Shown: in pieces, positions 1-64,000 of the stretch
Layout: every line of letters starts with the position of its first letter
How positions within the stretch are numbered: position 1 is the stretch's first letter
Translations under genes and position numbers: made by a program
Source of the DNA: Cypionkella psychrotolerans
Lineage (GTDB): Bacteria > Pseudomonadota > Alphaproteobacteria > Rhodobacterales > Rhodobacteraceae
Reading direction: 5' to 3'
Assembly (NCBI RefSeq): GCF_001294535.1
Contig: NZ_LGIC01000073.1
Span: 1 to 64,000, forward strand
Length of the DNA: 64,000 bases
Notes under the pieces: generated by a model
Databases searched by the model: none
The model's input: the letters and a program-made list of their open reading frames with translations, nothing else
Told to the model about the DNA's origin: nothing

Positions 1-468
1 CTATCAGGTTCATACCATTCTCACCGATCGAGCCATTGGAAGCGCCACGGGTTCAAGCCCAATGGCGAGGGGCATCCGGTTCGCCGAGCGGCCACGGAAC
101 CGCAATACCATCTATTCCCGGCCAATGCGCTTCGACATGATCTGCGAGGCCAACGGGATTGAACACAGGCTGACGAAACCCAACCACCCATGGACGAACG
201 GCCAAGTCGAGCGAATGCTTCTCGGTGTTTGACGGCAAACAGCTGTCAGCCAACCGAACCGCACGATCAAGGACGCGACGATCAAGCGCTTCCACTACGA
301 CAGCTACGCACGCACCTTGCCGACTTCCTGGCAGCCTACAACTTCGCCCGACGGCACAAGACGCTGAACGGCCTCACGCCCTACGCATACATCTGCAAAA
401 TCTGGACATCAGAGCCAGATCGATTCATCCTAAACCCGATCCACCGGATGCCGGGACTGAATACTTAG
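1..468 (+). pseudogene. IS481-family transposase remnant (C-terminal part, frameshifted)
   Basis: The translation, spread over more than one frame, gives the C-terminal half of an IS481-type DDE transposase. One frame around 129-220 reads a core segment with a TKPNHPWTNGQVERM motif. Another reads NRTIKDATIKRFHYDS near 253-300. A third, from about 300, gives LRTHLADFLAAYNFARRHK and the typical family ending ICKIWTSEPDRF...MPGLNT, with its stop at 466-468. An extra stretch of about 30 bases near 221-250 splits the ERM and NRT blocks. The 5' half lies outside the window or is lost. It cannot encode a working enzyme. The remnant stops only about 10 bases before phhA. Confidence 0.85.
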
Positions 469-478
469 GGGGGAAGCC

Positions 479-1267
479 ATGCCAAAATCCACCGATTACG
501 CGGCAAAACTGCCGGATAGTAGCGGGCACATTGCCTATGACGCCGCCGAAGACAGCGTCTGGCACGATCTGATGGCGCGGCAGATGCCGTCGGTGCAGCA
601 GCGGATGGCCAGCCCCTACCTTAACGGTCTGGCACAGTTGCGCTTGCCGACCGACCGCGTCGCGCAATGCGCCGAGGTCACAGAAGCTCTGCGCGCGACC
701 ACCGGCTGGCGGGTTGAACCGGTGCCAGCCCTAATTGTCTTCTGGCGGTTTTTCGCACTTCTGGCGGATCGCTGTTTTCCGGCGGCGTCGTTCATCCGGC
801 GGCGCGAGCATTTCGATTACATCGAAGAACCCGACATCTTCCACGAAATTTTCGGCCATGCGCCGCTGCTGACCGATGCGCGTTTTGCTGGCTTCAGCCA
901 TGCCATCGGGCAAGCCGGGATGCGGGCGGAAAAGGTCGATTACGCCTGGCTGATTCGGCTTTACTGGTTCACCATCGAATTTGGTCTGACGCGGGAAAAG
1001 GGCGTGCTGAAGGGGTTGGGCTCGGGCTTGGCTTCCTCCATCGCCGAGTTGCAATGGGCGACCTCGGGCCAGCCAGAATTGCGGCCGTTCGATGTGATCG
1101 ACATTCTGCGCACACCCTACCGGATCGACATTCTGCAACCGGTCTATTTCGTGATCGAGGATCTGGACGATCTGTTCGCGGCAGCCCAGCGTGACCTGCT
1201 GGCGGATGTGGCCACGGCGCGCGCGTTGGGGCTGCATGCGCCCAAATATCCACCGAAGGCGGTTTGA
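479..1267 (+). CDS. phhA: Phenylalanine-4-hydroxylase
   Basis: Monomeric bacterial aromatic amino-acid hydroxylase (262 aa) that converts phenylalanine to tyrosine with O2 and a tetrahydropterin in the cytoplasm. The iron-binding facial triad is visible: HEIFGH gives His122 and His127, and Glu167 lies in the YWFTIEFG segment, spaced as in the Chromobacterium enzyme. Length is normal for a proteobacterial enzyme without the ACT regulatory domain. A G-rich ribosome site (AGGGGGGAAG) lies just before ATG 479. The next gene starts directly after the stop and encodes the pterin-recycling enzyme, but that gene is frameshifted. The IS481 remnant ends just upstream, so the native promoter may have been replaced. 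Confidence 0.95.
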   Translation: MPKSTDYAAKLPDSSGHIAYDAAEDSVWHDLMARQMPSVQQRMASPYLNGLAQLRLPTDRVAQCAEVTEALRATTGWRVEPVPALIVFWRFFALLADRCFPAASFIRRREHFDYIEEPDIFHEIFGHAPLLTDARFAGFSHAIGQAGMRAEKVDYAWLIRLYWFTIEFGLTREKGVLKGLGSGLASSIAELQWATSGQPELRPFDVIDILRTPYRIDILQPVYFVIEDLDDLFAAAQRDLLADVATARALGLHAPKYPPKAV

Positions 1268-1586
1268 ATGACCCTGTGCGATCTGACGCAGCGCGACTGC
1301 GCGCCCTGTCAAGGCGCAGGTGCAATACTGCCTGATCCAGCGGCAATGATGCTGGGCCTACATCCCGACTGGCAGCTGGACGGCAGCCGCCTTTTGCGCC
1401 GTTTTACTTTCAAGGGTTTTGCCAAAGCGGTGCAGATGGCCAATCTCGCGGCTTGGCTGGGCGAGAAGATGGGGCATCACCTGGATGTGGGTTTCGGGCG
1501 GGGCTGCCTTCACCAGCCACGAACTGGGTGGCTTAACCGAGAATGATTTCATCTGTGCCGCCCGCTTGTATGCCATAACGGCCTGA
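1268..1586 (+). pseudogene. phhB: Pterin-4a-carbinolamine dehydratase, frameshifted
   Basis: This gene should recycle the pterin cofactor of PhhA by dehydrating 4a-hydroxytetrahydropterin. The first frame gives a normal start and core (DWQLDGSRLLRRFTFKGF, then WLGEKMGHH), but after about residue 78 it turns into unrelated sequence and stops at 1546. A shifted frame from about 1497 restores the family ending (AAFTSHELGGLTENDFICAARLYA) and stops at 1584-1586. A small deletion near 1490-1500 explains this: the usual aromatic/Gly segment after DVGFG is shortened. Either the gene is inactive or the read carries an indel. It abuts phhA with no gap and is probably cotranscribed with it. Confidence 0.8.
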
Positions 1587-1647
1587 CCAAATCGGGGCCA
1601 AGACCGCAACCCGAACACGCAAACCCCAAGGCCGCAATCAGTAGCGA

Positions 1648-2301
1648 TCACCCCTTGCCGCTTGCCGTCAGAGCAATCCCTTTAAACCGGGCGAGTTCGT
1701 TTTCGCTCGGTTCTTGCCCACAAAACGCCAGCAGATAGGCGCGGGTCCGTGAAAACCGCACGTCCAAGTCTTCGCAAATATCCAGCGTATACTGCCCGAT
1801 CTGGGTGAAATACAAAACCCGCGCCCGCACCAGCGCATCGGTCTCGGCAAAACCATGGCGCAGAAACATGCCGGTCAGCGCATCAAGCCGCTGCTGATCC
1901 GCGCCGGAAACCACCTCCAGCACTTCAGGCGCGCGCCGGGCCCAGAGCCGAACCGCAACGTCCAGATGCGGGTCAAACAGGTCTTCGTTCACCCAGCATT
2001 CGAACACATTCAGGATCGCCTCGCAGATCGTACGTGCCGGGCGCAAAGCCCGCTGGAGGATCGGCCCGGTATTTTTCTCAAGCCACTGCTCCAGCATCTG
2101 GTCATGCAGATCCTGTGGGCTTTTGAAGAACCAGTAGAAGCTAGAGCGCGAAACGTTCAACTGCTTGGCCATGATCTGAATTTTGACCCGGTCGATTCCG
2201 TCTCGGATCAAGGTCTGCAACGCCAATTTCAGCCAATCCTCACGCGTGGAGCGGCCCGGTGCCATGGCATCGGATTTAGCCTGTGCAGCTATGACGACCA
2301 T
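1648..2301 (-). CDS. TetR/AcrR-family transcriptional regulator
   Basis: A 217-aa protein with an N-terminal TetR helix-turn-helix (about residues 18-65; the segment KQLNVSRSSFYWFFKSPQDL is the recognition helix region) and a variable ligand-binding C-terminal half. ATG 2301 follows a purine-rich AGAGAG stretch; ATG 2265 is an alternative start. It is divergent from the MttB-family gene, with a 150-bp intergenic region that holds TATGTACATGTATGT at about 2396-2410, a plausible operator. The likely role is control of the methyltransferase gene, its own gene, or both. The ligand is unknown. Confidence 0.88.
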   Translation of the reverse strand: MVVIAAQAKSDAMAPGRSTREDWLKLALQTLIRDGIDRVKIQIMAKQLNVSRSSFYWFFKSPQDLHDQMLEQWLEKNTGPILQRALRPARTICEAILNVFECWVNEDLFDPHLDVAVRLWARRAPEVLEVVSGADQQRLDALTGMFLRHGFAETDALVRARVLYFTQIGQYTLDICEDLDVRFSRTRAYLLAFCGQEPSENELARFKGIALTASGKG

Positions 2302-2451
2302 TTCAACTCTCTTGCTGTTTTGGCCAGAACCATAACGATGAAAATGGCGATGCTACAAGCTAAGAAGGCATCCGCGCCGCCAGATCAAATAATATTATGT
2401 ACATGTATGTCCACATACCGCAAGATCACAACAAGCTTTTGCGGAGGGCCG

Positions 2452-3996
2452 ATGGAAAAGCAAACTGGCGGTCGGCAGGGCAGGGTGCGGGCGCGCCGCC
2501 CTGCCGTTCAGACGAGCACATCAAACCCAGCCTACGTGCGGCTGACGCATCCGCTCGCCCCACAGGCGACCTTTCCGGATGATCAGATCGCTGCCATGCA
2601 CGAAGGTGCTCTGCGCATCTTGGAAGAGCTGGGGATGCGCGTTCTGCTTACTGAGGCGCGCGATATCCTGCGGCGCGGCGGGGCACTGGTGGATGAAGAC
2701 AGCCAAATGGCGCGCATCGGTTGCGACATGGTCGGCTCTGCCTTGGCAATGGCACCCAAATCCATGCGCCTACGCGCTGCCAATCCGGCGCGCGAGCAGG
2801 ACTACCGCCCTGGTTCCATATTGTTCATGGCGGGCGCGGGCTGCCCGAACGCCTTTGACCGTGAGCGTGGTCGCAGACCCGGCAATCTGCAGGGCTATCT
2901 GGAAACCCTGCGCCTGCAGCAATACTTTGATGTGATCCACATGCACGGCCCCTCGGTCGAGCCGCAGGATGTGCCGATCCATCTGCGCCACTACGCGATG
3001 ATGAAGGGCCAGTTGGAAAACTGCGACAAGCCGCTGTTTGTCTATGCGCGCGGTCGTCAGCAGGTTGAAGAAAGCTTCGAGATGATCCGCCTTGCGCGCG
3101 GCTTGGACGCGGCGGGTTTTGAGGACGGCGTCTGGGCGACAACCGTGATCAACTCTAACTCACCGCGTCAGTTGGATATTCCGATGTAACGCGGCATTAT
3201 TGACTTCGCCCGCGCTGGGAAAATGTCGATCATCACGCCGTTCTGTCTGGCGGGCGCGATGGCGCCGATCACGGTTTCCGGCGCGTTGATGCTGCAACAT
3301 GCCGAGGCAATGGCGGGGATCACCCTGTCCCAGATGACGCGGGCTGGCGCGCCGGTGTCTTATGGCGGCTTCCTGTCGAACGTCGATATGAAGTCCGGCT
3401 CGCCCGCTTTTGGCACGCCCGAACATATCCGCGCCTGCATGGGCTCGGGCCAGTTGGCGCGGTATATCGGCCTGCCGTGGCGCTCGGCCACCGGGGCTGC
3501 TTCGAACACAGCAGATGCGCAAGGGGCGTCCGAGACGATCATGGCGCTTTGGGGCGCGCTATTGGGCAATGCGATGGTGACGGTCGATGCGGCAGGTTGG
3601 CTCGAAGGCGGGCTGACGCTGGGCTACGAGAAATTCATCCTCGACATTGAATCGCTGCAGACGATCGCCGAACTTGCCCAGCCCGCCCCTGCAGATGCGG
3701 CGGCTTTGGGCTTTGACGCGATTGCCGAGGTGCAGCCGGGGGGCCATTTCTTCTCGGTCGCGCATACGATGGAGCGCTATCAGACCGCGTTCTACCGCCC
3801 GTTGGTGGCGGATTTGTCAAACCACGGCGCTTGGACCGAAGCCGGGGCGCTGACGGCTGATCAGCGGGCAACAGCGATCTGGAAGCAACGGCTTGCCGAT
3901 TTTACCCCGCCCGAAGCCTGTGACGGTGTAGCAGATCTGCTTGACCGCTTCGTGCGATCCCGCAGCGAATCCGGTGGTGCGCCACCGGAAGACTGA
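2452..3996 (+). pseudogene. MttB/trimethylamine-methyltransferase-family protein with in-frame TAA
   Basis: The reading frame from ATG 2452 (GGAGGG just upstream) to the stop at 3994-3996 would encode about 514 residues of a COG5598 (MttB-like) corrinoid methyltransferase, the family that demethylates quaternary or tertiary amines such as glycine betaine. It is cut by TAA at 3187-3189 (codon 246). The flanking sequence, SPRQLDIPM then RGIIDFARAGKM, is continuous in the same frame, so this is a single nonsense codon and not a frameshift. The codon is TAA, so the pyrrolysine (TAG) reading of true MttB does not apply. A downstream ATG at 3223 could start only a C-terminal fragment. Either the gene is dead or the base is an error. 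The TetR gene lies divergently upstream. Confidence 0.82.
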
Positions 3997-4032
3997 TGGC
4001 TTTGCGGTGCATCGCAGGGATGGTCAGTGAGA

Positions 4033-4076
4033 TTTTGTGTACATATCTGTCTATACAGTCAGTTATGTACACAAAA
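4033..4076. repeat. 13-bp perfect inverted repeat between convergent genes
   Basis: Arms TTTTGTGTACATA (4033-4045) and TATGTACACAAAA (4064-4076) flank an 18-nt spacer. The repeat lies between the end of the methyltransferase gene and the end of the leftward ABC exporter gene. It could act as a bidirectional terminator, although the stem is A/T-rich. The core TATGTACA also occurs in front of the methyltransferase gene near 2396. Confidence 0.6.
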
Positions 4077-4086
4077 TACAGATTCC

Positions 4087-6030
4087 TCAGCGATAACCTG
4101 CGGCTTGCAACTCAAACAGTTCCGCATAGCGGCCCGATTGCGCCAACAATTCCGCATGGGTGCCCGAGGATTCGACCCGGCCATCAGCCAGCACCAAAAT
4201 CCGGTCGGCCATGCGCACCGAACTGAAGCGATGCGAGATCAGGATGGCGGTTTTCCCCGCACTCAGCTCTTTGAACCGCTGGAACACTTCAAACTCTGAC
4301 CGTGCGTCTAAGGCAGCGGTCGGCTCATCCAAAATCAACACCTCGGCCCCCCGCATATAGGCCCGCGCGATGGCCAGCTTTTGCCATTCACCCCCCGAAA
4401 GCTCAACCCCATTGCGAAAGCGTTTGCCGATCATCTGATCATATTGCTTTGGCAGACCGTCGATCACCTGATCAGCCAGACTGCGGCGGGCGGCGTCCAC
4501 AATACGCGGGCGGTTGTCGCGTTCTTCAATCCGACCCACCGCGATATTGTCGGCAGCGCTGAGGTTGTAGCGCATGAAATCCTGAAAAATCACCCCCATC
4601 GCCCCGCGCAAACCGTCCAGATCATATTGGCGCAGGTCTTGACCATCCAGCGTGATGCGCCCCTCATCGGGGTCATACAGCCGCGCCAACAGCTTCACGA
4701 GGGTGGTTTTGCCCGCACCGTTTTCCCCCACCAATGCCAAAGTCTCACCCGCGTGCAGGGTGAAATTTAATCCCCGCACCGCCCAGCGTTCTGCTCCCGG
4801 ATAACGGAATCCGACATTCTCAAACACGAAGCCTTGGCGGATCGGATTGGGGAAGGCCAAGGCATCGGGGGCGGAGAGAATTTCGGGTTGAACCTCGAAA
4901 AAGCTGAACAGATCGTCAAGATAGAGCGCCTGCGCGGCGGTGGAGGAAAACGAGGTCAGCAGACCTTCCAGCAGCCCGCGCAGTCGCAGGAATGAACCCG
5001 ACAGAAACGTCAGATCACCCAGCGATAACTGCCCCGCCAAAGTACTCGCGATGATCCACGCATAGGCGGCGTAATAGCCCAGCGTGCCAAGCGCCGTCAG
5101 CACCCCGCCCCATATCGCGCGCTGTTGGGCAATCTTGCGGCTGGCGGTGTAGAAGCTTTCCGACAATTCGCGGTAACGGTCGGTCAGAAACCCGTTCAGC
5201 CCGAAGATCTTGACTTCTTTAGCAGATTCCACGCTCGCAGCGGTTTGGCGGACATAGTCGAGTTCACGCCGCTCGGGTGTGCGACCAAAATCCAGCGAAT
5301 AGGTTTGCGCGTTGAAATGCGCCTCGCCGATGAAAGCCGGGATCAGCGCCAAGGCCAGCAGCAGGATCAGCCATGGATTGAAAATCACCAAGCCAGCGGC
5401 AAAGGTCGCCACGGTGACTAGGTTCTGCATCTGGGTAAACAGCAGGCCCATCAGCGTCATCCGCCCGCTGGCCTGCCTGCGCGCGCGTTCCAGCTTGTCC
5501 TGAAACTCGGCATCCTCGAAATCTTCAAGATCGAGCGTGGCGGCATGTTCCATCAGCCGGATCGAAGATGACATCGTCAAACGATCCGACAGCAATGTGT
5601 CGACCAATCCAACCACCCGGCCCAACACATCCGACAGGATCGCTAGGGCAAATTCGGCCAGAACATAGGCGATCAACAGCCCCAAAGCGTCGCTGTTCCA
5701 CCAGCCCCACAGATCAGCCGGGCGGTTTGGCAGCGCCGACAGCCGCACCACCTCGTCGATGATGAGCTTGCCGATCCACAAAGCCGCCACCGGAAGCACG
5801 GCGCGGATCAGGCGCAGCACCATTGATATCAGCATCAGTGCACGGCTGGCTTGCCACACCAGCATCAGGAACGGCCAGAGGTTGCGCAGCGCGGAAAACC
5901 GCGCGCGGAAAGAGGCGGGGGCAGGTGGCAGACGTGCGGAACTCACCAAACTTGGGTCTCCTTCGCCCCAAAGCCAGTTTGGCAGAAGGCGCGGGCGGGG
6001 AAAAGTGCGAACCGCGTGATGGATCATCAC
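4087..6030 (-). CDS. ABC exporter, fused permease and ATPase
   Basis: A 647-aa type I ABC half-transporter. The membrane domain (about residues 40-350) has five to six hydrophobic segments. The C-terminal nucleotide-binding domain has Walker A (GENGAGKTTL), the signature ELSGGEWQKLAIARA, and Walker B (LILDEPTAALDARS) followed by the switch His in ISHRFSS. The family exports lipids, peptides or drugs as dimers in the inner membrane. It is 27 bp downstream of the DmpA-type peptidase gene on the same strand, so it is probably the last gene of the importer-peptidase operon. No clear ribosome site precedes ATG 6030, so the start is uncertain. The substrate cannot be inferred. Confidence 0.9.
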   Translation of the reverse strand: MMIHHAVRTFPRPRLLPNWLWGEGDPSLVSSARLPPAPASFRARFSALRNLWPFLMLVWQASRALMLISMVLRLIRAVLPVAALWIGKLIIDEVVRLSALPNRPADLWGWWNSDALGLLIAYVLAEFALAILSDVLGRVVGLVDTLLSDRLTMSSSIRLMEHAATLDLEDFEDAEFQDKLERARRQASGRMTLMGLLFTQMQNLVTVATFAAGLVIFNPWLILLLALALIPAFIGEAHFNAQTYSLDFGRTPERRELDYVRQTAASVESAKEVKIFGLNGFLTDRYRELSESFYTASRKIAQQRAIWGGVLTALGTLGYYAAYAWIIASTLAGQLSLGDLTFLSGSFLRLRGLLEGLLTSFSSTAAQALYLDDLFSFFEVQPEILSAPDALAFPNPIRQGFVFENVGFRYPGAERWAVRGLNFTLHAGETLALVGENGAGKTTLVKLLARLYDPDEGRITLDGQDLRQYDLDGLRGAMGVIFQDFMRYNLSAADNIAVGRIEERDNRPRIVDAARRSLADQVIDGLPKQYDQMIGKRFRNGVELSGGEWQKLAIARAYMRGAEVLILDEPTAALDARSEFEVFQRFKELSAGKTAILISHRFSSVRMADRILVLADGRVESSGTHAELLAQSGRYAELFELQAAGYR

Positions 6031-6057
6031 AGGTTGTTGGTTGCCCCAGCGCCGCAG

Positions 6058-7149
6058 TCAGGCCGGATGGAAAATCGCGCGTAAGCGATCAGGGTCAATC
6101 GCGCGGCAAACATGCGCCGGCGGCTTGAAGGTCGCCACATCTTCCCCCGCAACCATCGCGTTGACGATGGCTTCTTCGACCGCCTCAACCGACGCCAGAT
6201 ACAGCGGGTCGATGTGCTCGCCGTTCAACTCTTGTTTGCTCAGCACGGCGGGCGCAAATTGCGGCACTGGGCCTGCGTTGGCGGTCGAAAACGCCATGAA
6301 AATATCACCTGAATTGTTGCCCCCCGGCGTGCCGCCCCGCCCGATGCCAATGGCCGCGCGTTTGGCCACCTGCCGCAGCGACAGCCCTGACAAAGGCGCG
6401 TCTGTGGCGATGACCACAATGATCGAGCCCATTTCAGTCGCGTGAAGTGAATCCTCAGGCATCAACTGGCCCACCGGGCGGCCCAGAATGGTCAGCCATG
6501 GCCGGATGCCGTGGTTGGCTTGCACCAAGGCGGCGACGGTGTAGCTTTGCCCGCCGATCTCGATCCTCCGCGACGATGTTCCGGTGCCGCCCTTGAACTC
6601 GTAACAGATCATGCCGTTGCCGCCGCCTGTGGACCCCTCGGCCACGGGCCCGGTGCTGGCGGCGTTCAGCGCGGCCACGGCATGTTCCGGCTGCACATGC
6701 AGCGCGTTGATGTCGTTCAGAACACCATCATAGGTCTCGGCCACCACCGGCATCGCCCAAGCGTGATGGTTCTGGAAATAGTCCGCATAGGTGTCGATCA
6801 TCCAACGTGTCGCCCCGCTATGCACCGCCCCCACGCCATGGGTGTTGGTGATGCAGATCGGGCCGACGAAATAGCCCGCATCATGGATCCAATGCGTGCC
6901 GGTCATCTCACCATTGCCGTTCAGGGAATATTGCCCCGCCCAGACCGGCATCGGCACATTGCCCGGACGCGGCAGAATGGCGGTGACACCGGTACGCATG
7001 TTGCGATCAGGGTCGGTCAGGGTGCAAAACCCCACCGCGACGCCCGGCACATCAGTGATCGCATTCAGCGGACCGGGGATGCCGGGAAACGGCAAGCCAA
7101 GATCGCGGGCCCGCGGTTTTTGGGCCAGTTTTACGTTCGTGTCTTTCAT
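6058..7149 (-). CDS. P1-family (DmpA/BapA-like) aminopeptidase
   Basis: A 363-aa member of the self-cleaving S58 Ntn-hydrolase family, which includes the D-amino-acid amidase/aminopeptidase DmpA and the beta-peptidyl aminopeptidases. The autoproteolysis and nucleophile site is seen as GGNNSGDIF, where cleavage before the Ser would give an alpha and a small beta chain. The conserved glycine-rich HGVGAVHSGATRW and STGGGNGM segments are present. No signal peptide is visible. It starts 1 bp after the end of the permease gene, so it belongs to the importer operon. This suggests that the imported compound is a small peptide or an amidated amine hydrolysed in the cytoplasm. The actual substrate is not known. 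Confidence 0.9.
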   Translation of the reverse strand: MKDTNVKLAQKPRARDLGLPFPGIPGPLNAITDVPGVAVGFCTLTDPDRNMRTGVTAILPRPGNVPMPVWAGQYSLNGNGEMTGTHWIHDAGYFVGPICITNTHGVGAVHSGATRWMIDTYADYFQNHHAWAMPVVAETYDGVLNDINALHVQPEHAVAALNAASTGPVAEGSTGGGNGMICYEFKGGTGTSSRRIEIGGQSYTVAALVQANHGIRPWLTILGRPVGQLMPEDSLHATEMGSIIVVIATDAPLSGLSLRQVAKRAAIGIGRGGTPGGNNSGDIFMAFSTANAGPVPQFAPAVLSKQELNGEHIDPLYLASVEAVEEAIVNAMVAGEDVATFKPPAHVCRAIDPDRLRAIFHPA

Positions 7150-7150
7150 C

Positions 7151-7987
7151 TCATTCTGTCTTTCTGGCGCGCAGCCATAATCCCAAAGCCGCGATCACGA
7201 TGGAAGCCGCGATCATCATGGTTGCAATGGCGTTAATCTCTGGCTTCACCCCCCGGCGCACCATGCCGAAAATGAACACCGGAAGCGTCGTATTGTCGGT
7301 GCCTGCGACGAAATAGGTGATCACCAGATCATCCATCGAGATCACGAAGGCCAGTAGCGCCCCACCCAAGATCCCCGGTGCCAGTTGCGGCAGCAGAACC
7401 TTGTGCAATGTCACCCATTCCGACGCCCCCAGATCGGCGGAAGCCTCCTCCAGTGCCGGATCAAGCCCCGCGATGCGCGCCTGCACGATGATGAAGACGT
7501 AAGAGATCAGGAAGGTGCAATGCCCGATGATGATGGTCAGCATCGACAGGTTCATCCCGATGGTGACAAAGAAAATCAAAAGGCCAATGCCCAGCACAAT
7601 ATCGGGCATCATCATCGGCAACATCAGAAAGCCGTTGTAAAACCCTTTCGCCGCAAAGCGATACCGCGCCAAAGCGATGGCGGTCGCCGTGCCGATCAAA
7701 GTGGAAATCGTTGTGGTGACGACAGCCACCGTCAGCGAGGTGCGCAAAGCCCGCAGCATCTGGTCGGTGCTTTCGATATAGGCGGCGCGGTTGTTGGCGT
7801 CCGCCGCGCGACTGCCAAGGCCAAGCAAGCCGCGATACCAATCAAAGGTAAAATGCTCCCAGATCATCATATTGACTGGGTTGGAGTTGAACGAATAGCC
7901 GATGATCACCAGCAATGGCGCGTAGATGAACAGGAAAAACACCAGCGAGAACAAAGTCAGCGCGGCCCAGCCAATCGGATTACGCAT
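7151..7987 (-). CDS. ABC importer permease, PotC type
   Basis: A 278-aa inner-membrane permease with six predicted membrane segments and a cytoplasmic EAA loop (EEASADLGASEWVTLHKVLLP) that docks the ATPase. It is the second permease of a spermidine/putrescine-type (PotABCD) importer. Its start overlaps the end of the first permease gene by 8 bases, as expected for translational coupling. Confidence 0.92.
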   Translation of the reverse strand: MRNPIGWAALTLFSLVFFLFIYAPLLVIIGYSFNSNPVNMMIWEHFTFDWYRGLLGLGSRAADANNRAAYIESTDQMLRALRTSLTVAVVTTTISTLIGTATAIALARYRFAAKGFYNGFLMLPMMMPDIVLGIGLLIFFVTIGMNLSMLTIIIGHCTFLISYVFIIVQARIAGLDPALEEASADLGASEWVTLHKVLLPQLAPGILGGALLAFVISMDDLVITYFVAGTDNTTLPVFIFGMVRRGVKPEINAIATMMIAASIVIAALGLWLRARKTE

Positions 7988-8867
7988 TCTGACCGCCTTT
8001 GCGCTTGGCTGCAGCCGTGGAGCCCAGCAGCACCGCCAGTACCACCGCCATCACGATCATCGACAGCGCCGAGCCAAACGGCCAGTTGCGCGCCGACAAG
8101 AACTGTTGCTCAACGAGATTGCCGATCATCAGCCCCTTTGCGCCGCCCAGCACATCCGGCACGATGAAGTTGCCGACCGAGGGGATAAACACGATCACCG
8201 CGCCGCCCAAGATACCGGGCAAGGTCTGCGGCAGCACCACTTTCAGGAAGGTCTGCAACCGCGTCGCGCCAAGGTCCATCGATGCCTCAATCAGTGCGCG
8301 GTCCAGATTGTCCACCGCCGAATACAGCGGCAGAAACATGAACGGCACCATGACATAGACCATCCCCAGCACCACAGCGGCGGGGGTGTAGAGAATTTCC
8401 AATGGTTCAGAAATTGCCCCGACGCCGATCAGCACCGTGTTCAGAATGCCCGAGGGTTTCAGGATCAACAGCCACGCATAAAGCCGCACGATCAGGCTAG
8501 AGAAGAACGGCAGCGTGATCAGAAACAGAAACAACATCCGCCAGCGGTTTGGCAGGCGGCTGACCCAGAACGCCACCGGATAGCACAGCAGCAGACACAG
8601 CAAGACCGTCAGCGCGGCAAAGCCAAGGCTGCGCGCTAGGATTTGCAGATAGATCGGCTCGTAAACCTCGATGATGTCATCGGCCCAGCCAAAGATCCGG
8701 CCATAGTTCCAGTGGTAAAATGCCCATTCCACCCCGCCGTAAAGCCCGGGCGTCAGGAACGAAAACAGCGCGATGATCAGCAAGGGCAGCAGGAAGAACA
8801 CGCCCAGAAACAAAGTCACCGGGGTCAAAAGCGTTGCCAGCACAAGGGTTTGTCGGCGGATCGCCAT
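7980..8867 (-). CDS. ABC importer permease, PotB type
   Basis: A 295-aa permease with an N-terminal membrane segment (residues 10-35), further hydrophobic helices and an EAA loop (EASMDLGATRLQTFLKVVLP, about residues 190-210). It forms the transmembrane channel with the PotC-like protein. The gene lies between the ATPase and the second permease and overlaps the ATPase gene stop by one base. Confidence 0.92.
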   Translation of the reverse strand: MAIRRQTLVLATLLTPVTLFLGVFFLLPLLIIALFSFLTPGLYGGVEWAFYHWNYGRIFGWADDIIEVYEPIYLQILARSLGFAALTVLLCLLLCYPVAFWVSRLPNRWRMLFLFLITLPFFSSLIVRLYAWLLILKPSGILNTVLIGVGAISEPLEILYTPAAVVLGMVYVMVPFMFLPLYSAVDNLDRALIEASMDLGATRLQTFLKVVLPQTLPGILGGAVIVFIPSVGNFIVPDVLGGAKGLMIGNLVEQQFLSARNWPFGSALSMIVMAVVLAVLLGSTAAAKRKGGQNA

Positions 8868-9934
8868 TATGCCGCCTCCAGCACATGCGACGCTGCGGGA
8901 TCATAGGCCAGATGCACCTTTGTGCCCTCTTTTGGGGCCAAGGCACTATCCCGGGCGGTGACGCGGATTTCCGGGCCACCGACGGCGGGCTGCACGAACA
9001 GATGCAGGTCAGCGCCCAGATAAACCGCCTTTGTTACGGTCGCGGCGATGCCTTGATCTGCCAAAGTGAAATCCGCCGGACGCAGCACGGCCACGGCTTT
9101 GTCTCCGGCTTTGGCCGTTCCTGCTGGTAGCAGCAACTCCAACCCCTCAACTGTGCGGGCCAAAGCTTGCCCCGACTCAATCCGGTCAATAGTCAGTGCA
9201 AAAAGATTTGTCTCGCCGATGAACTCAGCGACAAAGCGGTTTTTCGGATGGCGGTAAATCTGGCGCGGGGTGCCGATCTGCTCGATCAGGCCCGCCCGCA
9301 TCACCACAATGCGATCCGACATGGTCAGGGCTTCTTCCTGATCATGGGTGACGAAGATAAACGCGATGCCAAGGGTGTTTTGCAGGGTTTTCAACTCGAT
9401 CTGCATCTGCTGGCGCAGATTGCGGTCCAGTGCCGACAGCGGCTCGTCCAACAGCAACAGCCGAGGCTTACCAATGATCGCCCGCGCCAAGGCCACGCGC
9501 TGACGTTGCCCGCCGGACAGTTGCGACGGTTTGCGCGTACCCATTCCGGTCAGCCCGACCTTTTCCAACGCCTCGGCCACCGCTCGCTCGCGGCTTGCAC
9601 GATCTTCACCGCGCACTTCCAAAGCATAGCCCACGTTGCGCGCCACAGACATATGGCTGAACAACGCATAGCTTTGAAACACCGTATTCACCGGGCGACG
9701 GAACGGCGGCAGCGTCGAAAGATCAGCCCCATCCAGCAAGATCGCGCCGCCATCAAGGGTCTCAAACCCCGAAATTGACCGCAGCAAGGTGGTCTTGCCG
9801 CACCCCGAAGGCCCCAGCAGCGTGACAAATTCATGCGCGCCGATGTCGAGATCAATCCCATCAAGTGCTGCAAACCTCCCGCCTTCAGGTGTGACGAATT
9901 CGCGCCGCGCTTTGCGGATTTCAAGAAGTGCCAT
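8867..9934 (-). CDS. ABC importer ATPase, PotA type
   Basis: A 355-aa ATP-binding subunit. It shows Walker A (GPSGCGKTTLL), signature LSGGQRQRVALARA, Walker B (LLLLDEPLSALD) and a C-terminal TOBE domain typical of PotA/MalK proteins. ATG 9934 (MALLEIRKARREF) is chosen because the protein then begins with the usual first strand; the frame is open up to 9976 but that extension looks unlike the family. It powers import through the two permeases downstream. Confidence 0.92.
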   Translation of the reverse strand: MALLEIRKARREFVTPEGGRFAALDGIDLDIGAHEFVTLLGPSGCGKTTLLRSISGFETLDGGAILLDGADLSTLPPFRRPVNTVFQSYALFSHMSVARNVGYALEVRGEDRASRERAVAEALEKVGLTGMGTRKPSQLSGGQRQRVALARAIIGKPRLLLLDEPLSALDRNLRQQMQIELKTLQNTLGIAFIFVTHDQEEALTMSDRIVVMRAGLIEQIGTPRQIYRHPKNRFVAEFIGETNLFALTIDRIESGQALARTVEGLELLLPAGTAKAGDKAVAVLRPADFTLADQGIAATVTKAVYLGADLHLFVQPAVGGPEIRVTARDSALAPKEGTKVHLAYDPAASHVLEAA

Positions 9935-9997
9935 GCCAGATATCCCGGTGAGCAAAGGCGGCCCACAAAGGGCCACCCGATCATTGCCAAGCTTTGT

Positions 9998-11017
9998 TTA
10001 CTGCGCGGTGCGGATCGTGTTCCACGCGCGATCATACAGCTTCAACGCCGCTCCAATATCCTCAAAGATATGCAGTCGCGTGAGCGTCTCTGGCCCGACA
10101 GTGATATTCGGGTTGTTCTTGATCTCAGCCGGGATCAGCTCGCGGGCTTGCACGTTGGCGGTGCCATTATACTGCTGCGCCACATTCAGCGCCGCGATTT
10201 CCGGGCGCAGGTAGAACTCCATGAACTTTTTGGCGTTTTCCTTATCCGGGGCCGAGGCCAGCACGCAGATGTTTTCTTGATACATCGTCGCCCCTTCCGA
10301 GGGGATCATGTATTTGATCTCGGGCATTTGAATGAAAAACACGTTGCCGCCGACGAAGAAATGCGCCGCCGCAATATCGCCCGAGGTCATCATCGCCATG
10401 CTGTCATAAGAAAACGCCGAGACGCTGGCCTTATGCGCCAGAATGTAATCCGTTGCCAGTTTGATATCCGCCGGATCAGCCGAGTTCACCGATTTGCCAT
10501 TGGCGATCAGCCCAATCGCCAGCACTTCACGCATGTCGTCCAGCAAGGTGATCTTGCCGCCGGTCTTTTCCGGCACCGCAAAGAAATCTGCCCAAGAGGT
10601 GAGCGGCCCGGTGATTTTCTCGTTGTAAAACACCCCCACCGTGCCCCAGGCATAGGGCAGGCAATAGCTGCTGGTCGGGTCTTCTTTCGAACGCAAATTG
10701 GCTGGGTCGATGTTCTTGAAATCTGGGGACAGGTTGATGTCGGTTTTTTCGAGCAGGCCCAGCTTCAACATGATGTCATTCATATGCACCGAGGGGAACA
10801 CGATGTCATAACCCGTGGCGCCAGCCTGAATTTTCGCCAGCATTTCCTCGTTCGAGGAATAGGTGTCCAACGTCACCTTGATGCCGGTTTCTGCGGTGAA
10901 TTTCGTCAAAATTTCGGGGTTGATGTAATCGCCCCAGTTATACAGGGCCAGTGTTTCCTCGGCCTGCGCCGCACCTGCCATCAGGGCCAGTGCAACGGCC
11001 ACTCCTAAAGCCTTCAT
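9998..11017 (-). CDS. Periplasmic binding protein, PotD/PotF type
   Basis: A 339-aa extracytoplasmic solute-binding protein with a clear Sec signal peptide (residues 1-19, ALALMAGAAQA, cleavage before EETLALYNWGDYI). The mature start, YNWGDYINPEIL, is typical of spermidine/putrescine-binding proteins. It is the first gene of the leftward operon binding protein-ATPase-permease-permease-peptidase-exporter. The polyamine assignment is by family only; the coupled DmpA-type peptidase suggests a peptide or modified amine. Confidence 0.92.
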   Translation of the reverse strand: MKALGVAVALALMAGAAQAEETLALYNWGDYINPEILTKFTAETGIKVTLDTYSSNEEMLAKIQAGATGYDIVFPSVHMNDIMLKLGLLEKTDINLSPDFKNIDPANLRSKEDPTSSYCLPYAWGTVGVFYNEKITGPLTSWADFFAVPEKTGGKITLLDDMREVLAIGLIANGKSVNSADPADIKLATDYILAHKASVSAFSYDSMAMMTSGDIAAAHFFVGGNVFFIQMPEIKYMIPSEGATMYQENICVLASAPDKENAKKFMEFYLRPEIAALNVAQQYNGTANVQARELIPAEIKNNPNITVGPETLTRLHIFEDIGAALKLYDRAWNTIRTAQ

Positions 11018-11086
11018 GGTGATCTCCCGGTTGGTGCCCTTGCCTCACCGCATTGGCAAAATCTGTTGGTAGCGGCGAGTCGAGCA

Positions 11087-11142
11087 TGTTATGGTTATGA
11101 CAGAATGATACCATAACAAATAATTGATGTAAACTCTGTCAT
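11087..11142. promoter_or_regulatory. Interlocked inverted repeats, probable RpiR operator
   Basis: TGTTATGGT (11087-11095) and ACCATAACA (11110-11118) form a perfect 9-bp inverted repeat with a 14-nt spacer. A second pair, ATGACAGA (11097-11104) and TCTGTCAT (11135-11142), interlocks with it and overlaps the regulator start codon. They sit between the divergent binding-protein and RpiR genes, where an autoregulated divergent promoter would be expected. Confidence 0.65.
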
Positions 11143-12007
11143 GAATAATCGAACCGAAACTCCCGAAGATTCGCCCCTTGCCGCGCGTTTGCGCAGTCTT
11201 TCCGGTGCCCTGACCAAATCGGAGGCAGTCATTGTGCAATGGCTTATTCTGAACGAGGCCACCTTGGGGCTGGAGACCGGTGCTTCAATCGCCGCCAAAA
11301 CCGGCGTCAGTGAAATCACCGTCAGCCGATTCCTGAAGCGCGCCGGGTTCAAGGGCCTGCAAGGCCTGAAGGAAGACCTACAGGCGGCGCTGGTGCATAC
11401 CCATATCTCACCGAGTGAGCGCTATTTCCGCCTGTTGGATGGCGAGATAGGCGCGATCCTGAAACGCGATGCCGATGCGGTGCTGGCGCTGGCGCATGAG
11501 GTCGACAAGCCAACATGGCCCTTGGCCATCGACGCCATCGCAGAGGCGGATGAGGTTTTTGTTATCGGATTCCAAACCATTCGCGGTATTGCTGAAGACT
11601 TCACCCGCAGGCTCTCCATCGTGCGCGGCTCGGTGCGGTTCCTGTCACCGCATGACGGTGGGCTGGTGGAATGGATCCCGTCCTTCCGCCGCGCGCAGGA
11701 AAAACGCTGCTTGGTGCTGGTCGATATGGCCCCCTATGCGCGCGAAGCGCTGCCGATCATCCAGACGGCGTGTAAGCTGGGCATGACAGTGGTGGTGGTG
11801 ACGGATGAGCTGAACACATGGGCTGCCCGCGAAACCCCCTTCGTCTTCCACGTCACCACCAAAGTCGATGCGTTTCTGGAAAGCACCGGGTCGATGACCA
11901 CGCTGATGAACGTCATCATCCACGCCGTCGCCGGGAAATTCCCCGACAAGGCGCGCAAACGCATCAAGGATTGGCCGCCGATCATGCGGGATTTGGGGCT
12001 ATATTGA
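11141..12007 (+). CDS. RpiR-family transcriptional regulator (HTH plus SIS domain)
   Basis: A 288-aa regulator. Residues about 10-90 form the RpiR helix-turn-helix domain (IAAKTGVSEITVSRFLKRAGF) and residues about 130-260 a SIS phosphosugar/ligand domain. ATG 11141 has no visible Shine-Dalgarno sequence and overlaps an inverted repeat, so the message may be leaderless or the start may be elsewhere. It is divergent from the importer operon and is its likely controller. The 3' end converges with the AcoR-type regulator gene 12 bp away. Confidence 0.9.
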   Translation: MNNRTETPEDSPLAARLRSLSGALTKSEAVIVQWLILNEATLGLETGASIAAKTGVSEITVSRFLKRAGFKGLQGLKEDLQAALVHTHISPSERYFRLLDGEIGAILKRDADAVLALAHEVDKPTWPLAIDAIAEADEVFVIGFQTIRGIAEDFTRRLSIVRGSVRFLSPHDGGLVEWIPSFRRAQEKRCLVLVDMAPYAREALPIIQTACKLGMTVVVVTDELNTWAARETPFVFHVTTKVDAFLESTGSMTTLMNVIIHAVAGKFPDKARKRIKDWPPIMRDLGLY

Positions 12008-12019
12008 CCGAACCAAAAC

Positions 12020-14011
12020 CTATGGCGTTCTGATCCCATAGGCCTCGATTTTGCGATACAGCGTCGGTCGCGAAATCCCCAGCGCCAGCGCTGCCTTGCT
12101 GAGATTGCCGTGGTGACGCTTCAGGGCGTCTTCAATCAGCCTGACTTCGGCCTGTTTCAGTGAAGCATCGCGCGCAAGGGTTGGCTCTTGCGTCGCAAAC
12201 ACCTCGGTCAATCCGGTCTTGGCCACGGCGGGCGCGGTGATTTCGCTGGGCAGATCGGCGAGCGTCACCGTGCGCGATTTCGCCAGACTGTGCAGCCCCA
12301 GCATCACATTGCGCAGCTCTCGCACATTGCCGGGCCAGACATGCGCCATCAACGCACCCTGCACCTCGGGGCTGAAGATCAGCCGATCCCGTCCGGTCTC
12401 GATACAGATCTTGCGGATGTAATGCTCGGCGATCAGCAAGACGTCCTCGCCGCGCGCGTGCAGCGGCGGGATTGTCAGCACCAAGGTGCTCAGCCGGTAG
12501 AACAGATCGCGGCGGAACCGCCCGGCTTCGACCTCATCGCGCATGGCGCGGTTGGTCAGCGACAGCACGTGCAAAGCTTCGGCGGGCGGATGCGGGCCAT
12601 TCAGGCGCGTGCTTTGTTCCTCAAGGATGCGCAGCAGGTATAGCTGCGTCTCAGCCGACGTTTCGCCGATCTCGTCCAAGCAAAGCGGTTCGGTGCGCCC
12701 CGCCTCCAGCGGTTGCAGCAGCGCATCGCCAAACATTTTCGGGTTCATTGCCCCACAGTTGACAGTTCGGAAGCAATCGCCACTTTCGGGCGACATCCGC
12801 GCGTGGATCAGGCGGGCAAACAACTCTTTGCCAACCCCGGTCTGGCCCTCAATCAATGTCGGCTGATTGGCCGAAGCGATGCGCTGGGCGGTGTCCAAAG
12901 CCTCAAGGATAGCCTCGCTCTTGCCGACGATCTTCAACCCTGTCGTGCCGATTAGCACGCCCGGGAGCGCCGTAGCAGAGGGTCGGATGACGGTTGCAGC
13001 CTGCGGCACTTTTGGTCTTTGCCGAAGCGCGAGTGCCGCCCCCTTGATCATCCCGTCGATCTCGATCAGCCGGATGTCATCGCAGCAATGTGTGCTGGGC
13101 AAAGCGGCGGCGATTTTTGCTTCGGAAATGCCATCGGGCAATTCCAGAAAATGCGCGCCCAGCCCCAGATCCTGATCCGGTCGCCCGACATTGACGCCGC
13201 TGTTGCGGCTGAAGATCAGCCTGCCGAAACGGTCGATGATCGCAAAGCCGTCCGAATTGTCCATCGCTCGACCGGGCAGGCTGCCCATCGTCGCCTCCAT
13301 CAGCCGAATGTTCATCAGCGATTGCTCTTGCTGTAGCACCAGTTCGATGTCGCGGGCGGCGGTGGCGGCGAAGGCGGCGTTGTGCTTTTGGAAAATTCGG
13401 GTCAACCCGGACAGATTGACCACACCGATGATGCTGTGATCAATCGGATCGCGGATCGGGGCGGCCGCACAGCTCCACGCCTTCATGCCCTCGCAGAAAT
13501 GTTCCTCGCCATGGACATATACTGGCTGCCCCGTCCACAGCGCGGTGCCGATCCCGTTCGTGCCCGAGGCATGTTCGCTCCACAACCCGCCGACCGATAG
13601 GTTGATCTTGCAGGCTTTGCGCAGGGTGGAACTGTCGCCGACCGTCTCGAGGATGACACCGTCGCGGTCGGTCAGCAGCAGCATCGCCTCGGCCCCCGAC
13701 AGCAGATCGCCGATCCGCATCATTGAGGTCCGCGCCGCCCGGCGCAACTCGGCCTGATCATGGCTCGATTTTGTCGCCATCCCGCGTTCAAAGGAGGGCG
13801 CCGCAAATTGCTCTGGCTTGATGCCCGTGCTGGTGGACCGCACCCAAGATTGATAGATCAACGAGCGCACTCCGGCCATCGGCAGGCTGGGCGCGTTGCG
13901 GTTTGACAGAAATTTGTTCCAAGCCCGCGAGGTTTCTCGTGGGTCTACATCGGTGAAATCAATATCTGGACGTGCGGCTTTAGGCCCGCTGCGCTGGTCA
14001 GATGTCATCAT
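12020..14011 (-). CDS. AcoR-type regulator (GAF, AAA+, Fis-HTH) lacking the GAFTGA loop
   Basis: A 663-aa protein with the layout of AcoR/MimR-type enhancer-binding activators. The N-terminal sensory region with a GAF-like domain spans about residues 60-230, a linker follows, then the AAA+ domain (about 355-575) and a C-terminal Fis-type HTH (about 628-658, NLSKAALALGISRPTLYRKI). Walker A (GQTGVGKE, 389-396), Walker B (LCLDEIGE, 443-450), the arginine-finger region (RFRRDLFYRLS) and WPGNVREL are intact. Between the Walker motifs the sequence runs NCGAMNPKMFGDALLQPLEA straight to Walker B, so the ELFGxxxGAFTGA loop that binds sigma-54 is absent and the span is about 14 residues shorter than in NtrC. 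The frame is open and clean. Its position beside the monooxygenase genes makes it their probable regulator. Ligand unknown. Confidence 0.92.
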   Translation of the reverse strand: MMTSDQRSGPKAARPDIDFTDVDPRETSRAWNKFLSNRNAPSLPMAGVRSLIYQSWVRSTSTGIKPEQFAAPSFERGMATKSSHDQAELRRAARTSMMRIGDLLSGAEAMLLLTDRDGVILETVGDSSTLRKACKINLSVGGLWSEHASGTNGIGTALWTGQPVYVHGEEHFCEGMKAWSCAAAPIRDPIDHSIIGVVNLSGLTRIFQKHNAAFAATAARDIELVLQQEQSLMNIRLMEATMGSLPGRAMDNSDGFAIIDRFGRLIFSRNSGVNVGRPDQDLGLGAHFLELPDGISEAKIAAALPSTHCCDDIRLIEIDGMIKGAALALRQRPKVPQAATVIRPSATALPGVLIGTTGLKIVGKSEAILEALDTAQRIASANQPTLIEGQTGVGKELFARLIHARMSPESGDCFRTVNCGAMNPKMFGDALLQPLEAGRTEPLCLDEIGETSAETQLYLLRILEEQSTRLNGPHPPAEALHVLSLTNRAMRDEVEAGRFRRDLFYRLSTLVLTIPPLHARGEDVLLIAEHYIRKICIETGRDRLIFSPEVQGALMAHVWPGNVRELRNVMLGLHSLAKSRTVTLADLPSEITAPAVAKTGLTEVFATQEPTLARDASLKQAEVRLIEDALKRHHGNLSKAALALGISRPTLYRKIEAYGIRTP

Positions 14012-14035
14012 TTAAGTCTCCTCCCGTAGACTTAA
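14012..14035 (-). promoter_or_regulatory. Hairpin enclosing the ribosome site of the AcoR-type gene
   Basis: TTAAGTCT (14012-14019) and AGACTTAA (14028-14035) form a perfect 8-bp stem. On the coding (minus) strand the 8-nt loop plus stem edge contains GGGAGG(AG), the Shine-Dalgarno sequence, and the ATG follows the stem directly. It could be an RNA hairpin that tunes translation, or an operator. Confidence 0.5.
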
Positions 14036-14106
14036 GCTTCGGCGCAGGGCAATCTTATGGTGATCTGCTCCTGCTTCGCCCGAAGTTCGTATCGGCATCA
14101 ATAAAG

Positions 14107-14583
14107 CTACGCGATGTCAAGTCGCGCTTTGATGTCGTCGGCAAGCTGGTCTTCCGTATAGGCGCGGTTGATCACCCGTTGCGCAAGATCTGCGATTTTT
14201 TCAACAATTTCAGGCTCTAGCGGGCTGATGAACCCATTCGCCGCCGTTGCGATGAAAAAGCATTTCTCGCCGTTCAAGCGTTTGATTTCACCCAGGAAAG
14301 CCAGTTGTACACCGGTGTTGCTATCCGCAAGCACCACCCGCCCGTTCAGGCTGACGCGCACATAAGGCACCGCTTCATCGGGTCTGCGCGGCGCGGCCTG
14401 ATCGACAATGATCAACCCCTGCGCCTGAGGAGGCGGTGCCGCCTTGCGGGCCTTGTCCTGCGAATACTTGCCGCCGCTGAGGGTATCGGCCAGCTTTTCG
14501 ATGGTGCCCCAGTTGCGCTGAAGATATTCCTTGGCGCGCTTGTCTTCCGGTCTTGTCGCGCTAAGTCTAGAATGGATATCCAA
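14107..14583 (-). CDS. Conserved-looking protein of unknown function
   Basis: About 158 residues if translation starts at the TTG at 14583, which has AAGGAG eight bases upstream; ATG 14616 or ATG 14673 would give longer forms (177 or 188 aa). I do not recognise the family. The N-terminal 70 residues are polar and basic, followed by an Ala/Pro linker (KAAPPPQAQG). A C-terminal domain has alternating strands (YVRVSLNGRVVLADSNTG, KCFFIATA) and a helical end. No signal peptide or membrane segment. It lies between the AcoR-type regulator and the 68-aa gene, downstream of the GTAAC-type palindrome, so it probably belongs to the monooxygenase island. Confidence 0.6.
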   Translation of the reverse strand: MDIHSRLSATRPEDKRAKEYLQRNWGTIEKLADTLSGGKYSQDKARKAAPPPQAQGLIIVDQAAPRRPDEAVPYVRVSLNGRVVLADSNTGVQLAFLGEIKRLNGEKCFFIATAANGFISPLEPEIVEKIADLAQRVINRAYTEDQLADDIKARLDIA

Positions 14584-14688
14584 TCGACTCACTCCTTGGT
14601 GTGCGATGGGTGTCATTTTGTCGCAGGCTAACACAGCCTGCGGGTTTTCGTGCATTGCATCGAAACCGGGCAAAAAAACCCAATCTGC

Positions 14689-14705
14689 TGTAACGAAGCG
14701 TTACA
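14689..14705. promoter_or_regulatory. TGTAACG-AAG-CGTTACA palindrome, candidate regulator site
   Basis: A perfect 7-bp inverted repeat with a 3-nt centre, in the 138-bp gap between the 68-aa gene and the 14107-14583 gene. The same pattern, less perfect, occurs twice upstream of the hydroxylase gene (16491-16505 and 16511-16525). No GG-N10-GC promoter was found between this site and the downstream gene. Confidence 0.6.
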
Positions 14706-14721
14706 CGCGGCTGTCCGCTGG

Positions 14722-14928
14722 TTAGTTTGGTCGCTGTTCGCCGCCCGGCTCGGCCTTGGTTTGGATTTTCGCGCCCAAACGGCCCTCACTGATCCAGCGG
14801 GCGGCCAGCACAAACGCGCCGGTGGCGAAGTCGCGGCCATGGGCTGCGATCATTTCCTCGCCAATCAGGGCGATGCGTTGAAAGAACGCGTCTTTGCTTT
14901 TTTCTTCTGTGGTGAGTTCTGCGGTCAT
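14722..14928 (-). CDS. Small protein of unknown function (68 aa)
   Basis: A short soluble protein, MTAELTTEEKSKDAFFQRIA..., with an amphipathic helical N-terminal half and a basic, disordered tail. I do not recognise it. The frame fits tightly after the WD40-like gene (23-bp gap) on the same strand, and an AGAAAG stretch precedes the ATG. Likely a component of the satellite group of the monooxygenase island. Confidence 0.55.
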   Translation of the reverse strand: MTAELTTEEKSKDAFFQRIALIGEEMIAAHGRDFATGAFVLAARWISEGRLGAKIQTKAEPGGEQRPN

Positions 14929-14951
14929 CGGAGTGCTTTCTGTGAACAGGG

Positions 14952-16058
14952 TCAGGATTTGAACATGGCGTCGGGGAATTCGACCAAAGCAGCAGAGCCG
15001 TCGGTTCCGGCAAGGGCGAGGAAGCGGCCGTCCTGCGACCAGACCATTGCACTGATCCCCGCACCGGTATCCTCGCGCAGCAAAATTTCGGATGGCTGGC
15101 CGATCTCGGCAAGGCTCAGCAGCCCATTGGCATAGCCGACCGCCACCAGATTGCGGTTGGGGCAAGTGGCCACCGCATTGACGACCACGAGGCCCGCCTT
15201 GCCCGTCACCACATCGCGCCCATCCTCCAGCGCCCATGCGGCGACGCGGAACGCGCCCGAGGCAACCACGGTCTTGGTATTTTGCCCAAAGCCAGTGCTG
15301 CGCACGGCAGCGGGGAAGTTGCTGCGGTGAAGGGCATGGTTGCGGGCGGTGTCGATCAGATAAAACCCGTCCGCCGCCGCCCGGCACACCATCCAAGTGC
15401 CATCCGGGTGCCACTGCAAGTCGGTGGCGGGTTCGGCAAGCACGGTTTCAATCGGAGGGCTGTTAAGATCCTTAAGGGGCAGTCGCCAAACGGCGTTTCC
15501 CTGCGCCACGGCCAGCGTCAGCCCATCGGGCGAAAACGCCACGGCGCTGATCATATCCGGCAGCGCAATCATCTGCGGGTCGGTGGTTTCGGCACTGGCA
15601 ACATAAAGCTCAGTACCGCTGGCATAGGCCAAGGTCTTGCCATCCACTGACGCCGCCAACACCCCAATCGCCGCCTGCGCGCGCGGTGGGATGTGATAGG
15701 CGATCCCTCCCGCCGACAGCGCGTTGATCCGCCCACTGGTCTTGGCAAAGGCGAAACCCTGCGCGCCAAACGCCACCACTTCCGAACTGCGCCCCTCCGT
15801 AAACTCCGCCACTTTCAGCGGCAGAAAGGGCTTCTCGCGCGCCGCAATCGTCAGCCGCCCGGTGTCAATCGCCCGTCGCGTGCGCAGGGTGGGTGAGGCT
15901 TTATCAGCAGTGGCCGCCAGATGCACCGAGCCATCCGCACAGGCGAAAGCGACGGCGGAAATATCGGCGTTAAAGCTGATCTGCTCCACGGGCGAGGCCA
16001 GCTGCCAATCACGGGCAATCAGGTCAAAAAGCTGCAAATGGGCGCGTTCGTCTTTCAT
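14952..16058 (-). CDS. WD40-like beta-propeller protein
   Basis: A 368-aa cytoplasmic protein with repeated blades such as ISAVAFSPDGLTLAVAQGNAVW (about residues 170-190), ATDLQWHPDGTWMVCRA and ISAMVWSQDGRFLALAGTDGSAAL near the C-terminus. This is the WD40/YVTN propeller pattern, with perhaps six to seven blades. ATG 16058 (MKDERAHL) follows GGGGGAACCACC; the frame is open upstream to 16085. No signal peptide. Propellers of this kind are usually protein-interaction platforms. It is 14 bp downstream of the coiled-coil gene and is probably cotranscribed with it, divergent from the monooxygenase operon. Function in the pathway unknown. Confidence 0.8.
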   Translation of the reverse strand: MKDERAHLQLFDLIARDWQLASPVEQISFNADISAVAFACADGSVHLAATADKASPTLRTRRAIDTGRLTIAAREKPFLPLKVAEFTEGRSSEVVAFGAQGFAFAKTSGRINALSAGGIAYHIPPRAQAAIGVLAASVDGKTLAYASGTELYVASAETTDPQMIALPDMISAVAFSPDGLTLAVAQGNAVWRLPLKDLNSPPIETVLAEPATDLQWHPDGTWMVCRAAADGFYLIDTARNHALHRSNFPAAVRSTGFGQNTKTVVASGAFRVAAWALEDGRDVVTGKAGLVVVNAVATCPNRNLVAVGYANGLLSLAEIGQPSEILLREDTGAGISAMVWSQDGRFLALAGTDGSAALVEFPDAMFKS

Positions 16059-16072
16059 GGTGGTTCCCCCGT

Positions 16073-16396
16073 TTATGATTGGCACAGCGCGGAAATATCG
16101 GCACTGATCCGGGCCAGTAACGTTTCCAGCTTCTCAGCTTCCTGCTCGGTTTCGGCCAAGGCCTGCTGGGCAGAACTCTGCTCCAGATAGAGTTGATCCA
16201 GTGCGGCCTGCGCGGCGGCCTGATCGACATATTCGATCAGGTCATGTTCAGCACACATCACTTCAATCTCTTTGCCCGCTACCCGCTGACGCTTGCTCAA
16301 CAGCTTGCAGTTCTCTTGGCACAGCAAACCCACGACCGCGACCCGCAGCTTTTGCAACTCAGCCATCTTGTCAGAAATCTGTTCTAAATCAGACAT
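16073..16396 (-). CDS. Small coiled-coil protein of unknown function
   Basis: A 107-aa protein starting at ATG 16396 (GGAG 8 bases upstream; the frame is open to 16471). Two heptad-rich segments (residues about 3-30 and 58-100, with many Gln, Glu and Leu) flank a middle part with three Cys residues (LLCQENCKLL and EVMCAEHDL). No known domain is recognised. It is the first gene of the leftward satellite group and shares its upstream region with the hydroxylase promoter. The Cys/His content could bind metal, but that is speculation. Confidence 0.7.
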   Translation of the reverse strand: MSDLEQISDKMAELQKLRVAVVGLLCQENCKLLSKRQRVAGKEIEVMCAEHDLIEYVDQAAAQAALDQLYLEQSSAQQALAETEQEAEKLETLLARISADISALCQS

Positions 16397-16490
16397 ATGC
16401 CTGCTCCGCACCAAAACCGGATCACCCGATTTTTCCTCCGCAGTCCACAGCATATCTACCGCCGCCAACATTGCGACAAATTATGAATCC

Positions 16491-16526
16491 GTAACCATTC
16501 ATTACAATTCGTAGCCGTTCGTTACA
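16491..16526. promoter_or_regulatory. Two tandem GTARC-N5-RTTAC sites upstream of mimA
   Basis: Site 1 is GTAACCATTCATTAC (16491-16505) and site 2 is GTAGCCGTTCGTTAC (16511-16525), each followed by A. They are 20 bp apart, about two helical turns, on the same face. Centres lie about 84 and 64 bp before the predicted start. They match the perfect palindrome at 14689-14705 and are candidate sites for the AcoR-type regulator. Confidence 0.65.
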
Positions 16527-16556
16527 AAAAATTATCTGTTTGGCCGCAGTGGATTT

Positions 16557-16572
16557 TGGCCCCTACATTGCC
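16557..16572 (+). promoter_or_regulatory. Sigma-54 type -24/-12 promoter of the monooxygenase operon
   Basis: TGGCCCCTACATTGCC has the invariant GG and GC exactly 10 nt apart and matches the TGGCACG-N4-TTGC consensus at most positions. Transcription would start near 16582, leaving a leader of about 184 nt before ATG 16766. The tandem GTARC sites lie immediately upstream. Confidence 0.75.
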
Positions 16573-16765
16573 TCATCGAAGAAAAAGAACAGCCGCCGCG
16601 ACAACTCAAGGTGGCTCAAAGAACGAAGGAAGGGAGGCCTGCGTTGCGAATGAAATTCACACCCCGTGAAACTGATCCGACGTCTTGGATGGCTGCGAAA
16701 CGCAGTTCTCTGACCTTTGCCGACGGTCCTGCCCACAGCAACTCGAACCAAAAAGGTGAGCAACA

Positions 16766-18433
16766 ATGTCGACTCTGACACTCAACAAAATTACCGCGCA
16801 AAAGGGCATTTCGGTGGCCGATGCGACCCGCAAATGCGCCGATCTGGGGTGGAATCCTTCCTACGTTCAGGAAGCGATGACCTACCCCAGCGACTACAAG
16901 ATCACCAAAGCCCCCCGCGATCCGATGAAGCAGGTGCTGCGGTCCTACTTCTCGATGCAGGAAGAAAAGGACAACCGGGTCTACGGTGCCTTAGATGCCG
17001 CTTTGCGTGGCGATATGTTCCGCAACGTCGAACCCCGCTGGGTCGAATGGATGAAGCTGTTCCTCGCCATCATCCCGTTCCCGGAAATCAGCGCTGCCCG
17101 CTCGATGGCGATGGTCAGCCGTCTCGCACCGGGAGAAGACCTGCGCACCGGCTTCACCATGCAGATGGTCGATGAATTCCGCCACTCCACGATTCAGATG
17201 AACCTGAAAAAGTGGTATATGGAGAATTATATCGACCCTGCGGGCTTCGATATCACCGAAGAAGCGTTCGGAAAGTGCTATGCCACCACCATCGGGCGGC
17301 AGTTCGGCGAGGGCTTCATCACCGGCGATGCGATGACCTCGGCCTGTATGTATCTGACGGTTGTGGCCGAAACCGCGTTCACCAACACGCTGTTCGTGGC
17401 CATGCCGTCCGAAGCTGCCCGCAATGGCGACTATGCACTGCCCACGGTGTTCCTCTCGGTGCAGTCCGACGAATCCCGTCACATCGGCAACGGCCACTCG
17501 CTGATGATGGCCGCGCTGAAAGAGCCGGAGAACCATCTGCTGATCGAACGCGACATGAAATATGCCTTCTGGCAGAACCATGCTATCGTCGATGCGGCCA
17601 TCGGCACCTTCATCGAATACGGCACCACCGACCGCGACAAGAACAAGGAAAGCTATGCCGAGATGTGGCATCGCTGGGTCTACGAAGATTACTACCGCAC
17701 CTACATGCTTCCGATGGAAAAATACGGCATCAAAATCCACCATGATGACGTGACCCTGGCGTGGGAGCGGATCACCAAGAAGAACTACGTCCACAAGGTC
17801 GGGCAGTTCTTTGCAGTCGGTTGGCCGGTCAACTTTTGGCGGATCGAGGCGCAGACCGAGAAAGACTTCGAATGGTTCGAACACAAGTATCCCGGCTGGT
17901 ATGCTGAATTCGGCGATTTCTGGAAATGGTATGCCAAGCTGTCGAAGCCCGGCCAAAAGGTCATCACCTTCAACGAGGAAGTCGGTTACGTCTATCCGCA
18001 TCGTTGCTGGTCTTGCTTGGTTCCCTGCCTGATCCGCGAAGATATGGTGGTGGATACCATCGACGGCCAACTGCACACGTTTGCGCATGAGATCGACCGC
18101 TGGACGGCGGTTGAGGCTTTCGCTGACGAATACCAAGGCCGTCCGACCCCCGCGATGGGCCGGTTCTCGGGCAAGCGCGAATGGGAAACGCTGTATGATG
18201 GCGTCGATCTGGCCGATGCGATTGTCGATCTGAACTTCGTGCGTTCGGATGGCAAAACCCTGATCCCGCAACCGCACCTGCGCTTTGACGACAAAGACAT
18301 GTGGACGCTGGATCATGTGCGCGGCCACACACTCGGCTCGCCACTGAACGCCCTGCGCGGCATGGATGAGGCAACCCGCAAGGCGCATCTCGCCGACTAT
18401 GCCAAGGGTTTCACGATCAACCCCTGCAACTAA
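16766..18433 (+). CDS. mimA: Propane/alkane monooxygenase hydroxylase alpha subunit (MimA/PrmA type)
   Basis: A 555-aa large subunit of a soluble diiron monooxygenase, the catalytic part that inserts oxygen into propane, related alkanes, ketones or phenols in the mycobacterial MimABCD enzyme. Diiron ligands are seen as E in FSMQEEKDNR, DEFRHS (ExxH), AETAF and DESRHI (ExxH). The family segments IIPFPEISAARS and WFEHKYPGWYAEFG are present. The start is supported by AAAAAGGTGAGCAAC before the ATG. It is the first gene of an operon in the order alpha, reductase, beta, coupling protein, as in actinobacterial mim/prm clusters. The exact substrate (propane, acetone, methyl ethyl ketone or phenol) cannot be read from sequence. 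Cytoplasmic; folding probably needs the dedicated GroEL paralogue. Confidence 0.93.
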   Translation: MSTLTLNKITAQKGISVADATRKCADLGWNPSYVQEAMTYPSDYKITKAPRDPMKQVLRSYFSMQEEKDNRVYGALDAALRGDMFRNVEPRWVEWMKLFLAIIPFPEISAARSMAMVSRLAPGEDLRTGFTMQMVDEFRHSTIQMNLKKWYMENYIDPAGFDITEEAFGKCYATTIGRQFGEGFITGDAMTSACMYLTVVAETAFTNTLFVAMPSEAARNGDYALPTVFLSVQSDESRHIGNGHSLMMAALKEPENHLLIERDMKYAFWQNHAIVDAAIGTFIEYGTTDRDKNKESYAEMWHRWVYEDYYRTYMLPMEKYGIKIHHDDVTLAWERITKKNYVHKVGQFFAVGWPVNFWRIEAQTEKDFEWFEHKYPGWYAEFGDFWKWYAKLSKPGQKVITFNEEVGYVYPHRCWSCLVPCLIREDMVVDTIDGQLHTFAHEIDRWTAVEAFADEYQGRPTPAMGRFSGKREWETLYDGVDLADAIVDLNFVRSDGKTLIPQPHLRFDDKDMWTLDHVRGHTLGSPLNALRGMDEATRKAHLADYAKGFTINPCN

Positions 18434-18443
18434 CCCCCTGAAC

Positions 18444-18496
18444 ATGGGCCGGATATTCCGGCCCATACACCCCACGCCGCTGCCCGCTTTGGGCAG
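18444..18496 (+). promoter_or_regulatory. Two hairpins between mimA and mimB
   Basis: ATGGGCCGGA-TAT-TCCGGCCCAT (18444-18466) is a perfect 10-bp stem. CTGCCC-GCTTT-GGGCAG (18480-18496) is a second, shorter stem. Neither has a T-run. They may block 3' decay or partly terminate, so that the hydroxylase is made in excess over the reductase. Confidence 0.6.
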
Positions 18497-18533
18497 GGGA
18501 TTGAAACCTGCACTCTGCAAAAGGCCGCATCAG

Positions 18534-19598
18534 ATGTCAGAAACCTTCACCGTTCGATTGGAACCCGTCGGGGTCGAATTCGAAGTGGCCTCCGGCGAGA
18601 CCGTGCTGGATGCCGCCTTCCGTCAGGGCATTTCGCTGCCGCATGGCTGCAAAGAGGGCCAATGTTCGGCCTGCAAATGCAACCTAGTCGAAGGCGAGGT
18701 CGAACTGCTGAAATACTCCACTTTCGCTTTGTCGGATGGCGAGCGCGAACAGGGCGGCATCTTGCTGTGTCGTTCCCTCGCACAAGACGATCTGACCATC
18801 GAGCTGCTGAATTTCGACGAAGAACTGCTGTCGAAATCCATCGCGGTCAAAGACTTCAAGGGGAAGATCACGGCCAAATCCAACCTGACGCATGACATCC
18901 GGGCCATCGAAATTGATATCGAAACGCCGATCAAATTTTGGGCCGGGCAATATGTCGACATCACCGTCAGAACCAAAGATGGGGAGGAGATTACGCGCTC
19001 GTTCTCCATGGCAAATACGCCGGACCAAACCCAAAAACTCCGGTTTATCATCAAAAAATACCCCGACGGAAAGTTCAGCAATGAACTCGACGCAGGCGGT
19101 ATCGAAGTCGGCGCCGCCGTCAACGTCCGTGGACCCTACGGCACCTGTTTCCGCCGCGAAGGACGCCAAGGGCCCATAGTGCTGGTCGCCGCAGGCTCGG
19201 GCATGTCGCCGATCTGGTCGATCCTGCATGACCATATCGCCAGCGGTGAAAGCCGCCCGGTGCATTTCTTCTACGGCGCACGCACCCAGACTGATCTGTT
19301 CTATCTGCCGCAGATCGCGGCGATCACTGCCGCCCACCCGGAAATCAGCTTCACGCCGGTTCTGTCGCATGCCAGCGACGATCCCGATTGGCACGGCGCA
19401 CAGGGCTTTGTGCATCAGGTGGTTGGCAGCGAGTTGAAGCGCTTGGGTATCGAAGATGGCGATGCCTATGCCTGCGGCCCACCGCCGATGATCGACGCGC
19501 TCAGCCCGGTTCTGTTCATGCTCGATTTCGACCCCGAGCGCACCTTCTACGACAAGTTCACCCCGTCCACCGCACCCGCGCCCATCAAAGCGCATTGA
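18534..19598 (+). CDS. mimB: Monooxygenase reductase (2Fe-2S, FAD, NADH)
   Basis: A 354-aa electron-transfer subunit that passes electrons from NAD(P)H to the diiron hydroxylase. The N-terminal plant-type ferredoxin domain has Cys39, Cys44, Cys47 and Cys79 (CKEGQCSAC...C). It is followed by an FAD domain (RSFSMANTP) and an NAD-binding domain (LVAAGSGMSPIWS, ACGPPPMID). ATG 18534 is chosen because it starts the ferredoxin domain; the open frame extends upstream to 18366 into mimA. It lies 100 bp after mimA, the gap holding two hairpins. Confidence 0.93.
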   Translation: MSETFTVRLEPVGVEFEVASGETVLDAAFRQGISLPHGCKEGQCSACKCNLVEGEVELLKYSTFALSDGEREQGGILLCRSLAQDDLTIELLNFDEELLSKSIAVKDFKGKITAKSNLTHDIRAIEIDIETPIKFWAGQYVDITVRTKDGEEITRSFSMANTPDQTQKLRFIIKKYPDGKFSNELDAGGIEVGAAVNVRGPYGTCFRREGRQGPIVLVAAGSGMSPIWSILHDHIASGESRPVHFFYGARTQTDLFYLPQIAAITAAHPEISFTPVLSHASDDPDWHGAQGFVHQVVGSELKRLGIEDGDAYACGPPPMIDALSPVLFMLDFDPERTFYDKFTPSTAPAPIKAH

Positions 19599-19635
19599 TA
19601 CCAAAGGGTTAAAACCCACCACAAGGGAGAGAGAC

Positions 19636-20694
19636 ATGGTTGCCACATCAAGCTCGGTTGGCTCAGGCGCCGCAGGAGCCGCGATTTTCGCCGACAGCGA
19701 AAGCCGCCGTTACCGCTACTTTGAACCCCGCGCCAAGCGCGCCACCCATTACGAAGATGTGACGGTGGACGTGCAGCCCGACCCGGAGCGTTACCTGATC
19801 CAGGATTGGATCATCTCGTTTCCCGATGGTCGCGGGGCTTATGAGAAAAACAGCACCAAGGCGCAAAGCAGTAACTGGCACGCTTTCCGCGCCCCCGATC
19901 AGGAATGGGAGCGCACGCATTACCAGCGCCAGTCGCGCATTGAGGTGATGGTGCAGGCGGTGATCGCCAATGGTCGCAAATCCGGCGCGCAGCTGGCGTT
20001 TGATGCCGCTTGGGGCAAGACCTTGCAGAAGCATCTGGGCGCTTGGAAACACGCTGAATTTGGCTTGGGCTGTGCGCTGATGCAGGCACAGCGCGGCGGC
20101 TACACCCAGATGATCAATAACGCGACGCTCACCAATTCGTCGTACAAACTGCGGTTGTCGCAGGACATCACGCTGTATCTGGCCGAGATCGGTATGGATA
20201 TTGCGGGGTGGGATGACGAGGCGGGCAAAACCGCTTGGTTGGAAGACCCGATGTGGCAAGGCACCCGCGAAGCCGTTGAAACCATCATGGGCACCGAAGA
20301 TTATCTCGAACAGTATTTCGCGATCAATCTGGTGTTCGAGCCGCTGGTGGGCGAGCTGTTCCGCTCGGGCTTCCTGATGCAGTTTGGCGCCGCCAACAAC
20401 GACTTCATGACCCCCTCGGTGATCGCGGCGGCAGAAGGCGACTATGAGCGCAATCTCGCCAATGCCATCGACCTGATCTGGCTACTGGCCAATGACGAAA
20501 AGTTCGGCGCGGCGAACCGCACGTTGTTCCAGTCTTGGGTCAAGAAGCACGGCGCGCTGGCCGACAAAGCCGCCCGCCAGTTGCAGCCGATCTGGTCGAA
20601 GCCGCATTCGAAGCCGATCAGCTTTGAAGAAGCGCGTGCTGTGTCCGAAGAACGTTTCGCCAAGATCCTCGGCGAAGTTTCCCTGTCCCGCTGA
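19636..20694 (+). CDS. mimC: Monooxygenase hydroxylase beta subunit
   Basis: A 352-aa small subunit of the diiron hydroxylase (MimC/PrmC type), a four-helix-bundle homologue of the alpha subunit without the metal site, needed for the alpha2beta2 assembly. Typical segments are SRRYRYFEPRAKRATHYEDVTVDVQ (shown only in part), AEFGLGCALMQAQRGGY and LVFEPLVGELFRSGF. A strong GGGAGAGAGAC precedes the ATG. It follows mimB by 37 bp and precedes the coupling protein by 11 bp. Confidence 0.92.
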   Translation: MVATSSSVGSGAAGAAIFADSESRRYRYFEPRAKRATHYEDVTVDVQPDPERYLIQDWIISFPDGRGAYEKNSTKAQSSNWHAFRAPDQEWERTHYQRQSRIEVMVQAVIANGRKSGAQLAFDAAWGKTLQKHLGAWKHAEFGLGCALMQAQRGGYTQMINNATLTNSSYKLRLSQDITLYLAEIGMDIAGWDDEAGKTAWLEDPMWQGTREAVETIMGTEDYLEQYFAINLVFEPLVGELFRSGFLMQFGAANNDFMTPSVIAAAEGDYERNLANAIDLIWLLANDEKFGAANRTLFQSWVKKHGALADKAARQLQPIWSKPHSKPISFEEARAVSEERFAKILGEVSLSR

Positions 20695-20705
20695 AAGGAA
20701 ATCCT

Positions 20706-21074
20706 ATGTCAACTGTTGCACGCGACAATTCGCACGACAACATCTTCAAGGCGATGAAGGACATCACCTTTGATAAAACCGTTTCGCATCAATGCGGTGT
20801 CACGATGTCGGATTCGGTCGAGGCCCGCGCCATCGCTGAATTCATGGATGCCAAGCCCGGGGTGACCGTCACCTATAACCCCGCGCTGATCCGCATTGAT
20901 GGCTCGGGTAAGCTGATCTTCAAGATGGATGAGATCAGCGAATTTCTGGGCCGCGAGATGACCGCCGAGTTGTTCGAGGTGAATTCCTCGACCCACTACG
21001 GCCGCATGGTGCGCACCGACGACAACACGGTGATCCTGTTCGGCGATATGAACGAGATGCTCGAATACATCTGA
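20706..21074 (+). CDS. mimD: Monooxygenase coupling/effector protein
   Basis: A 122-aa MmoB/DmpM-family protein with no cofactor. It binds the hydroxylase and couples NADH use to oxygen insertion. Segments such as CGVTMSDSVEARAIAEFM and VTVTYNPALIRIDGSGKL are typical. It is preceded by GAAAGGAAATCCT and lies 11 bp after the beta-subunit gene. Confidence 0.92.
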   Translation: MSTVARDNSHDNIFKAMKDITFDKTVSHQCGVTMSDSVEARAIAEFMDAKPGVTVTYNPALIRIDGSGKLIFKMDEISEFLGREMTAELFEVNSSTHYGRMVRTDDNTVILFGDMNEMLEYI

Positions 21075-21134
21075 AAATCCGGTGCGGGGGCAAACCCCGC
21101 GCCACCACCCAACCCATTCCCAAAGGCGACGAAG

Positions 21135-22160
21135 ATGTATGTAACCCCCGAAGGCAAAGAGATTTTCGTGCTGGATGGCCACACCCATTTCTGGGATGGC
21201 AGCCCCGAAAACCAGAAGAACATCCACGGCAAGCAGTTCATCGACTGCTTTTACGCCTACCACACCGGCCTAAGCCCGAAGGAAGAGCTGTGGGACAAGA
21301 AGAAGTTTGAGAAATACTCTGCCGATGATCTGTACAACGACCTGTTCATCGACGGGCCGGACGATATGGCGATCCTGAATTCGACCTATCTTTCGGACTT
21401 TTACAAGGACGGCTTCAACAACATCGAACGCAATATGTCGGTGGCCAAGAAGTTCCCAAACCGCTTCATCGTCAACGGCGCGTTTGATCCGCGCGATGGC
21501 GAAAAAGCCTTGGAATACATCCACTTCATGAAAGAGACCTATGACATCAAGGGGGTGAAAATGTACACCGCCGAATGGAATGGGGCCTCCAAAGGCTGGC
21601 GGCTGAACGACCCCGATGCCTACAAATGCTTTGAGCTTTGCGAAAAGTTGGGCATCAAGAACATCCATGTCCACAAAGGCCCGACCATCCTGCCGCTGAA
21701 CAAAGACGCCTTCGATGTGCATGATGTGGATTACGCCGCCACCGATTTCCAGGGCCTGAACTGGATCATCGAGCACTGCGGCCTGCCGCGTCTGGATGAT
21801 TTCTGCTGGATCGCGACGCAGGAAACCAACGTCTTCGCAGGGCTTGCTGTGGCGCTGCCGTTCATCCACTCGCGCCCGCGTTACTTCGGTGAGATCATTG
21901 CGGAACTGTTGTTCTGGCTTGGGCCAGAGAAGATCCTGTTCGGCTCGGACTATGCTATCTGGACGCCGAAATGGCTGGTCGAAAAGCTGTGGGCCTTCCA
22001 GATCCCGGAAGACATCTCGGCAGAACGTGGCGGCGTGCAACTGACCGATGAGATCAAGGAAAAGATCCTCGGCCTCAATGCCGCCCGGCTTTACAACATC
22101 GACGTCGCCGCGCGCAAAGCCGAATTTGCCGCGCACCCGATGTCAATCGCAGCCGAGTGA
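21135..22160 (+). CDS. Amidohydrolase-family protein of the mim/prm cluster
   Basis: A 341-aa TIM-barrel amidohydrolase (COG2159 type). The N-terminal metal motif is DGHTHFW (HxH), with further conserved His in NIHVHKGPT and WIIEHCG and the late Asp in LFGSDYAIW. Genes of this type sit directly behind the coupling protein in mycobacterial and rhodococcal alkane monooxygenase clusters, where their role is not settled. It may assist assembly or act on a pathway intermediate. It starts 60 bp after mimD, and its TGA overlaps the next ATG (ATGA). Confidence 0.88.
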   Translation: MYVTPEGKEIFVLDGHTHFWDGSPENQKNIHGKQFIDCFYAYHTGLSPKEELWDKKKFEKYSADDLYNDLFIDGPDDMAILNSTYLSDFYKDGFNNIERNMSVAKKFPNRFIVNGAFDPRDGEKALEYIHFMKETYDIKGVKMYTAEWNGASKGWRLNDPDAYKCFELCEKLGIKNIHVHKGPTILPLNKDAFDVHDVDYAATDFQGLNWIIEHCGLPRLDDFCWIATQETNVFAGLAVALPFIHSRPRYFGEIIAELLFWLGPEKILFGSDYAIWTPKWLVEKLWAFQIPEDISAERGGVQLTDEIKEKILGLNAARLYNIDVAARKAEFAAHPMSIAAE

Positions 22161-22987
22161 TGACCATGACCGCGCCCCTATCTTTCCCCTTGGACGATGC
22201 TCCGTTAAACCAAGCCCCATTGGAACAGGTATGGGCGCGGCTTGATCTGGTGATGGATCCCGAACTCGATGAACCCGTAACCGATATGGGCTTCATCGAG
22301 GCGGTGTCGATCACCAGCCCACCCGAACAGAACACCAGCACGGTGCATGTCAGCTTTCGTCTGCCGACATATTGGTGCTCGCCCAACTTCGCCTTCCTGA
22401 TGGCCGAGGGCATCAAGCGCCAGATCGAAGTGCTGCCTTGGGTCAGCCAAGCCGTAGTGACGCTGCAAGACCACATGGCCGCCGAGGAAATGAACGCGGC
22501 GATCAATGCCGGAACCAGTTTCGGCTCGGTGTTTGCTGAACTCCACCCCGATGAAGACCTTGCCGCCCTGCGCGAGAAATTCGACATCAAGGCGTTTCAG
22601 CGTCGGCAAGAAGTGGTGATCAAAGCGATGATTGCCATGGGTTTCTTGCCTGCTGAAATTCTGACCATGCCGCGTGCCCTGGTGGAAATCGCCGAGTTTA
22701 CCGACCCTGAGACTATCCGCCAAAAGGCCCGCTATCTGGCGATCCTCGACGAAAAACACCTCGCCCCCAGCCCGCGTGATCTGGCTTTCCCGACCTATCA
22801 GGGCGCAAAGATTGACGATTACGCCACCTATATGGGCCTGCTCCGCTCGGTCAGGATCAATATGGAATTCTCCGGCTCGCTGTGCCGGGGTCTGAAACGT
22901 AGCCGCTACCAAGAGGCCGATCTGTCGGGCGACATGCCCATTCTGGTCGATTTCACCACCCACAATCCAACGCACGCCTGCCGCTGA
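22160..22987 (+). CDS. MIP18/DUF59-domain metal-sulfur assembly protein
   Basis: A 275-aa protein. The N-terminal DUF59 domain (about residues 25-110) has the motif MDPELDEPVTDMGFIEAV, as in SufT/MIP18 proteins that help mature Fe-S or iron enzymes. The C-terminal part (about 130-275) is specific to monooxygenase clusters, with a Cys in GSLCRGLKRSRY and a closing HNPTHACR. ATG 22160 overlaps the stop of the previous gene. It probably helps load iron into the hydroxylase or the Fe-S cluster into the reductase; this is inference from family and position. Confidence 0.88.
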   Translation: MTMTAPLSFPLDDAPLNQAPLEQVWARLDLVMDPELDEPVTDMGFIEAVSITSPPEQNTSTVHVSFRLPTYWCSPNFAFLMAEGIKRQIEVLPWVSQAVVTLQDHMAAEEMNAAINAGTSFGSVFAELHPDEDLAALREKFDIKAFQRRQEVVIKAMIAMGFLPAEILTMPRALVEIAEFTDPETIRQKARYLAILDEKHLAPSPRDLAFPTYQGAKIDDYATYMGLLRSVRINMEFSGSLCRGLKRSRYQEADLSGDMPILVDFTTHNPTHACR

Positions 22988-23038
22988 CAGGCGATCCCAA
23001 AAACACTGCAAAATCCGGCTTTGGCCGAAGGAGGAACT

Positions 23039-24670
23039 ATGCCCAAGATCATGATCCACGGTAACGACGCCCGCCGCGCGCTGGCGCATGGTGTGCAGAA
23101 ACTGTCGGCAGCGGTTGAATCGACGCTGGGCCCGATGGGCATGAACGCGATGATTGATCGCCCGATGGGCACTCCGCTGATCAGCCGCGATGGCGTGTCG
23201 ATTGCCTCGGAAATCGAACTGTTCGACCGCTTTGAAAACATGGGCGCGCAGGTGGTACGCGAAGTCTCGATGCAAACCAATGACGTGGCGGGCGATGGCA
23301 CCACCACTTCAATCGTCCTAGCCAATGGCATGATTCAATCCGGCGTGGTGCTGATCGAAAAGGGCGCAAAGCCGGTTGATCTGTGCCGTGGCATCGCGAT
23401 GGCGGTCGAGGCCACCGCCCATGCCCTCCGGGCTGCCGCCAAGCCGGTCAAAGATCACGCGGTGCTGTCGGCTGTCGCCAAAATCTCGGCATCCAGCACC
23501 GAACTGGGCGAACTCGTCGCCGAAGCCTTCCGCCGCGTTGGTGCGCAGGGGGTGATTTCCACCGATTACGGCACGGGCAACACCTCGACCCTGCAAGTGG
23601 TTGATGGCATGGCGTTTGATCGCGGCTATATCTCACATCACATGGTCACTGATCTTGATGCGATGCGCGCCGTGGTGCTGAACCCCTATATCGTGCTGAC
23701 CGACATCAAGATGAAAACCGCCAGCCAGCTCGACGCCGCCAAGGCGATTGCCGCTGAAGATGGCCGCCCCTTGGTGATCATCTCGGAAGAAACCTCGCCC
23801 GAAGTGCTGCTGACACTCTTGGGCAAAGACGGCCCCGGCAAATTCCTCGTGGTGCATCCGCCAGAATTCGGCCACTGGCGCCGCAACATGATGGAGGATC
23901 TGGCGATCCTGACGGGCGGCAAGGTCCTCGCGCGCGATCTGGGCGACAGTCTGGAAAACATCACCCGGCTGGATATGGGTTCTGCGGAACGGGTGGAGGC
24001 CACCAATTCCGACACCATGATCATTCGCGGCAACGGTGATCTGCAATCCATCGCCGCCCGCCGCGCGCAAGTGCAGCGGCTATATGAAGTGGCCCCCCCG
24101 AACATCGACAAAGACAAGTTGCAAGAGCGCCTCGCCAAACTCTGCGGCGGCACCGCGACGATCTTCGCGGGCGGCGTCACCCCGGTTGAACAAAAGCGCA
24201 CCATCCAACTGATCGAGGATTCGCTGAACGCCGTGCGCGCGGCCTCGGACGAAGGCGTGTTGGTTGGCGGTGGCGTGGCGCTGGCCCGTATCGCCCCCTC
24301 GCTCGCCGAACTGGCGCTGGCCGAGCAAGGCGATGTCCGTCGGGGCATCGAATTGGTGCAATCGGTGCTGACCCTGCCGCTTGCTCGTATCGCGTTCAAC
24401 GCCGGGGCCGAACCGAATGACGTGGTGCGCAAGGTCTGCGCTTTGCATGGCGATCATGGCTTTAACGCCGCCACCGGCACCTATCAGGATCTGATGAAAT
24501 CCGGCGTGATTGATCCGGTCCGCGTCACCTATTCGGCGCTGATGAACGCAGGCTCGGTGGCAACCCTGATCCTGACCACCGAAACCCTGATCGCCGATCT
24601 GGCCGAGGACGAAGACCCGACCGCAGGCGCTGCCTTGGGTGGCGGGGCCGAAAAGCTGGGCCGTAAGTGA
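23039..24670 (+). CDS. mimG: GroEL-like chaperonin of the monooxygenase cluster
   Basis: A 543-aa group I chaperonin. The ATP-site motif VAGDGTTTSIVLANG is present and the length matches GroEL. Unlike housekeeping GroEL, the C-terminus lacks the GGM-rich tail and ends in an acidic then GGGAEKLGRK sequence. GGAGGAACT supports ATG 23039. In mycobacteria the cluster-borne MimG chaperonin is needed for productive folding of the MimA hydroxylase, and the same job is inferred here. No groES partner is adjacent, so the housekeeping co-chaperonin is presumably used. Confidence 0.92.
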   Translation: MPKIMIHGNDARRALAHGVQKLSAAVESTLGPMGMNAMIDRPMGTPLISRDGVSIASEIELFDRFENMGAQVVREVSMQTNDVAGDGTTTSIVLANGMIQSGVVLIEKGAKPVDLCRGIAMAVEATAHALRAAAKPVKDHAVLSAVAKISASSTELGELVAEAFRRVGAQGVISTDYGTGNTSTLQVVDGMAFDRGYISHHMVTDLDAMRAVVLNPYIVLTDIKMKTASQLDAAKAIAAEDGRPLVIISEETSPEVLLTLLGKDGPGKFLVVHPPEFGHWRRNMMEDLAILTGGKVLARDLGDSLENITRLDMGSAERVEATNSDTMIIRGNGDLQSIAARRAQVQRLYEVAPPNIDKDKLQERLAKLCGGTATIFAGGVTPVEQKRTIQLIEDSLNAVRAASDEGVLVGGGVALARIAPSLAELALAEQGDVRRGIELVQSVLTLPLARIAFNAGAEPNDVVRKVCALHGDHGFNAATGTYQDLMKSGVIDPVRVTYSALMNAGSVATLILTTETLIADLAEDEDPTAGAALGGGAEKLGRK

Positions 24671-24705
24671 TTGGCTGACCATCAAAATCAGGAAAGGGCT
24701 GCGAA

Positions 24706-25749
24706 ATGAAAGCCGCAAGACTTTACGAATACGACCCCGCGATGAACGTCCAGTTGAAGATCGAAACCGTCAAAGCCCCCACCATCATGGGGCCGACAGA
24801 TGTGATCGTCAAAGTCGGGGCGGCGGGTCTGTGCCGCACCGATCTGCACATCATCGAAGGCGTGTGGAAAGACATCATGGATCAGGGCGGCAACCTTTTG
24901 CCCTACATCATGGGCCATGAAAACGCGGGCTGGGTCGAGGATGTCGGCTCGGGCGTCACCTCGGTCAAACCCGGCGATACGGTGATCTGCCACCCGCACC
25001 GCACCTGTGGCATTTGTCTCTCGTGTCGCTATGGCGATGACATGCACTGCGAACACAGCCTGTTTCCGGGGCTGGGTCTGGACGGCGGCTTTGCCGAATA
25101 TTTTCTGACCTCTGAGCGCAGCCTGATCAAACTGAACCCCAACATCACACCGCTGGATGTAGCCCCGATGGCCGATGCAGGCATCACCGCCTACCGCGCC
25201 GCCAAAAAAGCCGCCAAAGCCCTGCGCCCAGGTGCCTATTGCGTGATCGTCGGGGTAGGGGGCTTAGGCCACATCGCCCTGCAATGCCTGCACGAAATCT
25301 CGGGCTGCCGCATCATCGCGGTTGACCGTGAACCCGCCGCTCGGCAGCTGTGCAAAGACCTCGGCGCGGATTTCGTGCTGGATGGCGGCCCGAATATCAT
25401 CGAAGAGATCAAGCAAATCACCGGCGGCGGCGCGCAAGTGGTGATGGATTTCGTCGGCGAACTCGGCGTCGAAAACCTGTGCTGGAAAATGGTGCGCCCC
25501 GGTGGCGAGCTGATCATGATCGGCTACGGCGGCAAGATCGAAGTGCCCACCGCGCATCTGGTGATCAATGAGATCAACATCGGCGGCAGCCTTGTCGGCA
25601 ATTACACCGAACTGGTCGAGTTGATGGAGCTGAACGCAGACGGCAAGGTCAAGATGCACTATGCCGAATACAGTTTGGATAACATCAACCAAGCCCTCGA
25701 TGATTTCAAACACCGCCGCTTCGCGGGCCGTGGCGTGATCGTGCCGTAA
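24706..25749 (+). CDS. adh: Zinc-dependent NAD(P) alcohol dehydrogenase
   Basis: A 347-aa medium-chain dehydrogenase that should oxidise the alcohol made by the monooxygenase (for propane, 2-propanol to acetone). Catalytic zinc ligands are seen in GLCRTDLH and MGHENAGW. Structural-zinc cysteines lie in HRTCGICLSCRYGDDMHCEH. The Rossmann motif is GVGGLGHIALQ. It starts 35 bp after the chaperonin gene, in the same operon. Confidence 0.93.
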   Translation: MKAARLYEYDPAMNVQLKIETVKAPTIMGPTDVIVKVGAAGLCRTDLHIIEGVWKDIMDQGGNLLPYIMGHENAGWVEDVGSGVTSVKPGDTVICHPHRTCGICLSCRYGDDMHCEHSLFPGLGLDGGFAEYFLTSERSLIKLNPNITPLDVAPMADAGITAYRAAKKAAKALRPGAYCVIVGVGGLGHIALQCLHEISGCRIIAVDREPAARQLCKDLGADFVLDGGPNIIEEIKQITGGGAQVVMDFVGELGVENLCWKMVRPGGELIMIGYGGKIEVPTAHLVINEINIGGSLVGNYTELVELMELNADGKVKMHYAEYSLDNINQALDDFKHRRFAGRGVIVP

Positions 25750-25779
25750 GGCCAACCGCCGCCCAGCCGCAGCACATCC

Positions 25780-25811
25780 CAAGGCAGCGGTGGCAGATCG
25801 CGGCTGCCTTG
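25780..25811 (+). repeat. Hairpin after adh
   Basis: CAAGGCAGC (25780-25788) pairs with GCTGCCTTG (25803-25811), a 9-bp stem in the 214-bp gap between adh and the DUF1097 gene. There is no T-run. It may be a processing or partial termination site. Confidence 0.5.
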
Positions 25812-25963
25812 CGGTGGCGTGTTGCCGTCTGTCCCGCCGAAAGCGCGGTGGCCTGAACGAAACCGGGGAAGGGCAATCCTGCCTGCTGCTGGCATTTCCT
25901 CGGTTCCTGCAACGCCCAGCACCTAAGAAGAACAGCCAGAAATCTGGCAAGAGGGAGAGAGAA

Positions 25964-26479
25964 GTGGATATCATAACAGCATTGGCGGTCTCAATCGGCC
26001 TGTTGGGCGCGGTTGCGACCTATTTGTTCCTGACCATCGGCACCATCCAGATTTGGGTGGCCTTCATCGGTTGGGCAAGTTTTTACCATTGCGGCGGCGG
26101 TGTGGATGGCTTGCGCAAATCGGTCTGCGCCAATCTGTGGGGCGTGGTGATGGCTTACATCGCGCTGCTGTTGATCACCCAAGTCGACTCGGGCTTGCCG
26201 GGGGTGCTCTGGCCATCGCTGGTAGTCGGGATAACTGCGGGCATCCTGGTGATGGGGGCGAAAATCGAGGCGTTCAGCATCATCCCCGCCACAGTCTACG
26301 GCTATGCCTCAACCGCAGGTTACGGCTTGTTATCGGGGGCATCGTTGACCGCGCTGACGGCGGCCAATCCGCTGATCTGCGTCGCGGTTTCTCTGGTGAT
26401 TGGCGGTGTGTTCGGTTTGGTGTCCGAACGTTTCGCTGCTATGCTGAAACGGCCTGAGACTCGGGCCTCAGAAGTTTAA
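25964..26479 (+). CDS. DUF1097-family membrane protein
   Basis: A 171-aa integral membrane protein with five or six hydrophobic helices and the FYHCGGGVDGLRKS segment typical of the YcdZ/DUF1097 family, whose function is unknown. GTG 25964 is chosen because GAGGGAGAGAGAA lies just before it; the longer open frame reaches 25790. It follows the alcohol dehydrogenase by 214 bp on the same strand and precedes a strong hairpin, so it may be the last gene of the monooxygenase operon, possibly a transporter for substrate or product (inference). Confidence 0.82.
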   Translation: MDIITALAVSIGLLGAVATYLFLTIGTIQIWVAFIGWASFYHCGGGVDGLRKSVCANLWGVVMAYIALLLITQVDSGLPGVLWPSLVVGITAGILVMGAKIEAFSIIPATVYGYASTAGYGLLSGASLTALTAANPLICVAVSLVIGGVFGLVSERFAAMLKRPETRASEV

Positions 26480-26491
26480 CCCAGCACATGG

Positions 26492-26524
26492 GCGGGGCAG
26501 GTGGGTTTGACCGACCTGCCCCGC
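26492..26524 (+). terminator. Hairpin closing the monooxygenase operon
   Basis: GCGGGGCAGGT (26492-26502) and ACCTGCCCCGC (26514-26524) make a perfect 11-bp stem with an 11-nt loop, 12 bp after the DUF1097 stop. No U-tract follows, so it may be factor-dependent or only stabilise the 3' end. Confidence 0.6.
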
Positions 26525-26562
26525 CTGTTCGGCCTACGCGCAACTCTATGGAGAAACGCATC

Positions 26563-26964
26563 ATGTCAAATCTCATCCATGCGATGATCCGCGTTTTGGA
26601 CGAAGCGCGCTCTGTCTCGTTTTATGAACAAGCCTTCGGGCTGCATGTCGCGGATCGCTTGCCGTTTGACACCTTCACGCTGGTCTATCTCAGCAACCCC
26701 GAATCCGAATCCAATTTTGAACTTGAGCTGACCATCAATTCCGGGCGCACCGAGCCTTACAACATCGGTGATGGCTATGGCCATTTGGCGCTGTCGGTCG
26801 CCGATCTTGAGGCCGCGCATAGCCGTCTGACAGCCGCTGGACTCGCCCCCCGCAAGATCGTGGAATTTGCCCCGGCGGGTGAGGTGATTGCGAAATTCTT
26901 TTTCATTGCCGACCCGGATGGCTACCAGATTGAGGTGCTGCAGCGCGGGGGGCGCTACCGTTAG
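26563..26964 (+). CDS. VOC/glyoxalase-family protein
   Basis: A 133-aa protein of the glyoxalase I fold, with two beta-alpha-beta-beta-beta modules. Likely metal ligands are the His in MSNLIHAMIRV, Glu in NFELELTIN, His in YGHLALSV and Glu near the end (YQIEVLQ), the pattern of lactoylglutathione lyases. ATG 26563 follows GGAGAAACGC. It is separated from the upstream DUF1097 gene by a hairpin and followed by another, so it is probably a single-gene unit. Methylglyoxal removal is likely but not certain. Confidence 0.85.
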   Translation: MSNLIHAMIRVLDEARSVSFYEQAFGLHVADRLPFDTFTLVYLSNPESESNFELELTINSGRTEPYNIGDGYGHLALSVADLEAAHSRLTAAGLAPRKIVEFAPAGEVIAKFFFIADPDGYQIEVLQRGGRYR

Positions 26965-26994
26965 ACCGCAAACTGGCTCGGCTAAAAAGCCAAA

Positions 26995-27022
26995 CGGGCC
27001 GGACGCAGCTCCATCCGGCCCG
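26995..27022. terminator. Bidirectional terminator-like hairpin
   Basis: CGGGCCGGA (26995-27003) pairs with TCCGGCCCG (27014-27022), 10-nt loop. It lies between the VOC gene and the convergent DoxX gene. Confidence 0.6.
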
Positions 27023-27057
27023 CAGCAATTATAGGTATCGCAATCATAGATATCGCG

Positions 27058-27513
27058 TCAGATCTGGCGTCCAATCAGACGGTCCACCGAATACCGCCCC
27101 GCGCCGTTCAGCGCGAAAAACAACGTCACGCTGGCCCAGATGATCGAAAGCTCGGCGCCTTTATAGCCCTGATCTAGCTGGACCCAGTGGAACCACACCG
27201 TCACCAGCAGCACCACGGTTGTCGCCAAAGCTGCGGGACGCGCCAGCAAGCCCACAATCAACAGCAAACCACCAAAGAACTCGGTCGCAGCCAAAGCGGT
27301 GGCCCACAGCCAGCCCGGATAAAACCCGATGCTCTGCACCATCTCGACCGCGCCCAGCGGATCCTGGATTTTCGGCCAGCCGTGGATCACGAAAGCCACG
27401 CCGACCACGACGCGCAGCAGCGTCTCGGCCAAGGGCGCAAGCCGCGCGTAAACCGGCGCAAGCGCGGGGATCACATAGCCGGCATCGCCGCTGTTTTGAG
27501 TCGTATTAATCAT
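27058..27513 (-). CDS. DoxX-family membrane protein
   Basis: A 151-aa protein with four hydrophobic helices and the family pattern GVAFVIHGWPKIQDP (residues about 38-52). ATG 27513 follows AGGAGATATGAC. DoxX proteins are small inner-membrane proteins of poorly defined function, linked in some bacteria to redox stress or thiosulfate oxidation. It lies 81 bp downstream of a small exported-protein gene on the same strand. Confidence 0.88.
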   Translation of the reverse strand: MINTTQNSGDAGYVIPALAPVYARLAPLAETLLRVVVGVAFVIHGWPKIQDPLGAVEMVQSIGFYPGWLWATALAATEFFGGLLLIVGLLARPAALATTVVLLVTVWFHWVQLDQGYKGAELSIIWASVTLFFALNGAGRYSVDRLIGRQI

Positions 27514-27594
27514 GTCATATCTCCTAAAACCGCGCATCCGGCCTTTCCGGGGCTGCACTGAAATCGGTTTGGCCCCAAAGGACCAGCACAGCTT

Positions 27595-27912
27595 TCAGAC
27601 AGAGACTCGCGGCGGTTTCCAAGGCGCGACAGGTGAGGATTTCGGCTTGCCCAACGCCAACTCGGCCGAAACCGCAGCGCATCTACCATCCCGATCAACC
27701 GTCACATCGCCCAGCAAAATCGCATCGAAGCACTTCTTGCCAAGCGCATCGCCAGAGGTCTCGGCAGTCGCCCGCAGCGCAGGACCCATGCACATCTCAA
27801 CGCTTGAAAGCTTCAAACAATCGCTGCCAGAATGCTGCACCCCCGCCGTGGCAAGCATCGCCACAAGAGCGATGCCGACAAGCAGATGGATCAATCGCGG
27901 CAGCAAAGACAT
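27595..27912 (-). CDS. Small exported Cys-containing protein, unknown
   Basis: A 105-aa frame with an N-terminal hydrophobic helix (LLPRLIHLLVGIALVAMLATAGV) that looks like a signal peptide or anchor, and a mature part with four Cys (SGSDCLKLSSVEMCM, KKCFDAI, GRCAAVSA) that could form disulfides. No family recognised. The ribosome site is weak. It sits on the same strand between LtrA-like and DoxX genes, so coding is plausible but unproven. Confidence 0.5.
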   Translation of the reverse strand: MSLLPRLIHLLVGIALVAMLATAGVQHSGSDCLKLSSVEMCMGPALRATAETSGDALGKKCFDAILLGDVTVDRDGRCAAVSAELALGKPKSSPVAPWKPPRVSV

Positions 27913-28010
27913 ATAGGACTTTTCAGTTTGGACGATGCCAGCATAGCAGCGAAGCTTGCGGACAACCAGTGCTGGGCGGGTAAACACCGCTGGCGCAGGT
28001 GTTGCAGCGT

Positions 28011-29201
28011 TCAGGCCGCTTTGCCGCTGGCCGCTTTTCCATGCGCAAACCCGGCCAGCGCCAGCATCAACGCGAAGACACCAGCCCCCAGCCACAACCC
28101 GTTCAGATGCAGCATCAGGCAAAGCCCGCCACAAACCGCCGAGGCCAGTACCGCTTCCAAATAGCTGAGCGGCAGTTTTTGCGCCATGGTGCGATGGAAC
28201 AGCGCCAAACCCGCCAGAAAGATCGCAGGCCCTGCGGCAGCAATTAACGCCACCGGCGCGTGCACGGCCTCCGGCGGATGCGCCAGAATCATCTCGATGG
28301 CGACACCCATCACGATGGCACCACACGCCATCACGCCATGCGCATAGGCCAGCCCCGCCCGCGCCAGCTTTGTATGATCTGACGAATGCGCAAAGCCATG
28401 CTCACCCGCGTCAGAGAGATGCACGAAGTAAATCCACCACAGGCTGAGGATCAGCATAAACCCAAGCCCCGCCGCCGCGAGAACATCGGCGTGCAGCGGG
28501 TGTTCCACCAACAAACCGCCCAGCAGCAGAACGGATTCACCCAAGGCGATGATGAACACCTGCTGATTGCGCTCCAGCAGATGCAAGCCCCGCAAAGGCC
28601 AGCTTTGCATCGGCGTGGAGCCATGCTTTGGCAGCCAGAAACCATTATAGGGTGCGGCAAAATCCAGCAAAACCGCCACGATCCACAGCCAAACCCGCTG
28701 GTCTGGCAGCACAGCCCCCGCCACCCAGAACTGCCCGGAAATCACACTCCACGCGCAAAGCTGGGCATAGTTCTGCCCCATCCTTTGCCCCGGGAACACC
28801 AGCGCCATATAGCCCGCGCGGATCATAGCCATCGTAACATAGGCGCTTACGAACAGCCCCGACCGGCTGCCATAGGCCTCGGGTATCGCCACCGCCATCA
28901 GTAAGGCGCAGCCCATCAACACAGCCATCAGCATCCGTCCACTGGCATGATCGGGGTTCAGCCAGTTCGTCGCCCAAGCCGTGTAATTCCACGCCCACCA
29001 CACAGCGGCAAACAAAGTCAGCGCCTCCAAAGCGCCCATCCAACTTTCGTGCGCCAGCAGGAAATGCGACAGTTGGATGATCGAAAACACATAAACCAGA
29101 TCGAAAAACACACCCATATTGGTCACGCGCGGGCTGTCCTGCGGTCCTAGTTTGCGCAGGGCGCTGGTGGGGATGAAACGGTCGATCAAAGAAGCCGCCA
29201 T
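28011..29201 (-). CDS. Low-temperature-requirement A (LtrA) family membrane protein
   Basis: A 396-aa polytopic membrane protein with about ten helices. The N-terminal segment VTNMGVFFDLVYVFSIIQLSHFLL and the internal FIIALGESVLLLGG are family hallmarks. The function of LtrA proteins is not defined. It is transcribed leftward from near 29201, apparently as its own unit, with an A/T-rich region (29222-29260) upstream. Confidence 0.88.
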   Translation of the reverse strand: MAASLIDRFIPTSALRKLGPQDSPRVTNMGVFFDLVYVFSIIQLSHFLLAHESWMGALEALTLFAAVWWAWNYTAWATNWLNPDHASGRMLMAVLMGCALLMAVAIPEAYGSRSGLFVSAYVTMAMIRAGYMALVFPGQRMGQNYAQLCAWSVISGQFWVAGAVLPDQRVWLWIVAVLLDFAAPYNGFWLPKHGSTPMQSWPLRGLHLLERNQQVFIIALGESVLLLGGLLVEHPLHADVLAAAGLGFMLILSLWWIYFVHLSDAGEHGFAHSSDHTKLARAGLAYAHGVMACGAIVMGVAIEMILAHPPEAVHAPVALIAAAGPAIFLAGLALFHRTMAQKLPLSYLEAVLASAVCGGLCLMLHLNGLWLGAGVFALMLALAGFAHGKAASGKAA

Positions 29202-29343
29202 GTTTGCCCCTTATGCTCTGTCACTGATTTTAAAATATATTCAGGATATTTGACGCCGCTGCAACAAAAGCTGCGCTCGCTTTGTCGTGCAGAGCAGGCT
29301 CACTTTAAGCGCCTCAAGGCGGCAGGGCAGGGTGCATAAAAAA

Positions 29344-29366
29344 ATCGGCCCGTGCTGCGGGCCGAT
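29344..29366. terminator. Rho-independent terminator of the Liv-type binding-protein gene
   Basis: ATCGGCCCG-TGCTG-CGGGCCGAT (29344-29366). On the minus strand it is followed by a run of seven T (plus strand A-run 29338-29344), a strong terminator for the leftward gene ending at 29420. On the plus strand a CTGTTTTT tail follows, so it may work both ways. Confidence 0.85.
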
Positions 29367-29419
29367 CTGTTTTTCTGATGTTTTCCAACTACGGCACGGC
29401 AACCGGCCGCGCCAAGCCG

Positions 29420-30664
29420 TTACTTCACCTCGGCCTTGACCTTATCGACATCCGCCGTGGTCATCTCGCCAATCGTGGTGACTTTGCCATCCACGATCTG
29501 CCACAGCCGGAACGGCCCCGAGATATCGCCGTATTGGTCGAAATTCACCGGGCCAATCACGCCTTCATAGCGGATCGCCTTGCCGTCTTTGATCAGCGCC
29601 AGCGCCTTGGTGAATTCTTCCTTACCTGCATGGATCACCTCACCCGCCGGATCGACCGCCTTGCGCAAAGCCTCGGGCAGTTTTGCCGCATCCGGCCCGC
29701 CCGCGATGGCGATGGCCAGACCCACCAAAGCGCCCGCATCATAGGAACGGTCAGCCGCAGGGGCTGCCGGGTCCAGCCCCGAGAACGCATTGTAGTTGGC
29801 ATTGAAATACTCGGTCGAGGCCGAAGCCACACTGCCGGATGAGGTGCCATAAGCGTTGCCCAGGTATTCCTTGCCGACAGCGGCCACGAAATCATCCGAG
29901 TTCATGCCATCATTCAGTAGGAATTTCTGCACGCCACCTTGGCTGATCCATGTCCGCGCGATGGTGGCCCCATCAACCGGATCCGAGATCAGATACAACG
30001 CATCCGGCTCGCCCGCCAAAGCGGCGGTGACTTCTGACGCATAGCTGGATTGCTTGGCGTTGTAAGGCGTGACCGAAACCACCGTGCCCCCCAAAGCCGT
30101 GTAAGGGGCGGTAAATTCCTTCACCAGATTGACGCCGAAGTCGTTGTTCTGATGGATGATCACGATTTTCTTCATGCCCTGATCCATCGCGAACTTCGCC
30201 GCTGCCACGCCTTGCAGCGCGTCCGAAGTGATGGTGCGGAAGAACACCCCATTGGTTTTGCCATCTTTGCCCAACTCGGTCAGTGTCGGTGAGGACGAGG
30301 CGGGCGAAACTTGCAGCACCTTCGCGGGCCCGGTCACCGAAGTCAGGATCGGGATCGACATCGGGCTGATGATGCCGCCAATAATCGCAGGCACCTTGGC
30401 CACCTGCACCAGTTGCGTCGCCGCATCGACCGCCAAATTCGCCTGCGTCTGGCTATCGCGTGTGTCGGTTTTCAGCGTGCAGCCCGCAACGCCCCCGGCA
30501 TCGTTCAGATCGCGAAACGCCATCTCAACCGATTTTGCCCCAGCCTGACCATAGGCCCCGGCCTCGCCGGTCAGTTCAAGCACCAGCCCGACGGTGATAT
30601 CGCAGGCCTGCGCACCAAGTGGCATCAGGGCCAAAGCGGCGCTGGCTAAAAGTAACTTTCTCAT
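29420..30664 (-). CDS. Branched-chain-amino-acid-type ABC binding protein
   Basis: A 414-aa periplasmic binding protein (Peripla_BP_6, LivJ/LivK type) with a Sec signal peptide (MRKLLLASAALALMPLGAQA, then CDITVGLVLELTG). It captures the substrate for a livGFHM-type importer, probably the one encoded at 33.4-36.7 kb. The real ligand may not be a branched-chain amino acid; neighbours suggest an unusual nitrogen compound. It is followed by a strong terminator and preceded by the aldo/keto reductase gene with a 72-bp gap. Confidence 0.92.
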   Translation of the reverse strand: MRKLLLASAALALMPLGAQACDITVGLVLELTGEAGAYGQAGAKSVEMAFRDLNDAGGVAGCTLKTDTRDSQTQANLAVDAATQLVQVAKVPAIIGGIISPMSIPILTSVTGPAKVLQVSPASSSPTLTELGKDGKTNGVFFRTITSDALQGVAAAKFAMDQGMKKIVIIHQNNDFGVNLVKEFTAPYTALGGTVVSVTPYNAKQSSYASEVTAALAGEPDALYLISDPVDGATIARTWISQGGVQKFLLNDGMNSDDFVAAVGKEYLGNAYGTSSGSVASASTEYFNANYNAFSGLDPAAPAADRSYDAGALVGLAIAIAGGPDAAKLPEALRKAVDPAGEVIHAGKEEFTKALALIKDGKAIRYEGVIGPVNFDQYGDISGPFRLWQIVDGKVTTIGEMTTADVDKVKAEVK

Positions 30665-30736
30665 GTTGTCCTCATCTGTTGAATTGGCCTTTTGTTATCC
30701 GCGCAGGAACAGGCAACTCTGCGCGCCAGCGCCCGG

Positions 30737-31789
30737 TCAGGACGCCTTATTCAGATTGTATTTGATGATCTGGCCGTGCCTCCCCTGACGGTCACGCTCC
30801 AAAGTATAGGTGTCGCCTTCGGGGACATGGCCCTGCGCCAGCACTGCTGCGATTTCCGCGCGGTCTTGCGCTGTCAAAGCCAACCCCGCCACCTTCAAAT
30901 TCTGCGCCAGATGGCTGCGATTGCGCGCCCCCACAATCACCGCCGCGACGGCTGGCCGATCCAGCATCGCAGCGCTGGCGACGGTGGCGATATCGGTGTC
31001 ATGCCGATCCGCGATCCCCCGCAAGCAGCGCAGCAAGGCCTGAAACAACTCCCAGCCGCCAAAATCGTCGATGATCAGCTTGTATTTGGTCAGCGAGCGG
31101 TTTTCCAATGGATGCTCTGGCTCGGCCACACCCAGCCAGCGATCCCCCAAGAACCCGCCCGCCACGGTGCCATAGCAGAAAATCCACATGCCATTTGCGC
31201 TGGACGCCTTGGCCATCAACCGCTCCGCCCGCGTATCCAGCAGCGAATACTGCACCTGCATCGACAACAAAGGCACCCCGGCCTCGATAATCTCCAGCGT
31301 GCGGGCGGTGTCGAAATTGGTGCCGCCGATCTGGTCAACCTTTCCTTCCAGCCGCATCTCATTCAGCCAACCCACGGCCTCCAGATACCGCGGCACCGCG
31401 TAGTCCCACCAATGGAACTGCACCAGATCCAACCGCTCCATCCGCAGCCGTGACAGCGATGTTTCCACGCTGCGCCGGATGCTGGCACGATCCACCACTG
31501 CCAAAGCCGCCAAATCCGGCACCAGTTTGGTATGCACCTTGATCCGAGCCAAAGCCTCGGCCCCGCGCTGACTGCCATAAGCGGTGCGGAACGCGCCGAT
31601 CAATTCCTCAACACCCGTGTAGATATCCGCGCAGTCGAAACTGGTAATCCCGGCATCGGCGAAGGCGATCATATCGTCAACCTGCTGCGCCGCATCGACT
31701 GGGCCATGCCCGCCTGCCAACTGCCAACCACCGCGGATCACCCGTGACGTGGTATAGCCGGGACGCAATTCTAGGGTTGGAACGCTCAT
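30737..31789 (-). CDS. Aldo/keto reductase family oxidoreductase
   Basis: A 350-aa TIM-barrel NADPH-dependent reductase. The catalytic tetrad pattern appears as Asp/Tyr in FDCADIYTGVEELIG, a Lys in IKVHTKLVPD and His in LVQFHWWDYAVP. It is close to AKRs annotated as L-fucose/D-arabinose dehydrogenase-like. The gene overlaps the TIGR04076 gene start region (ATG overlap at 31786-31789) and is in one leftward unit with DUF3830 and GntR genes. Substrate unknown. Confidence 0.88.
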   Translation of the reverse strand: MSVPTLELRPGYTTSRVIRGGWQLAGGHGPVDAAQQVDDMIAFADAGITSFDCADIYTGVEELIGAFRTAYGSQRGAEALARIKVHTKLVPDLAALAVVDRASIRRSVETSLSRLRMERLDLVQFHWWDYAVPRYLEAVGWLNEMRLEGKVDQIGGTNFDTARTLEIIEAGVPLLSMQVQYSLLDTRAERLMAKASSANGMWIFCYGTVAGGFLGDRWLGVAEPEHPLENRSLTKYKLIIDDFGGWELFQALLRCLRGIADRHDTDIATVASAAMLDRPAVAAVIVGARNRSHLAQNLKVAGLALTAQDRAEIAAVLAQGHVPEGDTYTLERDRQGRHGQIIKYNLNKAS

Positions 31790-32130
31790 GCTTCAGGCTC
31801 CTTTGGCAGTGGAACGGCGGTGGTATCAGCGTGCGAGAACCGCCGCTTGCCCAACCGGGTGATGCGCAGCCGCGACGGGCAATGCGGATCGGGGCAGGCG
31901 ACTTCGGCATCAGAGGTCATCCAGTCATGCGGATGCGTCACCCGCTGTTTGGCGGGCAACAAAGGCAGGATCGACGACAAAGAATAGATCGAGAAACTTT
32001 GCCCCGGCGGCATGTGCAACTGCTCACCCCGCAACTCAAACCAATCGCCGACGGTGCCGCAGTAAATCTTCGCCCCCTCAGGAGCCACCAATTCCACCCG
32101 CAGATCGTAAAGCTCAAACTCATCCATCAT
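31786..32130 (-). CDS. TIGR04076-family protein
   Basis: A 114-aa protein matching the TIGR04076 pattern: YDLRVELV at the start, VGDWFELRGEQL in the middle, LLPAKQR and a closing ACPDPHCPSR. The Cys and His residues at the C-terminus suggest metal binding. Function unknown in any organism that I know of. Its ends overlap both neighbours by 4 bases, so it is translationally coupled. Confidence 0.82.
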   Translation of the reverse strand: MMDEFELYDLRVELVAPEGAKIYCGTVGDWFELRGEQLHMPPGQSFSIYSLSSILPLLPAKQRVTHPHDWMTSDAEVACPDPHCPSRLRITRLGKRRFSHADTTAVPLPKEPEA

Positions 32131-32597
32131 GCGACCCTTTCAAACGTGATCTCACAAGCGCCCGCGCGGCGTATCTTCCCGCAAGCCTCGGCCAACGCCG
32201 CGCGATCTTCGGGCCGCACCTGTGCCACAACCGACCCGGCCAGCCAGCCAATCGGAAACAGCATCCGAGCGCCGGGGCCATAAAACAGCCCGATGTCAAA
32301 GATCGGATCAGGATTGCCCCCCCACATCCGCGCCGGCACATAGGCCAGCACAATATCGCCCGGTTGCGGATGCAAAGTGGCGTTTTCCGGGGGCAGGGCA
32401 GGTTCTTCCCCCAGATGCGCCGCAGGGATCGGGCAGGAAATTTCCGGCCCGGTCCACATCGCATGAATTCCCGGCACCACGCGCGGGGTTTCCAGATAGC
32501 GCCACAGGAAAGCCGCGTTGACCGGAGCTTTCTCGGGGCTCAACACCGCCAAAATATCCATACCCGAGGCTGCGTGGCTGATGCGAATAGAATTCAT
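32127..32597 (-). CDS. DUF3830-family protein
   Basis: A 156-aa protein of the cyclophilin-like DUF3830 family, with segments VNAAFLWRYLETP and GDIVLAYVPARMWGG. Such genes usually travel with amino-acid or amidohydrolase catabolic genes and Liv-type importers; the biochemical role is unknown. It overlaps the GntR gene stop and the TIGR04076 start by 4 bases each. Confidence 0.82.
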   Translation of the reverse strand: MNSIRISHAASGMDILAVLSPEKAPVNAAFLWRYLETPRVVPGIHAMWTGPEISCPIPAAHLGEEPALPPENATLHPQPGDIVLAYVPARMWGGNPDPIFDIGLFYGPGARMLFPIGWLAGSVVAQVRPEDRAALAEACGKIRRAGACEITFERVA

Positions 32598-33319
32598 GCG
32601 GCGATCTCCTTCGACAAAAGTTTCTTGCGCAAAAACGCAAAGGGGCGGCTGATATCGGCGACCAAAGCCTCCCGCGCGGCCTGCGCTTTGCCCGCCGCCA
32701 AGGCCTCAATCATGCTCAAATGAAAATGCGCCGAGTCCGACTCTCCCGCTTCCGAAAACGCGAAAATCGCCGCCCGCGTGCAGGGCCCCGATTGCAGCCA
32801 CAAGCTTTCGATCATCGGGATCAGCACGGGCGAGCCGCAGGCATTGTAAATCTCAAAGTGAAACGCCTGATTGAGGGCCGCTTCCTGATCCACAGTCGCC
32901 GGATCGCCATCCAGCCGTAGCACCTGCCACTCCGCCATATAGCCGCGCAAGGTGGCAACAATCGCCGGGGTCATCCGGGGCGCGGCCAAAGCAATCGCCT
33001 CGCCCTCAATCAAAATCCGCGTGCGCAGCAGATCGTCAATCCGCTCCAAAGTCATCGGCGGCACCCGGATCGAGCGGTTCGGCAGCGCCTCTAGCGCGCG
33101 TTCGCTGATCAGACGCCCCAAAGCATCGCGCACAGGCATGGTCGAAGTCATCAGCGCATCCGACAACTGCCGGATCGTCACCACTTGCCCCGGCGCAAAC
33201 AGTCCACTGATCAGGGCGCGACGCAACTCGGTATAAACCCGATCCTGCACACTCTCTCGCCCCACTGGGGCCAGTGTCAAACCTGTTTCAGCAACCGCCA
33301 TCTGAACCTCACGAATCAT
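32594..33319 (-). CDS. GntR-family regulator (FCD domain)
   Basis: A 241-aa regulator with an N-terminal winged HTH (about residues 23-85; QLSDALMTSTMPVRDALGRL) and a C-terminal helical FCD ligand domain with conserved His residues (FHFEIYNACGS and HFHLSMIEAL). It is divergent from livG across a 73-bp region with TGATCA-type repeats and is the likely local repressor of both operons. ATG 33319 or the internal ATG 33301 may be the start. Confidence 0.9.
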   Translation of the reverse strand: MIREVQMAVAETGLTLAPVGRESVQDRVYTELRRALISGLFAPGQVVTIRQLSDALMTSTMPVRDALGRLISERALEALPNRSIRVPPMTLERIDDLLRTRILIEGEAIALAAPRMTPAIVATLRGYMAEWQVLRLDGDPATVDQEAALNQAFHFEIYNACGSPVLIPMIESLWLQSGPCTRAAIFAFSEAGESDSAHFHLSMIEALAAGKAQAAREALVADISRPFAFLRKKLLSKEIAA

Positions 33320-33346
33320 CTTGCTAGATCAAATTAGACGCTCATA

Positions 33347-33373
33347 CTGTGATCAAATCAAGTGTGATCACAG
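33347..33373. promoter_or_regulatory. Operator-like CTGTGATC/GATCACAG repeat
   Basis: Arms CTGTGATC (33347-33354) and GATCACAG (33366-33373) with an 11-nt spacer. TGTGATCA also repeats directly with 15-bp spacing. It lies between the divergent GntR and livG genes and is a candidate GntR site. Confidence 0.65.
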
Positions 33374-33392
33374 ATCAAACATCAAGGTGACC

Positions 33393-34157
33393 ATGACAGT
33401 TCTGCAAGCGATCAATGTGTCCAAGCGGTTCGGCGGCATCACGGCCGTGGATCAGATGTCGTTCTCTGTGGCCTCAGGCGAAATCCTTGGCCTGATTGGG
33501 CCAAACGGCGCGGGCAAGACCACGATGTTCGATCTGCTGGCAGGCTCCGTTGGGGCCACCTCCGGGCAGATCAAACTGATGGGGCAGGACGTGACCCAAT
33601 CCCCCCCACATCGCCGCTTGGCGGGCGGCATGGGCCGCACCTTCCAAATTCCGCGCCCGTTCCCTGAACTCTCATTGCTCGACAACATGCTGCTCGCCCG
33701 CCAACATCAAAGCGGCGAACGTCTGTGGGCGAATTTCACAAGCCCCCGCCGCATTGCCGCCGAGGAGCGCGCCGCCCGCGACAAAGCTTTGGGCGTGTTA
33801 GACCTCGTGGCGCTGCGTAAACTGGCCGATGATCCCGCCCGCATTCTATCAGGTGGTCAGCGCAAACTGCTGGAACTGGCGCGAGTGATGATGGCCGATC
33901 CCAAGGTGGTTCTGCTCGATGAACCCGCCGCAGGCGTCAACCCCAGCCTGCTGGAAGTGCTGATTGACCGTATCCGCGACATCAACGGCACCGGCGTCAC
34001 CTTCGTGCTGATCGAGCATAACATCGACATGGTCACCCGCCTCTGCCACCGCATCCTCGTGATGGCCTCCGGCTCCATGCTCTGCCAAGGCACCCCCGAA
34101 GAAGTCGCCCGCGACCCCCGCGTGATTGAAGCCTATCTCGGAGGAACCCCGGCATGA
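33393..34157 (+). CDS. livG: Liv-type ABC importer ATPase (LivG)
   Basis: A 254-aa ATP-binding subunit with Walker A (GPNGAGKTTMF), signature LSGGQRKLLELARV and Walker B (VVLLDEPAAGVNP). ATG 33393 (MTVLQAINVSKRFGG) is preferred over the upstream open frame because it begins at the first strand. It is the first gene of a rightward operon with coupled overlaps into livF. Confidence 0.92.
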   Translation: MTVLQAINVSKRFGGITAVDQMSFSVASGEILGLIGPNGAGKTTMFDLLAGSVGATSGQIKLMGQDVTQSPPHRRLAGGMGRTFQIPRPFPELSLLDNMLLARQHQSGERLWANFTSPRRIAAEERAARDKALGVLDLVALRKLADDPARILSGGQRKLLELARVMMADPKVVLLDEPAAGVNPSLLEVLIDRIRDINGTGVTFVLIEHNIDMVTRLCHRILVMASGSMLCQGTPEEVARDPRVIEAYLGGTPA

Positions 34158-34891
34158 GCATCCTCGATGTGCCCATCCTTGACGTAAGGGGCCTGATCGC
34201 AGGCTATGAACCGGGGCTCTCCATCGTCAAAGGCGCGTCGATCCACGCCGATGAGAAAGAAATCGTGGTGATCCTCGGCCCCAACGGCGCCGGAAAATCC
34301 AGCTTTATCAAGGCCATCGCGGGCCTTGTTCCCATCACCGGCGGCGAAGTCCTGCTAGACGGCAAAGACATAACCTACGGAGCCGCCCACCTTCGCGTCC
34401 GCCAAGGTCTCGCCTTCGTGCCCCAAACCGAAAACATCTTTCCCCTGATGACGGTTGAGGAAAACCTCCGCGTCGCAGGCGGCGTTCTGCCCCGAGCCGA
34501 GGTTCAATCCCGCATCGACGAAGCCTACACCATGTTCCCCGACCTCGCCCGCCAACGCAAACTCGCCGCAGGCAGCCTCTCCGGCGGTCAGCGCCAAATG
34601 CTCGCCGTAGGCCGCGCCCTGATCGTGCATCCCCGCGTGTTGATGCTGGATGAACCCTCAGCGGGCCTGTCGCCGAAATTCGTCGAAATGGTCTTCACCC
34701 GTCTCAATGAAATCCGCCGCGCCGGCCTCACCATCGTCTTGGTCGAACAAAACGCCCGCGCCGCGCTTGCCATCGGCGACCGCGCCTATGTGCTGGTCGA
34801 GGGCCGCGAAGCCCACGAAGGCCGCGCCGCCACCCTCTGGGATGATCCGGTGGTGGCAGAACTTTACCTTGGCCAGCGGAGGCACGCATGA
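34154..34891 (+). CDS. livF: Liv-type ABC importer ATPase (LivF)
   Basis: A 245-aa ATP-binding subunit with Walker A (GPNGAGKSSF), signature LSGGQRQMLAVGRA and Walker B (VLMLDEPSAGLSP). It pairs with LivG on the cytoplasmic face of the permease. Its ATG overlaps the livG stop, and its stop overlaps the livH start, each by 4 bases. Confidence 0.92.
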   Translation: MSILDVPILDVRGLIAGYEPGLSIVKGASIHADEKEIVVILGPNGAGKSSFIKAIAGLVPITGGEVLLDGKDITYGAAHLRVRQGLAFVPQTENIFPLMTVEENLRVAGGVLPRAEVQSRIDEAYTMFPDLARQRKLAAGSLSGGQRQMLAVGRALIVHPRVLMLDEPSAGLSPKFVEMVFTRLNEIRRAGLTIVLVEQNARAALAIGDRAYVLVEGREAHEGRAATLWDDPVVAELYLGQRRHA

Positions 34892-35796
34892 ACCTGCAAT
34901 TCATCGTAGACGGCCTAATCTCAGGCAGCCTGATCGGCCTCGGCGCCATCGGCATCACGCTCACTTACTCCATCCTGCGCTTTTCCAACTTCGCCCACGG
35001 TGATTTCATGGCCTGGGGCGCCTACGGCACCCTTTCGGTCATAGCGGCAATCGGCGCACTCGTCGGCACCACCGCCCCAATCGGCGCGCTTTCCTTCGGC
35101 TGGCCCCTGATCGCCGCCACCCTCATAGGCATGATCCTAACCGCTTGCCTCGCCCTCCTGCTCGACTGGTTGCTGTTCGCCCGCCTGCGCGACAAGGGCC
35201 AGTCGATCATCGTCGTGATGGCGTCTTTTGGGGCCTCCATGGCCCTGCGCAGCTTGCTGGAGTTCATCTTCACCTCCAGCCCGACCTACTTTTCACGCGG
35301 CATCCAGATGGCGATCCCGATTGGCCTCGGCATCCGCATCACCCCCGATCAGATGGTGATGCTGGCCACCACCGTGATCCTCGTCACCGCCATGCACCTG
35401 TTCATGTCGCGCAGCCAAACCGGACGCGAGATGCGCGCCTACAGCCAGAACCCTGCGCTGGCCCGCGTCGTCGGCATCGACACCGCCCGCGTGGTGCGCG
35501 CCACATGGATCATCGGCGCAGCACTGGCCTGTGCGGCCGGAGTCATGGTCGGCATCCTCGTGCAAATCCGCCCGCTGATGGGCCTCGATCTGCTGCTGCC
35601 GATGTTCGCCGCCGCCATCCTCGGCGGCATCGGCTCGGTTCCCGGAGCCGTCTTGGGCGGTCTGATCATCGGCCTGTCCGAAGCCGCTGCCGTGCAACTG
35701 ATCGGCGCGGAATGGCGCGCCGCCATCGCCTTCGCCATCCTGATGGCGGTGCTACTCGTCCGCCCGATGGGCTTGTTTGGAAGGGCAGAAAGATGA
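34888..35796 (+). CDS. livH: Liv-type ABC importer permease (LivH)
   Basis: A 302-aa inner-membrane permease with about eight hydrophobic helices, including the N-terminal FIVDGLISGSLIGLGAIGITLTYSI region (in part) and the conserved GREMRAYSQNPALARVVGID loop that contacts the ATPase. Confidence 0.92.
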   Translation: MNLQFIVDGLISGSLIGLGAIGITLTYSILRFSNFAHGDFMAWGAYGTLSVIAAIGALVGTTAPIGALSFGWPLIAATLIGMILTACLALLLDWLLFARLRDKGQSIIVVMASFGASMALRSLLEFIFTSSPTYFSRGIQMAIPIGLGIRITPDQMVMLATTVILVTAMHLFMSRSQTGREMRAYSQNPALARVVGIDTARVVRATWIIGAALACAAGVMVGILVQIRPLMGLDLLLPMFAAAILGGIGSVPGAVLGGLIIGLSEAAAVQLIGAEWRAAIAFAILMAVLLVRPMGLFGRAER

Positions 35797-36737
35797 TTGA
35801 TCTGTTGGGCTACGGCGCGTTCTTCATGTCCAGCGCCTTGATTTTCGGCCTCATCGCACTGGGCCTGAACCTGCAATGGGGCCAAACAGGCCTGTTCAAC
35901 GTCGGCATCGCGGGGTTTGTGGCCATCGGAGCCTACACCTCGGCCATCCTGACCACGCCCGACACAGCCGACCGCATCGGCGGCTTTGACTGGCCAATCC
36001 TCGCTGGCTGGCTTGCCGCAGCCTTCGTCACCGCCGCCGCCGCCGCCTTCACCGGATTTGCAACCCTCAGGTTAAAATCCGACTACCTCGCCATCACCAC
36101 CTTCGGCGTCGCCGTCGTCGTGCAACTGGTCGCCCTCAACGCCCAATCCTTAACCGGAGGCCCGTTCGGCGTCGCCTTCATCCCGCGCCCCTTCGCCAGC
36201 CTGCAAGACCAACCGGCGCTGTTCAACTTCATCAACCTCGGCGTCATCGCCGCTGTCACCATCGCCGTCTACCTTGCGCTGGAGCACCTCTCGCGCAGCC
36301 CATGGGGCAGGGTGCTGAAGGCGCTACGAGAAGACGAACGCGCCGCAATCTCATTGGGAAAATCCGCCCGATCTTACCGCATCCAAGCCTTCGCCGCAGG
36401 TGGTGCCGTCATGGGCCTTGCGGGCGCGGTCCAAGCCCATTTCATCGGCTTCATCGCCCCCAACGGCTACCTGCCGACCCTGACCTTCCAAGTCTGGGCG
36501 ATGCTGATGGTCGGCGGGTCCGGTTCCAACCGAGGCGCAATCCTCGGCTCGGTCGTGGTCTGGGCGATCTGGGTCGGGGCAGGGGCGTTCAGCGCCGCCG
36601 TGGTCCCCGGCGATTGGCAAGCCCGCGCCGCATCGCTGCAAATCGTCGCCATCGGCGTGATGCTCTGCCTGATCCTGCTGTGGCGTCCGCAAGGCTTCTT
36701 CGGCCCGAACGGCTTCCTCGGAAAGCGCCGCTCATAA
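35793..36737 (+). CDS. livM: Liv-type ABC importer permease (LivM)
   Basis: A 314-aa permease with the family motifs ALGLNLQWGQTGLFNVG near the N-terminus and LSRSPWGRVLKALREDE in the cytoplasmic loop. ATG 35793 overlaps the livH stop (ATGA). Its TAA overlaps the ATG of the oxidoreductase gene (TAATG). Confidence 0.92.
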   Translation: MIDLLGYGAFFMSSALIFGLIALGLNLQWGQTGLFNVGIAGFVAIGAYTSAILTTPDTADRIGGFDWPILAGWLAAAFVTAAAAAFTGFATLRLKSDYLAITTFGVAVVVQLVALNAQSLTGGPFGVAFIPRPFASLQDQPALFNFINLGVIAAVTIAVYLALEHLSRSPWGRVLKALREDERAAISLGKSARSYRIQAFAAGGAVMGLAGAVQAHFIGFIAPNGYLPTLTFQVWAMLMVGGSGSNRGAILGSVVVWAIWVGAGAFSAAVVPGDWQARAASLQIVAIGVMLCLILLWRPQGFFGPNGFLGKRRS

Positions 36738-38035
36738 TGAACCCCGAACCCCCAACCCTCTGGCACGCCACCGCAGCACCCGTCACCCCGCGTCCCCCGG
36801 CACAGGGCGAGATCACCGCCGATCTCCTGATCATCGGTGGCGGTTTCGCTGGCCTCTCCACCGCTTTGCACGCCGCCGAAGCGGGTCTAAAAGTCGTGCT
36901 GCTGGAAGCCAACCAAATCGCCCATGGTGCCACAGGCCGCAACGCGGGCTTCGTGGTGCCGAACTTTGCCAAGGTCGATCCAGACGGCGTCCGCGCCGCT
37001 TTGGGCGAAGCCAAAGGCACCCAACTGGTGCAAATGGCCGCCACCAGCGCCGATCTGGTGTTCGATCTGATCAAACGCCACGCCATCGCCTGCGATGCCC
37101 ATCGCTCTGGCTGGATACAACCCTCGCACTCCGCCACTGCCCTCAACCGCGCCAAAGACCGAGTCCGCCAATGGTCCGCCGAGGGCCGCCCGGTGGAATT
37201 CCTCACCGCCACCGCCGTGCAATCCCTGACAGGCGCGCAAGGCTGGCTCGGCGGCTGGATCGACCGATCCGGCGGAGTGTTAAACCCTGTCGCCTATGCC
37301 CGAGGCCTCGCCCGCGCCGCCGACGCCGCAGGCGCGCAACTGCATGAAAACTCCCGCGTCACCGCCCTCACCGCCACACCAAACGGCTGGCAAGCCCGCA
37401 CCGAAACCGCAACCATCCAAGCGGCCCGCGTCGTCAATGTCACCAACGCCTACGCAGATAACCTGATCCCCGGCCTCGCCCACAGCTTTTTCCCGCTGAA
37501 AGTGTTCCAGATCGCCACCGAACCCCTGCCGCAATCCGTCCGCACCCGCCTGCTCCCCGGCGGTCAATGCGTCTCCGACAGCCGCCGCAACCTGTTCACC
37601 TTCCGCTTCGATGCGGCCAATCGCCTGATCACAGGCGGGATGCACATTCTTGGAATAGGGGCTGACGTCCGCGTACCCAAAACCATCCACCGCCGCATGG
37701 CCCAAATGCTCAACCTGCCCGACCTGCCGCCGCTGCAATACGCATGGTCCGGCATCGCCGCCGTGATGCCCAACTTCCTGCCCCGCCTGATCACGCCAGC
37801 GCCCAACCTGATCGCAGGCATTGCCTGCAACGGACGTGGCATTGCGATGACCACCGCGATGGGGCACGAGCTTGCACAATGGGCGATAGGCAGGCCGCCC
37901 GAGGCGCTGGCGATCCCGGTAAGCACTCCCGCGCCGATCCCCCTGCACGCCCTGATGCGCCACGCCCCCAACGCTTTGCTGCCGATCAGCCAGTTGCGCG
38001 ACTGTATGGAAAGCCCGGCAGGACTGGGCCGCTAA
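36737..38035 (+). CDS. FAD-dependent amine/amino-acid oxidoreductase (DAO family)
   Basis: A 432-aa flavoprotein with the dinucleotide motif LLIIGGGFAGLSTALHAAEAG (about residues 30-50) and the ATGRNAGFV segment of PuuB/glycine-oxidase-like DAO enzymes. It likely oxidises the imported amine or amino acid in the cytoplasm. It is translationally coupled to livM, which ties its substrate to the transporter. The particular substrate cannot be told from sequence. Confidence 0.9.
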   Translation: MNPEPPTLWHATAAPVTPRPPAQGEITADLLIIGGGFAGLSTALHAAEAGLKVVLLEANQIAHGATGRNAGFVVPNFAKVDPDGVRAALGEAKGTQLVQMAATSADLVFDLIKRHAIACDAHRSGWIQPSHSATALNRAKDRVRQWSAEGRPVEFLTATAVQSLTGAQGWLGGWIDRSGGVLNPVAYARGLARAADAAGAQLHENSRVTALTATPNGWQARTETATIQAARVVNVTNAYADNLIPGLAHSFFPLKVFQIATEPLPQSVRTRLLPGGQCVSDSRRNLFTFRFDAANRLITGGMHILGIGADVRVPKTIHRRMAQMLNLPDLPPLQYAWSGIAAVMPNFLPRLITPAPNLIAGIACNGRGIAMTTAMGHELAQWAIGRPPEALAIPVSTPAPIPLHALMRHAPNALLPISQLRDCMESPAGLGR

Positions 38036-38050
38036 AGCCCACCTATCCCA

Positions 38051-38127
38051 CGCCGCCCCGGACTTGATCCGGGGTCTCAAGGTCTGACCCGAAACGCATG
38101 AGGCCCCGGATCAAGTCCGGGGCGGCG
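38051..38127. repeat. Long inverted repeat (29-bp arms)
   Basis: Arms 38051-38079 and 38099-38127 match with one mismatch and are centred on CCCCGGACTTGATCCGGGG-type sequence, with a 19-nt loop. It lies 16 bp after the DAO-type oxidoreductase stop. This is a palindromic intergenic element of the type often seen in alphaproteobacteria and may serve as a terminator. Confidence 0.8.
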
Positions 38128-38170
38128 TAGAGTAAGGGGCGGCGTAGAGTAAGGGGCGGCGTAGAGTAAA
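38120..38170. repeat. Three tandem copies of a 17-bp unit
   Basis: GGGCGGCGTAGAGTAAG is repeated at 38120-38136, 38137-38153 and 38154-38170 (the last base of the third copy differs). The first unit overlaps the end of the long inverted repeat, so the array probably arose by slippage of its flank. Confidence 0.85.
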
Positions 38171-38248
38171 ATGGCAGCACCGCGCAAAGATGAACGAGTT
38201 GTTAATGGGTGCCGCGTAACCCATTGATCTATATAGGAATAGACCCCT

Positions 38249-38262
38249 GTCCACGCGTGGAC
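38249..38262. repeat. 14-bp palindrome GTCCACGCGTGGAC, copy 1
   Basis: Perfect palindrome 5 bp beyond the dctD stop. An identical copy lies at 55955-55968 upstream of rimO. Function unknown. Confidence 0.6.
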
Positions 38263-38266
38263 GGTT

Positions 38267-39610
38267 CTATTTTCCCCGGTTCCGAAACTCCTCTGGCCTA
38301 ATCCCCAACCGATTCACCTTATCATAAAACGTCTTCCTCGGCAGCCTAAGCCGCTCCATCGCCCGACTAACATTCCCCCCACAAATCAACAATGCCTCCC
38401 TAATCACCCCCGCCTCATACCCCGCCATCATCTCCGCCAACCCCACCACTTCCTCGCCCACATTTCCGCCAAATGCAGGCAAGCCCAAAGCCACCGACTC
38501 CGCAAACTGCATCAATTCCCGCGCATTTCCCGGCCAACTATGGGTGGCCAACCTCGCCTGCGAAAGCGGCGTAATCTGTGGCACCGGCAGGTTCAGCCGC
38601 CCGCAAGCAGCCAGTAAGAAGTGCCGGAACAAGATCGCAATATCCCCGCGCCGATCCTTCAACGCAGGCACCTGCAGGGTCACGCCCGACAGCCGATAAT
38701 ATAGGTCCGGCAGAAACTCCCCCCGCGCCACCATCGCGGCCAGATCAGCTTGAGAAGCCGCCAGAACATGCAAATCCACCGCCCGCGCAGCAGCGGCCCC
38801 CGTAGCCCAGACCTCACGCGCCTCGATGACATGCAGGATGCGGGCCTGCTGGGCGAGGCTCAACCGATCAATCCGGTCCAGAAACAACGTGCCGCGATGC
38901 GCCTTCTCCAGCCGCCCCACCAGCCGGGCATGGCGCGGCGCGCCGGGCTGGCCTGCCTCGGCGCCGATGAAATCCAGATCAAACCGCGCGGCGTCCAAGG
39001 CATCGCAGGCGACGTGCACGAAAGCGCGTGCGTGGCGCGGGCCTTCACGGTGGATCGCGCGGGCGAGCAGAGTTTTGCCCGCCCCGGATGGCCCGGTGAT
39101 CAGCGCATCTACCCCCGCCTCGGCCAGCCGCGCCATCGTATCACGTAGGTGCACCATTGCGGTGCTGTCGCCCAAAAGCTGCCCAGCTGCCACCGGAACC
39201 CCGCGCAGGGCGCGCAACTGGCGGTTTTCCAGCACCAAAGCGCGGGCTTGTGCTGCACGGCGCAGCGCCGCGGTCAGGGCATCCAATCCCACCGGCTTGG
39301 TCAGAAAATCCCAAGCCCCATCGCGGATCGCCGCCACTGCCATCGCGACATCGCCATGCCCGGTCAGCAGGATCACCGGCAGTTCGGGGTCCATCGCGCG
39401 GATATGGCGGAACAGCTCAAACCCATCCATGCCGGGCATCCGCACGTCTGACAGGACCACGCCGGGATAATCGGCATCAAGGCCCTGCAAGGCGGCAGCG
39501 GCCGAGGAAAACGCCTCGGGCTGAAATCCGGCGATACGCAGGCTCTGGGTCTGCGCCTCCAGCAGATCGGCGTCGTCATCGACAAGGCGGACCAAGGGCC
39601 GCGCGGTCAT
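38267..39610 (-). CDS. dctD: DctD-like response regulator with degenerate sigma-54 contacts
   Basis: A 447-aa NtrC-family response regulator. The receiver domain (1-120) has the acidic pocket DDD 11-13, phospho-acceptor Asp55, Thr83 and Lys105. The AAA+ domain (about 145-375) has an intact Walker A (GPSGAGKT, 173-180). At the GAFTGA position it reads GQPGAP (220-225), and Walker B is LFLDRID, with Arg246 where the catalytic Glu should be. WPGNAREL and a C-terminal HTH (NVSRAMERLRLPRKTFYDKV) follow. It overlaps dctB by 4 bases. It should respond to C4-dicarboxylates through DctB, but probably does not remodel sigma-54 polymerase. Confidence 0.88.
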   Translation of the reverse strand: MTARPLVRLVDDDADLLEAQTQSLRIAGFQPEAFSSAAAALQGLDADYPGVVLSDVRMPGMDGFELFRHIRAMDPELPVILLTGHGDVAMAVAAIRDGAWDFLTKPVGLDALTAALRRAAQARALVLENRQLRALRGVPVAAGQLLGDSTAMVHLRDTMARLAEAGVDALITGPSGAGKTLLARAIHREGPRHARAFVHVACDALDAARFDLDFIGAEAGQPGAPRHARLVGRLEKAHRGTLFLDRIDRLSLAQQARILHVIEAREVWATGAAAARAVDLHVLAASQADLAAMVARGEFLPDLYYRLSGVTLQVPALKDRRGDIAILFRHFLLAACGRLNLPVPQITPLSQARLATHSWPGNARELMQFAESVALGLPAFGGNVGEEVVGLAEMMAGYEAGVIREALLICGGNVSRAMERLRLPRKTFYDKVNRLGIRPEEFRNRGK

Positions 39611-41256
39611 GCGCGGGTCAATCTGATGCGGAATGTGGCACCTTGATCGGGCAGGGGGGGATCGGCGGTCAATTCATTGCCCAGATCGCGGACGATGTCT
39701 TGTGCGATCACAAGGCCAAGGCCCAGACCATCGGGCTTGCTGGTGGCGAAGGGGGTGAACAGTTGTGCGGCGATGTCGGGGCGCAGGCCGGGACCGTTGT
39801 CGGCAATGCTGATCGTGACATGGGTTGCGTCGGCTGAGACGGTGATGCGGATTTCGGGGTCGGGCCGCCCCGCCAAAGCCTCTTGCGCGTTCTGGATCAG
39901 GTTGACCAAGACCTGTTCCAGCCGCACCGCTTCGGCCCGCACCAGCAGATCAGGCGAAGCGCCTTCGATCACCAACCGCGCGCCTTCAACCCGGCGGCGC
40001 GAAGCGGTCAGCATCACCGAGGCGTCGATGGCTTCTTTCACGCTGATAGAACCGACTTGCCCGGTCGCCTTACGGGCAAAACCACGCAGATGGGTGGTGA
40101 TCTGGCCAATGCGTTCCGACATCCGCACGATCTTGCCAAGGTTCTCTGTGACCTCGTTTGGCGCGGTGTTTTGCAAAGCCAGCGCGTTTTCGGCCAGCAG
40201 CCGGATCGTCGCCAACGGCTGATTGACCTCATGCGCGAGGCCCGCCGTGACCTGCCCCAAGGTTGCCAGCTTGTTGGCCTGCACCAGATCGGCCTGCATC
40301 CGCGCCAAACGCGCCTCGGCCGCGCGGCGTTCGGCCATCTCGGCGGTCAGATCGCGGGTGCGATCTTCGACAGCGCGTTGCAGATCGGCGGTGTAGCGGC
40401 GCTCGGTTGCAACTGCGTTCTGGGCCCGCCGCTTCGCCCGTCCCGCCCGCCAGATCAGCGCACCGAGGATAATCTCAAACCCTAACGCAGCCCCCGCAGC
40501 CAAAACCCCGGCCTGCCGCGCCGGGGCGATTGAGGTGCTGAGGGTGAGCGTCCAATCGGGCACCCCCGGCACCGGGCGGGTCATGTTCAGTCGGTCTTGC
40601 AGGCGTGGCATCGGCTTGAACCGTTCATCGCTGGCGGATGACAGCAACACTATGCCAGTGCTGTCGGTGACCCTCGTTTGATCGGGGCTGCGGGCCCAAC
40701 TGGCTTCCAGCGCGTCAAACTCCATCTTGACGACCACGACGCCGACCGCCGCCGCGCCGTCCGACACCACATGCGATAGATACAGACCGGGGCGTTTGCT
40801 GACTGTGCCAAGCGCGAATTCCAGGGCGGTGCCCTTGGCCATCGCATCGGTGAAATAACGCCGGAAACTATAGCTGGTGCCGACAAACGACACAGGCTCG
40901 TCCCAGTTCGAGGCCGCAATCGCGGTGCCAGAGGTGTTGAGCAGGTAGATCACATTGCTGCCGGTCTCGGCGCGCAACTGATCGAGCTTGCGCGAAACCC
41001 CTTGTTGCGCGCTGGTGGAGCCAAGCCGCAGAGCGTCTTTGACCAAGCCATCATCCGACAGGATTGCCGCGACCGCGCGCTGCGTCGCCAGCACGCTTTC
41101 CAGCGCCTGCCCCCGCGAGTCCGCTGCCGCCGTGGCCTGTTCGCCCAGCCGCGACACAGTGCTGGCCTGACCGAAGTAGAACACCAGCGCCAGCAGGCCA
41201 AGCGCGGCACTGGCAAGGATAAAGCGCGCAAGCGCGCGGTTCATGCGATGGATCAT
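39607..41256 (-). CDS. dctB: DctB-like C4-dicarboxylate sensor histidine kinase
   Basis: A 549-aa membrane kinase. A first membrane helix (about 10-30) and a second (about 248-268) flank a periplasmic PAS/Cache-like sensor domain. A coiled-coil segment follows, then the H box (GLAHEVNQPLATIR), N box (NLIQNAQEA), and G boxes (DNGPGL, GLGLGLVI). It phosphorylates the DctD-like regulator. It is divergent from dctA, and the 197-bp region between them holds a paired GTGTGGAAA site. Confidence 0.92.
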   Translation of the reverse strand: MIHRMNRALARFILASAALGLLALVFYFGQASTVSRLGEQATAAADSRGQALESVLATQRAVAAILSDDGLVKDALRLGSTSAQQGVSRKLDQLRAETGSNVIYLLNTSGTAIAASNWDEPVSFVGTSYSFRRYFTDAMAKGTALEFALGTVSKRPGLYLSHVVSDGAAAVGVVVVKMEFDALEASWARSPDQTRVTDSTGIVLLSSASDERFKPMPRLQDRLNMTRPVPGVPDWTLTLSTSIAPARQAGVLAAGAALGFEIILGALIWRAGRAKRRAQNAVATERRYTADLQRAVEDRTRDLTAEMAERRAAEARLARMQADLVQANKLATLGQVTAGLAHEVNQPLATIRLLAENALALQNTAPNEVTENLGKIVRMSERIGQITTHLRGFARKATGQVGSISVKEAIDASVMLTASRRRVEGARLVIEGASPDLLVRAEAVRLEQVLVNLIQNAQEALAGRPDPEIRITVSADATHVTISIADNGPGLRPDIAAQLFTPFATSKPDGLGLGLVIAQDIVRDLGNELTADPPLPDQGATFRIRLTRA

Positions 41257-41275
41257 CTGCGGCCTGTTGTTCCCA

Positions 41276-41308
41276 TTTCCACACTATCATTAAAAATATG
41301 TGTGGAAA
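41276..41308. promoter_or_regulatory. Inverted repeat TTTCCACAC-N15-GTGTGGAAA between dctB and dctA
   Basis: Perfect 9-bp arms (41276-41284 and 41300-41308) flank an A/T-rich spacer. The half-site resembles the DctD-binding half-sites described in rhizobia (TGTGCGGAAA-like; recalled, not checked). No usable GG-N10-GC promoter was found upstream of dctA. Confidence 0.6.
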
Positions 41309-41453
41309 AGCATACATATATTGATGCCGATCAGAGCGAAAATCCTGTGACATCAATGCATTGCCGCCAGTCGCCTCATTTCTACGCAGCCGAACGGCAG
41401 CCTGTCATCATAGCATCACAGATTCGTCATCCGCATGTTGGGAGGAGACCACA

Positions 41454-42815
41454 ATGCAGATTAACACAACTTCCGTGGCGCAAGTGCCGCGTCCATTCTA
41501 TCGCACGCTCTATTTTCAGGTCATCTTCGCCATCATTCTGGGTGCGTTGATCGGGCATTTCTGGCCAAGCGTCGGGGAGTCCCTAAAACCGCTTGGCGAT
41601 GGCTTTATCAAACTGGTGAAGATGATCATCGCCCCGGTGATCTTTCTGACCATCGTCACCGGGCTTGCTGGCATGACCAGCCTGCGCGGTGTCGGATCGG
41701 TCGCGGCCAAGGCGTTCGGCTATTTCTTCGTGTTCTCGACACTGGCTCTGGTGGTTGGCTTGATCGTCGCCAATGTTGTGCAGCCGGGTGCTGGCATGAA
41801 CATTGATCCGTCGACGCTGGATGCCTCTGCGGTGCAGGGCTATAGCGAGAAGGCGCATGAGACCACGGTGACGGGCTTTATGTTGGGCATCATCCCCGAC
41901 ACCATGGTTTCGGCCTTTGTCGATGGCAACATCCTGCAAGTGCTGTTCATCGCCATCCTGTTCGGCGTGGGCGTGATCCTGATTGGCGAGAAAGCGCGGC
42001 CCGTGGTCGATCTGTTTGAAACGGTCAGCCGCGTGGTGTTCCGCATCGTCGATATTCTGATGAAAGCGGCTCCGATCGGGGCGTTCGGAGCCTTTGCCTT
42101 CACCATCGGCAAATATGGCATCGGGTCGGTGGTGAACTTGGCGGCTTTGGTGGGCACGTTCTATCTAACCTCGGCTTTGTTCATCATCGTGGTGCTTGGC
42201 ACGGTTTGTGCGCTGAACGGGTTCTCGATCTTCCGGCTGATCTCGTATCTCAAAACCGAGATTCTGCTGGTTCTGGGCACCTCGTCGTCTGAATCGGCGC
42301 TGCCTGCGCTGATGGAGAAGATGGAGCGCGCTGGCTGTGCCCGTCCGGTGGTGGGTCTGGTGGTTCCGACGGGGTATTCGTTCAACCTTGATGGCACCAA
42401 CATCTACATGACTTTGGCCGCGCTGTTCATTGCACAAGCGACCAATATCGACCTGTCCTTGGGCGATCAGATAACGCTGCTTGCGGTGGCGATGCTGTCG
42501 TCGAAGGGTGCGGCTGGGGTAACGGGTGCGGGCTTTATCACGCTGGCCGCGACCCTGTCAGTGGTGCCGACGGTTCCGGTGGCAGGGATGGCGATCATCC
42601 TTGGGGTGGATCGTTTCATGTCGGAATGCCGCTCGATCACCAACTTCATCGGCAATGCGGTGGCGACGGTGGTGGTCAGCCGCTGGGAGAATGCGCTGGA
42701 TCGCGGCAAGCTTAACGCAGCCCTGCGGGGGGAAGAATTGCCGAATTCGTTCGTGCCAGTGCAAGATCTGCACGCCCCAGCGGGTCTGCAACTCGGCGAG
42801 ACAAGCGCTGACTAA
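41454..42815 (+). CDS. dctA: C4-dicarboxylate:cation symporter DctA
   Basis: A 453-aa inner-membrane carrier for succinate, fumarate and malate (DAACS family). Signature segments are the serine-rich [18 protein letters not shown] and [27 protein letters not shown] supports ATG 41454. It is under probable control of the divergent DctB/DctD-like pair. Confidence 0.94.
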
Positions 42816-43082
42816 ACCCACTGCCTGACAGCTGAACATGCAAGACGCGGGGGCCAGTTTGGCTGCCCGCGTTGAGCATTTATAGGCCCAGATGGCTGTA
42901 CCGCCGCAAGCCCGCTGCCGATTAACGCGCGAGGGTTCTGCGGGGATGCAGGGCAGGCTGCGGCGTTCGGTCTTGAACCCCCGCAGTTGCGGATGCAAAG
43001 CTGCGCTTCGGTCCAATCTGGGTAAATTTCCGGATAATCTGAAGCAAAAGGTGGCGGAGAGGCACCTTTCCGCAGGGTGTAG

Positions 43083-44429
43083 ATGGCAGAGCAAGCGGTA
43101 AAAGCGCCGGATCAACAGCCGAAATTTGTCGAGGGCAACCTCTTTCGCCATATCACGGTGATGTCGCTTACCAATTCGGTCGGGCTGATGGCGATTTTCG
43201 CGGTCGATCTGATCAACATGGTGTTCATCTCGATGCTGAACCAAGAGGATATCACGGCGGCGGTGGGCTATGCCGGGGCGATCCTGTTCTTCACTACATC
43301 GTTCGGCATTGGCCTTTCCATCGCGGTTTCGGCGCTGGTGGCGCGCGCGGTGGGACAGCGTAATCTGGTGATGGCGCGGGAGAAGGCCACCAATGGCATG
43401 ATCCTCGGCATCGGCTTTGGCATCATCTTTGCCGCCGTGGTTTGGGCGTTTCTGCCGGGTATTGTCAGCCTGCTGGGCGCGGAGGGCCGCACCCACGCGC
43501 TGACGGTGCATTTCCTGCGCATCGTCATTCCGGCGCAGCCGTTCCTGATGGTGGGGATGATTGGCGGTGCGATCCTGCGCAGCCATGGCGATGCCAAGCG
43601 GGCGATGGCGGCAACCCTGTGGGGGGCTGCGGCCAATGCGGTGCTGGACCCGATCCTGATCTTTGGGCTGCATATGGATCTGACCGGGGTGGCAATCGCC
43701 TCGGTGGTGTCGCGGATCGTGATTGCAGGTGTGTCGCTGGTGCCGGTGATCCGGCATCACGGCGGTTTTGACAGACCGTCGGTTGAGGGGCTGAAGGCGG
43801 ACCTCGCGCCAGTCTATGCCATTGCCGGGCCTGCGATTTTAACCCAAGTCGCCACCCCTTTGGGACAGGCGATGGTGACCCGCATGGTGTCGGGCTATGG
43901 CGAGGCTGCGGTGGCGGGCATGGCGATCGCCGGGCGGTTGACCCCTGTGGCGCTGGGGGTGATCTTTGCACTGTCGGGCGCGATTGGGCCGATCATCGGG
44001 CAGAATTATGGGGCCGGTCGGATGGACCGGGTGAGCCAAACCTTCCTCGATGGGCTGAAGTTTACGGCCATCGTCGTTGCCATCGTCACGGTGATCCTGT
44101 TCGCCCTCCGCGCGCCGATTGCCGATCTGTTCCACGCGCAGGGGCTGACTCGCGATCTGGTCTGCGGCCCGCTGTGTCTGCTGTTTTTCTTCAACGGCGC
44201 AATCTTCATGGCCAATGCCGCCTGTAACAACTTAGGCAAACCCTTGATGTCGACCCTGATCAACTGGGGCCGCCACACCATCGGCACCGTGCCGTTCGCA
44301 TGGTGGTTCTCACACTATTGGGGCGCGCAAGGCGTGCTGATCGGGCAGGCCTTGGGCGGGGTGATCTTTGGCATCCTCGGTGTCTGGCTGGCCTATCGGA
44401 TGATTTTGGCCACGCCAGCGCGGATTTAG
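43083..44429 (+). CDS. MATE-family efflux transporter
   Basis: A 448-aa protein with twelve hydrophobic helices arranged as two homologous halves, the MATE (NorM/DinF) architecture of Na+- or H+-driven multidrug exporters. The 267 bp between dctA and this gene holds a weak GACGCGGG/CCCGCGTT hairpin after dctA and no convincing gene. The likely start is ATG 43083, preceded by a weak GCAGGGTGTAG. Confidence 0.9.
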   Translation: MAEQAVKAPDQQPKFVEGNLFRHITVMSLTNSVGLMAIFAVDLINMVFISMLNQEDITAAVGYAGAILFFTTSFGIGLSIAVSALVARAVGQRNLVMAREKATNGMILGIGFGIIFAAVVWAFLPGIVSLLGAEGRTHALTVHFLRIVIPAQPFLMVGMIGGAILRSHGDAKRAMAATLWGAAANAVLDPILIFGLHMDLTGVAIASVVSRIVIAGVSLVPVIRHHGGFDRPSVEGLKADLAPVYAIAGPAILTQVATPLGQAMVTRMVSGYGEAAVAGMAIAGRLTPVALGVIFALSGAIGPIIGQNYGAGRMDRVSQTFLDGLKFTAIVVAIVTVILFALRAPIADLFHAQGLTRDLVCGPLCLLFFFNGAIFMANAACNNLGKPLMSTLINWGRHTIGTVPFAWWFSHYWGAQGVLIGQALGGVIFGILGVWLAYRMILATPARI

Positions 44430-44507
44430 GCGTGTCGTAAAGCAGGTGCATACCGTCGCATTCTTTTCACTTGCAAGCCCCACAGCCTCTGCGCTAGCTA
44501 AAGGCAT

Positions 44508-44678
44508 CAGGATCGGGAGAATCCAGTAGGAAACTTCTGGTGCCGAAGGAGCAACCGCCCCGGTAAACTCTCAGGCTCAAGGACCGTTCTGATAACAGAC
44601 TCTGGAGAGTGGTGCCACAGCACCCGCCGAAGGGATAACGATCTCAGGCGCCCAAGTTGGGTATAGACAGAGGGGGCA
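44508..44678 (+). ncRNA. Tandem glycine riboswitch (gcvT element)
   Basis: Two glycine aptamers in series. The first (about 44510-44594) has GGGAGA, GCCGAAGGAGCAA, and ACTCTCAGGCTCAAGGACCG. The second (about 44597-44678) has CTCTGGAGAG, CGCCGAAGGGATAACG, ATCTCAGGCG and GACAGAGGGGG. It lies directly upstream of gcvT and should switch on glycine cleavage when glycine is high. Confidence 0.93.
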
Positions 44679-44733
44679 TCGAGGGGTGGGGATTGGCCCG
44701 CCTGATCGGTGCCGGATTCCGTTTCCGGCAGTT

Positions 44734-45870
44734 ATGGGGGCGGCTTTGGCCGAAGAATTGCTAAGATTGGATCTGCATGATCTGCATGTCAGCTTGGGCG
44801 GCAAAATGGTGCCGTTCGCGGGCTATGAGATGGCGGTGCAGTATCCCGCAGGCGTGATGAAAGAACACCTGCACACCCGCGGCGCTGCGGGGTTGTTCGA
44901 TGTCAGTCATATGGGGCAAGTGATCTTGCGCCCGAAAACCAGCTATGAAGCCTTGGCCTTGGCCTTCGAAGCGCTGATGCCCGTCGATGTGCTGGGCGTG
45001 GCGCAGGGTCGCCAGCGCTATGGGCTTTTCACCAATGAAACTGGCGGCATTCTCGACGATCTGATGTTCGCCAATCGGGGCGATCATATCTTCGTCGTGG
45101 TCAATGCCGCCTGTAAGGCTGCCGATATCGCGCATATGCAGGCGTATTTGTCGGAGGACGCCGAGGTGATCCCGGTCATGGATCGCGGCCTTCTGGCGCT
45201 GCAAGGCCCGCAGGCCGAGGTGGCTTTGGCGCGGCTGGTGCCCGGAGTGGCTGCGATGCGCTTCATGGATGCAGCCATGTTGCCGTGGCAGGGCGGGGAT
45301 CTGTGGATTTCCCGCTCGGGCTATACCGGCGAGGATGGCTTTGAAATCTCGGTCCCTGACGCGCACCTGCGCAGCTTTGCTGAGGCGCTGCTGGACCAGC
45401 CCGAAGTCATGCCCATCGGCCTTGGCGCGCGCGACAGCTTGCGGCTGGAAGCGGGCCTCTGCCTCTACGGCCATGACATCGATACCACGACCAGCCCGGT
45501 GGAGGCGGGCCTGACCTGGGCGATCCAGAAGGCCCGCCGTGCAGGTGGCGCACGCGCCGGCGGCTTCCCAGGCGAGGCCCGCATCCTGCAAGAACTGGCA
45601 GAAGGCCCCGAGCGCAAGCGCGTCGGCTTGCGCCCTGAAGGCCGTGCGCCGATGCGCGAGCATACTGATCTGTTCACGCCCGATGCCACGCCTTTGGGCC
45701 AAGTCACCTCGGGCGGCTTTGGCCCAAGTGTCAACGCGCCGATTGCGATGGGCTATGTCGCAGCCGCGTTTGCCAGCCCGGGCACCGCACTCGAAGGCGA
45801 GGTGCGCGGCAAGCGCCTGCCCGCGACCGTCGCCGAAATGCCTTTCCATCCAACCACCTACAAACGCTGA
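44734..45870 (+). CDS. gcvT: Glycine cleavage system T protein (aminomethyltransferase)
   Basis: A 378-aa enzyme that moves the methylene group from the lipoyl H protein to tetrahydrofolate and releases ammonia. Characteristic segments are VPFAGYEMAVQYP, LFDVSHMGQ and SGYTGEDGFEIS. ATG 44734 is chosen by protein family; the ribosome site is weak, and GTG 44686 in the same frame is an alternative. First gene of gcvT-gcvH-gcvP, controlled by the riboswitch just upstream. Confidence 0.94.
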   Translation: MGAALAEELLRLDLHDLHVSLGGKMVPFAGYEMAVQYPAGVMKEHLHTRGAAGLFDVSHMGQVILRPKTSYEALALAFEALMPVDVLGVAQGRQRYGLFTNETGGILDDLMFANRGDHIFVVVNAACKAADIAHMQAYLSEDAEVIPVMDRGLLALQGPQAEVALARLVPGVAAMRFMDAAMLPWQGGDLWISRSGYTGEDGFEISVPDAHLRSFAEALLDQPEVMPIGLGARDSLRLEAGLCLYGHDIDTTTSPVEAGLTWAIQKARRAGGARAGGFPGEARILQELAEGPERKRVGLRPEGRAPMREHTDLFTPDATPLGQVTSGGFGPSVNAPIAMGYVAAAFASPGTALEGEVRGKRLPATVAEMPFHPTTYKR

Positions 45871-45879
45871 GGACGTCAG

Positions 45880-46239
45880 ATGAAATACACAAAAGATCAC
45901 GAATGGCTGCGCGTCGAGGGCGATGTGGTGGTTGTTGGCATCACCGAACATGCGGCAACCGCGCTGGGCGATGTGGTGTTTATTGAGCTGCCCGAAGTGG
46001 AAACCGTGGTCGCCGAAGGTGACGAGGTTTGTGTGATTGAAAGCGTCAAAGCGGCGTCGGATATTCTGGCTCCGCTGGATGGCGAGATCACCGAGGTCAA
46101 CACCAAGCTGGTCGATAACCCGTCCTTGGTGAACGAAGACCCCACCGGGGCCGCTTGGTTCTTCAAGATCAGGATCGACGATCTGTCGGTGCTGGATGCC
46201 TTGATGGACGAAGACGAATACAACGATCTGATCGGCTGA
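45880..46239 (+). CDS. gcvH: Glycine cleavage system H protein
   Basis: A 119-aa lipoyl carrier that shuttles the aminomethyl group between P, T and L proteins. The lipoylation site is Lys in [10 protein letters not shown] (about residue 60). It follows gcvT by 9 bp. Confidence 0.95.
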
Positions 46240-46325
46240 TCGGGGCGTCAGGCCCGCAAGATTTCTGCGAACATTCTAGCCCCCGATTCCCGGGGTCTGG
46301 TTCTTGCATCCAAAAGGGGAGCGCC

Positions 46326-49166
46326 ATGAGCTTCACACCCGTTGACTATGATCCCTACGATTTCGCCAACCGCCGCCATATCGGCCCCTCGCCGTCCGAG
46401 ATGGAGGCGATGCTGAAAGTGGTCGGCGTGGCTGACCTTGACGCGCTGATTGATGAAACCGTCCCCGCCTCAATCCGCCAAAGCATTCCTTTGGGCTGGG
46501 CCCCGCTGTCGGAACATGACCTGCTGGCGCGGATGCGCGCGGTGGCTTCGCGCAACAAGGTGATGACCAGCCTGATCGGGCAGGGCTATTACGGCACCGT
46601 CACGCCGCCCGCGATCCAACGCAATATTCTGGAAAACCCAGCGTGGTACACCGCCTATACTCCATATCAGCCCGAGATCGCGCAGGGGCGGCTTGAGGCG
46701 TTGCTGAACTATCAGACCATGGTGGCCGATCTGACCGGGCTGCCGGTTGCCAATGCTTCGCTGTTGGATGAAGCCACAGCGGCGGCAGAGGCGATGACCA
46801 TGGCCGAGCGTGTCGCCAAGACGAAGGCAAAAAAGTTTTTCGTGGACGAGCATTGCCATCCGCAAACCATCGGTGTGATCGAAACCCGGGCCAAGGCTTT
46901 GGGCATTGAGGTGGTGGTCGGCGATCCAGATGCGATGCAGGCCAGCGACGTGTTCGGCGCGATTTTCCAGTATCCCGGCACTTGGGGCCATGTCCGCGAT
47001 CTGACGCCGTGGATTGAGGCTTTGCACGCCGCCAAAGCGGTGGCGGTGGTGGCCACCGATCTCCTCGCCCTATGTATGTTGCGCGAACCGGGAGCGATGG
47101 GGGCTGATATTGCCGTCGGTTCCAGCCAGCGCTTTGGCGTGCCGTTGGGCTACGGCGGCCCACATGCCGCGTTTTTCGCCTGCAAGGACGAGCATAAACG
47201 TCAGATGCCGGGGCGGATCGTCGGCGTCTCCATCGACTCGCATGGCAACAAGGCCTACCGTCTGTCGCTTCAAACCCGCGAGCAGCATATCCGCCGCGAA
47301 AAGGCGACCTCCAACGTCTGCACCGCGCAGGCTTTGCTGGCTGTGATGGCCAGCATGTATGCGGTGTTCCACGGGCCGCTGGGTCTGCGCGCGATTTCCG
47401 AGCGGGTGCATTCGCTGACCGTGCGTTTGGCGAAAGCCCTACGCGATGCTGGGGCGACCCTGCCGCAAAAGCAGTTCTTTGACACCATTACCGTTGAGGT
47501 CGGCGTCGGCCAAGCCGGGATTCTGGCGGCGGCACGGCTGGAGGGGCTGAACTTCCGCAAAGTCGGGCGCGATCATGTCGGGATTTCGCTGGATGAAACC
47601 AGCAACGAAGACGTGCTGCGCCGGGTGCTGCGGGCATTTGGGATTCAGGACTCGCCCCCCGCGAAGGCAGAACTGGGCTTTGCCGAGGCGATGCTGCGGG
47701 AAACGGAGTATCTGACCCATCCGGTGTTCCACATGAACCGCGCCGAGTCGGAGATGATGCGCTACATGCGCCGCCTGTCGGATCGGGATTTGGCGCTGGA
47801 TCGCGCGATGATTCCGCTCGGGTCTTGCACGATGAAGCTGAACGCGGCGGCGGAAATGATGCCGATCACTTGGCCGGAGTTTGGTTCGCTGCACCCGTTC
47901 ATCCCCGCCGATCAGGCTTTGGGCTACCGTGAGGCGATTGAGGATCTGTCGCATAAGCTCTGTGAGATCACTGGTTATGATGCGTTCTCGATGCAGCCGA
48001 ACTCGGGCGCGCAGGGGGAATATGCTGGCCTCTTGACCATCGCCGCCTATCATCGGTCGCGCGGCGAGGGGCATCGGCATATTTGCCTGATCCCGGTATC
48101 GGCGCATGGCACCAATCCGGCCTCCGCCCAGATGGCAGGGATGGAAGTGGTGGTGGTGAAGGCCATGCCGAACGGTGACGTGGATGTGGAAGATTTTCGC
48201 GCCAAAGCGGCAGCGGCAGGCGCGAATTTGGCGGCTTGCATGATCACCTATCCGTCCACGCATGGGGTGTTTGAAGAAACCGTGCGGGATATCTGCCGGA
48301 TCACCCATGAGTGTGGCGGGCAGGTTTATCTCGACGGTGCGAATATGAACGCGCTGGTCGGGTTGGTGAAACCGGGGGAAATCGGCTCGGATGTCAGCCA
48401 CCTTAACCTGCACAAAACCTTCGCGATCCCGCATGGAGGCGGCGGGCCAGGGATGGGGCCGATTGGGGTAAAATCGCATCTTGCGCCGTTCCTGCCGGGA
48501 CATTCTGAGACGGGCGGCGAGGAGGGGCCGGTTTCGGCGGCACCTTATGGCAGCGCCTCAATCCTGCTGATCTCATGGGCCTATTGTTTGATGATGGGCG
48601 GTGAGGGGCTGACGCAGGCGACGCGGGTGGCTATTTTGAACGCCAATTATATCGCGGCGCGGCTGAAAGGGGCTTATCCGATCTTGTTCATGGGCAACAA
48701 GGGGCGGGTGGCGCATGAGTGTATCTTGGATACGCGGCCGTTTGCTGAGGTCGGGGTTACGGTGGATGATATCGCGAAGCGGTTGATCGACAATGGCTTC
48801 CATGCCCCCACGATGTCTTGGCCGGTGTCGGGGACGTTGATGGTGGAGCCGACGGAATCGGAAACCAAGGCCGAGATTGATCGCTTTATCACCGCACTTC
48901 TGGCGATCCGGGCGGAGATCAAGGCGGTCGAAGACGGTGAGATTTCCAGCGAGGACAGCCCGCTGCGGCACGCGCCGCATACGGTGGAGGATCTGGTTGC
49001 CGATTGGACCCGGAAATACCCGCGCGAGCAGGGCTGTTTCCCACCGGGGGCGTTCCGGGTGGATAAATATTGGCCGCCGATTGGGCGGGTTGATAACGTC
49101 TATGGTGACCGGAATCTGATCTGTATTTGTCCGCCTTTGGAAAGCTATATGGAGGCGGCGGAGTGA
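46326..49166 (+). CDS. gcvP: Glycine dehydrogenase (decarboxylating), P protein
   Basis: A 946-aa PLP enzyme, the single-chain form found in most proteobacteria, with an N-terminal half matching P1 and a C-terminal half with the PLP lysine in [22 protein letters not shown] (in part). It decarboxylates glycine and loads the H protein. ATG 46326 follows AAAAGGGGAGCGCC; the open frame begins earlier, inside gcvH. The lpd gene for the L protein is not in the operon. Confidence 0.95.
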
Positions 49167-49240
49167 GGGTCCCAACTCGGGACCTTTTGGAAGCGTTTGT
49201 TATCAGACGCTTAGGGTTATCGATTTAACCCTTTGTTAAG

Positions 49241-49280
49241 AAATGGCCCCGCCGTTGTATCGGTGGGGCCATTTTCTTAT
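49241..49280 (+). terminator. Rho-independent terminator of gcvTHP
   Basis: AAATGGCCCCGCC (49241-49253) pairs with GGTGGGGCCATTT (49262-49274) with one G-U pair and an 8-nt loop, followed by a T-rich tail. It closes the glycine cleavage operon. Confidence 0.85.
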
Positions 49281-49336
49281 GACGCGACAAAAAGCGGCGC
49301 GTTGACCAAATCCGCCGAACCGCTTAGCAAAGCGCC

Positions 49337-50047
49337 ATGAGCCTTCACGCGCCAAAATCCACCTTCACCGCAGGCGCTGTCACCGCCTTGCCGATTGCTT
49401 TGGGCTACTTCCCCATCGCGTTTTCGTTTGGCGTTGCCGCGACGCGGGCGGGGCTGACGGGGCTGGAGGCTTTTGGGCTGTCGCTGATCATTTATGCTGG
49501 GGCGGCGCAGTTTTTGGCTTTGGCTTTGATCACCGGCGGCGCTCCGATCTTGGTTTCGGCGTTTACGCTGATCGCGATGAACATCCGGCATGTGCTGTAT
49601 GGTCCGGTCTTGATCAAACGGGTGGGGTCGGGCGCGCGCACCAAGCACGCTTGGGCTTGGGCGTTTGGGCTGACCGATGAGGTGTTTGGTGCCGCGCTGG
49701 GCGCATTGGCGCGGGGAAAAGTGGTATTTTCCGAGGCGTTCATGTTTGGTCTGGGGCTGGCGGCCTACGGGTCTTGGCTGTCTGGCACAGCTTTGGGAGC
49801 GTTTGCGGGGGGGGCTGCGTTGCAGGAGTATCCGGTGGTTGATGCGGCTTTGGGCTTTATGCTGCCTGCGCTGTTTTTGGCGCTGCTGCTGTCGATTATC
49901 TCGCGGCTGCAGCTGCCGGTGATTGCGGTGGCGATGGCGGCCACGGTGGCAGTGACGCTGGCGTGGTCGGGCACGGCTGGGATTTTGGCGGGCATGGTTG
50001 CGGGCGCGCTGAGCGGGTTGTTGGTGAGGCGCAATGATGCGGCTTGA
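49337..50047 (+). CDS. azlC: AzlC-family branched-chain amino-acid exporter, large subunit
   Basis: A 236-aa membrane protein with about six helices. It carries the AzlC segments LGYFPIAFSFGVAA and IYAGAAQFLALAL. With AzlD it exports branched-chain amino acids or analogues. Its end overlaps the azlD start. Confidence 0.9.
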   Translation: MSLHAPKSTFTAGAVTALPIALGYFPIAFSFGVAATRAGLTGLEAFGLSLIIYAGAAQFLALALITGGAPILVSAFTLIAMNIRHVLYGPVLIKRVGSGARTKHAWAWAFGLTDEVFGAALGALARGKVVFSEAFMFGLGLAAYGSWLSGTALGAFAGGAALQEYPVVDAALGFMLPALFLALLLSIISRLQLPVIAVAMAATVAVTLAWSGTAGILAGMVAGALSGLLVRRNDAA

Positions 50048-50351
50048 GATTTTGACTCTGGCGTTGATCGTGGGGGCCTGCACTTGGGCGTTTCGGTTTT
50101 TTCCGACCAAGGCGGATTTGTCGGCGATCAAGCCCGATGGCGTACTGGCGCGATTTTTGGCCTCAACCGGACCTGCGGCGATTGCTACTTTGTTTGTGGC
50201 TTCGTTGCTGCCGATGGTGAAGGGCGGCGTGCCACTGCCGTTGGTGATTGGCACGGCGTCGGTGCTGGCGGTTTATGCGGCCATGCGCTCGGTGGTGCTG
50301 GCGACGCTGGCGGGGTCGGTGGGTTTTGGGCTGACGGTCTGGTTGCTTTAG
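50034..50351 (+). CDS. azlD: AzlD-family branched-chain amino-acid exporter, small subunit
   Basis: A 105-aa membrane protein with three or four hydrophobic helices and the CTWAFRFFP segment near the N-terminus. It overlaps azlC by 14 bases, the usual coupled arrangement of this two-component exporter. Confidence 0.88.
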   Translation: MMRLEILTLALIVGACTWAFRFFPTKADLSAIKPDGVLARFLASTGPAAIATLFVASLLPMVKGGVPLPLVIGTASVLAVYAAMRSVVLATLAGSVGFGLTVWLL

Positions 50352-50439
50352 CGGGATGCGCTTTAGGGTGATGGATACTCACCCTGCTTTAGGTCATAGT
50401 CGGGCCTAGGCCTTGTGCTAAAATGCGGGCGAACAGGAG

Positions 50440-50766
50440 ATGATGATGTTGGAAATTGCAGCCGCGAAAGTGGTGGAAATTATTTACCTGTCGCGCGAAA
50501 CCACAGCCTCGGCAGAGGCCGAATTGCGCGGCTTGCTGGATGCGTTGAACGTCGATGAAAAGGCGCATCTGACGGCGCTGGCTTGGGTCGGGCGCGGCAC
50601 CTATACGGCAGATGAATTTGGTCAGGCGGTGGTGGTGGCGGAGGTTGAGGCCTCGGCCCCGACGGCGGAATATCTGCTGGGCATGACCGATCTTGCCGAG
50701 AATCTTGAAGCCGGGTTAGAAGCGATGGGCATTGATGTGACCGGCGAAGAAGAGGACTTGCTGTAA
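50440..50766 (+). CDS. DUF3775-domain protein
   Basis: A 108-aa acidic protein whose central part (LDALNVDEKAHLTALAWVGRG, residues about 33-53) matches DUF3775, a family of unknown function common in alphaproteobacteria. Two or three consecutive ATG codons follow CAGGAG, so the exact start is uncertain by one or two residues. It is 3 bp upstream of the thioredoxin gene, probably cotranscribed. Confidence 0.8.
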   Translation: MMMLEIAAAKVVEIIYLSRETTASAEAELRGLLDALNVDEKAHLTALAWVGRGTYTADEFGQAVVVAEVEASAPTAEYLLGMTDLAENLEAGLEAMGIDVTGEEEDLL

Positions 50767-50769
50767 GCG

Positions 50770-51207
50770 ATGGCAGACGCGGTGAAGCTGAGCTGTGCCA
50801 CTTGCGGGCAGATGAACCGGGTCGCGGCGGATCGACTGGCGGCTGGGCCGAAATGCGGCGCTTGCGGTGATCCGTTGCTGGATGGCCGGGTGATCGAGTT
50901 CGACGCGGCCGGGCATGACAAGGCGACGCGCGGTGATGAATTGCCGCTGCTGGTGGATTACTGGGCGCCGTGGTGCGGGCCGTGCCGGGCGATGGCACCG
51001 GAATTTGTCAAGGCGGCCAAGGCGTTGCAGGGCCGCGCCCGTTTGGCCAAGCTGAACACCGAGGATAATCCGCAGATCGCGCAGCGGGCGCGGATTCAGG
51101 GGATTCCGGCGCTGGTGCTGTATCGGCGGGGCCGCGAGGTGGCGCGGCTGGCGGGCGCGCGTCCGGCCAGTGAGATCGTGGCGTTTGTGCAGAACAATCT
51201 GGGGTAG
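50770..51207 (+). CDS. trxC: Thioredoxin 2-type protein (TrxC)
   Basis: A 145-aa disulfide reductase. The N-terminal zinc ribbon has CATCG and CGACG (four Cys), followed by a thioredoxin domain with the active site WAPWCGPCRAM (about residues 65-75) and the cis-Pro in QGIPALVLY. This is the TrxC layout. Cytoplasmic, probably used in oxidative stress. Confidence 0.92.
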   Translation: MADAVKLSCATCGQMNRVAADRLAAGPKCGACGDPLLDGRVIEFDAAGHDKATRGDELPLLVDYWAPWCGPCRAMAPEFVKAAKALQGRARLAKLNTEDNPQIAQRARIQGIPALVLYRRGREVARLAGARPASEIVAFVQNNLG

Positions 51208-51291
51208 CCGCGTCGCAAGCCATGCGGCGAAAAGCATTAGGATGTCTTGGCGGTAAGCGGTGTAAGATCGCCGCACAACACCGGAGTGCCG

Positions 51292-52665
51292 ATGGCGAAT
51301 TTCGACTTCACTGCATGGTCAAAGCTGTCACTGGTGCAGCAATTCGCGCTGGCGGGCGGCGTGGTGATGTTGGTCTCGGCGGGTTTGGGCGGGTCTGTCG
51401 TCTCAAACCGTATCGAGGAGGTGGTGGTGCGCAACACCGCCAATGCCACGGCGCTGTATATGGAAAGCTTTATCGCCCCGCTGACGCAGGATCTGGCGCG
51501 GCGTACCGATATGACCGAGGAATCGCGGGTGAAGATTGGCGAGCTTTTGGCCGATACTGCGTTGGGCAAAAGGGTGGTCAGCTTTAAGATCTGGCGGCCC
51601 GGCGGACTGGTGGTGGATGCCTCTAATCTGGAAACCGTGGGCAAGCGGTTTCCGCCGACCGAAAACCTGAAAAAGGCTTGGGGCGGCGAGGTGCGCGCCG
51701 ATTTCAACGATACCAAAGACGAGGAAGATAAGGCCGAGCACGCTTTGGGCATCCCGCTTTTGGAGATTTACAGCCCGATCCGTGAGATCAAATCCGGCAA
51801 GGTCATTGCGGTGGCGGAGTTTTACGAGGTCGCCACCCAGCTGAAGCAAGATCTGATCCGGGCGCGGGCGATGGGCTGGCTGACGGTGGCGGGGTCGATG
51901 CTGTTGATCGCGGTGGGGCTGTTTGCGGTGGTGCTGCGCGGTTCTCGCACGATTGATCGCCAGTTGGGCGCGCTAAAAGACTTGGTGGCGCGCAATCTTG
52001 CGCTGCGTCTGCGGGTGCAAGGGGCGGCGGCGCGGTTTGCCTCGGTCAATGATCAGGCGTTGCGGCGGATTGGCGCGGATTTGCACGACGGCCCGGCGCA
52101 GCTGATGGGCTTTGCGGCTTTGCGGCTGGATGCGTTGCAGGGTCAGGTTTCGGGGCGCGCGGCAGAAGATTTGGCGGCGGTGCAGCGAGCGGTGAAGGAC
52201 TCGATTCTCGAAATTCGCAGCATCGCCAGAGGCTTGTCGCTGCCGGATATCGAGCAGAAATCGCTGGAAGATATTCTACGTGGCGTGACCGAGGCCCATG
52301 CCGCCCGCACCGGCACGGCGGTGGCCTTGCACTGTCAAGCCGTCAGCGGCCTGCCTGCGGCGGTGAAAATCTGCTGCTATCGCTTCGTGCAGGAAGGGCT
52401 GAACAACGCGTGGCATCATGCCGAGGGGCAGGGCCAAGAGGTGCGGGTCAGCTTGCGCGGCGATCTGTTGGAGGTGCTAGTGTTGGACCGGGGCGCGGGA
52501 TTCGCGCAGCTTCCGGTGGATTTTCTGCGCGAGGATGCCGGACTTGGCCTTGCGGGGTTGGCGGATCGGGTGGAAAGTCTGGGCGGCCACATCAGCTTTG
52601 CCAATCGCAGCGATGGGCCGGGTGCGCAGTTGCGGATGACATTGGATTTGAAGGAAGCGACATGA
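51292..52665 (+). CDS. NarX-type sensor histidine kinase
   Basis: A 457-aa membrane kinase with two helices (about 12-35 and 200-222) around a periplasmic Cache-like domain, and a HisKA_3 catalytic core: His265 in ADLHDGPAQLMG, N box region CYRFVQEGLNNAWHHA and G box LDRGAGF...GLGLAGLADRV. ATG 51292 follows GGAGTGCCG. It overlaps the regulator gene by 4 bases. Signal unknown. Confidence 0.9.
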   Translation: MANFDFTAWSKLSLVQQFALAGGVVMLVSAGLGGSVVSNRIEEVVVRNTANATALYMESFIAPLTQDLARRTDMTEESRVKIGELLADTALGKRVVSFKIWRPGGLVVDASNLETVGKRFPPTENLKKAWGGEVRADFNDTKDEEDKAEHALGIPLLEIYSPIREIKSGKVIAVAEFYEVATQLKQDLIRARAMGWLTVAGSMLLIAVGLFAVVLRGSRTIDRQLGALKDLVARNLALRLRVQGAAARFASVNDQALRRIGADLHDGPAQLMGFAALRLDALQGQVSGRAAEDLAAVQRAVKDSILEIRSIARGLSLPDIEQKSLEDILRGVTEAHAARTGTAVALHCQAVSGLPAAVKICCYRFVQEGLNNAWHHAEGQGQEVRVSLRGDLLEVLVLDRGAGFAQLPVDFLREDAGLGLAGLADRVESLGGHISFANRSDGPGAQLRMTLDLKEAT

Positions 52666-53303
52666 GCGATATCCGTCTGGTTCTGGCCGATGATCACCCG
52701 ATTTACCGCGACGGCGTGGCGCGCACGCTGGCGGATGCGGGTGGGATTGATGTGGTGGGGCAGGCGCAAGATGGCGAGGCAGCGGCGCGGCTTTGTGCCG
52801 AGTTGAAACCCGATCTGGTGTTGCTGGATGTCTCGATGCCGAAGGGCGGGGGCTTGGGGGCTTTGGCCCTGATCATGAAGATGGACAAGCCGCCCTTGGT
52901 CGCGATGTTGACGGCCTCGGAAGATGAGGGCGATCTGATGACGGCGCTGAAGGCGGGGGCGGCGGGCTATATCCTGAAGGGGGTGGGGGCCAGCGAATTG
53001 GTCGAACTGGTGCGCGATCTGGCGGCGGGGCGGTCTTATGTCTCGCCCGGATTGGCGGGGCGGCTGCTGGTGGCGATGCGGGGCAAGCCGGTCGGCGAGC
53101 CCAATCCCTTGGCCGATCTATCGCGGCGCGAGGAGGATATTCTGCGGCTGGTGGCGACCGGGCTTTCCAACAAGGAAGTCGGCCGCAAGCTGGATATTCA
53201 AGAGAAAACCGTCAAGCATTACATGACCTCGATCCTGCAAAAGCTGCATGTGCGCAACCGGGTGGAGGCCGCGATGCTGGCGCGGGTTCATCTGAAGGAC
53301 TGA
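52662..53303 (+). CDS. NarL/LuxR-type response regulator
   Basis: A 213-aa regulator with a receiver domain (Asp10/Asp11, phospho-acceptor Asp56 in LLDVSMP, Lys about 106) and a LuxR-type HTH (about 145-200; ILRLVATGLSNKEVGRKLDI). Its start overlaps the kinase stop (ATGA). The repeat-protein gene 120 bp downstream is a candidate target. Confidence 0.92.
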   Translation: MSDIRLVLADDHPIYRDGVARTLADAGGIDVVGQAQDGEAAARLCAELKPDLVLLDVSMPKGGGLGALALIMKMDKPPLVAMLTASEDEGDLMTALKAGAAGYILKGVGASELVELVRDLAAGRSYVSPGLAGRLLVAMRGKPVGEPNPLADLSRREEDILRLVATGLSNKEVGRKLDIQEKTVKHYMTSILQKLHVRNRVEAAMLARVHLKD

Positions 53304-53423
53304 GAGTTTATCAGACCATTGGCCGGTCTTACCCGCGAAGATCGCTGGGCGATGGTCCCTGATGTGGCGGGGTTTGGCGGCGTAGATTGAGGCTACGAAC
53401 TCACAAACCTCATGGAGCATATC

Positions 53424-53855
53424 ATGTCTCATTTCACATTGACCAAAATCATCGCGGCGGGCGCCGTTGCCCTGTCGCTGACCGGTGCCACCGCAGCGGC
53501 TGCGATGGTGCAAGACACTGTTCTGCCGCAGTTTTCCGCAACCTTGCCGGGGATGCCCAGCGATGACAGCCAGTTGTTGTCACGCCGGGGCCGTGGTGCC
53601 GATGATGCCGCTGGCCACACGCGCCACGGCAGGGGCAAGGACGACGGTGCGGGCCACACCTCGTTGACCGCCCCCGCACAGGGGCAGGAATTTGCCCGTC
53701 GGGGTCGCGGCGCCGATGATCCGGCGGGCCACATTCGCGGCGGCAAAGGCAAGGATGATGGCGCTGGCCATGCAGCACTGATGGTTCCGGTCGATCACAG
53801 TCTGGAATTCGCCCGTCGCGGTCGTGGCAAGGATGACGCCGTCAACCACGGTTAA
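53424..53855 (+). CDS. Exported protein of DD/H-rich repeats
   Basis: A 143-aa protein with a signal peptide (about residues 1-26, cleavage after ATAAAA). The rest holds two and a third copies of a 38-39-residue repeat. Each full copy contains two units of (R/K)G(A/K)DDxAxH, at residues 57-65, 70-78, 95-103, 108-116 and a last variant 134-142. Acidic DD pairs with a nearby His suggest metal binding; the flanking RRGRG segments are basic. I do not recognise the family. ATG 53424 has GGAG 8 bases upstream, so it is preferred over ATG 53412. It lies behind a two-component pair and before a strong terminator, so it is a one-gene unit. Confidence 0.8.
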   Translation: MSHFTLTKIIAAGAVALSLTGATAAAAMVQDTVLPQFSATLPGMPSDDSQLLSRRGRGADDAAGHTRHGRGKDDGAGHTSLTAPAQGQEFARRGRGADDPAGHIRGGKGKDDGAGHAALMVPVDHSLEFARRGRGKDDAVNHG

Positions 53856-53872
53856 TTCGTTACTCCCGAACG

Positions 53873-53906
53873 CCAAGGCGGCCGAAGTGGTCGCCTTGGT
53901 TTTTTT
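53873..53906 (+). terminator. Rho-independent terminator of the repeat-protein gene
   Basis: CCAAGGCG (53873-53880) pairs with CGCCTTGG (53892-53899), then seven T. Confidence 0.92.
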
Positions 53907-53957
53907 GCGTGACGCCGGGTTTTGGCTACAGGTGCCCGTCGCGTTTCTGCTTGGTCG

Positions 53958-54335
53958 CTACCGGGTGGCGCGGATGATATTGGCCAGCCACGCCAGCACG
54001 CCGAGCGCGACCAGTCCCTCGCCGATCGGCATGAACGGGCCGATTGTAGCCTCGGGAATGGTTCCCGACATCAGCAGATACAGCGCAACCAGCAGCGCCA
54101 GCGTTCCGATCTGGTGCAGCCAGAAATGCGCCAGCGCCAGCGCGCCAGTGTTCAGCGCCGGGATCAGCCGATAGGCCAGCCCGAACAGCGTCATCAGCGT
54201 AAAGCCCAGCAGATTGATATGGGCGTGAACCGGCGATAGCGTGTGGTCGCCAGATGCGCCCATATGCATGCCCAATGCCAAACCGACCAGTAAATACAGC
54301 GCACCGATTACCAGAAACCCACGAGAAATATTCAT
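53958..54335 (-). CDS. Small four-helix membrane protein, resembling heme-copper oxidase subunit I N-terminus
   Basis: A 125-aa membrane protein with four hydrophobic helices. The segment SPVHAHINLLGFTLMTLFGLAYRLIP has the His spacing and helix pattern of the first helices of cbb3/NorB-type subunit I proteins, and similar short proteins are sometimes annotated as cytochrome oxidase-like. It is too short to be a functional oxidase; heme binding is possible. ATG 54335 follows AGGGACAGGAAC. Single gene, leftward. Confidence 0.7.
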   Translation of the reverse strand: MNISRGFLVIGALYLLVGLALGMHMGASGDHTLSPVHAHINLLGFTLMTLFGLAYRLIPALNTGALALAHFWLHQIGTLALLVALYLLMSGTIPEATIGPFMPIGEGLVALGVLAWLANIIRATR

Positions 54336-54448
54336 GTTCCTGTCCCTTTGTTTGGGCGGGTTAAAATCCCGCTCGCAAAGGTTATCCTGAAGTTCGGCTT
54401 TGTGGGTTAATTTTGAAGTCGTGTTTTGGGGGCTTTGCAAACAGTTGC

Positions 54449-54472
54449 GGCCATCACCGTGGGGTGATGGCC
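54449..54472. terminator. Hairpin downstream of rimO
   Basis: GGCCATCACC (54449-54458) and GGTGATGGCC (54463-54472) make a 10-bp stem with a 4-nt loop, in the 180-bp gap between rimO and the small membrane protein gene. No clear U-tract on the minus strand. Confidence 0.6.
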
Positions 54473-54516
54473 GGGAAATTTTGGACGTATAGGAGGAGCG
54501 CTGGCCAAAGGCCGGA

Positions 54517-55911
54517 TCAGACGCGACGACCCCAAAGATCGTATTCGCCGGCTTCTTCCACCGTCACCGTGACCATATCGCCGGGGGCGAGGCCCTCAAA
54601 CCCCTCATCAATGAACAGATTGCCGTCGATTTCCGGCGCATCCGCCATGGTGCGGCAGGTGGCGCCTTCGTCGTCAACTTCATCGACGATGACTTGCAGG
54701 GTATGGCCGACTTTCGCTTCCAGCTTGGCTTCGGAAATGGCTTGGGCCTTTTCCATGAAGCGATCCCAGCGTTCTTGTTTCACCTCATCCGGCACATGAT
54801 CGGGCAGATCGTTGGAGCGCGCGCCAGCGACGTTTTCGTATTGGAAGCAACCGACGCGATCAAGCTGCGCCTCGTCCATCCAATCCAGCAGGGTTTGGAA
54901 CTCGGCTTCGGTTTCGCCGGGGTAGCCGACGATGAAGGTGGAGCGCAGGGTGATGTCGGGGCAAACGCTGCGCCATGCGGCGATCTCATCCAGGGTTTTG
55001 GCGGCGGCGGCGGGGCGGGCCATGCGTTTCAGCACGCCCGGATCGGCATGTTGGAACGGGATGTCGAGATAGGGCAGGATCAGCCCTTCGGCCATCAGCG
55101 GGATCAGTTGGCGGACATGCGGATAGGGGTAGACGTAGTGCAGGCGGACCCAAGGTTTGGTCTCGCCGCCCAAATGGCCCATGGCGCGGGCGAGGTCGGT
55201 GATATGGGCGCGGACTTCGCCGCCTTTCCACGGGCTAAGGTCATGCTTGCGATCAACCCCATAGGCCGACGTATCTTGGCTGATGACTAGAAGCTCGCGC
55301 ACGCCGTTTTCGACCAGCTTTTCCGCCTCACGCAGCACGGCATGGGCGGGGCGGCTCTGCAGCAGGCCGCGCATGTCGGGGATGATGCAGAACTTGCATT
55401 TGTGGTTACAGCCCTCGGAAATCTTGAGGTAGCTGTAATGGCGCGGGGTGAGGGAAACCGCGGTGGCGGGCAGCAGATCAATGAACGGGTCGGGCTTGGC
55501 GGGGACGGCTTTGTGGACGGCATCGAGCACCGCCTCGTATTGATGCGGGCCTGTCACTGCCAGCACTTTGGGATGCGCGCCGGTGATGTATTCGGGTTCG
55601 GCCCCGAGACAGCCGGTGACGATGACGCGGCCGTTCTCGGCGAGGGCCTCTCCGATGGCCTCCAAGGATTCCGCTTTGGCAGAGTCGAGGAAGCCGCAGG
55701 TGTTGACGATCACCGCGTCGGCGCCCTTGTAATCGGGGCTGATCGCGTAGCCTTCGGCACGCAGGCGGGTGAGGATGCGTTCGCTGTCCACGAGGGCTTT
55801 TGGGCAGCCGAGGGAGACCATGCCGATGGTGGGCTGGCCGGGGCGGATCGGTTCGCTGAAGCTGGGCTTCGGGGCGAGGTCTGGGCGGAGATTTGGCGGA
55901 TTTTGCGACAT
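54517..55911 (-). CDS. rimO: Ribosomal protein S12 methylthiotransferase RimO
   Basis: A 464-aa radical-SAM enzyme that adds a methylthio group to an aspartate of ribosomal protein S12. The N-terminal cluster cysteines lie in [20 protein letters not shown] and TGCLGAEP, the radical-SAM motif is CNHKCKFC, and a C-terminal TRAM domain ends the protein. A palindrome shared with the dct region lies 44 bp upstream of the start. Confidence 0.95.
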
Positions 55912-55954
55912 GGGGAAGGGTATATATTGAAACGCCGCGTGGCGGTAGGGGGGT

Positions 55955-55968
55955 GTCCACGCGTGGAC
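55955..55968. repeat. 14-bp palindrome GTCCACGCGTGGAC, copy 2
   Basis: Identical to the copy at 38249-38262. It lies in the 295-bp intergenic region between rimO and the HWE kinase gene, upstream of rimO. I see nothing else in that region. Confidence 0.6.
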
Positions 55969-56206
55969 AGATGGGCGGTTTGTGGGAATTCAAGGGGTTA
56001 GGGTGGGGGCGTTCAGGATTTGTTAAGGTTTGCCGGTGAGAGGGCGTGTTTTCTGTGGCAACGCAGCAGGGGTCATACAAAGCCGCGCCGGATTTAGCTC
56101 TAGCGGGAGTGCTTTCAGCGTGAGATCAATGCCCGCAGCATCAGCACTTGCACCGTATGAGCCTGTTTGCATTATCGGGATTATCAGATTTTCGGGATTT
56201 TCGGGC

Positions 56207-57208
56207 CTAAGTTTCCAACAGAGTAGCTTTTACATCCAAGATCACAGAAATACCGGTTTTCGACCAGTCATATTCGATTGATCCCCCCAGCGACCCTTCG
56301 ACGGCGTTGCGCACCAAAGTGCGGCCATAGCCTTTGCGGTCTAATGGGTTGGAAGCATCTGGACCGCCCTGTTCGGTCCAAACAAAGCGCACTTTGTCTT
56401 CGACAGCCGTGCCTGATACGTCCAGCACACCGTCTTCTGACGAAAGGGATCCATATTTCAAGGAGTTTGTTGCAAGTTCGTGCACGATAAGGGCCAAGGC
56501 GGTTGCCGCATTTTCACCAACGCCCATCCTTGGAACAGAAATGCGGATGCGCCCGGCGAACGCCCCTTGGTTATCATATGGTGCCAGCAAAACCGCAAAA
56601 ATATCTCCAAGAAGGGCCGCTGTGCCGTGATGCCCCGGCAAAGGTCGGACCAGATCGTGTGCGCGACCCAAGGCCGTAAGTCTGTTCATCAACTGACTTG
56701 TCATATCCTCGATGCCAGAGGCTGACCGGGAGGTGATTTTAGCCAGCACCGATGCAATGGTAAGAAGGTTCTTCACCCGATGGCTCATTTCACCGGCAAG
56801 CAGTTCGTTGCTTTCCTCCGCCTGTTTGCGGGCGGTTACGTCGAGGAACACACCCATCATCACGCGCCTTAAGATGTCTTCATCGCTGCCGCGACCCCGT
56901 GCGGAAATCCACCGAACCTTTTGTTCGATGAGTGTTCGGAAATCTATTTCATATGGCCCGACGATAGACCGGGTCGCCAGAAAGGCAGCCTGTACGCGAT
57001 CGCGATCTGCAGGATGAATTTTGTCTGAAAGCTGGGCAAAAGTTACCTCATCTTTTGGCAGAACATCCCACAATTCGATGCCGCGCTCGTCCATGTCGAG
57101 CCTGTCACTGTCAACATTCCAGGACCACAAAGCGATCCCCGCCGCGTCAACTGCTCTGCGCAGCGCGTCTTCGTTCCATTTTTCCAGTGGGTTGGGTTTG
57201 TTGTCCAC
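56207..57208 (-). CDS. PAS-domain HWE-family sensor histidine kinase
   Basis: A 333-aa soluble kinase. An N-terminal PAS domain (about 14-130) precedes an HWE/HisKA_2 core with His143 in GEMSHRVKNLL, the N box VHELATNSLKYG and the WTEQGGP motif that names the family. No membrane segment. HWE kinases in alphaproteobacteria often act in the general stress or light response. No cognate regulator is adjacent. The 242 bp upstream to ppk2 holds no gene that I can support. Confidence 0.9.
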   Translation of the reverse strand: MDNKPNPLEKWNEDALRRAVDAAGIALWSWNVDSDRLDMDERGIELWDVLPKDEVTFAQLSDKIHPADRDRVQAAFLATRSIVGPYEIDFRTLIEQKVRWISARGRGSDEDILRRVMMGVFLDVTARKQAEESNELLAGEMSHRVKNLLTIASVLAKITSRSASGIEDMTSQLMNRLTALGRAHDLVRPLPGHHGTAALLGDIFAVLLAPYDNQGAFAGRIRISVPRMGVGENAATALALIVHELATNSLKYGSLSSEDGVLDVSGTAVEDKVRFVWTEQGGPDASNPLDRKGYGRTLVRNAVEGSLGGSIEYDWSKTGISVILDVKATLLET

Positions 57209-57450
57209 GCAGCCTCTACATCTTAGTCATACAAAGCATATTACAAAACATAGATGATTATTGTCCGATGCCGTCAAGCACCGAGTGCCAACCCAGTCGG
57301 GTGCGATTTCATTGCAAAGTGCTTGGGTGGCGGCAGCAACCCCGCTTGCTAAATGCTGTTATGCTAAGAGGGCAGTTTACCAAATGCTCCGCCCCCCGGC
57401 TTAATGCGGGGGCAGTTTGGGAGATTGGATTGCGGTCATCTGGACAGGCT

Positions 57451-58383
57451 TTAGTACTTCCCCGGCACATACAATTCCGGCGGCAGCACCGCCCGCTCGT
57501 ACTGCGGATTGAAGACGCGGTTGGGGAGGGTGACATCGTCGTGCGGGACGGGCTCATAGGGGAATTGCTGGAGCAGGTGGTCGATACAGTTTAACCGGGC
57601 GCGTTTTTTGTCGTTGCCTTCGACGATATACCACGGGGCCTCGGGGATATTGGTGCGGGCCATCATTTCTTCTTTGGCTTTGGTATATTGCTCCCAGCGG
57701 ACGCGGGATTGCAGGTCCATCGGGGAAAGTTTCCATTGCTTCATCGGATCGTGAATCCGCATCAGGAATCGCATTTGCTGTTCTTCATCGGTGATCGAGA
57801 ACCAGTATTTGATCACGGTAATCCCCGAGCGCACCAACATGCGTTCAAATTCTGGCACGTCGTTGAAGAATTGCTCGACCTGATCGTCGTCGGCGAAGCC
57901 CATCACACGCTCGACGCCCGCGCGGTTATACCATGAGCGGTCGAACAGCACGATTTCGCCGCCTGCGGGCAGATGCGGGACGTAGCGTTGGAAATACCAC
58001 TGGGTTTTTTCGCGGTCCGACGGTGCTGGCAGCGCCACCACGCGGACGACACGCGGATTGAGGCGTTGGCTGATGCGTTTGATTACGCCGCCTTTGCCCG
58101 CCGAATCGCGGCCCTCAAACAGTACGACGACCTTTTTCTTGTGATAGGATACCCAGTCTTGCAGCTTGATCAACTCGGATTGCAGCCGGATCAGCGATTG
58201 GAAATAGACGTGGCGGTCGATGCCATCGGGGTGTTTGTCTTTGTAAATCTTGGAGATTTCCAGCGAAAGCTGGGCGTCTTCCAACTCCAGCTCGTATTCC
58301 TCATCGAAGGCGTCGGTGAGTTCGGCTTCCAGCCAGTCGAGCGCTTGCGGGGTTGGCGTGTTGTTTGAGGTCGTATCAGGCAT
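57451..58383 (-). CDS. ppk2: Polyphosphate kinase 2
   Basis: A 310-aa PPK2 enzyme that transfers phosphate between polyphosphate and nucleoside diphosphates. Walker A is GRDSAGKGG (91-99), and the lid/Walker B region is FDRSWYNRAGVE (from 147). AGGAGGCCAGC supports ATG 58383. The N-terminal 40 residues are acidic. Single gene, divergent from the AsmA-like gene. Confidence 0.93.
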   Translation of the reverse strand: MPDTTSNNTPTPQALDWLEAELTDAFDEEYELELEDAQLSLEISKIYKDKHPDGIDRHVYFQSLIRLQSELIKLQDWVSYHKKKVVVLFEGRDSAGKGGVIKRISQRLNPRVVRVVALPAPSDREKTQWYFQRYVPHLPAGGEIVLFDRSWYNRAGVERVMGFADDDQVEQFFNDVPEFERMLVRSGITVIKYWFSITDEEQQMRFLMRIHDPMKQWKLSPMDLQSRVRWEQYTKAKEEMMARTNIPEAPWYIVEGNDKKRARLNCIDHLLQQFPYEPVPHDDVTLPNRVFNPQYERAVLPPELYVPGKY

Positions 58384-58524
58384 GCTGGCCTCCTGTTTCG
58401 GTCGCGGTAAATCAGGGCAATGTAACAATATGGTGACGGGCGGAGTGTTGCCAATCGGCGGTGAGTGGCTTGTTTGCTTGGAGGTTGCGCGTAGACTCGG
58501 GGTGTGGGTCAAAGTGAGGGTCGT

Positions 58525-60519
58525 ATGCGCTGGATCATTCGTTCGGTTATCGCTTTGGTTTTGCTGGCGATTGTGCTGGTTGGGGCGGTGTTTCTGATCC
58601 CGGCGGAGAAGGTGGCAGACATCGCGGTGGCGAAGTTTAATGCGCTGACCGGGCGCGAATTGGTGATCTCAGGCTCGGTGCGGCCGTCAATCTGGCCGCA
58701 ACTGGGGGTGACGACCGGGCCGATTTCGATTTCCAACGCGGACTGGTCGAAAGAGGGGCCGATGGTGCAGGCCGAGGGGCTGTCGATCTCGCTGGATCTG
58801 GCGGCACTGATCGCGGGGGATGTGAAGATCACCGGGGTGGAGGCGATCAATCCGAAGGTCGTGCTGGAGCGGTCCGCCAAGGGCGAGGAAAACTGGGTGT
58901 TTGGCGGCGGTGGTTCTGGGGGCACGGTTTCGGCGGCGACGCCGGGGGTGGGGCAGCCGTTCACGCTGGACAAGGCCTCGGTTTCGGGAGGTGCGGCGGT
59001 GTTTGCCGACCATGCGGCGGGAGTCAGGTATGAAATCAGCGGGATTGAGGCCACGGCGGCGATCCCGAATTACACCGGGCCTGCGACGGTGGATATGGCG
59101 GCGGTGATGAATGGGCAGTCGTTTCGGCTGACGGGCGAGGTTGGCGCGTTTCAGGATTTTCTGGATGGCAAGCTGGTCGTGAGCGATCTGAAGCTGGTGG
59201 CGGGCGCGGCTGAGGTTGGGTTCAAAGGGCAGGCGGGAATTGCGCCAGAGGCTAAGGGCGAGTTGAGCGCCGATCTGGGCGATTTGGCGGCGGTATCGGC
59301 CTTGGCGGGGATGGCAGCACCGAAATTGCCAGCGGGCTTGGGGGCTTCGGACGTGCAAGTGTCGGGGGCGGTGACGCTGACCACGGCGGGATCGCTGCAT
59401 CTGCGGGGTGGCTCGGTGGTTCTGGATGGCAACAAGCTGGCAGCGGACGCTGATCTGACCACGGCGGGGGATCGCCCGAAGCTGTCGGCCAAGGTGGTGG
59501 CGGGTGCGCTGGATCTGGCCGGGGTGTCGGGCGGTGAAGGAGGCGGCTCGGGCGGTGGGGCACAGGCGGCGGGCTGGCCTGCGGATAAGATTGAGGTGAG
59601 CGGGCTTTCGGGCTTGGATGCGGTGGTGGCACTGACGGCAGACAGCATTGATCTGGGGATGGTGAAGTTCGGGGCGTCGCAGATCGTGCTGACCAATGAT
59701 CGCTCGCGGCTGGTGGCGGAGTTGCGCAAGGTTGCGGCTTATGAAGGCGTGATCTCGGGACAGTTCGTGGTCAATGGCCGCAAGGGGTTGTCGGTGGGGG
59801 GCGATTTGTCGTTTGCGGGCATGGCGTTGCAGCCGATGCTGGCGGATTTTGGCGGGTATGAGCGGCTGGTTGGCACCGGGGATATGCGGGTGAAGTTCCT
59901 CGGTTCAGGCGCGTCGGTGGATGCGATCATGCATTCGTTGGAGGGGTCGGGGTCGCTGGCTTTGAGCAATGGTGAGATTTTGGGCTTGGACATCGCGGGG
60001 ATGCTGCGGACGCTGGATACGTCTTATGTCGGCGAAGGCCAGAAGACGATTTTTGACAGTTTGGGCGGCAGTTTTACCATCGCGGGCGGGGTTCTGCACA
60101 ATGAGGATTTGGTGCTGAAATCGCCCTATATCACGGCGCGCGGCGTGGGGGATGTGGGCCTGGGCGCGCGCAATCTGGAGTATCGCATCAAGGCCACGGC
60201 CTTGGCGGATGATACCGGCGCGGGCGGGCTGACGGCGCCGTTGTTGATCAAGGGGTCTTGGGCAAACCCGAAGTTCTCGCTCGATTTGCAGGCAATTGCG
60301 GATGAGAAACTGGCCGAGCAGAAGGCGGCTTTGCAGGCGCAGGCCGAGGCCAAGCGGGCGGAATTGGAGGCTGCGGCCAAGGCCAAGCTGGAATCAGAGT
60401 TGGGCGTGGCGCAGCAGGAGGGCGAAAGTCTGCAGGATGCGGCGCGGCGGCGGATGAATGAGGCGATGGACGCCGAAGCGCAAAAAGCATTGCAGAAGTT
60501 GCTGGGCCGGGGGAATTGA
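58525..60519 (+). CDS. AsmA-family protein
   Basis: A 664-aa envelope protein. An N-terminal membrane helix (about 5-25) is followed by AsmA repeats and the C-terminal AsmA_2 domain (SGSLALSNGEILGLDIAGML region, about 475-600). The end is a Lys/Ala/Glu-rich helical segment (about 590-650), probably coiled-coil. AsmA-like proteins span the periplasm and help move or organise outer-membrane lipids. GAGGG lies before ATG 58525. Confidence 0.88.
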   Translation: MRWIIRSVIALVLLAIVLVGAVFLIPAEKVADIAVAKFNALTGRELVISGSVRPSIWPQLGVTTGPISISNADWSKEGPMVQAEGLSISLDLAALIAGDVKITGVEAINPKVVLERSAKGEENWVFGGGGSGGTVSAATPGVGQPFTLDKASVSGGAAVFADHAAGVRYEISGIEATAAIPNYTGPATVDMAAVMNGQSFRLTGEVGAFQDFLDGKLVVSDLKLVAGAAEVGFKGQAGIAPEAKGELSADLGDLAAVSALAGMAAPKLPAGLGASDVQVSGAVTLTTAGSLHLRGGSVVLDGNKLAADADLTTAGDRPKLSAKVVAGALDLAGVSGGEGGGSGGGAQAAGWPADKIEVSGLSGLDAVVALTADSIDLGMVKFGASQIVLTNDRSRLVAELRKVAAYEGVISGQFVVNGRKGLSVGGDLSFAGMALQPMLADFGGYERLVGTGDMRVKFLGSGASVDAIMHSLEGSGSLALSNGEILGLDIAGMLRTLDTSYVGEGQKTIFDSLGGSFTIAGGVLHNEDLVLKSPYITARGVGDVGLGARNLEYRIKATALADDTGAGGLTAPLLIKGSWANPKFSLDLQAIADEKLAEQKAALQAQAEAKRAELEAAAKAKLESELGVAQQEGESLQDAARRRMNEAMDAEAQKALQKLLGRGN

Positions 60520-60559
60520 GGGTGATGGTGTGGCGCTGAAGCCCACCGCGAAGGGGTGC

Positions 60560-60578
60560 GGTGGGTTGAAAACCCACC
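60560..60578. repeat. GGTGGGTT-GAA-AACCCACC hairpin
   Basis: A perfect 8-bp stem 40 bp after the AsmA-like gene, between it and the convergent gcrA. It is a short repeat of a type frequent in Rhodobacteraceae intergenic DNA and may act as a terminator. Confidence 0.6.
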
Positions 60579-60670
60579 CTACAATGCCGATAAGCGGCGC
60601 GAGGCATACAAAAGGCGCGAGGGATGCTCGCACCTTTTGGGTTTTCGGGCTTAGGCCAAATCAGCCTGCC

Positions 60671-61297
60671 TTAGCGGCGACGATCACGCCGCGCAGACAT
60701 CGGTTGGAAGGCGACGCTGACATGGGCCTCGCAATAGGGTTTGCCAGGCACCGAGGGCAGACCGCAGAACCAGAAATCTTCGGTGGCGGGGTCGCCGATT
60801 GGCCATTTGCAGGTGCGCTCGGTCAATTCCATCAACGACAGGCGCTTGGCGCGCTTTTCGACCTCGCGCACGGAAGCCAAGGCCTCGGGGGAGATTTCAT
60901 TGGCAGACGGCTGCGGCGGCAAAGGTTGGCCCGCCGGAATGATCGCCTTGCGCAGCGGGATCGGCAAAGTGGTGACGCTGGCCGCGGGGGCTGCCGGCGC
61001 GGGGGCTGCCGGGCGCGGCTCTGGCACCACGCGCTCGGGGGCGGCCGCGCGCACCGGGGCTTCGACGACCACGGGTTTGGGGCTAGGTTCGGAGCGCGGC
61101 GTGACGGGGGCTGCGACCTCGGGCTCATCGGCTTCGACAGCGCTGCCGCCGACGCGATTGGACAGGCCAAGTCGGTGCACTTTGCCGATCACCGCATTGC
61201 GGGTGACGCCGCCAAGCTCTTTGGCGATCTGGCTGGCAGACTGGCCCTCGGCCCACATTTTCTTGAGCGTCTCGACGCGCTCGTCGGTCCAGGACAT
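60671..61297 (-). CDS. gcrA: GcrA cell-cycle regulator
   Basis: A 208-aa alphaproteobacterial regulator that works with sigma-70 at methylated promoters. The N-terminal DNA-binding domain is WTDERVETLKKMWAEGQSASQ followed by GVTRNAVIGKVHRLGLS, the middle is a Pro/Ala-rich linker, and the C-terminal sigma-binding part has CKWPIGDP and FWFCGLPSVPGKPYCEAH. Length and layout are typical. Confidence 0.95.
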   Translation of the reverse strand: MSWTDERVETLKKMWAEGQSASQIAKELGGVTRNAVIGKVHRLGLSNRVGGSAVEADEPEVAAPVTPRSEPSPKPVVVEAPVRAAAPERVVPEPRPAAPAPAAPAASVTTLPIPLRKAIIPAGQPLPPQPSANEISPEALASVREVEKRAKRLSLMELTERTCKWPIGDPATEDFWFCGLPSVPGKPYCEAHVSVAFQPMSARRDRRR

Positions 61298-61455
61298 AGC
61301 GAACTCCGGTTCAGGGGGCTTTTGCGGGCCCGAGGGGCCCTGCGTGACAGCAGACCCTATTCTAATCTTGAATGCAGCGGATACAAGGCGGACGCGGCAA
61401 TATCAAGCGCTGCGTGATTCGGTTTATCTGGGCACGCGGGCAAAGGAGGCAGATC

Positions 61456-61770
61456 ATGCATAACTTTCAGGAACAGCGGGCGGATACGTTTGAAACCTTT
61501 GCCACGGTGGGCCGCGGCGTGAAGCTGCCGAAGCTGTCGGTGGTGGTCTATGAATTCGTCGCCGAAGAGGTCGATACCAAATGGGCGGCGGTGGAAAAGG
61601 CGCTGCGGGCGAAGGGCTTCAAGACCAGCCATGCCGGCGACGTGCTGCAAGCCCGGATCGGGCCGATTGCGATTGATGCCGAAACGGTCTGGCAATGGGA
61701 ACGGTTGGCCACAGAAATCGTGCTGCCGTTTGAGTTCTACCCAGACGGATGGGAATTGGGCGACGAATAG
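61456..61770 (+). CDS. RraB-family (ribonuclease E regulator) protein
   Basis: A 104-aa acidic protein whose sequence (KWAAVEKALRAKGFKTSHAGD...) and length fit the RraB-like domain that binds and inhibits RNase E in gammaproteobacteria; the alphaproteobacterial role is untested. GGAGGCAGATC supports ATG 61456. It is divergent from gcrA. Confidence 0.78.
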   Translation: MHNFQEQRADTFETFATVGRGVKLPKLSVVVYEFVAEEVDTKWAAVEKALRAKGFKTSHAGDVLQARIGPIAIDAETVWQWERLATEIVLPFEFYPDGWELGDE

Positions 61771-62078
61771 GCTGTTCGCGCGATAAGCAAATGGGGCGGC
61801 TTTGCGCCGCAAGTCTTTTATCTCACCGCCCCGGCTTTGCGCCGGGGCAGTTCGGGTGGGCGGCGGTTCTGTGGTAGGGTGCTTGGGGGAATGTGGAAGC
61901 CTCCAGCGGGAGTATTTGCGCCAAGATGAAATTGCTCTTTTTCAAATACTCCCGCCGGAGGCACCCCGAAGCTGCAGAGCGCGGTGCCTGTGCGGCGTAA
62001 GGCGACCGCCACAGGCCTGCGGTGGAAACGCCGCCTCGGGGGGCTCGATGCCCCCCGAGGCGGCACTGGTATTGGGTG
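61771..62078. repeat. Repeat-rich intergenic region
   Basis: No gene. It holds a CCCCGGC/GCCGGGG stem near 61832-61850, a long inverted repeat with 20-bp arms at 61899-61918 and 61943-61962 (one mismatch, the GGGAGTATTTG type common in Rhodobacteraceae), and a perfect 15-bp hairpin at 62030-62044/62050-62064 that probably ends the leftward lipoprotein transcript. Confidence 0.8.
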
Positions 62079-62381
62079 TTAGCCGCAGTTCAGCGCGTAG
62101 CTGCGCAGGGCATCGTAACCATCAGAACTGCTGCTCAGCAGGCGACCGGGGGCGCAGTTGGTGGCGTCCTCAACATACGACGCGGTTTCGGCGTCCGTCA
62201 GCGGGTAGCGCATGGGATAGCGCAGTTGGGCTTGGCGGCCATCGGTCATCACTGTCAACTGCGAGCCATCGGCCAGGGTGAACAGGCGGGCGGTGTCGGG
62301 GCGCGGGCCGGGGCTTGGCTCAGGGGTGACGCAGGCGGTCAGGCACAACGTGGCGATCAGGGCGGCGATTGGTTTCAGCAT
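62079..62381 (-). CDS. Small lipoprotein of unknown function
   Basis: A 100-aa protein with a lipoprotein signal (LIATLCLTAC, lipobox Cys17) and a short mature domain with Cys in TNCAPGR and a C-terminal ALNCG, which could form a disulfide. No family recognised. ATG 62381 follows AGGAGACCCCC. It lies 31 bp downstream of guanine deaminase on the same strand. Confidence 0.8.
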   Translation of the reverse strand: MLKPIAALIATLCLTACVTPEPSPGPRPDTARLFTLADGSQLTVMTDGRQAQLRYPMRYPLTDAETASYVEDATNCAPGRLLSSSSDGYDALRSYALNCG

Positions 62382-62412
62382 GGGGGTCTCCTTTTGCACC
62401 ACGCTAGCGCGG

Positions 62413-63717
62413 TTATCTGTCTGCCGCGAGGAGCGGTCGCGGTGAGTGGGGTTTGCCGCCGATCCATGTCGCGCGGATGGCACGGTCGTCGCCGAGCATG
62501 ATGGTGGGGAAGATCGCCTGCCAGATGTCGCGCGCGCGGCGGGTGGCTTGTTCGATGGCGGGGGTGGACTGCAGATCGAGGATGGTCAGGTCGGCCTCCA
62601 TGCCGGGGGCGATGTTGCCGATCTGGTGTTCGGCATGCAGGGCGCGGGCGGAGCCTAAGGTCGCGAGCCACCAGAGTTGGCTGGGGTGCAGGGCCTCACC
62701 GCGCAGCTGCGCGACTTCATAGGCAGCGGCCATGGTGTGCAGCATTGAGAAGCTTGAGCCGCCACCGGTGTCGGTGGCAAGGCCGACTCGCAGGTGGTGG
62801 GCGAGGCTCATGTCAAACAGGCCGGAACCGATGAAGGTGTTGGAGGTCGGGCAGTGGACGAGGCTTGCTCCGGCTTCGATCAGGCGGTCTTTCTCGCGTT
62901 GCGTCAGATGGATGGCGTGGCCGTAGACGGCGCCTTCGCGCAAGAGGCCTTGGGTCTCATAGGTGTCGAGGTAGTCGCGGGACTGTGGGAACAGCTCTTT
63001 CACCCAAGCAATCTCATCCACTTGCTCAGACAGGTGGGTTTGCATCAGGCAATCGGGGTATTCGCGCCACAGTTGGCCCATGGCTGCCAGTTGTTCGGGG
63101 GTAGAGGTGGGCGAGAACCTTGGGGTGATGACGTAGGACAGCCGGTCTTGGCCGTGCCACTTTTGCAGCAGGCGTTTGCTGTCGTCATAGGCGGATTGCA
63201 CGGTGTCGCGCAGGCCTTCGGGGGCGTTGCGGTCCATGCAGGTTTTGCCAGCGAAGGCGCGCAGGCCGCGCGCTTTGGCGGCGGTGAAGAAGGCGTCGAC
63301 GCTTTCGGGGTGGATGGTGGCGTAGCTGCACATCGAGGTGGTGCCGTGCGCCAGCGCCAGATCGAGGTAGCGGTTGGCGACCTCATCGGCGTAAGCCCGG
63401 TCGGCAAAGCGCATTTCCTCGGGGAAGGTGTAGCTGTTCAGCCAGTCGATCAGCCGTTTGCCCCAAGAGGCGATGATTGCGGTTTGGGGATAATGCACAT
63501 GCGCGTCGATGAAGCCCGCCGAGATCAGGCATTGGCCGTAATCGGTGACGCGGGCCTGCGGATAGGCGGCGCAGATGGGGTCGGCGGGGCCGGAGGCTAT
63601 GATTTTGCCGTTCTGAATGGCGACGGCACCGTGGGTTTCATGCCGGGCGGCGTCGGGGCCATCCGCAAACGGATCGCCTGCGAAGGACAGCACTTGCCCC
63701 AGAAGAATGTCGGTCAT
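62413..63717 (-). CDS. guaD: Guanine deaminase
   Basis: A 434-aa amidohydrolase-superfamily enzyme that converts guanine to xanthine. Metal and catalytic residues are visible: His73 and His75 in FIDAHVHYP, MQTHLSEQ, GHAIHL and the late Asp in LATDTGGG. Length matches the family. Leftward, upstream of the lipoprotein gene. Confidence 0.93.
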   Translation of the reverse strand: MTDILLGQVLSFAGDPFADGPDAARHETHGAVAIQNGKIIASGPADPICAAYPQARVTDYGQCLISAGFIDAHVHYPQTAIIASWGKRLIDWLNSYTFPEEMRFADRAYADEVANRYLDLALAHGTTSMCSYATIHPESVDAFFTAAKARGLRAFAGKTCMDRNAPEGLRDTVQSAYDDSKRLLQKWHGQDRLSYVITPRFSPTSTPEQLAAMGQLWREYPDCLMQTHLSEQVDEIAWVKELFPQSRDYLDTYETQGLLREGAVYGHAIHLTQREKDRLIEAGASLVHCPTSNTFIGSGLFDMSLAHHLRVGLATDTGGGSSFSMLHTMAAAYEVAQLRGEALHPSQLWWLATLGSARALHAEHQIGNIAPGMEADLTILDLQSTPAIEQATRRARDIWQAIFPTIMLGDDRAIRATWIGGKPHSPRPLLAADR

Positions 63718-63836
63718 TGCATACTCCGCTTGCCAAACCCGGTTATGGTATAGGCTTATGGCGTTTAGGTAAATTTCTGCCTGCCCTCTGTTTCATTGAA
63801 ACAGCTTTCTGTAAGCAAGCGGCAAAGGAGTGCGTC

Positions 63837-64000
63837 ATGGCGGAAGATCTGGCACTGATGGACGAAGATGAAGTCCACGCCGACCGGGTGGAAGCGATCC
63901 TTGATGCGGTAGAGGCAAAGGATGCCGCCCGCGTCACCGAATTGCTGGAGCCTTTGCACGCCGCTGATATCGCCGACTTGCTGGAGCAGATCGGTGGGGC
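63837..64000 (+). CDS. mgtE: Magnesium transporter MgtE, 5' end only
   Basis: Fifty-four codons from ATG 63837 (AAAGGAG upstream) to the window edge encode the acidic start of MgtE, including the first MgtE_N superhelical motif (ELLEPLHAADIADLLEQIG). The CBS and membrane domains lie beyond the window. TGTTTCA-T-TGAAACA, a perfect 7-bp palindrome, lies at 63789-63803 in its upstream region. Confidence 0.8.
   Translation, partial: MAEDLALMDEDEVHADRVEAILDAVEAKDAARVTELLEPLHAADIADLLEQIGG

What the first reader, a model, noticed from the sequence alone, without database searches (positions are those of the whole stretch)
12020..14011. AcoR-type activator of the monooxygenase island has no GAFTGA loop
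The AAA+ domain keeps Walker A (GQTGVGKE), Walker B (LCLDEIGE), the arginine-finger region and the Fis HTH, but the stretch between the Walker motifs is about 14 residues shorter than in NtrC and skips ELFG-GAFTGA. In known enhancer-binding proteins this loop makes the sigma-54 contact. The frame is clean, so this is not an obvious sequencing error. The protein should bind DNA and perhaps ATP, yet not remodel sigma-54 polymerase, although a textbook -24/-12 promoter lies in the island. It may have become a sigma-70 activator or a repressor, may need a partner activator, or the cluster may be uninducible.
Basis: partly seen in the sequence, partly recalled or inferred. Interest (0 to 1): 0.85.

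Follow-up and report, generated by a model that had tools for sequence, protein, structure and literature searches.

The report
Loop-less activator of a monooxygenase operon
A gene switch that normally drives a special form of RNA polymerase has lost the part that touches it, and its target promoter seems to have been rewired in step, so the operon most likely now uses the ordinary polymerase.

Summary
The 663-aa AcoR-type regulator (minus strand, 14011-12020) keeps GAF, Walker A/B, arginine-finger, lid and Fis-HTH elements but lacks GAFTGA; Walker A-B spacing is 54 against 68-70. It is neither error nor decay: this protein and five readable orthologues (54-92% identical) all lack the loop, and dN/dS among five of the six is 0.08-0.15. 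In 13 of 13 other Rhodobacteraceae with the same monooxygenase genes the orthologue keeps GAFTGA; the six form one clade, implying one loss. All 13 have a -24/-12 element (9-12 of 12 consensus bases) at a fixed offset from a conserved leader box, and 11 have an operator-like site 133-195 bp upstream. In the loop-less clade that element is decayed (GG/GC broken in 4 of 6) and operators sit rigidly about 59 and 39 bp from it. The finding's "textbook" -24/-12 is best read as a relic. Most likely regulator and promoter left sigma-54 together and the protein now activates sigma-70 polymerase, as reported for R. capsulatus NtrC; sigma-70 use is inferred. Other loop-less relatives are known.

The parts
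12020..14011 (-). AcoR-type regulator without GAFTGA (GAF residues 89-225, AAA+ 361-512, AAA lid 519-596, Fis HTH 618-658)
   Evidence: ORF and translation; Pfam; Walker A-B spacing 54 against 68-70
16491..16505 (.). operator 1, GTAACCATTCATTAC, centre 59 bp upstream of the former -24/-12 site; binding not tested
   Evidence: a site of 10-11 of 12 at this place in 6 of 6 loop-less clusters
16511..16525 (.). operator 2, GTAGCCGTTCGTTAC, centre 39 bp upstream of the former -24/-12 site; binding not tested
   Evidence: 10 of 12 in 5 of 6 loop-less clusters, 8 of 12 in G102
14690..14704 (.). operator 3, GTAACGAAGCGTTAC, about 113 bp upstream of the probable start of the 14107-14673 gene
   Evidence: only exact GTAACN5GTTAC in the 5.08-Mb genome; found in 6 of 7 loci examined (one mismatch in L015), not in L016
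16557..16572 (+). relic of the ancestral -24/-12 promoter, TGGCCCCTACATTGCC
   Evidence: same offset (62 bp) from the leader box as intact -24/-12 sites in 13 of 13 GAFTGA clusters (56-65 bp); GG/GC broken in 4 of 6 loop-less clusters
16540..16569 (+). weak candidate sigma-70 promoter TTGGCC-N18-TACATT
   Evidence: same two hexamers in window and G003, weaker or incomplete in the other 4; not reported by the standard scan. Tentative
16619..16722 (+). conserved leader of the monooxygenase operon: box AAGAACGAAGG (16619-16629) and box ACCTTTGCCG (16713-16722), predicted to pair
   Evidence: AAGAAC[GA]AAGG and ACCTTTGC in 19 of 19 clusters (ACCTTTGCCG in 18 of 19); pairing stem in the best fold of 19 of 19
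16766..21074 (+). target operon: soluble di-iron monooxygenase mimA, mimB, mimC, mimD
   Evidence: Pfam Phenol_Hydrox twice, MmoB_DmpM, Fer2/FAD/NAD reductase; MimD NCBIfam match below its cut-off
21135..25749 (+). genes following mimD in the same direction: amidohydrolase, Fe-S assembly-type protein, GroEL-like chaperonin, alcohol dehydrogenase
   Evidence: same order up to the GroEL gene, where the fetched stretches end, in L013-L015 and L017
14107..16471 (-). divergent accessory genes between regulator and mimA: 188-aa protein, WD40-repeat protein (14952-16085), small 132-aa protein (16073-16471)
   Evidence: same order in 6 of 6 fetched loci L013-L018; Pfam

Best explanation
The gene encodes the dedicated activator of the divergent mimABCD-type monooxygenase operon. 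Its ancestor was an ordinary AcoR-type sigma-54 activator acting from distal operators on a -24/-12 promoter. In the Cypionkella-type lineage loop 1 (with GAFTGA) was lost once, the -24/-12 promoter decayed, and two tandem operators now lie at a short fixed distance from the start region. The protein most likely senses a ligand through its GAF domain, binds TGTAAC-N5-GTTACA sites as an ATP-dependent oligomer, and activates sigma-70 RNA polymerase by direct contact from the promoter-proximal sites. Shown by sequence comparison: loss confined to one clade, purifying selection, promoter decay, conserved palindromes. Inferred: that this protein binds those palindromes, sigma-70 use, role of ATP, inducer.
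For: Six of six readable regulators of the clade lack the loop, 13 of 13 mim-associated orthologues outside keep it; the loop-less clade is supported 100/100 with a GAFTGA protein (G140) as sister, 98/99. Score at the homologous promoter position is 9-12 with GG and GC intact in 13 of 13 GAFTGA clusters, against 7-9 with GG/GC broken in 4 of 6 loop-less clusters. Operators are 59/39 bp from that position in four loop-less clusters, 60/40 in G101 and 60 (second site weak) in G102; 11 of 13 GAFTGA clusters have a site at 133-195 bp. The third operator, before the 188-aa gene, has no GG..GC element before the start in 5 of 6 loci. dN/dS is 0.08-0.15; key Walker A, Walker B, TNR, arginine-finger and lid residues are invariant in 6 of 6. 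L016's genome has no detectable rpoN in two searches. Precedents: R. capsulatus NtrC, HupR, TyrR, DhaR, Caulobacter NtrC (passages).
Against: No good sigma-70 promoter is conserved: TTGGCC-N18-TACATT (8 of 12 bases) occurs in 2 of 6 and weaker or incomplete in the rest, and the standard scan reports none on the plus strand. Regulator and promoter changed on one branch, so the association is effectively one evolutionary event and the Mann-Whitney p of 0.0004 overstates it. Two of 6 loop-less clusters, including this window, still keep GG..GC at the old position. rpoN is present in the other five genomes searched that carry the loop-less protein and in L018's. Operator-like sites in GAFTGA clusters are partly weak (9 of 12); none was found in G536; one search looked only 300 bp before the leader, and a stronger site in G459 (11 of 12) lies further out, 383 bp before it.
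Confidence: 0.68

Rival explanations
1. The protein has become a repressor (or anti-activator) of the operon and of the divergent genes, released by the inducer.
For: A minus-strand sigma-70-like match (TTGTAA-16-CATAAT, 16507-16480) overlaps operator 1 in this window; loop-less TyrR acts as a repressor at some promoters (recalled; PMC3162934 passages mention aroF-tyrA repression).
Against: Both operators lie upstream of any candidate mimA core promoter, not on it; the minus-strand hexamer is not kept in L013, L015 or L017 (alignment); the ATPase motifs are retained.
Confidence: 0.12
2. The operon is still sigma-54 dependent and a second, GAFTGA-bearing activator supplies the contact, alone or in mixed hexamers with this protein.
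For: rpoN is present and GG..GC persists in the window and in G009; one GSFTGA protein exists in the genome.
Against: The -24/-12 is broken in 4 of 6 loop-less clusters; the only loop-bearing activator found in this genome is a response regulator at C65 next to unrelated genes; in the 600 bp upstream of mimA (330 bp for G102) sites with GG..GC score 9 at most in this clade, and G102 has none.
Confidence: 0.1
3. The regulator is on its way to loss and the cluster is constitutive or uninducible.
For: Loss of the defining contact loop; L018's copy is broken or misassembled.
Against: dN/dS 0.08-0.15, AAA+ domain 0.08-0.19; operator 1 kept in sequence and place down to the 54%-identical orthologue's locus.
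Confidence: 0.06
4. The deletion is a sequencing or assembly artefact.
For: The genome is a multi-contig assembly (93 contigs).
Against: The loop is also absent in separate records L013, L014, L015, L016 and L017.
Confidence: 0.01

Closest known systems
Rhodobacter capsulatus NtrC (and Rhodobacterales NtrC generally)
   Same: Bacterial enhancer-binding protein with the GAFTGA loop deleted; reported to activate sigma-70 polymerase, ATP binding rather than hydrolysis needed (PMC10274813 passages). This genome's own NtrC-like protein is also loop-less.
   Different: NtrC is a phosphorylated response regulator; this one has a GAF domain. The paper describes the NtrC deletion for the order, whereas here other members of the family keep the loop in the orthologous regulator.
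E. coli DhaR
   Same: Best NCBIfam hit of this protein (206.7 bits, cut-off 551); named as lacking GAFTGA and sigma-70 dependent (PMC3162934 passages). AcoR-type by my recall.
   Different: Controls dihydroxyacetone kinase genes and is itself controlled by the kinase (title cited; details recalled). Score far below the family cut-off.
AcoR-type sigma-54-activator orthologues of mim clusters in other Rhodobacteraceae (G137, G139, G108, G140 and 9 more)
   Same: The loop-less proteins are 37-43% identical to the G137 one; same kind of operon; the same SRPTLYRK in the recognition-helix region in the three I printed, G137, G108 and G139.
   Different: They keep GAFTGA and a -24/-12 promoter with mostly distal operators.
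Caulobacter NtrC
   Same: GAFTGA deleted, acts at sigma-70 promoters, Walker A and B residues both needed (PMC10274813 passages).
   Different: Eight-residue deletion (about 15 here); response regulator with broad roles.

Membership tests
Sigma-54 activators (bacterial enhancer-binding proteins) | Sigma54_activat AAA+ domain with Walker A, Walker B and arginine fingers | tested here: met
   PF00158 E 2.1e-27; key residues invariant in 6 of 6
Sigma-54 activators (bacterial enhancer-binding proteins) | GAFTGA in loop 1 | tested here: not met
   absent in 6 of 6
Sigma-54 activators (bacterial enhancer-binding proteins) | conserved -24/-12 promoter at the target operon | tested here: not met
   GG/GC broken in 4 of 6 clusters of the clade
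AcoR-type regulators | GAF + AAA+ + Fis HTH architecture | tested here: met
   GAF 1.2e-14, Sigma54_activat, AAA_lid_14, HTH_8 2e-14
Loop-less, sigma-70-acting enhancer-binding proteins | loop 1 deleted, AAA+ core kept | tested here: met
   a modest model (pLDDT 67) still matches bEBP structures, best Brucella NtrX
Loop-less, sigma-70-acting enhancer-binding proteins | activation from a sigma-70 promoter | tested here: inconclusive
   only weak -35/-10 candidates
Loop-less, sigma-70-acting enhancer-binding proteins | transcription independent of rpoN in vivo or in vitro | not testable with these tools
   needs experiment
mimABCD-type propane monooxygenase operon (target) | two di-iron hydroxylase subunits, reductase and coupling protein in order A-B-C-D | tested here: met
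   MimD model 107 bits, below its cut-off of 150, and no NCBIfam match for mimA; substrate not tested

The most novel reading that the evidence does not exclude
The AAA+ ring is still an ATP-driven machine that now works on sigma-70 polymerase through a surface other than loop 1, and this operon family records the change-over: the same operon exists in a sigma-54 state (GAFTGA, -24/-12, distal operators) and a sigma-70 state (no loop, decayed -24/-12, proximal operators), with G140 (loop kept, operator 87 bp away) close to the intermediate.
Probability: 0.25. Interest if true: 0.82.

Novelty: new member of a known kind. Interest (0 to 1): 0.58.

Why it matters
Loop-less enhancer-binding proteins are known one by one, but how an activator and its promoter leave sigma-54 together is rarely visible. 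Here orthologous regulators of one operon occur on both sides of a single loss placed on a tree, with cis changes at matched positions. That makes the question testable by swapping regulator and promoter between relatives. It also warns against annotating such proteins as sigma-54 dependent and against reading a lone TGG...GC match as a promoter.

Tried and rejected
Textbook -24/-12 reading: rejected. Sequencing error: rejected. Counting all PF00158 hits as activators: rejected; the 15 rows are 13 distinct proteins, of which 7 are full-length enhancer-binding types, one (L037) a 175-aa fragment-like frame and five (L038-L042) weaker matches that I did not inspect. The names NtrC, NtrX and DctD-like for own-genome paralogues rest on my recognition of their sequences, not on a family scan; AcoR-type, loop 1, loop 2, arginine-finger and sensor labels are recalled.

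Rows dropped before counts: L018/G103 (regulator split, residues 259-445 and the end missing, mimA and other genes also partly missing; probably a collapsed assembly; no match at 1e-80) is out of the loop and promoter counts. G086 (mimA 74%, no leader box, only partial regulator matches) is out of the 19 clusters. G092 is loop-bearing but was used only as an outgroup. G102 (L016) is counted for regulator and promoter although its contig ends before mimA. dN/dS leaves out G102. In 3 of 13 GAFTGA genomes the regulator is not close to mimA: G140 and G510 on another contig, G428 about 180 kb away; the other 10 are within about 15 kb.

A sigma-70 promoter conserved in all six: sought, not found. 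A leader peptide (...SLTFADG) suggested by the clade's sequences is not kept in the GAFTGA clusters by eye, so I preferred an RNA element. A missing rpoN in G102 is only suggestive: that genome's completeness was not given. One search's first pattern missed operator 3 in L015; a laxer one found it, and one search's first try at that region failed because the slices were too short.

Papers seen: PMC10274813, PMC3162934 and PMC9213486 as passages only; others only as search listings. Bowman and Kranz 1998, Cullen 1996 and Bachler 2005 only as cited there; two of them were looked up and are not held. I found no paper on this regulator or on sigma switching in mim operons in searches (open-access library, listings only).

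Full report
What is there. The gene runs on the minus strand from 14011 to 12020 and encodes 663 residues in a clean frame. Pfam finds GAF, Sigma54_activat, AAA lid and Fis HTH domains, the AcoR architecture. GQTGVGKE and LCLDEIGE start 54 residues apart, against 68-70 in loop-bearing orthologues, and no GAFTGA lies between them. The loop 2 region (before TNR) has also diverged, RLNGPHPPAEAL where G137 reads YRIGDSERRSVDV. The catalytic elements remain: GxTGVGKE, DE of Walker B, TNR, FRxDLxYR and WPGNVRELRN are invariant in 6 of 6 loop-less proteins. A six-sequence AlphaFold model of residues 355-663 is modest (pLDDT 67, pTM 0.51) and keeps the AAA+ order of strands and helices. Its best structural neighbours are Brucella NtrX and ZraR (rmsd 14-20 over long multi-domain alignments), then single bEBP AAA+ domains (rmsd about 5-6).

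It is conserved, so real. Orthologues L013, L014, L015, L016 and L017 (91, 89, 74, 54 and 92% identical; titles name Cypionkella, Rhodobacter and Rhodobacterales MAGs) all lack the loop. Pairwise dN/dS over the protein is 0.08-0.10 for the window against three same-genus genomes and 0.13-0.15 for pairs with G101 (L015); the AAA+ domain gives 0.08-0.19. The protein is being kept. It is not widespread: 5 of 101 genomes (the window's own included) match at E up to 1e-80.

The loop was lost once. I looked for the monooxygenase gene mimA: 9 of 195 genomes in the relatives search (E up to 1e-150) and 12 of 390 genomes of the order (E up to 1e-200) have it, 18 different genomes, the window's own included. 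A regulator orthologue was found in 17 of the 18; in G086 only partial matches appeared. Outside the window's genus 13 of 13 of these regulators read GAFTGA. In the clade of the window, G001, G009 and G003, plus G101 and G102 reached through L015 and L016, 6 of 6 lack it. A maximum-likelihood tree puts the six together (100/100) with G140, which keeps the loop, as sister (98/99); 4 of 17 inner branches are unresolved and the outgroup branch is long. In 10 of 13 the GAFTGA regulator lies within about 15 kb of mimA; in G140, G510 and G428 it does not.

The promoter changed with it. All 19 clusters share a leader box, AAGAACGAAGG (AAGAACAAAGG in G140), upstream of mimA. At 56-65 bp before this box the 13 GAFTGA clusters carry a -24/-12 element with GG and GC intact: 12 of 12 consensus bases in 6, 11 in 3, 10 in 2 and 9 in 2. 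In single-base shuffles the best of 12 positions reached 9 in 6 of 500 and 8 in a further 23. At the same place the loop-less clusters score 9 (window), 8 (G009) and 7 (G001, G003, G101, G102), and the last four have lost GG or GC. The window's TGGCCCCTACATTGCC, at 62 bp, is thus best read as the relic of the ancestral sigma-54 promoter. A Mann-Whitney test gives p = 0.0004 and Fisher 0.004, but the six share one ancestor, so these are descriptive.

The operators moved. GTAAC-N5-GTTAC occurs exactly once in the 5.08-Mb genome, at 14690-14704 in this island; 3 of the 22 sites with up to one mismatch are in the island, within 2 kb. Two, at 16491-16505 and 16511-16525, lie 59 and 39 bp upstream of the relic. 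The spacing is identical in G001, G003 and G009, 60/40 in G101, and 60 in G102, whose second site scores 8 of 12. Within 300 bp before the leader, sites with at least 9 of 12 matches lie 133-195 bp from the core in 11 of 13 GAFTGA clusters (G428 also at 210), 87 bp in G140, and none was found in G536. Some clusters have further sites still farther out, such as one of 11 of 12 in G459. Chance gives a 9 or better in 70 of 500 shuffled 600-bp stretches, so single weak sites there are uncertain. The third operator, before the 188-aa gene, is followed by no GG..GC element in 5 of 6 loci and by poor ones (5 and 6 of 12) in L018.

How it most likely works. Distal operators with a -24/-12 core are the classical looping, sigma-54 arrangement (established knowledge). 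Proximal operators at rigid spacing with no -24/-12 are what direct contact with sigma-70 polymerase would need. Candidate -35/-10 hexamers (TTGGCC-N18-TACATT) are weak and only partly conserved, and the standard scan reports none on that strand. Weak hexamers are usual at activator-dependent promoters, but this is the least supported step. Retained ATPase motifs suggest ATP binding or hydrolysis still matters, as reported for R. capsulatus and Caulobacter NtrC (PMC10274813 passages).

Rivals. A second activator is unlikely: of 7 full-length enhancer-binding-type proteins in this genome only one, at C65, has the loop (GSFTGA), next to an acetyl-CoA-synthetase-like gene and a histidine-kinase-like gene (gene names by my recognition). 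rpoN itself is present, also in G001, G003, G009, G101 and G103, but was not found in G102, whose completeness is unknown. Six exact TGGCACN5TTGCW sites exist in the genome, none of them in the window, against 2 and 3 for the two control strands. A repressor role remains possible; operator placement argues against it.

What is known. Loss of GAFTGA with a move to sigma-70 is reported or inferred for TyrR, DhaR, HupR, R. capsulatus NtrC, VpsR and Caulobacter NtrC (PMC3162934, PMC10274813; passages). DhaR is the best NCBIfam relative here, well under its cut-off. The finding is thus a new member of a known kind; the added value is a matched pair of states of one operon. Rhodobacteraceae MAGs were among the genomes from a 13C-ethane/propane study at Pipe Creek, where five MAGs (not named in the passage) hold a group V propane monooxygenase (PMC9213486 passages); whether this operon's substrate is propane is untested.

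Side result. The leader between AAGAACGAAGG and ACCTTTGC (starts 54-121 nt apart) folds so that CGAAGG pairs with CCUUUG in the best structure of 19 of 19 sequences, against 34-72 of 100 shuffled interiors per sequence; G140 has a matching G-to-A change (CAAAGG). An inner helix involving the purine-rich stretch varies in sequence (GAAAGC:GCUUUC in G137) and is only 2-3 pairs in some. Mean energy z is -1.1, and two sequences (G137, G140) are positive. No Rfam family matches up to E 5.

Noticed in passing
window 16619-16722: Conserved mRNA leader of mim operons in 19 of 19 clusters: boxes AAGAACGAAGG and ACCTTTGC pair in every best fold; an inner helix often involves a Shine-Dalgarno-like GGGAG; energies only mildly below shuffles; no Rfam match. 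Possible unnamed regulatory RNA.
   Followed up: partly
window 38267-39610 (-): A second enhancer-binding response regulator without GAFTGA (Walker B region LFLDRID), beside a histidine-kinase-like gene (39607-41256) and a transporter-like gene (41361-42815); gene names by recognition.
   Followed up: partly
own genome: L003/L004 (C37), L005 (C13), L006 (C33): Six of 7 full-length enhancer-binding-type proteins in this genome lack GAFTGA; the AcoR-like paralogue L006 also has a degenerate Walker B (LLENLNE).
   Followed up: partly
window 14952-16085 (-): WD40-repeat protein; relatives of 30-38% identity lie near mimA in 4 of the 5 sister clusters read (L052-L055, not L056). Role unknown.
   Followed up: no
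window 14107-14673 (-) and 16073-16471 (-): Two small proteins of the island with no Pfam match up to E 0.01, conserved in order in L013-L018.
   Followed up: no
L018: Regulator and mimA each lack a large stretch, and other genes are cut; probably a collapsed assembly.
   Followed up: partly
G102 (genome of L016): No rpoN found by two searches although it carries the loop-less regulator and operators; completeness unknown.
   Followed up: partly
window 44504-44596: Glycine riboswitch aptamer, 62 bits.
   Followed up: no
window 16480-16507 (-): Sigma-70-like match for the divergent small gene overlaps operator 1 in this window; not kept in L013, L015, L017.
   Followed up: partly
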